Assembly (NCBI GenBank): GCA_017525225.1
Contig: JAFXTB010000097.1
Location: 1 to 32,704, forward strand
Length of the DNA: 32,704 nucleotides
Reading direction: 5' to 3'
Source: Kiritimatiellia bacterium
Lineage (GTDB): Bacteria > Verrucomicrobiota > Kiritimatiellia > RFP12 > UBA1067
The notes beneath the pieces are model-generated. The model was not told where the DNA came from, did not search any database, and saw nothing but the letters and a program-made list of their open reading frames with translations. The stretch's first letter is position 1, and every line of letters starts with the position of its first letter. The position numbers were made by a program, and so were the translations under genes. Positions 1-32,704 of the stretch are shown here, piece after piece.

Positions 1-767
1 AGCGTCTGGATCGGCGCGATGGTGATCGAGTCGCCGGTGTGGACGCCCATCGGGTCGAGGTTTTCGATCGAGCAGACGATCACGGCGTTGCCCGCCCTGT
101 CGCGCATGACCTCCATCTCGAACTCCTTCCAGCCGACGAGCGACTCCTCGATGAGTACCTCGTGGTTGAGCGACGCCTCCAGACCGCGTTCAACGATGTC
201 CGCGAACTCGTCGGCGTCGTGCGCGATGCCGCCGCCCGTGCCGCCGAGCGTGAAGCCGGGCCGGATGATGAGCGGCCAGGAGCCGATCCGGCGCGCGATG
301 GCATCCGCCTCGGCGGACGAATGGGCGCTTCCAGATCTAGGCATGTCGAAGCCGAGCTCCGCCATGGCCGCCTTGAAGAGATTGCGGTCTTCGGCCTTCT
401 CGATCGCCGCCGCGTTCGCACCGATCATCTCCACGCCGCACTCCGCGAGGACGCCGTCCCTCGCCAGACCCGTTGCTATGTTCAGCGCCGTCTGCCCGCC
501 AAGCGTGGGCAGGAGCGCGTCGGGCCGTTCCCTGCGGATGATCGCCGCGACCGAATCGACCGTCAGCGGCTCGATGTACGTGCGCTCGGCCATCTCGGGA
601 TCTGTCATCACCGTCGCGGGATTGGAATTCACCAGGACTATCTCGTAACCTTCCCTGCGCAGGGCCTTCACGGCCTGGACGCCCGAATAGTCGAACTCGC
701 AGCCCTGGCCGATGACTATCGGCCCCGAGCCGATGATCATGATCTTCTTCAAGTCTGTACGCTTCAT
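1..767 (-). CDS. carB: Carbamoyl-phosphate synthase large subunit, N-terminal part (runs off the window)
   Basis: This is the N-terminal 255 residues of the large subunit, which makes carbamoyl phosphate from bicarbonate, ATP and ammonia channelled from CarA, for pyrimidine and arginine synthesis. The protein starts [20 protein letters not shown] and continues through [18 protein letters not shown], a TLGGQTALN loop and a glycine-rich [12 protein letters not shown] loop. These are the hallmarks of the first ATP-grasp carboxyphosphate domain. The start is ATG at 767-765, which overlaps the pyrG stop as ATGA, so translation is probably coupled. Only the 3' end is missing, because the gene leaves the window. 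It is the third gene of the leftward carA-pyrG-carB operon. No repeat insertion was seen in the visible part, unlike its two upstream neighbours. Confidence 0.95.
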
Positions 768-2482
768 TTCGACTTCCTCTTCAATGCCGCCGCCACAAGC
801 CCTACGAAGAGCGGATGCGGTGCCGTCGGCCGCGACTTGAACTCCGGGTGGAACTGGCACGCGATGAAGTACGGATGCTTCGGAAGCTCCACCACCTCGA
901 CAAGCTTGCTGTCCGGCGAGGTGCCGCTCACCTTGAGGCCCGCCTTCTCCAGCTCTTTCCGCGCGTCGCTCTCGTACGCAAGCTCGTAGCGATGGCGATG
1001 GCGTTCCGAAATGGACAGGGAAGGCGTGGCAGGGGCATTTGTCCCGCATACCCCCGGGCGCGCGGGACGCGCGCCCCTACCGTACAGCCGCGCCGCGAGC
1101 GAACCCTTCTTCAGCAGGCACGGGTACGCGCCAAGGCGCATCGTACCACCCTTCTGCGTGATGCCGCGCTGCTCTTCCATGAGGTCTATGACGGGATGCG
1201 TCGTGTTCTCGTCGAACTCCGTGGAGTTGGCGTCCTCCCAGTCGAGCACGTCGCGGGCATATTCTATCACCGTGCACTGCATCCCGAGGCAGATGCCGAG
1301 GAATGGTATCTTCTTCTCGCGCGCGTACCGTATCGCGGCGATCTTCCCCTCCACGCCACGCGAGCCAAAACCGCCTGGAACCAGAATGCCGTCTATGTCT
1401 TTGAACCACGGAATACACTGAACACGCGGAATGTTTCCGTTTGTTCCGTGGTTGATAATTTCCTCCGCTTCGATCGGCACCACCTCCACCTTGCAGTCGT
1501 TCTCCATTCCTGCATGCTGCAGCGCTTCGTATATCGACTTGTACGCGTCGCGGATCGAGATGTATTTCCCGACAAGCGCAATACGGCAACGCTTTTTCGG
1601 CTGCGTGGCCTTTCTGACGAGTGTGTCCCACACCGTGTGCTTGACGGGCCAGATGTCGAGATGCAGCTGCCGAAGCACCTGTTCGTCAAGCCCCTGCCGG
1701 CGGAGTTCGCGCGGCACAGCGTAGACGCTGTCCGTGACGTCCTTCTCCTCGATCACGCATTCGCGACGGACGTTGCAGAACATCGCGAGTTTCTGCAGAT
1801 GCTCCTCCGGGATGGTCATCTCCGTACGGCACACAAGGATGTCGGGGATGATGCCGATGTTGCGGAGCATGCCTACGGAATGCTGCGAGGGCTTCGTCTT
1901 CAGCTCGCCGGCGGCCTTGAGATAGGGCACAAGCGTCAGATGCACGAAGCACGTGTTCTCCACCCCCTCCTCGAAACGGAACTGCCGCGCAGCCTCGAGA
2001 AACGGAAGGCTCTCGATGTCGCCGGAGACGCCCCCGATCTCGCAAAGGACGATGTCGGGTGCAGGTTCGTCCCCATGCGCCTCGCCTGCGCTATGGATTG
2101 CGGCCTTGATCTCGTCCGTGATGTGTGGCACCACCTGTACCGTGCCGCCAAGGTATCCGCCGGCCCGCTCGCGGGCGAGAACCGCCGAGTAGATACGGCC
2201 CGAGGTGAAGTTGCTAGCCTTGGTGCAGGTCACGCCCGCGAAGCGTTCGTAATGGCCGAGGTCTAGATCAGTCTCAGCCCCGTCGTCCGTCACGAACACC
2301 TCGCCATGCTGGTAGGGCGACATCGTGCCGGGATCTACATTGAGGTACGGGTCGAGCTTCTGCATGAACACCTTGTAGCCGCGGCTCTTCAGAAGCAGCG
2401 CCAGCGACGCGCTGGTCACACCCTTGCCGAGCGAACTCACCACCCCGCCTGTGATGAACACGTATTTGACTTGCTTTTTCAT
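764..2482 (-). CDS. pyrG: CTP synthase carrying two in-frame insertions
   Basis: CTP synthase aminates UTP to CTP with glutamine and ATP. The 572-residue product has the N-terminal amidoligase domain ([16 protein letters not shown], then the [11 protein letters not shown] and [12 protein letters not shown] stretches) and a C-terminal class I glutaminase domain with nucleophile Cys398 in GICLGMQ and the His545/Glu547 pair in QFHPE. It is longer than the usual roughly 540 residues. The excess sits at residues about 344-360 and 468-485, each a palindromic element in a loop of the glutaminase domain. An upstream in-frame ATG at 2518 would add 12 residues. I prefer 2482 because MKKQVKYVF matches the family start and a purine-rich AAAGGGAAA precedes it. 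The gene lies 49 bp after carA and overlaps carB, so CTP synthesis is tied to carbamoyl phosphate supply. Confidence 0.95.
1028..1081 (-). repeat. 54-bp GC-rich palindromic element inside pyrG
   Basis: The ends GGCAGGGGC (1028-1036) and GCCCCTACC (1073-1081) are inverted repeats with one mismatch. The interior is a GC-rich palindrome with GGGCGCGCGGGACGCGCGCCC in its right half. The element adds 18 codons between the LYG strand and the conserved [10 protein letters not shown] segment of CTP synthase, where Escherichia coli PyrG (recalled from memory) has only a few residues. The insert is rich in Gly, Arg, Pro and Ala. The GTAGGGGCGCGCGTCCCGCG style resembles dispersed intergenic repeats of other bacteria, but copies elsewhere in this genome cannot be checked here. 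Confidence 0.7.
1404..1453 (-). repeat. 50-bp palindromic element inside pyrG
   Basis: Perfect 10-bp inverted ends, AACCACGGAA (1404-1413) and TTCCGTGGTT (1444-1453), enclose a core with further GGAA/TTCC pairs. It encodes about 17 residues ([18 protein letters not shown]) between AEEI and [11 protein letters not shown]. In ordinary CTP synthases this is a short surface loop before the first strand of the glutaminase domain. The reading frame is kept. Confidence 0.65.
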
Positions 2483-2531
2483 GGCTTGCCCGTTTCCCTT
2501 TAGGTACAAATGCCGCAAAGGACTTCACCGA

Positions 2532-3887
2532 TCATCTCTCTGCACCCTCTGCGGCCTTTGCGGCCAAAACCAGCTCCTTAAACCGTTCAAAAAGATACGC
2601 GCTGTCGTGCGGACCGGGACACGCCTCTGGGTGGTACTGCACCGAGAACGCGGGGAAGGTCCTGTGGCGCACGCCCTCAATCGTGCCATCGTTGAGATTT
2701 ACATGCGTGACCTCCAGCGTGTCCGGCAGCGAATCCGCGACGACGGCGAAATTGTGGTTCTGGCTCGTGATCTCCACCTTGCCCGTGGCAATGTTTTTCA
2801 CGGGATGGTTGCAGCCGTGGTGCCCGAACTTGAGCCTCGCCGTCCTCGCGCCGCAGGCGAGCGACAGCAGCTGGTGCCCCAGGCAGATGCCCATGAGAGG
2901 AACCTTGCCGAGCAGTCTCTTGATGTTCTCGATGGCGTATGTGACGGCAGCGGGATCGGCCGGGCCGTTCGAGAGGAACACGCCATCCGGCTTCATGGCC
3001 AGAACGTCCTCTGCGGAAGTCTTCGCCGGGACAACCGTAACCTTCGCCCACGACGCCAGCGATCTGAGGATGTTCGTCTTCACTCCGAAATCGTAGCATA
3101 CGATGTGAAATGTTGCCAATGTGGAAGTGTTGCCAATACCATTGTTGCCAATTGCCAATGGTTGATTGGAATTATTGGAACTGGGAATTGGGCTTGGCAA
3201 CATTTTCACATTGGCAACACTTGTAGGTTCAGCATCAAACTCATACGCCTTTTCGCATGTCACCTTTGCGGCATAGTCCTGCCCGTCAAGGCCCGGCCAT
3301 TCGCGCGCCTTGCCAATGGCCCACGATTCCCCATTCCCCATTCCCCGTTCCCCATTCCCCGTTCCCCATTCCCCGTTCCCCGTTCCCCATTCCCCATTCC
3401 CCGTTCCCCGTTCCCCATTCCCCGTTCCCCGTTCCCCATTCCCCGTTCCCCATTCCCCAACACACAGATATGCCTTCCTGTTCCCGTGCTCCCTGATATG
3501 CAGCGTAAGTGCCCGTGTGTCGACGCCGTAGATCCCTGGCACGCCATTCTCCCTGAGGTAGTCGTCCAGGCTCTTCTCGCTCCTCCAGTTGCTTGGTACG
3601 GCGAGGTCGCCGATGACAAGCCCCGAAAGAAAAAGGGCGCGGCTTTCCGTGTCCGCGCCATTTACTCCGTAGTTGCCGACTTCGGCAGTGGTGAGGGTGA
3701 CGAACTGCCCTGCGTACGATGGATCCGTCAGAATCTCCTGGTAGCCACTCATGCCGGTATTGAAGACTACCTCGCCGAGAGCATCCTTCTTCGCGCCGAA
3801 CGCGACGCCGTGAAACACCGTCCCGTCGTCCAGCGCAAGAAACGCCGCCCGATCCCGCTCCGCTTTCCACTTCTCGGTATAATCCAT
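2532..3887 (-). CDS. carA: Carbamoyl-phosphate synthase small (glutaminase) subunit with repeat-derived insertions
   Basis: CarA hydrolyses glutamine and passes ammonia to CarB. The N-terminal domain ([30 protein letters not shown]) is followed by a class I glutamine amidotransferase domain with Cys335 in GICLGHQ and His419/Glu421 in QYHPEA. At 451 residues it is far above the usual 360-390. Residues about 144-188 are a Gly/Asn/Glu/Arg stretch written by 19 heptamers. Residues about 223-259 come from a palindromic TTGCCA element lying in the interdomain linker just before [11 protein letters not shown]. The last ten residues ([10 protein letters not shown]) are three 9-bp units. All catalytic residues remain, so I take it as functional. 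The start has GAAAGG at 3896-3901. It is the first gene of carA-pyrG-carB, under a probable sigma-54 promoter. Confidence 0.95.
2538..2564. repeat. Three 9-bp tandem units forming the CarA C-terminus
   Basis: CTCTGCACC, CTCTGCGGC and CTTTGCGGC follow one another on the + strand. Read on the minus strand they give the tripeptides AAK, AAE and GAE just before the carA stop at 2532-2534, so the array has become the protein tail. Confidence 0.7.
3111..3219. repeat. TTGCCA-type palindromic repeat inside carA
   Basis: The left end TGTTGCCAATGTGGAAGTGT (3111-3130) is the near-perfect inverse of the right end TGGCAACATTTTCACATTGG (3195-3214) and its continuation CAACA. The middle is made of further TTGCCA and TTGGAA words. 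The same right end recurs with one base changed at 8507-8528 in the glnA-purF spacer, so this is a family with at least two copies in the window. Here it encodes about 37 residues in the interdomain linker of CarA. Confidence 0.75.
3326..3458. repeat. Heptamer tandem array (19 units of RTTCCCC) inside carA
   Basis: There are nineteen uninterrupted 7-bp units, ATTCCCC or GTTCCCC, with variation only at the first base. Because 7 is not a multiple of 3, every frame reads the same 21-base cycle. On the coding strand this is the heptapeptide GE(R/W)G(T/M)GN, which contains no stop in any frame; the reverse strand is also stop-free. The same unit recurs at 14047-14099 in gltB. Confidence 0.95.
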
Positions 3888-3910
3888 GCTTTTGGCCTTT
3901 CAAAGGTAAA

Positions 3911-3927
3911 AGCACATACCATGCCAA
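3911..3927 (-). promoter_or_regulatory. Probable sigma-54 promoter of carA-pyrG-carB
   Basis: Read leftward the box is TTGGCA-TGGTA-TGTGCT, with GG at 3925-3924 and GC at 3913-3912, exactly ten bases apart as sigma-54 -24/-12 elements require. The start site would fall near 3900, leaving a leader of about 13 nt that still holds the GAAAGG ribosome site. The same box precedes glnA and gltD. Confidence 0.6.
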
Positions 3928-3958
3928 GCCCTATTCTTACTGGTTCAGGTACATTGTC

Positions 3959-3973
3959 TTACACATGGTGTAA
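3959..3973. promoter_or_regulatory. Palindrome TTACAC-ATG-GTGTAA, possible activator site
   Basis: This is a perfect 6-3-6 inverted repeat between carA and the glycyl-radical gene. It lies about 60-75 bp upstream of the inferred carA start site. Its TTACA-N5-TGTAA skeleton recurs at 10866-10880 between glnA and gltD. The rest of the 257-bp spacer (3888-4144) holds no gene I can support. Confidence 0.45.
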
Positions 3974-4102
3974 ACCCATGCCACCAGCACTTACATATTG
4001 CGGAAAATGCGCTATGTGCATATCGCTTGCCCTAATACGCCAGAATGTCTCCGGTGGGGAAGAAGATATCCTTTTACGGCTCATAGCAAGGCGTAAATGT
4101 GG

Positions 4103-4108
4103 TACAAT
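4103..4108 (+). promoter_or_regulatory. Candidate -10 box of the glycyl-radical enzyme gene
   Basis: TACAAT differs from TATAAT at one base and lies about 40 bp upstream of the start codon. I see no good -35 element at the proper distance, so this is a weak call. Confidence 0.35.
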
Positions 4109-4150
4109 ATAGACGCCTTGGACCGATGGTAGACAACAGAAAGGATGAAC

Positions 4151-6538
4151 ATGAAGTCTGTGATTGGACTGGTGGCATTTATCATGGCGGCGCCAACCTT
4201 CGCCGCGCTATATCCAGACTTCGGCCGGGTGGAGGGGCTTGATTTCGCCGAAATCGGTCCTGAGGAATATCGTCCGCTCCGCCGCGAGCTGCGCGCGTTC
4301 TATCCGCGGGAATGCCACGAGCCGTCGAAGAGCGAAAAGGTCGCTGAATCGTTCAAGAAGATCTACCGGCTCGCTTCCGAGTGGTCTGCGGCGCACCCGG
4401 GACATTCGGCCCTTGAAATGCGCCGTTACGCCTATTCGCTTCAGCGTGAACACTTTGTACCGGTGCTCTTCAAGGAATCTCCGTTCTACTTCGAGGCGGG
4501 TCTCAACGGCGGCTACCATCGGGGGATGTCGAAAGGCGACACGCCGCCGCCAGGACGTGTCACACGGGTACTCTGCGACAGGTTCTTCAAGGAGCGAAAC
4601 CTGATTCCCGAAGAGGCCTGGAAGCGAAAGAGCGCCCGTGGCCGGCACATGTTCGGCATCGCCTGCGGTCCGTTCGTCGACGAGGTCCACGACCTTCCGC
4701 CATTCCATGCCGTCTTTACGAAAGGCTTCGGGGGTGTCCGCAAGGAGGTCGCCGCCGCGCTTGCGGCCTGTCCTGCCGACGACAAGGATGGACGTGCCGA
4801 GCTAGAGGCGATGGCGGATGCGCTTGATACGATCCATGCCCTGCAGCTCAGATTCCGGGACGAGGCAATGCGGCAAGGGCGTGAACAGCGCATGGTGGAG
4901 GCGGCATCCCGATGCCCATGGGAACCGCCGCAGACATTCTACGAGGGCCTGAACACGCTCTGGTTCATGCGCGAGATGATGGCGTACGTGGATGGCCTGT
5001 GCTGCAATGCGCTCGGGCGGCCCGACGCCTGGCTGATCGATCTCTATCGCCGCGACCTGAAGGAAGGGCGCATGACCGAGGCTGAAGCCCGGGATCTCGT
5101 TTCAAGGTTCATGATCCTCTCGGACTGCCACATCGACGGCTTTGCCATCATCAACGGAGGTGCCGACCAGGAGGCCGAGATGCCGATCACCCTCGGCGGG
5201 TGCGATGCCGAGGGCAGGCCCGTGTGGAACGAGCTCACACGGATGTTCCTCGAAGAGCATGAACGCCTCAAGCTTGTCTTCCCGAAGCTCCATGTGCGGT
5301 TCTCGGCCAAGTCACCGAAGGAGTACCTTGAGAGGATAGCAAAGGACGTTCTCAACGGGCATTGCGTCTTCGCGATGTTCAACGACGACATCTACATCCC
5401 CGTATTCCTCAGCCGCGGCATACCGCTCGAACGCGCGCGCGACTACGAAGGGACCGGATGCTGGGACGGGTATATCGACACGCTCACGGACGCCTCCGTC
5501 GGCAACTACACGAGCGCGATCCATCCGCTCATCGCGGCGATCCACCGCAACTTCGCGGCCGGCACGGAGTCAGGGTTCGAACTGCTCCCCCTGGATGGTG
5601 CGCGCAGCTTCGAGGAATTCCGCAGGATAGCATTCACGAACAACCGGCGGATGCTGGCGGCGATGCTTGGCGACTATACCCGGTATGGCGGCGCCTTCGC
5701 GCAGGTGTTCCCATGCCCCCTCTATTCGGCGTGTCTCGATGGCTGCATTGAAAGACGTCGCGACTGCCGGGCGGGCGGCATGAAGTGGGCGCCTCGCATC
5801 ATCAACATCGGCTTCCTGCCGAACGTCGTAGACTCGATGTGCGCGGTCGAAAAGGTAGTGTTCAAGGACAGGTTCTGCACCCTGGACGAGTTCCTCGCGG
5901 CCGTACGCGCGAACTGGGCGGGCCAACGCAACGAGGATATCCGTCAACAGGTGCTGAAAGCGCCGTACTGGGGCGACAACAGCCCCGAGTCGAACCGCGA
6001 GATGCGGTTCTGGATAGATTCCACCTCGGAGTTCCTTCGTCCTCTCCGCAGCGACCAGGGCGGCGAATACGAGATGGCCTGCTGGATCTACCGGGAGTTC
6101 CTCATCTGGGGGGAAAGCAGCGCGGCCACTCCCGACGGACGCCATGCGGGGGACCGGTTCGCCCAGGGCTTTGCGCCAAGCGAATACCGCTGCAGGTCCT
6201 CCATCGCCGATGTCTTCCATGCAATCGCCTCGCTCGACCATACGAAGCTGTTCGCATCCAACGCCAACCTCACGTTCGGTGGAGAAGGCCTCACGCCGGA
6301 GACGCTGGCGGCATGCTTCAGGGTCTACGCGCTTGGCAAGGGGCATCTGCTGCAGCCGAACAGCAACGACGTGGAGACCCTTCTCGACGCGCAGAAGCAT
6401 CCTGAACGGCATCTCGACCTGATGGTGAAGGTATGCGGCTATTCTGCGCGCTTCATCACGCTCTCTCCGCGCTTCCAGCAGGAGGTCATCGACCGGCACC
6501 GGCTGAAGTACGGGGCGTCCGCGCGCGTGGCGCGGTGA
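4151..6538 (+). CDS. Glycyl-radical enzyme (pyruvate formate-lyase family) with signal-like N-terminus
   Basis: The 795-residue protein has the PFL-type fold and the usual family length. The thiyl-radical Cys437 sits in EGTGCWDGY and the radical-bearing Gly763 in VKVCGYSARFITLSP near the C-terminus. Known dehydratase- and lyase-type members mostly read GCVE at the cysteine; here Asp439 replaces that Glu, and Lys/Cys replace the Arg/Ala of RVAGY. The substrate cannot be named. The N-terminus (MKSVIGLVAFIMAAPTFA then ALYPD) looks like a Sec signal peptide, which is odd for an enzyme that must be activated in the anaerobic cytoplasm. I chose ATG 4151 because AGAAAGG lies six bases upstream, whereas ATG 4145 abuts it. 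A start at 4184 would remove the signal but has only GGTGG upstream. No activating radical-SAM gene is in the window. The stop abuts the purF stop. Confidence 0.85.
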   Translation: MKSVIGLVAFIMAAPTFAALYPDFGRVEGLDFAEIGPEEYRPLRRELRAFYPRECHEPSKSEKVAESFKKIYRLASEWSAAHPGHSALEMRRYAYSLQREHFVPVLFKESPFYFEAGLNGGYHRGMSKGDTPPPGRVTRVLCDRFFKERNLIPEEAWKRKSARGRHMFGIACGPFVDEVHDLPPFHAVFTKGFGGVRKEVAAALAACPADDKDGRAELEAMADALDTIHALQLRFRDEAMRQGREQRMVEAASRCPWEPPQTFYEGLNTLWFMREMMAYVDGLCCNALGRPDAWLIDLYRRDLKEGRMTEAEARDLVSRFMILSDCHIDGFAIINGGADQEAEMPITLGGCDAEGRPVWNELTRMFLEEHERLKLVFPKLHVRFSAKSPKEYLERIAKDVLNGHCVFAMFNDDIYIPVFLSRGIPLERARDYEGTGCWDGYIDTLTDASVGNYTSAIHPLIAAIHRNFAAGTESGFELLPLDGARSFEEFRRIAFTNNRRMLAAMLGDYTRYGGAFAQVFPCPLYSACLDGCIERRRDCRAGGMKWAPRIINIGFLPNVVDSMCAVEKVVFKDRFCTLDEFLAAVRANWAGQRNEDIRQQVLKAPYWGDNSPESNREMRFWIDSTSEFLRPLRSDQGGEYEMACWIYREFLIWGESSAATPDGRHAGDRFAQGFAPSEYRCRSSIADVFHAIASLDHTKLFASNANLTFGGEGLTPETLAACFRVYALGKGHLLQPNSNDVETLLDAQKHPERHLDLMVKVCGYSARFITLSPRFQQEVIDRHRLKYGASARVAR

Positions 6539-8416
6539 TCAGTACGAACGGCCGACCTTGTGTCCAAGGTAGTTCTGAAGCGCGCTTCGGAGTACCCTGT
6601 AGCCGCCGGGCGTCGGATAGTCGCCCGTGAAGTACCAGTCCCCTATCGAGGGAGATGAGGAAGCCGAAGGCGGTGCAAGGCATCTGCGAAGTGCGTCAAT
6701 CGTCTGGTATACGACGGCGACCTCGGCCTTCATTCCCGGCGGCGTGAGAATCCGGGCGATCTCGGCCGCGTGCCGTTCCTCGGGGAAGCGGGCATAGAGC
6801 CCGGCCAGCGGGTTCAAGGCGGCATGGTCCGCCAGGGCCTTGTGCAGCTCCGATTCGGCGCTGTCGCCCAGCAGGTTCACGAGCGCCCTGAAAGCGACAA
6901 GTTCGCCGAGCGTGGACATGTCGATGCCGTAGCAGTCGGGATAGCGGATGGGTGGGGCGGACGACGCTATCACGATGCGCTTCGGCCCCAGCCTGTCGAG
7001 CATTGGCAGGATCGCGTTTTTCATCGTATTGCCGCGGACGATGGAATCGTCCAGCACGACGAGCGTGTCCCTGCCGGGCCGCACGAGCCCGTATGTGACA
7101 TCGTACACATGCTTGTAGAATTCGCGGCGTGCTGCGGCATCGGCGATGAAGGTGCGGAACTTGGCGTCCTTCACCGCGATCTCGCCGAAGCGGGGAAACG
7201 CCTTGCCACGAAGGGCGCAGAGCCTTTTCTCGTCGCCACCGGACGTTGGTCCATCGTGGTTGAACACATGTGAAAGCAGTTCTTCCAGAAGCCCATGGAA
7301 CGCAATGCGCGCGGAGTTCGGGATGTAGGAGAAGAAGATGTCCTCGACCGACGCATCGGAGGCGGCGAGGATCTGAGGCAGCAGGGCCGCGCCTAGCGCC
7401 TTGCGCTCACGGTGGATGTCGGCATCGTTGGCGCGAGAGAAATAGATGCGCTCGAAGGAGCATGGACGGTATGCAGGTTTGAGAGACTGGGAATCGCCAT
7501 CTTCTCCATGCAGACTTTCAAACCACACATCCCCTTCCGGCGAGATTACCAGGATTCCGCCGGGCGGAAGTTCCTTCACGGCACTCGGCGGCACGTCGAA
7601 CGCGGCCTGGATGGCAGGGCGCTCGCTGGCGACGACGGCCACTTCGTCGTCGACATAGTAGAAGCCAGGTCTGATCCCATGCGGATCGCGCGTGGCGAAC
7701 GCCCAACCGTCGCCGGTCATGCCGCAGAGCGTCCAGGCGCCATCGGCGCCGCCGAGAGCGTTCGCCATCGCGGATGCGATGTCGTCCGCGTCCGCAGGGC
7801 GGCCCGCCTCCGATGCGCCATCCTCCGGCGCCCTGGGGACAAGCCGCCGCGCGAGCTCGTGCGCTATGAGTTCGGTGATCAGATAGCCGTCAGCCCTGCT
7901 TGTTGGGAACGAACCGTGCCTGCTGTAGTCGTCGAAAAGCTCAGGCGTGTTCGTGAGGTTGAAATTCCCGGCGAGAAGGATGGTATGGCAGAGTTCGCTC
8001 GCCTGATGGACGAACGGGTGGCAGAAGGCGACGTCGTTCTTCCCAAAGGTGGCATAGCGTAGATGTCCGAGGAATATCCGTTCGAACGGACGGTTCCCAT
8101 CCATGGACGCGGATGTACCAGATGGGGGCGGCCGTTCCCTTTTCGCGATCGCGCCCAGAAGATCGGCAAGCGCGGTTGACGTTGCCGACTTGAACAGCCA
8201 GTACGGCTGCGATCCTATCTCGGGATGGCTGGAGAGGATCGCCGCGCCCGCGCCGTCCTGGCCGCGGTTGTGCTGCTTTTCCAGGAGCAGGGATAGCTTG
8301 GTACCGCCGAAGTCGCCAGGCGCAGATGCGCCATCGTCTGCGCAGCGCATGGCGAATGGTGGCTTCCGCAGGACCACCATCGCCACGGCGCATTCATGTT
8401 TGACCTCGTCAGACAT
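6539..8416 (-). CDS. purF: Amidophosphoribosyltransferase, long form
   Basis: It transfers the glutamine amide to PRPP, the first step of purine synthesis. The N-terminal Ntn-hydrolase glutaminase begins MSDEVKHECAVAM, so the nucleophile is Cys9 and an eight-residue propeptide must be removed. EKQHNRGQDGAG and GHLRYAT follow as in the family. The phosphoribosyltransferase domain has the PRPP loop VVLDDSIVRGNT (Asp456/Asp457). At 625 residues it is longer than Escherichia coli PurF (505) and resembles the long KHEC-type form of Bacteroidota. The missing GTT/GT variation in the loop (GNT) is typical of that form as I recall it. It lies downstream of glnA across a 174-bp repeat-filled spacer and may share its transcript. 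AGG seven bases upstream is a weak ribosome site. Confidence 0.88.
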   Translation of the reverse strand: MSDEVKHECAVAMVVLRKPPFAMRCADDGASAPGDFGGTKLSLLLEKQHNRGQDGAGAAILSSHPEIGSQPYWLFKSATSTALADLLGAIAKRERPPPSGTSASMDGNRPFERIFLGHLRYATFGKNDVAFCHPFVHQASELCHTILLAGNFNLTNTPELFDDYSRHGSFPTSRADGYLITELIAHELARRLVPRAPEDGASEAGRPADADDIASAMANALGGADGAWTLCGMTGDGWAFATRDPHGIRPGFYYVDDEVAVVASERPAIQAAFDVPPSAVKELPPGGILVISPEGDVWFESLHGEDGDSQSLKPAYRPCSFERIYFSRANDADIHRERKALGAALLPQILAASDASVEDIFFSYIPNSARIAFHGLLEELLSHVFNHDGPTSGGDEKRLCALRGKAFPRFGEIAVKDAKFRTFIADAAARREFYKHVYDVTYGLVRPGRDTLVVLDDSIVRGNTMKNAILPMLDRLGPKRIVIASSAPPIRYPDCYGIDMSTLGELVAFRALVNLLGDSAESELHKALADHAALNPLAGLYARFPEERHAAEIARILTPPGMKAEVAVVYQTIDALRRCLAPPSASSSPSIGDWYFTGDYPTPGGYRVLRSALQNYLGHKVGRSY

Positions 8417-8437
8417 ACCAGCCTATAACTTGATCAA

Positions 8438-8531
8438 ATGTTGCCAATATCCAATGTTGCCATTCCCAAAACCCAATTCCAATTGGAACTGGCAACATTG
8501 GAACTGGCAACATTTCCACATTGGCAACATT
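8438..8531. repeat. TTGCCA-type palindromic repeat in the glnA-purF spacer
   Basis: The left half repeats ATGTTGCCA and the right half repeats GGCAACATT around a central CCAATTCCAATTGG. The whole can fold as one long hairpin just upstream of purF. The right end matches the carA copy (3111-3219) over about 22 bases with one change. Confidence 0.75.
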
Positions 8532-8552
8532 CTCCAAATTATCCCCGTTTAG

Positions 8553-8594
8553 CCACTAACCACTAACGACTAACCACTGACGACTGACGACTAA
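8553..8594. repeat. Heptamer array (six CSACTRA units) supplying the glnA stop codon
   Basis: The units are CCACTAA twice, CGACTAA, CCACTGA, CGACTGA and CGACTAA. The last unit contains, on the minus strand, the TAG stop of glnA (8593-8591). Unlike the RTTCCCC array this heptamer carries stops on both strands, in keeping with its position between genes. A related array lies at 24187-24212. Confidence 0.9.
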
Positions 8595-10711
8595 TACAGG
8601 AACAGCATGTCGCGGTATTTCGGGAGCGGCCAGCGCGAATCGGCGACATGCTTCTCAAGCGTGTCCACGGTCGTGCGCAGGGCCTGCATCGACGCGAGGA
8701 TGTCCGTCTCGAATGCGGCACCCAGCGCGCCCGTCCTGCCAAGCGCATCCTCAAGCTTGCGGATGCCGGCCTTGAGCGCATCCAGCCCGGCGCCTATCTC
8801 CACGGCATCCTCCTTCAGCGCCTCCGTGCCGCTGGAAATGCCGCACTTCTCCGCGTCCTTGAACGCCCTCACCGTATCGGCGTACTCCGCCTTGACGGCG
8901 GGGAGTATCATCTCGCTTGCGATGTCCCTCGCGCACGCGCCTTCGATCCTCACCTTCTTAGCGTATTCCTCGAGGAAGATCTCGTGGCGGCCAAGAAGCT
9001 CGCGCTTCGTCATCACGCCGTACTTCTCGAAGAGGGCGATGTTCTCCTTCCTGGCGAGCGCGGCCAGCGCGGAGGGCGTATCGGGCGCATTGGGAAGTCC
9101 GCGCTTCTCGGCCTCCTTCGGCCAGTCGGCCTCGTAGCCATTGCCGTTGAAGACGACGCGCTTGTGTTCCTTGAGCGATGCCTGCAGGATCTTCTGCAGG
9201 GCGTTGTGGAACGCGGCGGTATGCTCGCCCGGCTTTGCCTTGCCTGCGACCTTTGCACCCTCCAGCTCGCCGGCGATGCGGTCCACCGCCTCCGCCACGA
9301 TCGTGTTGAGCACCGTCATCGGCCCGGAGCAGCACACGCTCGAGCCTGGCGCACGGAACTCGAACTTGTTGCCTGTGAAGGCGAATGGCGACGTGCGGTT
9401 GCGGTCGGTGGCGTCCTTCGGGATCGCCGGGAGCGTATCCACGCCCACCTTCAACGTGCCCTTCGCCTCGTGTTTCGCGCTCTTCGGGTTCTCGATGCGG
9501 TCCAGCACGTCCGCGAGCTGGTCGCCCACGTATATGGAGATCACGGCGGGTGGCGCCTCGTTCGCGCCGAGACGGTGGTCGTTGCCCGCGCCCGCCACCG
9601 ATGCCCGCAGGAGGTCCGCGTGCCTGTCGACCGCCTCTATCACGGCGCAGAGCATCGTGAGGAACACCGCGTTCTCGTGCGGGTCGCTTCCAGGATCGAG
9701 CAGGTTCCTTCCGCCGTAGGCGACCGACCAGTTGTTGTGCTTGCCGGAACCGTTCACGCCCGCGTAGGGCTTTTCGTGGAGAAGGCACTTGAGCCCATGC
9801 TTCTCGGCGACGTTCCTGAGCGTATCCATGACGAGCATGTTGTGATCGCTCGCGAGATTCAGTTCCTCGAACTGCGGCGCGAGCTCGAACTGCGCGGGGG
9901 CGACTTCATTGTGGCGCGTCTTCGCCGGGATGCCAAGCTTCCACAGCTCGCGCTCCACATCGTTCATGAACGAGAGGATGCGGTCGGGGATCGTGCCGAA
10001 GTAGTGGTCCTCAAGCTGCTGCCCCTTCGCAGAGGGCGCGCCGAAGAGCGTCCGGCCCGTGAGGACGAGGTCGGGTCGCTTCTTCCAGTATTCCTTGTCG
10101 ATGAGGAAATATTCCTGCTCCGCGCCGAGCGTGCATCCCACATGCGCGTCGGGCCGCGCAAAGAGACGCATCAACCGCTTCACGGAACGGTCGAGCGCCT
10201 GCATGGAGCGAAGGAGGGGCGTTTTCTTGTCGAGCGCCTCGCCCGTATAGGCGCAGAACGCCGTCGGGATGCAGAGCGTCGCGCCGTTCGAGTGGCGCTT
10301 GATGAAGGCGGGCGAAGTCGGATCCCACGCCGTGTAGCCGCGCGCCTCGAACGTTGAGCGGATGCCGCCAGACGGGAACGAGGAAGCGTCCGGCTCGCCC
10401 ACTATGAGGTTCTTGCCGGAGAACTGCATGATCGGCTCGCCGTCCTTGATTTCAAGGAACGAGTCGTGCTTTTCGGCGGTGGCGCCCGTCATCGGCAGGA
10501 ACCAGTGCGTGTAGTGCGTGGCGCCGCGATCCATCGCCCAGTGGCGGATGCCATGCGCAACTTCGCCCGCGATGGAGGGATCGAGCGGCTTGCCTTCGCG
10601 GATCGTAGCCTGGAGCTTCTTCGCCGTGTCCTTGCTGAGGTATGTCCTTATCGCCTCTTCACCGAACACGTCGGCGCCGAAGTCCGTTGCCTTCTTTGTC
10701 TCTTCCGTCAT
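8591..10711 (-). CDS. glnA: Type III glutamine synthetase
   Basis: It makes glutamine from glutamate, ammonia and ATP. The 706 residues fit the GSIII (GlnN) family of about 700-730, not the roughly 470 of GSI. Recognisable blocks in order are FPSGGIRSTFEARGYTAWDP, a GAEQEYFLID metal-site strand, RHNEVAPAQFELAP, NGSGKHNNWS, GAGNDHRLGANEAPP and FTGNKFEFRAPGSS. I start at ATG 10711, with AAAGGA nine bases upstream; an ATG-less extension to 10789 would run into the promoter. The gene diverges from gltDB, so ammonia assimilation by the GS-GOGAT route is encoded back to back. A probable sigma-54 promoter lies about 50 bp upstream of the start. The stop codon comes from a heptamer array. The symbol is used for function; glnN is the usual name for this type. 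Confidence 0.95.
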   Translation of the reverse strand: MTEETKKATDFGADVFGEEAIRTYLSKDTAKKLQATIREGKPLDPSIAGEVAHGIRHWAMDRGATHYTHWFLPMTGATAEKHDSFLEIKDGEPIMQFSGKNLIVGEPDASSFPSGGIRSTFEARGYTAWDPTSPAFIKRHSNGATLCIPTAFCAYTGEALDKKTPLLRSMQALDRSVKRLMRLFARPDAHVGCTLGAEQEYFLIDKEYWKKRPDLVLTGRTLFGAPSAKGQQLEDHYFGTIPDRILSFMNDVERELWKLGIPAKTRHNEVAPAQFELAPQFEELNLASDHNMLVMDTLRNVAEKHGLKCLLHEKPYAGVNGSGKHNNWSVAYGGRNLLDPGSDPHENAVFLTMLCAVIEAVDRHADLLRASVAGAGNDHRLGANEAPPAVISIYVGDQLADVLDRIENPKSAKHEAKGTLKVGVDTLPAIPKDATDRNRTSPFAFTGNKFEFRAPGSSVCCSGPMTVLNTIVAEAVDRIAGELEGAKVAGKAKPGEHTAAFHNALQKILQASLKEHKRVVFNGNGYEADWPKEAEKRGLPNAPDTPSALAALARKENIALFEKYGVMTKRELLGRHEIFLEEYAKKVRIEGACARDIASEMILPAVKAEYADTVRAFKDAEKCGISSGTEALKEDAVEIGAGLDALKAGIRKLEDALGRTGALGAAFETDILASMQALRTTVDTLEKHVADSRWPLPKYRDMLFLY

Positions 10712-10772
10712 CTTGCGTTTCCTTTCGTTGGAGGGCGACCACCAGTAGCCACCACTAGCCGCGAGCCACTTT

Positions 10773-10789
10773 AGCACAAAGCGTGCCAA
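10773..10789 (-). promoter_or_regulatory. Probable sigma-54 promoter of glnA
   Basis: Leftward it reads TTGGCA-CGCTT-TGTGCT, with GG at 10787-10786 and GC at 10775-10774, ten bases apart. It contains the TGGCACG core of the sigma-54 consensus. The start site near 10762 gives a leader of about 50 nt. This is the best placed of the three copies. Confidence 0.72.
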
Positions 10790-10864
10790 TTGCGGATTGT
10801 GGCTCTACGGGCCATGTTTCATCCGATTCCATCCATCCCGCCGTGTAATGCGGTGCCGTCGGAA

Positions 10865-10881
10865 TTTACATCTTGTGTAAA
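10865..10881. promoter_or_regulatory. Palindrome TTTACA-TCTTG-TGTAAA, possible enhancer site
   Basis: This is a perfect 6-5-6 inverted repeat between the two divergent sigma-54 boxes. It lies about 105-120 bp upstream of the inferred glnA start site and about 50-65 bp upstream of that of gltD. It shares TTACA-N5-TGTAA with the carA upstream region (3959-3973). Confidence 0.45.
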
Positions 10882-10901
10882 ATTTCAAATGGTTTTCACC
10901 T

Positions 10902-10918
10902 TTGGCACGGCGTGTGCT
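10902..10918 (+). promoter_or_regulatory. Probable sigma-54 promoter of gltDB
   Basis: The box is TTGGCA-CGGCG-TGTGCT, with GG at 10904-10905 and GC at 10916-10917, ten bases apart. The inferred start site near 10929 falls only about four bases before ATG 10933. TGCTAATAT at 10915-10923 could instead serve as an extended -10 of a housekeeping promoter, and would give nearly the same start site. Confidence 0.6.
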
Positions 10919-10932
10919 AATATGTGTACGAT

Positions 10933-12291
10933 ATGCAACGAATACATGAAATCTATCGGCCGACGGACGAGCGCAAAGGCGACTGGCGCGAAGTCGAACG
11001 CATGCTCTCCGAATCCGAGCTGAAGGAACAGACCTCGCGATGCATGAACTGCGGCCAGCCGTTCTGCCATGCCTACGGATGTCCGCTCGGGAATCTCGTG
11101 CCCGACCAGAACCGCGCCGTGGCGCAAGGCGACTGGCTACGCGCCTACGCGCTCCTTTCCGAGAATTCCGACTTCCCCGAATTCACGTCGAGGATATGTC
11201 CCGCGCTCTGTGAATCATCATGCGTGCACGGCCTCGATGAAGAGGCGGTGATGGTGCGCCAGTCCGAGAAGCGCATCATCGAGACCGCGTTTGAAAACGG
11301 CTGGGTTGTGCCGCGCCCGCCGGAAAAGGAGAATGGAAGGTCCGCCGCGATCGTAGGTGCAGGTCCGGCGGGACTCTCCGCCGCCGTCACGCTGCGGCGC
11401 AGAGGCTGGGCCGTTACGGTATATGAACGGCGTGCCGGCATCGGCGGACTGCTCCGCTACGGCATCCCCTGCTTCAAGCTCGACAAGTCGCTCATCGACC
11501 GCCGTCGCACGGTGCTGGAGGCGGAAGGCATCCGCTTCGTGACGGGCATCGAAGTCGGCAAGGACATCTCGGCGGAATGGCTGGCGCGGCGGTTCGACGC
11601 CGTAGTGGTTGCGATCGGCACGCCTGCCGCGCGCGACCTGAAGATCCCCGGACGGCAGCTCCACGGTATCCACCTCGCGCTAGAACTTCTCGAGGGACAG
11701 AACAGGTTCCTCACCGGCGAGATCGATGCACCGCCCATAGATGCCAAAGGCAGGGATGTGCTGGTGATCGGCGGCGGCGACACGGGTAGCGACTGCGTGG
11801 GCACCGCGATCCGCCACGGAGCGAAGTCCGTGACCCAGATCGAGATCATGCCGCGTCCACCGGACGAACGCGATGCCTCCACGCCATGGCCGCTCTGGCC
11901 CTACATGCTGCGCACCAGCTCAAGCCACAAGGAAGGCTGTGTACGCCGCTGGAACCTCAACTCGTTGAGGTTCGTCGGCGAGGATGGCGTTTCCGGCGTG
12001 GAGGTGGAGAAGGTGGAGTGGGAATTCTCGCCAGAGGGCAGGCCGACGAAATTCCACTCCGTGCCAGACACAAGGGAAACCATCCCCGCCAACCTGGTAT
12101 TCCTCGCGATGGGTTTCACGGGCGTACCTGCCAGCAACCCGATCGTCGAGCAGCTTGGCCTCGCCCAGACGCCGCGCACCGCGCTCATCTCCGATCCGGC
12201 GCGCCACATCTACTGCGTGGGCGACTGCGCCAGCGGTGCGTCGCTGGTCGTCCGTGCGCTAGCAAGCGGCAAATCCATCCCTCTTGACTGA
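10933..12291 (+). CDS. gltD: Glutamate synthase small subunit (NADPH-linked)
   Basis: GltD passes electrons from NAD(P)H through FAD and 4Fe-4S clusters to GltB. The N-terminal ferredoxin-like region has cysteines 37, 40, 45 and 50 (RCMNCGQPFC then GCP) and a second set in RICPALCESSCVHG. The FAD site reads GAGPAGLSAA and the nucleotide site GGGDTGSDC; GDCASGASLVV closes the FAD domain. The 452-residue length is slightly short of the common 470. A GTG at 10924 could extend it by three codons, but the inferred start of transcription lies after it, so I favour ATG 10933. No Shine-Dalgarno is visible, which fits a nearly leaderless message. gltB follows after 12 bp. Confidence 0.92.
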   Translation: MQRIHEIYRPTDERKGDWREVERMLSESELKEQTSRCMNCGQPFCHAYGCPLGNLVPDQNRAVAQGDWLRAYALLSENSDFPEFTSRICPALCESSCVHGLDEEAVMVRQSEKRIIETAFENGWVVPRPPEKENGRSAAIVGAGPAGLSAAVTLRRRGWAVTVYERRAGIGGLLRYGIPCFKLDKSLIDRRRTVLEAEGIRFVTGIEVGKDISAEWLARRFDAVVVAIGTPAARDLKIPGRQLHGIHLALELLEGQNRFLTGEIDAPPIDAKGRDVLVIGGGDTGSDCVGTAIRHGAKSVTQIEIMPRPPDERDASTPWPLWPYMLRTSSSHKEGCVRRWNLNSLRFVGEDGVSGVEVEKVEWEFSPEGRPTKFHSVPDTRETIPANLVFLAMGFTGVPASNPIVEQLGLAQTPRTALISDPARHIYCVGDCASGASLVVRALASGKSIPLD

Positions 12292-12303
12292 AAGAACCTT
12301 GAC

Positions 12304-15300
12304 ATGAACCAGCAAAGTAGAAACTCGAAAGCGGCTCGACAGGCCCGGCAGGGACAGGGTCTATACCGCCGCGAATACGAACACGACGCATGCGGAGTCG
12401 GGCTTGTGGCGAACCTCTCCGGCGAGGCAAGCCATGAAATCGTCGTCAACGGCATGACGATCCTGAAGCGGCTCATGCATCGTGGCGCCACCGGCAACGA
12501 TCCCGAGACGGGCGACGGCGCAGGCCTGCTGCTGAAGATCCCACACGGGTTCTTCAAGAAGGTTCTTGGAGGAAGGGCCTCGGACTTCGGCATCGCCATG
12601 ATATTCGGCGGCGTCGGCGAAGAGGAGAAGATCGAGAACATTGTTCGAGCCGAAGGATGCGATGTCCTCGGATGGCGCGACGTGCCGACGAATCCCGACG
12701 CCATCGGCCACGACGCCCGTGCCGTGATGCCGAGAATCCGGCAGATATTTATCGACAGTTCAGACGAGCGCCGTCTCTACATCATCCGGCGGCAGATCGA
12801 AAAGGCGGCGCCCGGCGCATACATCTGCTCATGCTCGTCGCGCACGATCGTGTACAAGGGGCTGCTCCTCGCGACGCAGATCGAGAGGTTCTACCCCGAA
12901 CTTTCCGATCCGGACTTCGTGTCGCCGTTCGCCATAGTCCATCAGCGCTACTCGACGAACACATTCCCGTCTTGGGAGCTCGCGCATCCTTTCCGGGCCA
13001 TCGCGCACAACGGCGAGATCAACGCCCTCAAGGGCAACCTCAACGCCCTCTCCGCGCGCGAGGCCTCGCTCGCCTCGCCGCTCTTCGGCGACGAGCTGAA
13101 GAAGATCCTGCCGGTGGTGCACCAGGGACAGAGCGATTCCGCCTCGCTCGACAACATGTTTGAGCTGCTCGTCGCCGCCGGACGCGACGCACCGCACGCG
13201 ATGATGATGCTCGTTCCCCAGGCATGGGGCGCAAAGTACCACATGGGACACGACGTGCGCGCGTTCTACGAGTACCATTCCGCCCTCATGGAGCCATGGG
13301 ACGGCCCCGCCGCCATCGCGTTCACCGACGGCACGAGCCTCGGCGCCGCGCTCGACCGCAACGGACTGCGCCCCGCCCGCTGGACGCTCACGAAGGATGG
13401 ACTCTTCGTCCTCGCCTCCGAGACGGGCGTACTCGACATCCCGCCAGAGGACGTTTCACGCCACGGCCGCCTCAAGCCGGGTTCGATCCTCTGGCTCGAC
13501 CTCGTGAACCACCGTCTCATGGAGGACGCCGAGATAAAGACTTTCTACGCCCGCCGCCGTCCGTACCGCCGCTGGGTCAAGGAGAACCATATTCCGATGA
13601 CCGGGCTCTTCACCGAGATCGTGCCGTCGAAGGAATGCAGCCGGGAGTCGCTCCTCGCGGCGCAGAACCGTTTCGGATACTCGCTGGAGGACATCGAGCT
13701 CATCCTGCGGCCCATGGCCGAAACAGGGCACGAACCTGTAGGGGCGATGGGCAACGACGCGGCGCTTGCATGTCTGAGGGAGACGGGGAACGGAAAGAGG
13801 AAAGCGCGGCTTTTCGACTTTTTCCACCAGCTCTTCGCCCAGGTCACCAATCCCCCGATCGACCCGATCCGCGAAGAGCTCGTGATGTCGATCATGACCT
13901 ACATCGGCAATCAGGCCAACATCCTCGCCGAAACGCCAGGACACGCGCGACTCGTGAAGATGACGCGCCCCGTGCTGACCGACGACGAACTCAACCGCAT
14001 GCGCGACATTCCGGAATTCCCGGCGAAGACGTTGTCGATGGTTGTCGGGGAACGGGGAACGGGGAATGGGGAACGGGGAATGGGGAACGGGGAACGGGGC
14101 TGGCTCAAGGAAGCGCTTGATTCGCTTGCCGAAGATGCGATGCGTGCCGTGAAGGATGGTGCGAAGATCATCATACTGTCGGACAGGATGGGGAGCGGCA
14201 ACGCAACGCAATCGGCGGCTGGCTGCGGTGGCAGGCGGATTCCCTCTCTTCTTGCCGTGGCGGCGGTCAACAAGGCGCTGGCGGAGGCAGGGGTACGCCC
14301 ATCCGTAGGCGTAGTGGTGGAATCAGGCGAGGTCCGCGAAGTGCATCATTTCGCCGTGCTGCTTGGCTTCGGCGCGACCGCTATCAATCCCTGGCTCGCG
14401 CTTGCGACCGTCTCGGAGATCGGTAGGACGGGCTGCATGCAGGGTGCCGCGAAGCATGCCGACGACAGCCCGGCCGCGCGGCGGCTCGAGGACAACGCGC
14501 CGTACCAGGTTGCCGCCAACTACATCTCGGCCGTGTGCAAGGGCATAATGAAGATCATGTCGAAGATGGGCATCTCGACACTTCGCTCCTACCGCTCGGC
14601 ACGCATCTTTGAGGCGGTCGGTCTCGGTCCGAAGCTCATGCGCGAATACTTCGGTGGCGTAGCATCGCCGGTCGGCGGGATCGAGCTGGAAGACCTGGAA
14701 GATATGGAAGTGTGCCATTGCCATTGTGAATCCACCCTTCACCCTGGCGGCGAATATCGTCTGCGCAAGGATGGCGAAGAGCATCTGTGGATGCCGCAGC
14801 GCATCGTCGACTTCCGCGAGTCGGTTCGCCATGGCGACTACGCCCGCTTCAAGCGCTATACGGATTCCATCGATTGCGACAGCCGCGTGACCCTCCATTC
14901 GCAGTTGAAGTTCCAACAACCCTCAAACCCTCAAGCCCTCAAACCTTCAAACTCCGACATCGAGTCCGTCGATTCGATTGTCAGGCATTTCGTGGGTGGG
15001 GCAATGTCGCTCGGCTCGCTCTCTCCGGAGGCGCACGAGACGATCGCGCTCGCACTGAACGGACTCGGCACCATGTCGAACTCGGGCGAGGGTGGCGAGA
15101 ATCCAGAGCGCTTCGGCACGGATAGAAACAGTGCGATCAAGCAGATCGCGTCTGGACGCTTCGGCGTGACCATCGAATACATCCGCTCGGCGAAGGATCT
15201 GCAGATAAAGCTCGCCCAGGGCGCGAAGCCCGGCGAGGGCGGACAGCTCCCCGCCCACAAGGTCAACGAGCTGGTCGCGCGCCTGCGCCATGCCAAGCCC

Positions 15301-16815
15301 GGCACCACGCTCATCTCGCCTCCGCCGCACCATGACATCTATTCCATCGAAGACCTAGCACAGCTCATCTACGACCTCAAATGCGCCAACCCCGATGCGC
15401 GCGTGTCGGTGAAGCTCGTCTCGGAGGCGGGCGTCGGCACGATCGCCGCCGGCGTCGCGAAGGCGCATGCCGACGTCGTCGTGATCTCCGGCTTCGACGG
15501 CGGCACCGGCGCGGCACCGTTGACATCGATGAAGCACGCCGGCCTTCCCTGGGAGCCTGGTCTCGCCGAGGCCCACCAGACGCTCGTGAAGAACAACCTC
15601 CGCGACAGTGTCAGGCTGCAGGTGGATGGACAGCTTCGCACAGGCCGCGACATCGTGGTGGCGGCAATGCTGGGCGCAGACGAATTCGCGTTCGGCACGT
15701 CCATGCTCGTCTCCCTGGGATGCATCCAGTGCCGCAACTGCAACCTCAACTGCTGCCCGGTGGGCATCGCCACACAGAAGGACGAGCTGCGCAGCAAGTT
15801 CGCAGGCAGGCCCGAGCACCTCCAGAACTACTTCCGCTTCCTGGCGGAAGAGGTACGGGAAACACTCGCATCCCTCGGCCTACACTCCCTCGCCGAAGCG
15901 CGTGGACGCAGCGACCTCCTCGAGATGCACGATGGTTCCCGCTTCGACTTCTCGGACGTGCTGGCCCTGCCAGATTCCCATTCCTCCGCCGACTGCATCC
16001 GTACTCCACCGGCAGGGAAGCCGAACTACGACATGCGCGAACTCATCCCCTGCCTCGCCCCCGATGGCGATACTAAGCTTGTACGCACCATATCCAACTG
16101 CGACCGCTCGGTAGGCGCGGCGCTGTCCGGACATCTCGCGAAGCTCCGCATGGATGCCGCGCGCGCTGCGGGTGGCACCTTCGACGGGCGGGACCGTCCC
16201 CGCGTGACGGTCGACTTCACCGGTGTCGCCGGACAGTCCTTCGGCGCATTCCTCGCGCGAGGCGTCACCTTCAACCTGCGCGGCGAGGCGAACGACTACG
16301 TGGGCAAATCGCTTTCTGGCGGGCTGATAACCATCGCCCCGCCGCAGGGCTTCGCCGTTCCGCCGGAGGGGAACGTCATCGCAGGCAACGTGGTCGCATA
16401 CGGCGCCACGTCGGGCGGGATATTCATCAACGGCCTCGCGGGCGAACGCTTCGGCATCCGTAACTCCGGCGCGACGCTTGTCGCCGAGGGTGTCGGCGAC
16501 CACGGCTGCGAATACATGACTGGCGGCGTGGCGGTGATCCTCGGTCCCGTAGGCGTGAACTTCGCCGCCGGCATGACGGGCGGCGTTGCCTACGTGTACG
16601 ACGAGGCGGCGACGCTCGACCTCAACTGCAATCTCGATTCCGTGGACCTCTTCCCGCTCGAAGCTGGCTCAGGGGACGAGGCCGCACTCCTCGAGCTTCT
16701 AAAGGAGCATGTCGCACTCACAGGATCGCCGCGTGCCAGTCGGCTGCTCGCCAGCTGGCCGGAGTCGCGGCACCTGTTCGCAAAGGTATCGCCAGGCAAG
16801 CCGGTGCACGAGTAG
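12304..16815 (+). CDS. gltB: Glutamate synthase large subunit carrying repeat insertions
   Basis: GltB turns glutamine and 2-oxoglutarate into two glutamates. The order is an Ntn amidotransferase domain with nucleophile Cys30 in EHDACGVG behind a 29-residue propeptide, a central domain, an FMN barrel (SGEGGENPERF, GAKPGEGGQLP, GFDGGTGAAPL), 3Fe-4S cysteines 1140, 1146 and 1151 in a C-x5-C-x4-C pattern, and the C-terminal beta-helix (GEANDYVGKSLSGG). All 1503 residues fit the family. Three repeat-derived tracts interrupt it: heptamers at residues 582-599, three 9-bp units at 794-802 (ELEDLEDME) and octamers at 873-883. A Gly/Ser/Ala-rich stretch after LSDRM (about 627-642) may be a fourth. All lie in linkers, and the catalytic residues are intact. 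GAAAGAA is a weak ribosome site. Confidence 0.95.
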   Translation: MNQQSRNSKAARQARQGQGLYRREYEHDACGVGLVANLSGEASHEIVVNGMTILKRLMHRGATGNDPETGDGAGLLLKIPHGFFKKVLGGRASDFGIAMIFGGVGEEEKIENIVRAEGCDVLGWRDVPTNPDAIGHDARAVMPRIRQIFIDSSDERRLYIIRRQIEKAAPGAYICSCSSRTIVYKGLLLATQIERFYPELSDPDFVSPFAIVHQRYSTNTFPSWELAHPFRAIAHNGEINALKGNLNALSAREASLASPLFGDELKKILPVVHQGQSDSASLDNMFELLVAAGRDAPHAMMMLVPQAWGAKYHMGHDVRAFYEYHSALMEPWDGPAAIAFTDGTSLGAALDRNGLRPARWTLTKDGLFVLASETGVLDIPPEDVSRHGRLKPGSILWLDLVNHRLMEDAEIKTFYARRRPYRRWVKENHIPMTGLFTEIVPSKECSRESLLAAQNRFGYSLEDIELILRPMAETGHEPVGAMGNDAALACLRETGNGKRKARLFDFFHQLFAQVTNPPIDPIREELVMSIMTYIGNQANILAETPGHARLVKMTRPVLTDDELNRMRDIPEFPAKTLSMVVGERGTGNGERGMGNGERGWLKEALDSLAEDAMRAVKDGAKIIILSDRMGSGNATQSAAGCGGRRIPSLLAVAAVNKALAEAGVRPSVGVVVESGEVREVHHFAVLLGFGATAINPWLALATVSEIGRTGCMQGAAKHADDSPAARRLEDNAPYQVAANYISAVCKGIMKIMSKMGISTLRSYRSARIFEAVGLGPKLMREYFGGVASPVGGIELEDLEDMEVCHCHCESTLHPGGEYRLRKDGEEHLWMPQRIVDFRESVRHGDYARFKRYTDSIDCDSRVTLHSQLKFQQPSNPQALKPSNSDIESVDSIVRHFVGGAMSLGSLSPEAHETIALALNGLGTMSNSGEGGENPERFGTDRNSAIKQIASGRFGVTIEYIRSAKDLQIKLAQGAKPGEGGQLPAHKVNELVARLRHAKPGTTLISPPPHHDIYSIEDLAQLIYDLKCANPDARVSVKLVSEAGVGTIAAGVAKAHADVVVISGFDGGTGAAPLTSMKHAGLPWEPGLAEAHQTLVKNNLRDSVRLQVDGQLRTGRDIVVAAMLGADEFAFGTSMLVSLGCIQCRNCNLNCCPVGIATQKDELRSKFAGRPEHLQNYFRFLAEEVRETLASLGLHSLAEARGRSDLLEMHDGSRFDFSDVLALPDSHSSADCIRTPPAGKPNYDMRELIPCLAPDGDTKLVRTISNCDRSVGAALSGHLAKLRMDAARAAGGTFDGRDRPRVTVDFTGVAGQSFGAFLARGVTFNLRGEANDYVGKSLSGGLITIAPPQGFAVPPEGNVIAGNVVAYGATSGGIFINGLAGERFGIRNSGATLVAEGVGDHGCEYMTGGVAVILGPVGVNFAAGMTGGVAYVYDEAATLDLNCNLDSVDLFPLEAGSGDEAALLELLKEHVALTGSPRASRLLASWPESRHLFAKVSPGKPVHE
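14047..14099. repeat. Heptamer array (seven GGGGAAY units) inside gltB
   Basis: The seven units are GGGGAAC, GGGGAAC, GGGGAAT, GGGGAAC, GGGGAAT, GGGGAAC and GGGGAAC, followed by GGGG. The unit is the reverse complement of the carA array. Relative to the coding strand of each gene the two are in the same orientation and give the same peptide, GE(R)G(T/M)GN. Confidence 0.95.
14683..14709 (+). repeat. Three 9-bp units in gltB (ELE-DLE-DME)
   Basis: GAGCTGGAA, GACCTGGAA and GATATGGAA follow in tandem and encode an acidic stretch between the FMN-domain approach and HPGGEYR. The segment differs from ordinary GltB, but with three imperfect units it could be chance. Confidence 0.45.
14920..14951 (+). 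repeat. Octamer array in gltB (CCCTCAAR units)
   Basis: CCCTCAAA, CCCTCAAG, CCCTCAAA and CCTTCAAA follow in tandem, giving PSNPQALKPSN in the linker before the FMN domain (DIESVDSIVRHF). An octamer also cycles through all three frames; in this orientation none has a stop, whereas the reverse orientation would contain TGA. Confidence 0.75.
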
Positions 16816-16822
16816 CGCGCAG

Positions 16823-19800
16823 TCAAGGACCGGACGCGCCGGCCTCGATGACGACGACCACCCTGTAGAATCGGACATTGCCGTTGACAGGCAGGACCAC
16901 GGACTTGCCGTGCATATCCGTTCCTCCGGCAGGCCAGTCATCGAGGCTGGCGGTGGAAAGAAGCATGCACGAGATGCTGAAGCCCGGGACGGCCGGTGCG
17001 TTCGGTATTGAATCCGCCACCGATACGACCGCGTTCCCCTGGGCGTCGAAACCGATCTTCGCCCTTATGGTCGCCGTGGGATCGGTGGAGAGTCCAAGGA
17101 TGTAGCTCTGCCAGTTCAGATAGCCGTTGCCGCCACGCTCCGCCATGAATTCCTGCCAGGTACCTTCGTACATCCAGAAGTTCTGGTCATCGAGCCAGTC
17201 GGCAAGCGCATCTCCGTACACTATGCTGGCATCCATGCCGGGCACGTCGAACCTGTCCTTCACCCTTGTCACAAGGCCCGTGGCGGTCTTCACAAGCTCC
17301 CATGCCGAAGAGACGGCGGCATCCTTGAACGCAAAGCCGCCCGCCGGTGTAGCGCCTTCCGGCCACGTCGCGAGGATCCGCCTGTCGTACGGCGACACGC
17401 CGGGGGCGAACGCGATGTTCACCGTACCGGAGGCGAACGCAGGCGCCTTCGCAAAGACAAGCGAGGCATCCGCGGCTTCGAAACGAAGGGTCGCGCCATC
17501 ATCGAGACAGAGCCCTACCGATGCGGTGGCGTTGCAGTCGAGCGTGGCGGCCGCACCCTTGACGAGAAGAGTGCCGGCGATCTCCACGCCGTTGTACGCG
17601 CTCCATGTCGCACCGCCGCCGATGGACGCGGTAGCGCCGGGCTTCACAGTTATCGTGGCGCTTTGCGCCGGAAGATCCGACGACGACGATACGGTACCGA
17701 ACACGATGCGGCGGCCGGTGCCGTTCGATGCACCGATCTCCATCGATCCGGTGTAGTTCGTAGCGGTGTTGAACACATACGTCTGGCTGTGCTTTGAAGA
17801 CGCGGAGATCGAACCGTCGCCTTCCAGCGCCACGAATGAATTCCAGTTGTAGGAATATCCGTCCCCGCCAAGCCGCAGCGCCCCTTCCCCTTCCAGCACA
17901 AGCGTTCCCGCCAGGGATGCGTTGTCCTTCTTGAGATACATGATCGCACAGTTCCTGAGAAGGATCTTCGACGACGTGTTGCCGTAGAGGGTGAAGTCGA
18001 AGTCCTTCGTAGAGTCGTCGGCAACGAGTCCTTCGAACGCGAGGGTCCCCCTCCAGGCAGAACCGTTCCATGCCATGGAGCCGGCGGTGGCCGTCGTCTT
18101 GCATACGACCATCCCCGACCCGGAGATCGACGAATATACGCCCGCGATCCTTCCCGGCGTTTCAAATACGAGCGTCCCGTTCCCATCGACGACTATGCCC
18201 GTGTTGCCGAAGACGCCGGTTCCGGCATCAGAGGGACCCTTGAAGACGACCGTCCCTTCGCCCACGCGGAAGCGTGCGGACGAATAGTACCACTTGTTGT
18301 TCAGCGTATCGAAGTACTGTGTTTTGCCCGCGCCAGGCGAGACGGCAAGCGTGCCATTACTGCCGATGCCGACCATGTTGGTGCAATAGCCCGTGGTCGC
18401 GGTGACGGTCTGCCCGAACGGCGCGTTGAACGCGACAGTATGGTTAGCCGGATTCGTGAAAGCGACCGCATCGATCAGCACGGGTACGTTGAACGCGATG
18501 TCGCCTGCAGGCGCAAGACGGGCGTCCCGCAGATGGATCATTGCATCCTGCGTACCCTTCGTGAAGACATAGGCCGTGGCGGTGGCGGTGAAATCCGAGC
18601 GGAGCGGGGACATCGCGCCATGCACGGCCACGGTGGCGGCGGCGACACCGGCGATATCCTGGAATGCGACGGGGGCGAACTCATCGTATGCATGGGACGA
18701 GCCGTCCCACGCCAGGGCGGAGGCGTCCGCCGTCCATGCGCCGCCGCCATCCATGCCGGCCTCGCCCGACCATGTCTGGGCGTAGTTGAACGTCCTAGTG
18801 CATACCGACTGCGCCACCCCATCCACGACGGCGCAGGCGGTCAGGGTCCTTGTCTCGTAGAAGGTGAATCGCTGGCCGTTGGCGCACGAAAAGGAACCCG
18901 GGCCGGGAACGGAGCCGTCGTACGTATAGTAGATCACCGCGTTCGGATCGGAGTTCGTGAGCGTGACGTAGAGGGTGTCGAAGAAATAGGAGCCGTCCGG
19001 GATTTCGTTTCCGCCGCTGTCGACGAAGCTGACGTCCCATTCGTACGGAACCGCATGTTCACGCCACCTGCTCGCGCCCTGGCAGTTTGCGATGGCGGTA
19101 CGCCTGTTGTCGTTCGTGGGCGTTCCCACCGCTACGCCATATTCCGGGGGCACGATGTCGGGCGACGAGAAGTATGGCACGTGGAGGTACTCTCCAGACG
19201 CCGGAGACGTGTAGGAATACCCCATGATCGTGTACCGGTTCGTACCTGCCGCGTCGGTGAAGTGGTAACCACAGGAATACGGATGGTAGCCGGGCCCGGA
19301 ACTGGTCCCCTGCCTGTCGCTGTGTCCGCAGCCGAGGTTGTGTCCACACTCATGGCTCATCGTGTACCGGCTGTAGACCGTCTTTATATCGCAGATGTTG
19401 CATGTGTAGCCGTTGGAGTCGAACGATTCGTGCGTCCATTGCTTGAGGAATTCGTAACCGAGGCCCGAAGTGTTTCCTTCGGTTCTGTCGATGAGAAGCG
19501 TTATCGCGTCGGCACCGCATCTTTCGCGTGCCGCCGCGAGCGGGGCCAGCGTGCCCGAGTTGCGCAGCCGCAGGGCCTCCAGAAGAGTACCATTGATCGT
19601 GGAATACGTCGCGTCCACCTCGACCACGCCCACCAGACGATAACAGAAGGTGTCCAGGAGCTGCGATTTCTCGAGCACGTAGTTCATCTTCTGGACGGCG
19701 TAGTCGGCGAACTCCTCTATCGTGTCGCCGTCCGCCCAGCTCGCGCCTTCCGCCCACGCCTTGGCGCCCTCGTCAAACGCCACGAGGATGTCTATCACAG

Positions 19801-20338
19801 CCTTGTGCTCGGCGATGGGGAATGCATCGGCGCTTCGCGTCGGCGCGTTCACTCGCTGCGCGCGCGGGGCAGGCGCCCCGGAACCAGACGGCACTGCGAG
19901 ATCTCCGCCGCATGTTCCGCATACATCGTCTCCATCGCCGACGGAGGTCTCGCGCACGGAGGTCTCGACCTTGCCGTTGCGGATGCGCACGGAATGGATC
20001 CGGCCATGTTCAAAGTCGTCGACCGTCACGCGCAGGCCGTCCGCCAACGGCTTCACGACCGCCGCCGCCTGGCTGTGCGCATCGTGGGCGATGAAGGATC
20101 GTCCTGCGATGCCCGGCGGCGGCGCGGCGACCAGATCGAGCGAGAATGCCACGCCGCCCGCCAGCGACAGGCGGATGGTGTCGCCCACCGCCAGGGACGA
20201 AGGGACGGCGGCCTCGCCCGACGTCGCGTCGATCTCGAACACCGCCGCCCGCACCGCAAGGCTGGCCGCTGCGGCAAGCGCCGCGAGGATCGTAACTTTC
20301 CCTACACTGTTGTACATGGAGGATTGGGCCAGAGCCAT
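16823..20338 (-). CDS. Large secreted zincin metalloprotease with autotransporter-like beta strands
   Basis: The 1171-residue protein has an N-terminal signal peptide (best seen from the second Met at 20317, MYNSVGKVTILAALAAAASL). A metzincin domain has the zinc site HECGHNLGCGH at residues 329-339 and a Met-turn-like RYTIMGYSY about 40 residues on, as in reprolysin-type proteases. Next is a segment like the chitobiase/hexosaminidase C-terminal fold (about 445-530, YYTYDGSVPGPG). A long Gly/Ala/Thr-rich region follows with GTLVFE, GTLVLEGEG and ITVKPGATA strands of the autotransporter-associated repeat kind. No transmembrane barrel or sorting tail is recognisable. Likely role: extracellular protein or glycoprotein degradation (inference). 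It starts six bases after the metallophosphoesterase stop with no clear ribosome site, so translation may be coupled. It converges on gltB with a 7-bp gap. Confidence 0.78.
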   Translation of the reverse strand: MALAQSSMYNSVGKVTILAALAAAASLAVRAAVFEIDATSGEAAVPSSLAVGDTIRLSLAGGVAFSLDLVAAPPPGIAGRSFIAHDAHSQAAAVVKPLADGLRVTVDDFEHGRIHSVRIRNGKVETSVRETSVGDGDDVCGTCGGDLAVPSGSGAPAPRAQRVNAPTRSADAFPIAEHKAVIDILVAFDEGAKAWAEGASWADGDTIEEFADYAVQKMNYVLEKSQLLDTFCYRLVGVVEVDATYSTINGTLLEALRLRNSGTLAPLAAARERCGADAITLLIDRTEGNTSGLGYEFLKQWTHESFDSNGYTCNICDIKTVYSRYTMSHECGHNLGCGHSDRQGTSSGPGYHPYSCGYHFTDAAGTNRYTIMGYSYTSPASGEYLHVPYFSSPDIVPPEYGVAVGTPTNDNRRTAIANCQGASRWREHAVPYEWDVSFVDSGGNEIPDGSYFFDTLYVTLTNSDPNAVIYYTYDGSVPGPGSFSCANGQRFTFYETRTLTACAVVDGVAQSVCTRTFNYAQTWSGEAGMDGGGAWTADASALAWDGSSHAYDEFAPVAFQDIAGVAAATVAVHGAMSPLRSDFTATATAYVFTKGTQDAMIHLRDARLAPAGDIAFNVPVLIDAVAFTNPANHTVAFNAPFGQTVTATTGYCTNMVGIGSNGTLAVSPGAGKTQYFDTLNNKWYYSSARFRVGEGTVVFKGPSDAGTGVFGNTGIVVDGNGTLVFETPGRIAGVYSSISGSGMVVCKTTATAGSMAWNGSAWRGTLAFEGLVADDSTKDFDFTLYGNTSSKILLRNCAIMYLKKDNASLAGTLVLEGEGALRLGGDGYSYNWNSFVALEGDGSISASSKHSQTYVFNTATNYTGSMEIGASNGTGRRIVFGTVSSSSDLPAQSATITVKPGATASIGGGATWSAYNGVEIAGTLLVKGAAATLDCNATASVGLCLDDGATLRFEAADASLVFAKAPAFASGTVNIAFAPGVSPYDRRILATWPEGATPAGGFAFKDAAVSSAWELVKTATGLVTRVKDRFDVPGMDASIVYGDALADWLDDQNFWMYEGTWQEFMAERGGNGYLNWQSYILGLSTDPTATIRAKIGFDAQGNAVVSVADSIPNAPAVPGFSISCMLLSTASLDDWPAGGTDMHGKSVVLPVNGNVRFYRVVVVIEAGASGP

Positions 20339-20344
20339 CGGCTG

Positions 20345-21409
20345 TCATGAATAGTTGATCTTCATGTCGACCGACTGCACCTTTGGCGAAGTGACGCGTC
20401 CATCTGGATCGCATCCCCAGCCTGCCATTTCAGGCGTCACGCCGAGGTAGTACGTGCTCGTCATGCCTTCGATCTTCATGCCACCGGAAGGGGTGAGCGT
20501 GATGACCGCGTTTATCGGATCGTTCCATGTGATGATGTGCCGCGCCGATCCGCACCGCTTGCGGAATTCCTCGGGATAGGCGTTGTGGGGAGAGGCGACA
20601 TCGTACGAGGCGGAGTTCAGGTCGAGATACGCCACACCGTCGAGCATCCTGAAGTAGTCTTTGTGCTCATGGCCGTTGATCGCAAGGCGCACCGTCCCCG
20701 GACGGCGCGCGTTCGCCTCGGCGAATATGGCGCGAACCTCCGCGCGGTTGTTGATTCCCGAACGGCCCCGCTCCAGGCTTTCATGCGAGAACACGACGCA
20801 CGGCAGCGGCGAGTCGATGATCGTCTTGCGCAGCCACTCCATCTGGTCTGGCGGGAGGATGCGCGTGGGGATCTTCTGCTTGGTCAGCTCGGGGTACGAG
20901 CACCGCTTGTAGAACCTGTGGTACTTGCCGTCCTTCAAATACCAGTGTGGATCGAGCACCACGAAGCGGAAACCCTTGAGATCGAAGCTGTAGTATCCGC
21001 TCTTGAGCCCGTATACCTCGTCCAGCACCTCCGGGGTGACGTTCTCGAACTCGTGGTTTCCGTAGGTGTGGTATGTCTTCACCGGCTTGAAGCCGTTGTA
21101 GTGCGCCACGTAGTCGCGCTCCTGCGGACGCGCGGGGCCGAACGTGAAGTCGCCAAGGCTCATCACGAAGTCCGATCTCGACGACACGGCGCGGTCAAGC
21201 ACGCGGTCAAGCCATTCCTGGCTGGCGTGCGGCCAGAATCCGCCAGCAGAATAGTGGATGTCGGCGAACGCGAGAAAGCGCACGCCTTCCCTGCCGTCCG
21301 GAGCGGACGCGCCCGTAGCAGCATCCGCCGCATGCCCGGCCGACGCCGCAACGCCTGCCATCACCATCCCCGCGCCAGCGAGGAAATCCCTTCTGCTCTG
21401 CTTCATCAT
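20345..21409 (-). CDS. Tat-exported calcineurin-like metallophosphoesterase
   Basis: The 354-residue protein begins MMKQSRRDFLAGAGMVMAG, a clear twin-arginine signal, so it is folded before export. The metal-binding motifs of the calcineurin-like family appear in order: DIHY, GDFTFG, GNHE, a histidine in FSHES and GHEHKD. The substrate is unknown; a periplasmic phosphodiesterase or phosphatase is likely. I start at ATG 21409, preceded by AGAGGAGAACGGA, an excellent ribosome site. An open extension to 21493 lacks one. It lies 31 bp after the TIM-barrel hydrolase gene and just before the zincin, in one leftward series. Confidence 0.85.
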   Translation of the reverse strand: MMKQSRRDFLAGAGMVMAGVAASAGHAADAATGASAPDGREGVRFLAFADIHYSAGGFWPHASQEWLDRVLDRAVSSRSDFVMSLGDFTFGPARPQERDYVAHYNGFKPVKTYHTYGNHEFENVTPEVLDEVYGLKSGYYSFDLKGFRFVVLDPHWYLKDGKYHRFYKRCSYPELTKQKIPTRILPPDQMEWLRKTIIDSPLPCVVFSHESLERGRSGINNRAEVRAIFAEANARRPGTVRLAINGHEHKDYFRMLDGVAYLDLNSASYDVASPHNAYPEEFRKRCGSARHIITWNDPINAVITLTPSGGMKIEGMTSTYYLGVTPEMAGWGCDPDGRVTSPKVQSVDMKINYS

Positions 21410-21440
21410 TCCGTTCTCCTCTTTTCCTGTTGCCTTCTGC

Positions 21441-22979
21441 CTACCTGACTGCGATCTCGACCCATGTTGTCTTGGCGCAGGGCGAAGCTTCACCCGCGAT
21501 CATGACATCGTTCATTCCATCCCGGAACGCCTCGACGGCAAACGGCCAGCTGTAGGCTACGGCATCGTCCTTGGCCGCGCCGTACGTGACGGAGTCAAGT
21601 GCGACCTTGCTCGGGGCGGACAGCGGCGGCATGCCGTTCAGCGTCACCGTCGGAGGCCCGCCATGCAGCCCGTCGAATCTCGCGACCACCTCCACACGGC
21701 TGTCGAATCTGCCCTTCGCCGCATTGACTCGAAGCACATGCCTGCCATCCAGCGGCACGGGCAGCTGCACTCCACCCAGCTCACGGCGGGGCATGCTCTC
21801 GTGGTAGGTTATCGGGAAGCGGCGCCGCTCCCTCTCGATCCGATCCGGGGCGAGATCCCCGCGATAGATCGCCTCGCGCGCATCCTTCCCGAAATATGGC
21901 GCGTTGAACACGTAGTATTCTCCACCGGCCACAGTGGCCGCCCAACCGCGCAGAAGCGCGAAGTCCCGCCATACATCGAACCTCTTAACTGCACCGCTGG
22001 TGATGCCGATGTCGGTGCCGGGCACCACCTTCACCTTCGGATTCGCGGCGGCGATCGTCCGCTTCCATCCGGGAAGATCCATGTTGTAGTCCGGCGTGTT
22101 GTACGCATTGCACACGACGACCAGGTCCACCAGTCCCTCGCGCGCCCATGTCTCCACGTCGAAGCCCCATTCAATGACGCCTTCACGGAACGTGGGCACG
22201 CGAACCGATATCCCCACATGGTGACCCAGCCGCCGGGATGCCGCCTCCGCTTCGCGGCGGCAGTCGCGGATGAACTCCGTGAGCACGCCGGACTGCGAAC
22301 GGGCCACTCCCCTGCCCGGCGAGAGGCAGTGCACCTGGCGCAACCAGTCCAGCTCGAGCCCATCGCAGTCCCAGCGGCCAAGTATCTCCTTCACGAGCGC
22401 GAGCGCATGATCGCGCACCGCGGGCTTGGAGAAGTCGAACACGCGGTCGCACATGTACGGTCCGGCCGGATTGCGCCAAAGCTCCCGATGCTCCCACCAG
22501 AACGTCTCGTTACGGTGGACCTTGTAGTCGAAGTCCGCGTAGTGGCCATCGTTCATGCGCATGGAGATCCAGGGCGATATCCCCTTCTCGCGGGCCCGTG
22601 CGCACCATATCCGCCAGGGGTCGATGCCCCGGTCGTGCAGGATCTTCGCGTTCACGCACCATGCGTTGTTGGTGAAGCCGTACTCGTTGCGGTCGTTGAC
22701 GCCCAGCCATATCGGCTCCCACACCTTCGAGCCGTAGCTCGTGCGCTGCCCGTTCACGCACATGAAGAAATGCGTCACCGCGCCGCCAGCCGCGACCGAA
22801 TCGAAGTAGTCGCGTATGCCGGCTTCGGTAAGGGCGGCAGGGTCCTTCGCGGCGGCAAGGAGGTACCGGTCGTTGTCCTCGTTGATGCCGAGGAATGGGC
22901 GGCTCGCGGCTTCGCCGCCATGCGCCGTCGCCAGGGCAAACCCCAGCTGGCACGTGAGGATTGGTACGATGGCGTTCAT
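21441..22979 (-). CDS. Secreted TIM-barrel glycoside-hydrolase-like protein
   Basis: The 512-residue protein starts with a signal peptide (MNAIVPILTCQLGFALATAHG). It continues as a barrel rich in Trp and acidic residues, with KGISPWISMRMNDGHY, WDCDGLELDWLR at the end of a strand, GHHVGISVRVP and KVVPGTDIG. This pattern matches the uncharacterised GH10-like secreted families common in PVC bacteria; the substrate cannot be told. The last 110 residues look like a beta-sandwich domain. The start at 22979 is decided by AGGA nine bases upstream; the ATG at 22988 would sit directly on that site. The gene lies 22 bp after the dehydratase gene, so it is probably cotranscribed. Confidence 0.7.
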   Translation of the reverse strand: MNAIVPILTCQLGFALATAHGGEAASRPFLGINEDNDRYLLAAAKDPAALTEAGIRDYFDSVAAGGAVTHFFMCVNGQRTSYGSKVWEPIWLGVNDRNEYGFTNNAWCVNAKILHDRGIDPWRIWCARAREKGISPWISMRMNDGHYADFDYKVHRNETFWWEHRELWRNPAGPYMCDRVFDFSKPAVRDHALALVKEILGRWDCDGLELDWLRQVHCLSPGRGVARSQSGVLTEFIRDCRREAEAASRRLGHHVGISVRVPTFREGVIEWGFDVETWAREGLVDLVVVCNAYNTPDYNMDLPGWKRTIAAANPKVKVVPGTDIGITSGAVKRFDVWRDFALLRGWAATVAGGEYYVFNAPYFGKDAREAIYRGDLAPDRIERERRRFPITYHESMPRRELGGVQLPVPLDGRHVLRVNAAKGRFDSRVEVVARFDGLHGGPPTVTLNGMPPLSAPSKVALDSVTYGAAKDDAVAYSWPFAVEAFRDGMNDVMIAGEASPCAKTTWVEIAVR

Positions 22980-23001
22980 GCAGCGCATTCCTGGACCCGT
23001 C

Positions 23002-24186
23002 TCATTTCTTGTAATAGCTCACCGCGTCGTCGGGGCGTATCTGCGTGAGCGTTCCGACGTAGTGGCGGAGGTGGGTGGCTTTGAACGGGTGCTTCAGGCA
23101 TTCCTTCTCGTCGATGTCCACGCCCAGTCCCGGCCTGTCGCCGATGTACATGAAGCCGTCCTCGATCTTCACATCCTCGTTGCAGATCTCGCGGCGCCAG
23201 GTGACATCCTGCGACATCGTCTCGTGGTAGAAATAGAGCGGGGTGGAGGCGGCGAAGGCGAGCGTGGCGGCGTTCGCCACCGGGCCCGACGGATTATGGC
23301 AGCAGATCGGCAGGTGCTGCGTATCCGCGAGCGCGGCGATCTTCTTCACCTCGGTGAGTCCGCCGGCGTGCGACACGTCCGGCTGCAGATAGTCGAAGGC
23401 GCCCATGGCCACGGCTGTCCGGAACTGCTGCAGCGAGTAGAGCCTTTCGCCGCCGGAGACGGACACGCGGCTGTGCCGCCGGAACTCGGCGTACGCCTCC
23501 AGCGAATCGGGGATGATCGGCTCCTCCATCCACTTCACGCCATACGGCTCCAGCTGGCGCGAGAGCTCGAGGGCGCAAGGGAGATCGAAGCGGCCATGGC
23601 ATTCGATGAGGATGTCGCACTTGTCGCCCACGACCTCCTTCACCTTCTCCACGCACCTGAGCGCGCGCTTCAGCTCCGGCAGAGTGAGCTGCCGCCAGGC
23701 GCTCCCGAAGGGATCCCACTTCAGGCCCTTCCAGTGCATGTTGGCGATCTCCTCCTCGGCGCATGCGGCGAACTCCTCGGGTTCGAGCGAGCCGGCCTGT
23801 CCCCTGCGCGAGAACCAGCCGTTGGCGTAGCAGGGCACCTTGTCGCGCACCTTGCCGCCGAGGAGCTGCCACACGGGACAGTTGAGGTACTTGCCCTTGA
23901 GGTCCCACAACGCCTGGTCCACGGCGGCGAGCGCGCTCATGAAAACGGGGCCGCCGCGCCAGTATGCGTCGCGGTAGTTGTCGTGCCACAGGAGCTCCGT
24001 ATTGAGCGGATCCTTGCCTATGAGCCCGTACTCCAGATCATGGATCGCCGCCACGAGCGTCGGCTCCTTGTACTCGAGCGTCCCCTCGCCGATGCCGTAT
24101 AGGCCCTCGTCGGTGACGATCTTCACGAACACCCAGTTCGTGCGAAAGCAGTCTACAACGAATGTCCTGACTTCTTTGATTTTCAT
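23002..24186 (-). CDS. Enolase-superfamily sugar-acid dehydratase, galactonate-dehydratase-like
   Basis: The 394-residue protein belongs to the mandelate racemase/muconate lactonizing group and looks closest to D-galactonate dehydratase. Shared blocks are TDEGLYGIGEG, YWRGGPVFMSALAAVDQALW, KGKYLNCPVWQLLGGKVRD, ECHGRFD, MEEP, SGGERL, LQPDVSHAGG and CHNPSGP. The metal ligands are then Glu of ECHGR (Asp in Escherichia coli DgoD as I recall), Glu of MEEP and Glu of GGERL, with the base His in CHNPSGP. The exact sugar acid is uncertain. The start codon abuts a heptamer array (24187-24212), so the leader has no Shine-Dalgarno. The TATAAT promoter at 24333-24341 is the nearest visible one. Confidence 0.85.
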   Translation of the reverse strand: MKIKEVRTFVVDCFRTNWVFVKIVTDEGLYGIGEGTLEYKEPTLVAAIHDLEYGLIGKDPLNTELLWHDNYRDAYWRGGPVFMSALAAVDQALWDLKGKYLNCPVWQLLGGKVRDKVPCYANGWFSRRGQAGSLEPEEFAACAEEEIANMHWKGLKWDPFGSAWRQLTLPELKRALRCVEKVKEVVGDKCDILIECHGRFDLPCALELSRQLEPYGVKWMEEPIIPDSLEAYAEFRRHSRVSVSGGERLYSLQQFRTAVAMGAFDYLQPDVSHAGGLTEVKKIAALADTQHLPICCHNPSGPVANAATLAFAASTPLYFYHETMSQDVTWRREICNEDVKIEDGFMYIGDRPGLGVDIDEKECLKHPFKATHLRHYVGTLTQIRPDDAVSYYKK

Positions 24187-24212
24187 GGTTGGTGGTTAGT
24201 GGTTAGTGGTTA
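24187..24212. repeat. Heptamer array (GGTTAGT units) directly before the dehydratase start codon
   Basis: GGTTGGT, GGTTAGT, GGTTAGT and a partial GGTTA run from the base next to the start codon to the stop of the methylase stub. On the minus strand this is the ACTAACC form of the array at 8553-8594. Confidence 0.85.
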
Positions 24213-24326
24213 TCATCGTAAAACGAACAGATAGGCGTTGACTTCCTTCTGGATATCGTTATACTGCGTGTAGAACTCGTCGTTCTTCGCGCTCTTCGCC
24301 TTTGGCAACTGTCTGTTTTCGTGCAT
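24213..24326 (-). pseudogene. N-terminal stub of an EcoRI-type adenine-specific DNA methylase
   Basis: The frame starts MHENRQLPKAKSAKNDEFY and ends with TGA after 37 residues. The AKSAKNDEFYTQYNDIQKEV segment matches what I know of the start of EcoRI-family adenine methylases, which are several hundred residues long. Everything after it is lost and a heptamer array takes over at 24212. TGATATAAT lies six bases before the ATG, so the original gene was probably leaderless. A small intact peptide is the alternative. Confidence 0.6.
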
Positions 24327-24490
24327 GGCAATATTATATCAGATTATCGTTTTTAGATGCCAGTCCTCATTACTCACTTTTGTAATCTTGTATCGATCAA
24401 GCACAACAAGAACAAGCAGAAAGTCTCTCATTCACATGTACATCTCGTATTTCCCATTGAAAATATGCGCAGGAGAGGAGAAGCCCCCCC
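24327..24490. other. AT-rich spacer without a recognisable gene
   Basis: Short frames exist on both strands (for example 24397-24597 on the minus strand) but none has a ribosome site or a plausible protein. Only the promoter at its left edge is supported. Confidence 0.5.
24333..24341 (-). promoter_or_regulatory. Extended -10 promoter TGATATAAT
   Basis: A consensus TATAAT with the upstream TG of an extended -10 reads leftward. It would start transcription at or next to the ATG of the methylase stub and could drive the dehydratase, hydrolase and phosphoesterase genes downstream. There is no clear -35. Confidence 0.55.
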
Positions 24491-24628
24491 TCATTCCATG
24501 GCCTCAAGAATCTTTTGGATTGCAGCACTCGGCAGAGAATTTGTATAGACAGATATGGTCGATGTGTTAGCCATGAATACCAATGACAACGCCGCATAGA
24601 AATCTAGCGCCGACCGAACGCTCAATCC
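24491..24628 (-). pseudogene. C-terminal remnant of a paralog of the neighbouring secreted protein
   Basis: The last 45 codons before TGA (24493-24491) read GLSVRSALDFYAALSL and on to SVYTNSLPSAAIQKILEAME. They align without gaps to the last 45 residues of the intact protein at 24699-25337, which end VYTNSLPPLAIEKFLQGLE. Upstream the frame soon meets a stop (TAA near 24686), and no start or signal peptide is found. A tandem copy has therefore lost its front part. Confidence 0.75.
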
Positions 24629-24698
24629 GGGCAATAAATGATGATTACATATCTCGTCTCTCTTTTGTCCTTTTTACCTTGACACTCCAACCCGCATA

Positions 24699-25337
24699 TC
24701 ATTCCAGTCCTTGTAGAAATTTTTCAATTGCCAAAGGTGGTAGCGAATTAGTATAGACGGCTACTTCTGTCCACCGATTCTGGCCCGCCATTTCTAGTGC
24801 AGCATTCAATTGAAACGCCTCCTTGATCGTTATGCCATGGCACCCTTGTAACAGCATCATACCGTTCCAAAAATTTGTTGTACCCATATCTACAGGTTCG
24901 ACTAAAAGACGCATCAACATATTCGTAGAAATTGTAAATCCATCCGAGCAATGATTCCCAAAGTTCATTCCATGGACATACTCCACTCCTGCTGCATACA
25001 TAATCCAACTCCCCCGAGGAAGTTCAACGTTTGCAATTATGTTGGAGACTAGAGACTGATGCCATTGATAGCATGGATCATTACCGACACACCCCTCGTC
25101 CCATTCCATCCTACGCATGAGGCTAATCGCCAATGACAGGTCGGCCGCACACCGTCCTTGTGCATCCATACATCCATTTCGAAATCCGATCACATCATTT
25201 GTGTAGGAAGCATTGAGAAGTACAACAGGCGCGTTACAAGCCTGGAGTGTCGTATTGATCAATTCTTCATAATCATTTATTGCTCCATGTGACAATATGA
25301 CGATGCAGCATAGCAGCAATAGAAAACACTTTTTCAT
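24699..25337 (-). CDS. Small secreted protein of unknown function
   Basis: I do not recognise the family. The 212-residue product has a typical signal peptide (MKKCFLLLLCCIVILSHG). The mature part has about seven cysteines (NACNAP-type spacing, GCMDAQGRC, EGCVGNDPC) and a hydrophobic-rich middle. Codon use is visibly more AT-rich than in the flanking sugar genes, suggesting acquisition from elsewhere. The start overlaps the stop of the upstream frame as TAATG, so the two were translated together. A shortened paralog copy follows 70 bp downstream. The pairing of a membrane protein with a small secreted protein and decayed copies recalls competition or surface-antigen cassettes, but that is a guess. 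Confidence 0.65.
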   Translation of the reverse strand: MKKCFLLLLCCIVILSHGAINDYEELINTTLQACNAPVVLLNASYTNDVIGFRNGCMDAQGRCAADLSLAISLMRRMEWDEGCVGNDPCYQWHQSLVSNIIANVELPRGSWIMYAAGVEYVHGMNFGNHCSDGFTISTNMLMRLLVEPVDMGTTNFWNGMMLLQGCHGITIKEAFQLNAALEMAGQNRWTEVAVYTNSLPPLAIEKFLQGLE

Positions 25338-25964
25338 TACCAATCCTCCTTGTTCATGGTTGCAAGCTTGTGTCGGCCAAGAAAACCTTTCTTGTGGTAC
25401 AGGTAACGACTATCCTTGATAATCGCACAGGCATTCCATGCGTTGTTATCGGCGTTAGCCTTCATCCACGCGCCGACGTCCCCAAGCGTGCCGCGATTCG
25501 CCTTCCAGGACAGCACTATCTGCACCGGCTTGCCGGTATCATCAAGCGGCGCATACCAGTTGTAGCCAAGAAGCACCGCCGTGCCGGTCTGTTCCCAGCC
25601 CTTCCCCGGTGAGAAATTATGTTCGTCACCTTCGTAGTGTCCGTTATAGTCATTGATGTCAAGGACCGCGCATCCGGCAATGATGGCTCCTTCGATCCGC
25701 CCCAGAGGGTGAAGAAGCAGAATACACAGACGACAATGAACTTGTGCCAGGGCGTCAGGCTGAAAAACCACTTTACCTCCTTTGTAAACGGCTTGGCTTT
25801 GTAGCATAGCATGAAAAACCATAGGACAAAGAATCCTATCGCCGTGCCGACAAGCCACGGCGTTATGGCGGCGAATGCGGTTTGCACGCATTGCGCAATC
25901 AATTCAATCGTGCCAATGGCGAATCCCCCCGCCTCAATTCCACGCTATCTATCCAGAGCGCCAT
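25337..25964 (-). pseudogene. Frame-broken membrane protein gene
   Basis: Three consecutive frames seem to belong together. From ATG 25964, overlapping the MFS stop as ATGA, it reads MALWIDSVELRR and stops after 20 codons. A frame shifted by -1, joining at a run of six G (about 25928-25933), reads GFAIGTIELIAQCVQTAF with two membrane helices (ITPWLVGTAIGFFVLWFF and FIVVCVFCFFTLW). It loses sense after GGSKE. A second -1 shift near 25685 leads to IIAGCAVLDINDYNGH and about 100 soluble residues ending NKEDW at 25339. No classical X-XXY-YYZ slip site with a structure is evident at either join. I therefore take it as a decayed gene, or less likely two assembly errors or two separate overlapping genes. 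The family is not recognised. Confidence 0.5.
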
Positions 25965-27274
25965 CACTCCGCAATTCTGTCACGGTTGAAGGTGAAGAAG
26001 AAGGCGGAAAGCATCGCAAGCGCGCCGATGAGATATGAGCCGCCGAGTATGCCGAAGCCGATCTCGAAGCCGCGCATGCCCATGCGGTCCGAAAGCGCGC
26101 CGATCATGAGCGGCGAGAGGGAGCCGAAGAGGAACGCCACCATGTTCATGAGGCCAACCACCGACGAACGGTGCTCGGGGCGTACGACATCGAAGATCGA
26201 TGCATGCGTGTTCGCCTCGTAGAGACCGCGGAAGACGCCGTACGCCATCGTCGCCGCGACCGCCGAGACAAATGTGGGCGCGAAGCCGAACCACACGAGC
26301 ATCGGCGCTCCGCACAGCATCGCGAGCGACTGCAGCACAAGGCGGAACCTGGGATGTCCATGCCGTACCACCATGGCGTCCGTGATGAACCCGGCCAGGA
26401 TGATTGCAGCGAACGCGCAGAAATGGTGGTAGAGCATCGTGCCGTTGCCGGCCGCCCCCACTGAAAGGCTGAACTTGCGCGCCGCGAACTTGGGCGCCCA
26501 GCTGAGATAGGCGTTGTTGGCGAACACGATCGCCACGAAGCCCAGGCAGTTCAGCACCACGGACGGATTGCAGAAGAACGCCTTCATGCTTGTCCCTAGC
26601 GATGGCTTCGCCGAAAGGGCTGCCGCACCGGCCTTCCCATCCTTCCCGGAGGTCCCTTCCGTCCCTTCCTTCAGCGCCCACACGAACACCACGCCGAGCA
26701 GAAGCCCGAGGCCGCCGAATATCATGAACACCGGCCGCCAGTACCCAAGTTCGCCGAACAGCGACTTGACCCACTGGGCGCCGTGCAGGGTGGAAAGCAC
26801 CCATGCGACGAGCGCGCCGGAGAACATGAGCCCGATGTAGAGCGCGGCCTGGTGCACGGCCATCGCCACGGATCGCGATTCCTTGTGGTGCGCCGCGAGA
26901 AGCGCATAGGCCGACGGAGAATAGAACGACTCTCCGCCGCCCGTCGCGATCGAACGGAAGAAGATGAGCCCGCACATGCCGCCCACGAACCCCGTGCAGG
27001 CCGTCATCAGCGACCAGAAGAGAAGCGAGCAGGTTATTATCCACTTGCGGCTGAGCCTGTCGCCGAGGAAGCCAGCGATCGGCACCATCAGCGCCAGCGT
27101 GCAGAACAGCGACGTGTTGATCCAGCCGATCTGGAGATCGGTCAGATGCAGTTCCTCCTGGATCGGGATCGTCAGGAGCCCGAACAGAACCCGATCCGCC
27201 TGGTGGAAGAAGAACGCCAGCGACAGCATCGCCAGCAGCAGCCATTTGTATGCTCCTGATTGCCTGTTCATCAT
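25964..27274 (-). CDS. Major facilitator superfamily transporter
   Basis: The 436-residue protein shows the 12-helix pattern of the MFS. It has the loop 2-3 signature GFLGDRLSRKW, a helix 4 motif FFRSIATGGGESFYSPSAYA, and a matching GALSDRMGMRG loop in the second half. The central loop contains EGTEGTSGKDGKA, written by degenerate 9-bp units. Substrate: probably a sugar acid or oligosaccharide breakdown product, judged only from its neighbours. The start at 27274 overlaps the glycosidase stop as ATGA and has GAGG seven bases upstream. An open extension to 27568 would overlap the glycosidase gene for almost 300 bases and reads as a shadow. Confidence 0.88.
   Translation of the reverse strand: MMNRQSGAYKWLLLAMLSLAFFFHQADRVLFGLLTIPIQEELHLTDLQIGWINTSLFCTLALMVPIAGFLGDRLSRKWIITCSLLFWSLMTACTGFVGGMCGLIFFRSIATGGGESFYSPSAYALLAAHHKESRSVAMAVHQAALYIGLMFSGALVAWVLSTLHGAQWVKSLFGELGYWRPVFMIFGGLGLLLGVVFVWALKEGTEGTSGKDGKAGAAALSAKPSLGTSMKAFFCNPSVVLNCLGFVAIVFANNAYLSWAPKFAARKFSLSVGAAGNGTMLYHHFCAFAAIILAGFITDAMVVRHGHPRFRLVLQSLAMLCGAPMLVWFGFAPTFVSAVAATMAYGVFRGLYEANTHASIFDVVRPEHRSSVVGLMNMVAFLFGSLSPLMIGALSDRMGMRGFEIGFGILGGSYLIGALAMLSAFFFTFNRDRIAE
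26632..26674. repeat. Degenerate 9-bp units in the MFS central loop
   Basis: On the coding strand GAAGGGACG, GAAGGGACC, a TCC spacer, GGGAAGGAT and GGGAAGGCC give EGT-EGT-S-GKD-GKA in the cytoplasmic loop between the two halves of the transporter. The units are imperfect. Confidence 0.5.
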
Positions 27275-28809
27275 CTTGTCCTCGTTTCGTGATTCTCTAC
27301 GCGCAGAGGCACGTCTACGCGGTCTGCCACCAGGATGGGCGAATCCCACATCGGCAGATCCTTGAACGCAGTGCAGCCGCCTTCGTACGACACCTTCTCC
27401 GCCGGGATCTCGAACACGCGGCCAGTGATCATGTCCACCCACACAGGACGCTCTATCCGCCCCGGCGCCCTGATGGCCACGCGGTCGAATCCGAGCACGT
27501 TGGATGGACGACTGTCGGAATACCAGTAGAAGCGGATTGGCCGGCCGTAACGTGTGAATTTCGCGCATGTCAGCCTGCGCGCCTGGGTTTCACGCGGATC
27601 GAACCGCCGCTCTATCGTTACTCCCGCGTTCGTGCTCACCCCCGCGGGCAGCACCTCGTCGTCGATATAGCCGAACACGTTCTGCATCGCATAGTAGCTC
27701 GGCCGGAGGTACACGAACTCCTTCAGCGTGTTGGATCGGATGAGGCCGAAGCTCTGCAGCATGAATGTGTACTGCAGGTCGATCATCGTGAACACGTTGC
27801 AGGGGATCGCGCGAACCGCATCGCCGATTGTACGGCGGAGATTCCATTTCGCCTGCGAATATTCCGTCCATTCATGTCCCTGGAGCGCATGGGCGAATTC
27901 GAGCTGCGAGGGACACCCGACCTCGCCCTGCATGATGTCGAATGTACCCGAATAGCTTTTCACCAGCCTGCGCAGAGGTTCGGCGCGCCGTGCATACGAA
28001 GTATCGGGGTTGACGTCGTACGGATGGTAGATGAAATAGGAGCCGAGATCAAGCGCATTCTCACTCTTCAGCTTTTCAAGGACACGCGTGTAGTCCGTCG
28101 GAAAGGAGATGGCTGTGCAAAAAATCTTCGCCGTCGGCTGGACGGCGCGAATCGCCTTCGCCGTGCGATAGAACATCTCGGCGTATTCGGTACCCTGGCC
28201 GAACGGCTCGTTCCAGATCTCCCACTCATCAACTACATCCTTATAGCGCTCGACGCACGCCGTGCAGTATCTGAGCCACGCCTCGAACGCCTCGGGGTTA
28301 TCCGTGACCTGCCTGACGCGCATGCCCAGACGGAAGTCGCTGCCATAGACCGGGTTGCCGTAGGAAAGGCATATCCAGGGCTTCACACCCATCGCCGCCA
28401 TTTCGCGTACCTGCGGGTCGATCCACGTGAAGTCGTACTGGCCCTTTACCTGCTCCGTCTTCGCCCAGCCGGAGAAGAGCCGCCCGTGCTTCACCCCGAG
28501 CGGTCCCAAGTAGGCCTTGTAGGCGTTCCAGTCGGCATAGTCGCGATCCATCGTCTCGCAGCCGATCGACCACTTGGACGACTTGATGTCCTTCGCATCG
28601 CGTACGACGAGGCGGCCGATCTCCTTGAGCCCGGGATCAAGCTGGTTCAGTTTGGCCCATGTCACGCATGGCCGTATCTTGTGCTTCGGATCCTTCTTGT
28701 GGTCGTTCCATGCGTCCCAGCTCTTGATCTTTGCCGCATCCTTGAAGGGTACGACCCCTGCCGCCGCAATCGCCGCAAGCCCAAGCATTCCTGCAATGTA
28801 CAACTTCAC
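27271..28809 (-). CDS. Secreted clan GH-A glycosidase, GH39-like
   Basis: The 512-residue protein has a signal peptide (MKLYIAGMLGLAAIAAAG) and a TIM barrel. The acid/base Glu lies in EWEIWNEP, as in clan GH-A, and a probable nucleophile Glu in MQGEVGCPSQ. LGPLGVKHGRLFSGWAKTE and the FTWIDPQVREMAAMGVKPW segment resemble GH39 beta-xylosidase-type enzymes. The substrate is unproven. The start is GTG 28809, preceded at eight bases by a full AGGAGG (28823-28818). That ribosome site is itself a mutated unit of the 9-bp array filling the spacer to the SDR gene. The MFS gene follows with an ATGA overlap, so the secreted enzyme and transporter form a pair. Confidence 0.8.
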   Translation of the reverse strand: MKLYIAGMLGLAAIAAAGVVPFKDAAKIKSWDAWNDHKKDPKHKIRPCVTWAKLNQLDPGLKEIGRLVVRDAKDIKSSKWSIGCETMDRDYADWNAYKAYLGPLGVKHGRLFSGWAKTEQVKGQYDFTWIDPQVREMAAMGVKPWICLSYGNPVYGSDFRLGMRVRQVTDNPEAFEAWLRYCTACVERYKDVVDEWEIWNEPFGQGTEYAEMFYRTAKAIRAVQPTAKIFCTAISFPTDYTRVLEKLKSENALDLGSYFIYHPYDVNPDTSYARRAEPLRRLVKSYSGTFDIMQGEVGCPSQLEFAHALQGHEWTEYSQAKWNLRRTIGDAVRAIPCNVFTMIDLQYTFMLQSFGLIRSNTLKEFVYLRPSYYAMQNVFGYIDDEVLPAGVSTNAGVTIERRFDPRETQARRLTCAKFTRYGRPIRFYWYSDSRPSNVLGFDRVAIRAPGRIERPVWVDMITGRVFEIPAEKVSYEGGCTAFKDLPMWDSPILVADRVDVPLRVENHETRTR

Positions 28810-28883
28810 CTTCTCAACCTCCTAAACCTCTCAACCTTCCTCACCTTCTCAACCTTCACAACCTTCTCAACCTTCACAACCAT
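28803..28883. repeat. 9-bp tandem array (CTCAACCTT type) between the SDR and glycosidase genes
   Basis: Nine units of 9 bp run without a break, among them CTCAACCTT three times and CACAACCTT. They begin inside the first codons of the glycosidase gene and end 12 bp before the SDR stop, so they make up nearly the whole spacer. The variant unit CCTAAACCT with its neighbour creates the CCTCCT (AGGAGG on the minus strand) used as ribosome site. Confidence 0.85.
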
Positions 28884-28895
28884 CCCGACCCCACA

Positions 28896-29702
28896 TCACA
28901 CGTCCACATCCTCCGGCATGTGCTGGCATGAGCATCCCGCGTCGCAGGTGACAATCTCGCCGGCCATGTTGGCGGAATCCTCCGAAGCAAGAAATGCGAC
29001 GACATTGGCGATATCGGATCCTTTTGCCTCCTTGCGCAACGGGCAGTTGAGCCGCCGCCGTGCCACCTTGGCGGGATCGAGGACGTCCCAGCGTTCCGTA
29101 TAGATGTAGCCCGGCGCGCATGCGTTCACACGGATACCGAGAGGCGCAAGGTCGAGCGCAAGTGCGCGCACCATAGAGTTTATCGCGCCCTTTGACGCGC
29201 AGTAGGCTGTGCGGTGGCGGATTGCCCGCATCGCGGTGTTGGATGAGAGAAACACCACTACGCCACGCGACTCCTGCTTCATGAAGAACCGGTTGCAGGC
29301 CATCTGCGTGACCTGGAATCCGCCGATGACGTTCACGTTGAAGACATCGTGGAACCGCGCCGCGTCCATCTCCAGCGGCCCACCGTGGCCGATCCCCTGG
29401 TTGGCGGCATTGTTCACCAGAATGTCCAGCCTGCCGGATTCGCGCTCTATCGTGTCGAAGAGCGCCGTCACCTGGGCGATGTCCGATATGTCGCACGTTT
29501 GCGACACAACCGGTTGGGCGGATTGTCCCCACGCCGCCGAGCGTATCTTCAGCGCCTCCACGCCCTTGGCGGTGGAAGCGTCGCTCGACCCGCACATGTA
29601 CACCTTTGCCCCTTCACGGACGAACTTCTCCACAATGTCCAGTCCGGTATTGCGGTTCCCGCCCGTGACGAGCACGATCTTTCCATCAAACCTTCCCATC
29701 AT
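28896..29702 (-). CDS. Short-chain dehydrogenase/reductase
   Basis: The 268-residue protein is a classical SDR. TGGNRNTG at residues 14-21 binds the nucleotide, NNAAN closes the central strand, and Ser of LSSNT with Tyr/Lys of YCASK forms the catalytic set. NACAPGYIYT follows. Cofactor and substrate are open; next to sugar-acid genes it may oxidise or reduce a sugar or keto-sugar acid. The C-terminus ends in a Cys/His-bearing tail (CDAGCSCQHMPEDVDV). GGAG lies six bases before ATG 29702, with a second ATG directly after. It heads the leftward series. Confidence 0.88.
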   Translation of the reverse strand: MMGRFDGKIVLVTGGNRNTGLDIVEKFVREGAKVYMCGSSDASTAKGVEALKIRSAAWGQSAQPVVSQTCDISDIAQVTALFDTIERESGRLDILVNNAANQGIGHGGPLEMDAARFHDVFNVNVIGGFQVTQMACNRFFMKQESRGVVVFLSSNTAMRAIRHRTAYCASKGAINSMVRALALDLAPLGIRVNACAPGYIYTERWDVLDPAKVARRRLNCPLRKEAKGSDIANVVAFLASEDSANMAGEIVTCDAGCSCQHMPEDVDV

Positions 29703-29732
29703 TCAATACTCCGTTTTTTCTCGTTGTCGTTA

Positions 29733-29761
29733 ATGATACCATATTTCATGCCGTCGTGAAA
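29733..29761 (-). promoter_or_regulatory. Candidate promoter of the SDR gene
   Basis: Leftward TTTCAC (29761-29756), 17 bp, then TATCAT (29738-29733) preceded by TGG, an extended -10 form. It lies about 30 bp before the start codon. The remaining spacer up to 29935 shows nothing further that I can name. Confidence 0.4.
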
Positions 29762-29935
29762 TCCCTATTTCGCAACAAATCCACATGGCGAAGCGGTTCT
29801 TGACCTCTGGTGTCCGATTGACGCCACACTGAAGCCACCGAAAGAGGTGCTCTCTTCAAATAATTGGCCCCTCTAAGAAATCGCAGTCGAGACGGACCCC
29901 TGGGACTTTCCGCCAAATCATGCAGATGTTGGAAC

Positions 29936-29981
29936 ATTTGGCGCGATGTCCCCGTGGGACACGATTGACATTGCGCCAAAT
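29936..29981. promoter_or_regulatory. 15-bp inverted repeat overlapping the ATPase promoter
   Basis: ATTTGGCGCGATGTC (29936-29950) and GACATTGCGCCAAAT (29967-29981) are inverted with one mismatch, 16 bp apart. A third half-site CGCCAAAT lies at 29911-29918. A smaller hairpin GTCCC-CGT-GGGAC (29948-29960) sits in between. The right arm covers the -35 hexamer, so a repressor bound here would block the promoter. Confidence 0.6.
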
Positions 29982-29999
29982 CCCACTTTATGGTATAAT
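29971..29999 (+). promoter_or_regulatory. Promoter of the AAA ATPase gene
   Basis: TTGCGC (29971-29976), 17 bp, then a perfect TATAAT (29994-29999) with TG one base before it. The start site near 30006 leaves a short leader holding AAGGAG. Confidence 0.65.
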
Positions 30000-30026
30000 T
30001 CTCGGCGACTAAGGAGTACTGGCGCA

Positions 30027-31442
30027 ATGATTGGCAGAGAAAATGAAATAAAGATCCTTCGCGCGGCCTACAATTCAGACCATTCCGAGTTCGTGGCTGT
30101 ATATGGCAGGCGACGTATCGGCAAGACGTTTCTCATTAACGAAGTGTTCAACTACAGATTCGCCTTCCACGCCGCAGGTATGGAAAACGCCTCTCGCAAA
30201 GTGCAGTTGTCCGCGTTCAGGGAGGCGATGAAGAAACAAGGCCACCCGCAGTGTCCTCGTCTGTCGTCCTGGATCGTAGCCTTTTCAGAACTTGAGACAA
30301 TGCTGGAGATGATGCCCGAGGGGAAGAAAATAGTTTTTCTTGACGAACTTCCGTGGTTTGACACTCCGTGTTCGGGCTTTCTCAACGCATTTGAACTGTT
30401 CTGGAACGCCTGGGCTACGTCCCGTAGGGACATACTGCTCATAATCTGCGGTTCCGCAACGACATGGGTAATCAACGAGGTTCTGCGATCTCGCGGTGGA
30501 CTGCACAACCGCGTAACCAGGCAGATACCGCTTGTCCCGTTCACATTGAAGGAGTGCGTAGCCTACGCCAACTACATGAACCTCGGCTTCGACCGCCGGC
30601 AAATCATGGAATGCTACATGATACTTGGCGGTGTCGCCTATTACTGGAGTCTGCTTCAGGAAGGACAGAGCGCCGCCCAGAACATCGACAGACTCTTCTT
30701 CGGAACCGCTGACGAAATGCGAAACGAATTCAGCCGGCTTTTCTCATCGCTGTTCAAGTCGTCCGCGCGCCATGTCGAAATCGTGAAGACGCTCGGAGGC
30801 AAGAAGTCTGGGATGTCGCGCGAAGAGATCATCCGCAGCCTCAAGGTGAAATCGGGAGGAGAAATCAGCAGATGCCTTGACGAACTAGTACAATGCGGAT
30901 TCCTCGCATGCAGCAGGGCGATGGCAAAAAAGAAGAAGGACGCCATGTACCAGCTTGTCGATCCTTACACCTTATTCTATTTTCAGTTCGTCGCGCCATG
31001 GCGCGGAAATGACAAAAGGCACTGGTCGCTGAACTACAACACCCCGAGGGTAAACACATGGCGCGGACTCGCGTTTGAACGTGTCTGCGCCATGCATGCC
31101 GAACAGATAAAACGAGCTCTTGGTATCCAGGGTATAGAATCCGACACGTATTCGTGGCAGTGGCGATCAGCCGATCCCGGCGAGAAAGGCGTACAGATTG
31201 ACATGCTCATCGACAGGACGGATGGCATCGTGGACCTGTGCGAGATGAAATACAGCGACGAACCGTACTCTCTCGACAAGGCTGAATTCGAAAACATCTG
31301 CCACCGGGCCGAAGTGTTCCGCCGCGAAAGCGGGGTGCGCAAGGCTGTGCATACCGTCATTGTCGCCGCGAATGGTGTCGCGAAGAGTAAATATCTTGGC
31401 AACATCCAGAATGTCATTGATGGAGCCGAACTGTTCGCATGA
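30027..31442 (+). CDS. AAA-type ATPase with C-terminal PD-(D/E)XK-like domain (DUF234 group)
   Basis: The 471-residue protein has a Walker A GRRRIGKT at 27-34 and a Walker B IVFLDELPWFD. A sensor-like LLIICGSATTWV, a winged-helix stretch (about 250-300) and a C-terminal nuclease-like motif with Asp392 in QIDMLIDR and Glu406/Lys408 in CEMKY follow. This is the architecture of the widespread archaeal-type ATPase/DUF234 proteins. They are common in anaerobes, have no settled role, and are often suspected of links to mobile DNA. The start at 30027 is decided by AAGGAG at 30011-30016; an open extension to 29946 would run through the promoter. It stands alone with its own promoter and possible operator. 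Confidence 0.85.
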   Translation: MIGRENEIKILRAAYNSDHSEFVAVYGRRRIGKTFLINEVFNYRFAFHAAGMENASRKVQLSAFREAMKKQGHPQCPRLSSWIVAFSELETMLEMMPEGKKIVFLDELPWFDTPCSGFLNAFELFWNAWATSRRDILLIICGSATTWVINEVLRSRGGLHNRVTRQIPLVPFTLKECVAYANYMNLGFDRRQIMECYMILGGVAYYWSLLQEGQSAAQNIDRLFFGTADEMRNEFSRLFSSLFKSSARHVEIVKTLGGKKSGMSREEIIRSLKVKSGGEISRCLDELVQCGFLACSRAMAKKKKDAMYQLVDPYTLFYFQFVAPWRGNDKRHWSLNYNTPRVNTWRGLAFERVCAMHAEQIKRALGIQGIESDTYSWQWRSADPGEKGVQIDMLIDRTDGIVDLCEMKYSDEPYSLDKAEFENICHRAEVFRRESGVRKAVHTVIVAANGVAKSKYLGNIQNVIDGAELFA

Positions 31443-31450
31443 ACGAAACG

Positions 31451-31466
31451 TCAAGCCCAGGCTTGA
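31451..31466 (+). terminator. Weak hairpin after the ATPase gene
   Basis: TCAAGC-CCAG-GCTTGA lies eight bases past the stop. The T-run comes only 15 bases later (CCCTTTT), so factor-independent termination is doubtful. Confidence 0.3.
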
Positions 31467-31536
31467 GCTCATTGAAGTCCCTTTTGTGAAGTGGTAAATG
31501 GATCACGCCCTGCCTTCACCAGATGGCTTGACGGAC

Positions 31537-32704
31537 TCATGATTCGATGAGGTACAGCTTGGTGTCGGGCGCGGCAAAGGCATCCGTGAACGCCTGGCAG
31601 TTCCTCGCGATCTCCTTCCCCGAGAAGAGCTCGACCACTCGCGCCGCCTTGCGCTTCAGCTTCAGGGATTTGGTACCGCCGTTCTTGGTATGGGCCGAAA
31701 CGAACCTTTCGGAGCTCCACACCTTGAGATCGGAATCCTCGGTGAAGAAGTGGAGCCCGGCCTTCTTCCCGGCCTGGCGCAGATCCTCCGCCGTCCATTT
31801 CTCCTTCCCGCCAGGAACCCCATAGGCCACCCGACCGCCCGCACAGACCTTTTCCTGCAGGACGCGCCTTTTCTCCTCGTCCATGACGATCAGATTGTTG
31901 AAGACCACCAGCTTGTATGGCGCAAGATCCAGATGCCGAAGGTCGTCGAACGTCGCGGTCACGAACGGAATCCCGGCCTCGGGAAGAAGTATGGTACGAA
32001 CCGGATAGAGGGGATGGGGGGATTTGCGCTGCAGAGCCCCAAAACCCCCAAGGGCATAGGTGCTATCGGTGTTGAAGACGAGCAGCGTCTCCGCATCGGA
32101 ACGGCTTGGCTCGTCCGCATAGCGCCGCCACAGCTCGCCTATCCGCATGAAAAGATCCCGGACCTCCTTCCCCGTGTAGGCGAAGCCCCAGAGGTTGAAG
32201 AACCACAAAGAAAAGCCATGCAGCAGCGCAAGAGAGAACTCCCGCTTCAGGCAGGCCACATCCTCCGCCGCATTGCGCATCTGCACCGCCTGGAGACGAG
32301 GGGGCATCTTCACGCCCGGCGCCGGTTGCCTGACTGTGCTGGTTATCCTGTCGCAGGAGTGGAGGTAACCGATGCCGTAGCGTTCAAGCATCGCCAGCGC
32401 CGCCTGGAAGCCGCTGGCGCCCCCCATGACGCCGTTGGAGTTGCAGGACGGTCCGATGTAGCAATCGTAAGTCGCCTTCGGCAGGATACGCTCGGCCTCG
32501 ATGTGGCCATGTGTACGAAACTGATGGATGTTGCCATAGACGGCGTAGATTGGGATTCCAGGGCGGATCAACTTCTTCGCCCGGTCCAAATACTCGGAGA
32601 AGCACCTCCCGACCAGCGCGTTGCAGTAGCGCCGCCATTGGTTCGCCCTCTCCGAAACCGGCGTCTCCTCGAAGTCCGCCTCGCCGGGAGCCGGCAGCCG
32701 CTGC
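31537..32704 (-). CDS. GH42-like beta-galactosidase-type protein, C-terminal part
   Basis: The frame stays open to the window edge, so the N-terminus is missing. The visible 388 residues begin with the end of a barrel (RPGIPIYAVYGNIHQF, ATYDCYIGPSCNSNGVMGG) and a Trp/Phe-rich segment (GFSLWFFNLWGFAYTG). A Rossmann-like domain follows (ILLPEAGIPFVTATFDDLRH, LVVFNNLIVMDEEKR, GGRVAYGVPGG) of the kind found as trimerization domain in GH42 beta-galactosidases. The family is assigned from fold features only. A TTG at 32589 is an internal Leu, not a start. It faces the ATPase gene across 94 bp. Confidence 0.6.
   Translation of the reverse strand, partial: QRLPAPGEADFEETPVSERANQWRRYCNALVGRCFSEYLDRAKKLIRPGIPIYAVYGNIHQFRTHGHIEAERILPKATYDCYIGPSCNSNGVMGGASGFQAALAMLERYGIGYLHSCDRITSTVRQPAPGVKMPPRLQAVQMRNAAEDVACLKREFSLALLHGFSLWFFNLWGFAYTGKEVRDLFMRIGELWRRYADEPSRSDAETLLVFNTDSTYALGGFGALQRKSPHPLYPVRTILLPEAGIPFVTATFDDLRHLDLAPYKLVVFNNLIVMDEEKRRVLQEKVCAGGRVAYGVPGGKEKWTAEDLRQAGKKAGLHFFTEDSDLKVWSSERFVSAHTKNGGTKSLKLKRKAARVVELFSGKEIARNCQAFTDAFAAPDTKLYLIES

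Follow-up and report, generated by a model that had tools for sequence, protein, structure and literature searches.

The window, by which we mean the whole 32,704-nucleotide stretch of Kiritimatiellia bacterium DNA that was analysed, encodes a glycyl-radical enzyme (GRE) that is probably exported through Sec as part of a working GRE system that has shifted to the cell envelope and carries out sugar or polysaccharide chemistry (probability about 0.7). To our knowledge, GREs and their radical-SAM activases are regarded as strictly cytoplasmic, because SAM, low-potential electrons and the absence of oxygen are required, and a search of PMC open-access papers brought up none that describes an exported GRE or activase. 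What the sequences show is that enzymes and activases bear leaders distributed in a coordinated way, that the catalytic residues are intact, that genes overlap in operons and that GREs are fused to secreted carbohydrate enzymes. Where the enzyme is located, whether it is active, where the radical is installed, how SAM and electrons reach it and what it acts on are inferred from these features. The features of the window gene are as follows.

4140..4145, forward strand: Shine-Dalgarno-like AAAGGA, 5 nt 5′ of the ATG at 4151 (sequence).
4151..6538, forward strand: GRE of the GCW clade, 795 aa, with a Sec-type leader (PF02901/PF01228 matches, PDB matches, tree).
4151..4207, forward strand: MKSVIGLVAFIMAAPTFAA, predicted to act as a Sec signal peptide with a cleavage site around residue 18/19 (hydropathy, leaders in orthologs).
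4184..4186, forward strand: alternative leaderless start, disfavoured, with no Shine-Dalgarno upstream.
5456..5467, forward strand: active-site motif G436-C437-W438-D439 with thiyl Cys437 (alignment to GREs including E. coli PflD; clade counts).
6431..6445, forward strand: glycyl-radical motif VCGYS with Gly763 (PF01228, alignment).

Judged from its sequence, the GRE ORF is intact and real. In profile searches the PFL-like domain PF02901 (238.7 bits) and the glycine-radical domain PF01228 (45.2 bits) both scored above cut-off. The first-pass annotation of 4151-6538 as a GRE with a Sec-like leader, a GCWD site and a VCGYS motif was borne out. Among PDB entries 36 distinct sequences matched, 5ymr best, followed by diol dehydratase and CutC, and E. 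coli PflD is 24% identical. The TIGR01774 score (240 bits) fell below the cut-off of 678, and the CutC, HypD, HpsG and HpfG equivalogs gave at best 203 bits against cut-offs of at least 1000. The tree placed the enzyme in a clade of its own. This position, far below every NCBIfam equivalog cut-off, supports the earlier suggestion of a new subfamily with an unknown substrate. An AlphaFold2 model from a 5-sequence alignment was poor (pLDDT 55).

As had been noted, no adjacent activase is present, none of the window ORFs matching a radical-SAM activase. The source genome, a MAG of 180 contigs and 4.2 Mb, was searched for GREs and activases. Eight PFL-like GREs were found in the profile search: the window's clade is represented on C158, C157, C29 and C148, the sister clade by three genes on C170, and a control clade by one gene on C89. 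Leaders are present on six of the eight: those of C158 and all three genes on C170 are of the Sec type, those of C29 and C148 of the Tat or a Tat-like type. The C157 GRE and the C89 GRE/activase pair have none, and the latter is an internal control. The C157 gene (L069:433-2757) stands alone among the GCW-clade paralogs of the genome in lacking a leader; its neighbours encode a BatA/VWA protein and a protein in which HZS_alpha and FGE-sulfatase domains occur. On C26 another ORF with the glycine-radical domain lies next to an NrdG-like activase and was read as an anaerobic ribonucleotide reductase.

True matches to the activase model TIGR02494 numbered two, a leaderless protein beside the C89 GRE and the C22 protein, which scored 224.8 bits against a cut-off of 174.35 and carries the radical-SAM motifs GCPLKCVWC and SGGEP. 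The C22 activase starts MTRKEFIASSTAFAVAPMLSAAG, immediately followed by the enzyme domain, with the Tat leader in frame. Its twin-arginine-type motif MTRKEFIASSTAFAVAP is an RK variant, RR being found in several orthologs. With this motif, a hydrophobic core and TatC encoded in the same genome, it has the features of a Tat substrate. Thirty-odd C22-type orthologs, 64-88% identical, were found only within the host's order among the genomes sampled; it is exactly the leader segment that separates their Tat-leadered from their leaderless forms. When the leader DNA of C22 was compared with that of G491, 2, 3 and 11 differences were counted at codon positions 1, 2 and 3, and this preference for third positions indicates that the leader is translated and that selection acts on it. 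Independently of leader presence, a sublineage of C22-type activases (e.g., L088, L101) has one Cys of the auxiliary-cluster CxxCxxC replaced by His or Arg (CKHHEKC), the motif being kept as CRHCAKC in sister-family orthologs.

The orthologs of the window gene point in the same direction. In the tree the ortholog clade contains three members, all Sec-leadered by our own rule-based predictor, including both orthologs found. The one from the same genus (G414:C32) is 61% identical, and its Sec leader is preceded by AAGGAGG. Its stop overlaps the ATG of an activase gene (ATGA), thus fixing the activase start codon, and this second activase, different from the C22 type, begins with MNITRRAFAGAAAAFAAAGHGMA, a Tat leader; its radical SAM domain was confirmed by Pfam. 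The other ortholog (G425:C169, also L025) is 74% identical and likewise bears a Sec-like leader; a Tat-leadered C22-type activase is encoded in its genome. We infer that the C22 protein is the cognate activase of the window GRE and, by way of the ortholog, that the overlapping G414 activase plays the same part.

The distribution of leaders was surveyed in GREs and activases from 18 genomes, all MAGs, together with all C22-type operons, and trees were built. A single leader rule of our own was applied throughout; when applied to random starts it called Sec in about 8% and Tat in about 2%. In family f1, the bacterial family to which the source genome belongs, the exported superclade comprises two sister clades, and about 44 of their 47 readable GREs have a Sec or Tat leader. 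This count is based on 39 leaders called by the rule and 16 genes without a call, of which 8 are truncated or frameshifted, 1 is a Sec-leadered fusion, 4 were judged Tat-leadered by eye (G330:C126 being weak) and 3 are truly leaderless (G000:C157, G491:C14 and G444:C42). No leaders were found in the same clades of sister families f4 and f6 (0/14), in control GRE clades (0/32) or in other activases (0/31, the G414:C32 gene excepted and a weak call at a TTG start having been rejected manually). Sister-family genes branch from within the leadered gene clades in several places in the tree, so leader presence tracks host lineage and not gene clade.

The leaders of GREs and activases are also complementary. 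In f1 C22-type and related operons, a Tat-leadered GRE is paired with a leaderless activase in 10 cases and a Sec-leadered GRE with a Tat-leadered activase in 8, with no Tat/Tat and no Sec/leaderless pairs (Fisher 2e-5; about 0.008 after collapse to about nine lineages). L026, with a Tat GRE and a leaderless activase, also conforms. Sec transports unfolded proteins and Tat folded ones, and the pairing fits this rule: a GRE folding outside has to meet its activase there, while one folding inside does not. Under the proposed mechanism, a GRE would leave the cell either unfolded via Sec or folded via Tat. The Sec-exported GRE would fold outside and be served by an activase exported folded, clusters included, via Tat. 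A Tat-exported GRE would fold, and possibly be radicalised, inside, or would carry a leaderless activase out with it, which would explain why its operon partner has no leader. The Gly763 radical would then generate a thiyl radical on Cys437, which would attack a substrate outside, probably a sugar or a polysaccharide-derived compound. As to SAM, one may speculate that the activase crosses the membrane loaded with SAM and a reduced cluster, allowing one turnover per molecule. A limited flavodoxin search of the genome yielded one family match, a 415-aa frame, and no exported electron donor.

It must be considered whether all radicals are instead installed in the cytoplasm, a Tat leader on either partner exporting the preformed GRE-activase complex and the Sec-type leaders being inefficient or otherwise used. 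Such a scheme would agree with exactly one Tat leader in each f1 operon with a readable partner, and with the requirement of activation for SAM. It would also suit three genomes (G420, G427 and G428) that have Sec-GREs, yet in which the activases found are only leaderless. However, Sec-GREs are common, and unfolding for Sec would destroy a preformed radical enzyme, so we consider this scheme unlikely. The same three genomes rule out a strict rule that every genome with a Sec-GRE has a Tat-activase; for them it must be assumed that the activase is carried by a Tat-GRE or that genes are missing. In two instances (G491:C14, G444:C42) a leaderless GRE shares an operon or cluster with a Tat-activase. 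In its fullest form, our preferred reading is of a complete glycyl-radical system outside the cytoplasm, in which Tat-exported activases radicalise Sec-exported GREs, Tat-GREs are radicalised before or during export, and leaders were gained in parallel on several enzymes and two activase lineages; we would put the chances of this fuller version at about even.

Fusions bear on both the location and the substrate. Three in-frame fusions were found.

L148:4821-7952 (G465:C136): Sec leader, GH16 and a complete GRE in a single ORF.
L135:2852-6163 (G420:C37): GRE behind a GH5 cellulase-like domain.
L205:3058-4794 (G425:C15): GRE behind a 3-keto-disaccharide hydrolase domain, truncated at the contig end.

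The L148 ORF is directly followed by a Tat-leadered activase, and the GRE parts of L135 and L205 are incomplete or frameshifted in the assemblies. Members of the GH16, GH5 and 3-keto-disaccharide hydrolase families usually have polysaccharides or oligosaccharides as substrates and work outside the cytoplasm. Carbohydrate-active genes are common near exported GREs, whose neighbours include GH43, GH127, GH32-like, acetylesterase and FGE-sulfatase genes, although a neighbourhood scan for the substrate found none, besides the activase, that exported GREs have in common. Since the fusions and neighbours both involve carbohydrate domains, the substrate is likely carbohydrate-derived. A nitrogen-linked role was also considered, as glutamine-dependent nitrogen genes (CTP synthase, CarA, amidotransferase/PurF-like, GlnA type III, GltD and GltB) surround the GRE at window positions 764-16815. 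It was dropped: these neighbours are on opposite strands or separate and are absent beside the two orthologs. The PurF-like protein (6539-8416, reverse strand) is a divergent amidotransferase (119 bits against a cut-off of 350) whose stop directly abuts the GRE stop. A metallophosphoesterase with a clear Tat leader (SRRDFLAG) is encoded at 20345-21409 on the reverse strand, and a similar Tat-leadered one is found in the C170 GRE cluster.

Real leaders could also act as anchors, holding the enzymes at the inner membrane or in an internal membrane compartment while their catalytic domains stay on a cytoplasm-like side. SAM and low-potential electrons are cytoplasmic, and some leaders have no strong cleavage site or resemble lipoprotein signals (L026), which speaks for such tethering. 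However, N-terminal Tat and Sec leaders put the following domain outside, several leaders have clear A-x-A sites, and GREs are fused to the secreted glycosidase-type domains described above. Tethering appears somewhat less probable still than installation in the cytoplasm, and we retain export proper as the preferred reading.

The leader of the window GRE would be incidental if the start had been misread, the enzyme being cytoplasmic and translated from 4184 or later. The first-pass annotation had stated that the best ribosome site selects the leadered start, and this proved correct: among the ATGs at 4145, 4151 and 4184, the one at 4151 has the best-placed site, while 4145 lies directly against AAAGG with zero spacing and 4184 has no good site. 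The predicted leader has a mean hydropathy of 2.9 over 10 residues, an uncharged core and small residues after it. Leaderless homologs and a start at 4184 had together been named as evidence against a genuine leader; the sister-family homologs are indeed leaderless, but the start at 4184 is disfavoured, and both orthologs are leadered, one behind AAGGAGG. With the activase leader evolving as coding sequence and the ATGA overlap fixing the G414 activase start, a misread start is very improbable.

The residues around the thiyl Cys vary within the GCW clade. The clade contains 18 GCWD, 8 GCWN, 2 GCWE and 1 GCWG sequences, the same-genus ortholog having GCWE, and the sister clade has GCYE or GCFE. 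Thus the Asp that had been read as replacing the Glu of GCVE is present in the window GRE, but it is not a fixed replacement. The radical-glycine motif is [V/I]CG[F/Y]S, mostly VCGFS; C437 and G763 are invariant in the GRE alignment, and across the clade neither the thiyl Cys nor the radical Gly is lost. In the clade the Trp beside the thiyl Cys is the constant element and the acid the variable one, and GCWD is typical of the clade and no lesion. The aromatic residue could stack on a sugar ring. The suggestion of an inactive secreted relative, retained for binding, might draw on the variable acid (D/N/E/G), which is unlike glycerol- and diol-dehydratase-type GREs, but it is hardly credible given the conserved Cys and Gly, the intact co-operonic activases that are leadered themselves, among them the one overlapping the same-genus ortholog, and the intact leadered C22 activase. 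As a whole, the first-pass interpretation was partly supported.

Like PFL2/glycerol-dehydratase-type GREs (TIGR01774; CutC, HypD, IslA, diol dehydratase), the window enzyme has PF02901 and PF01228 with the Cys and Gly motifs, and a TIGR02494-type activase is co-encoded in many genomes. Unlike them, its clade has GCW[DNE] instead of GCVE, f1 members have export leaders, and relatives are fused to secreted carbohydrate domains. The C22 activase resembles TIGR02494 activases of the PflC/CutD type in CxxxCxxC, SGGEP and a score above cut-off, but differs in the Tat leader of about 25-30 residues directly before the domain and, in the sublineage, in the changed auxiliary-cluster Cys. Other soluble enzymes are exported in the same genomes, such as the 3-keto-disaccharide hydrolase and the Tat metallophosphoesterase; in contrast to GREs, these sugar enzymes and hydrolases need neither a protein radical nor a SAM-dependent activase. 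If the proposed export is true, gut anaerobes could carry out radical chemistry in their envelope, which raises the question of how SAM and electrons get there, and a new route for plant-sugar breakdown would be possible.
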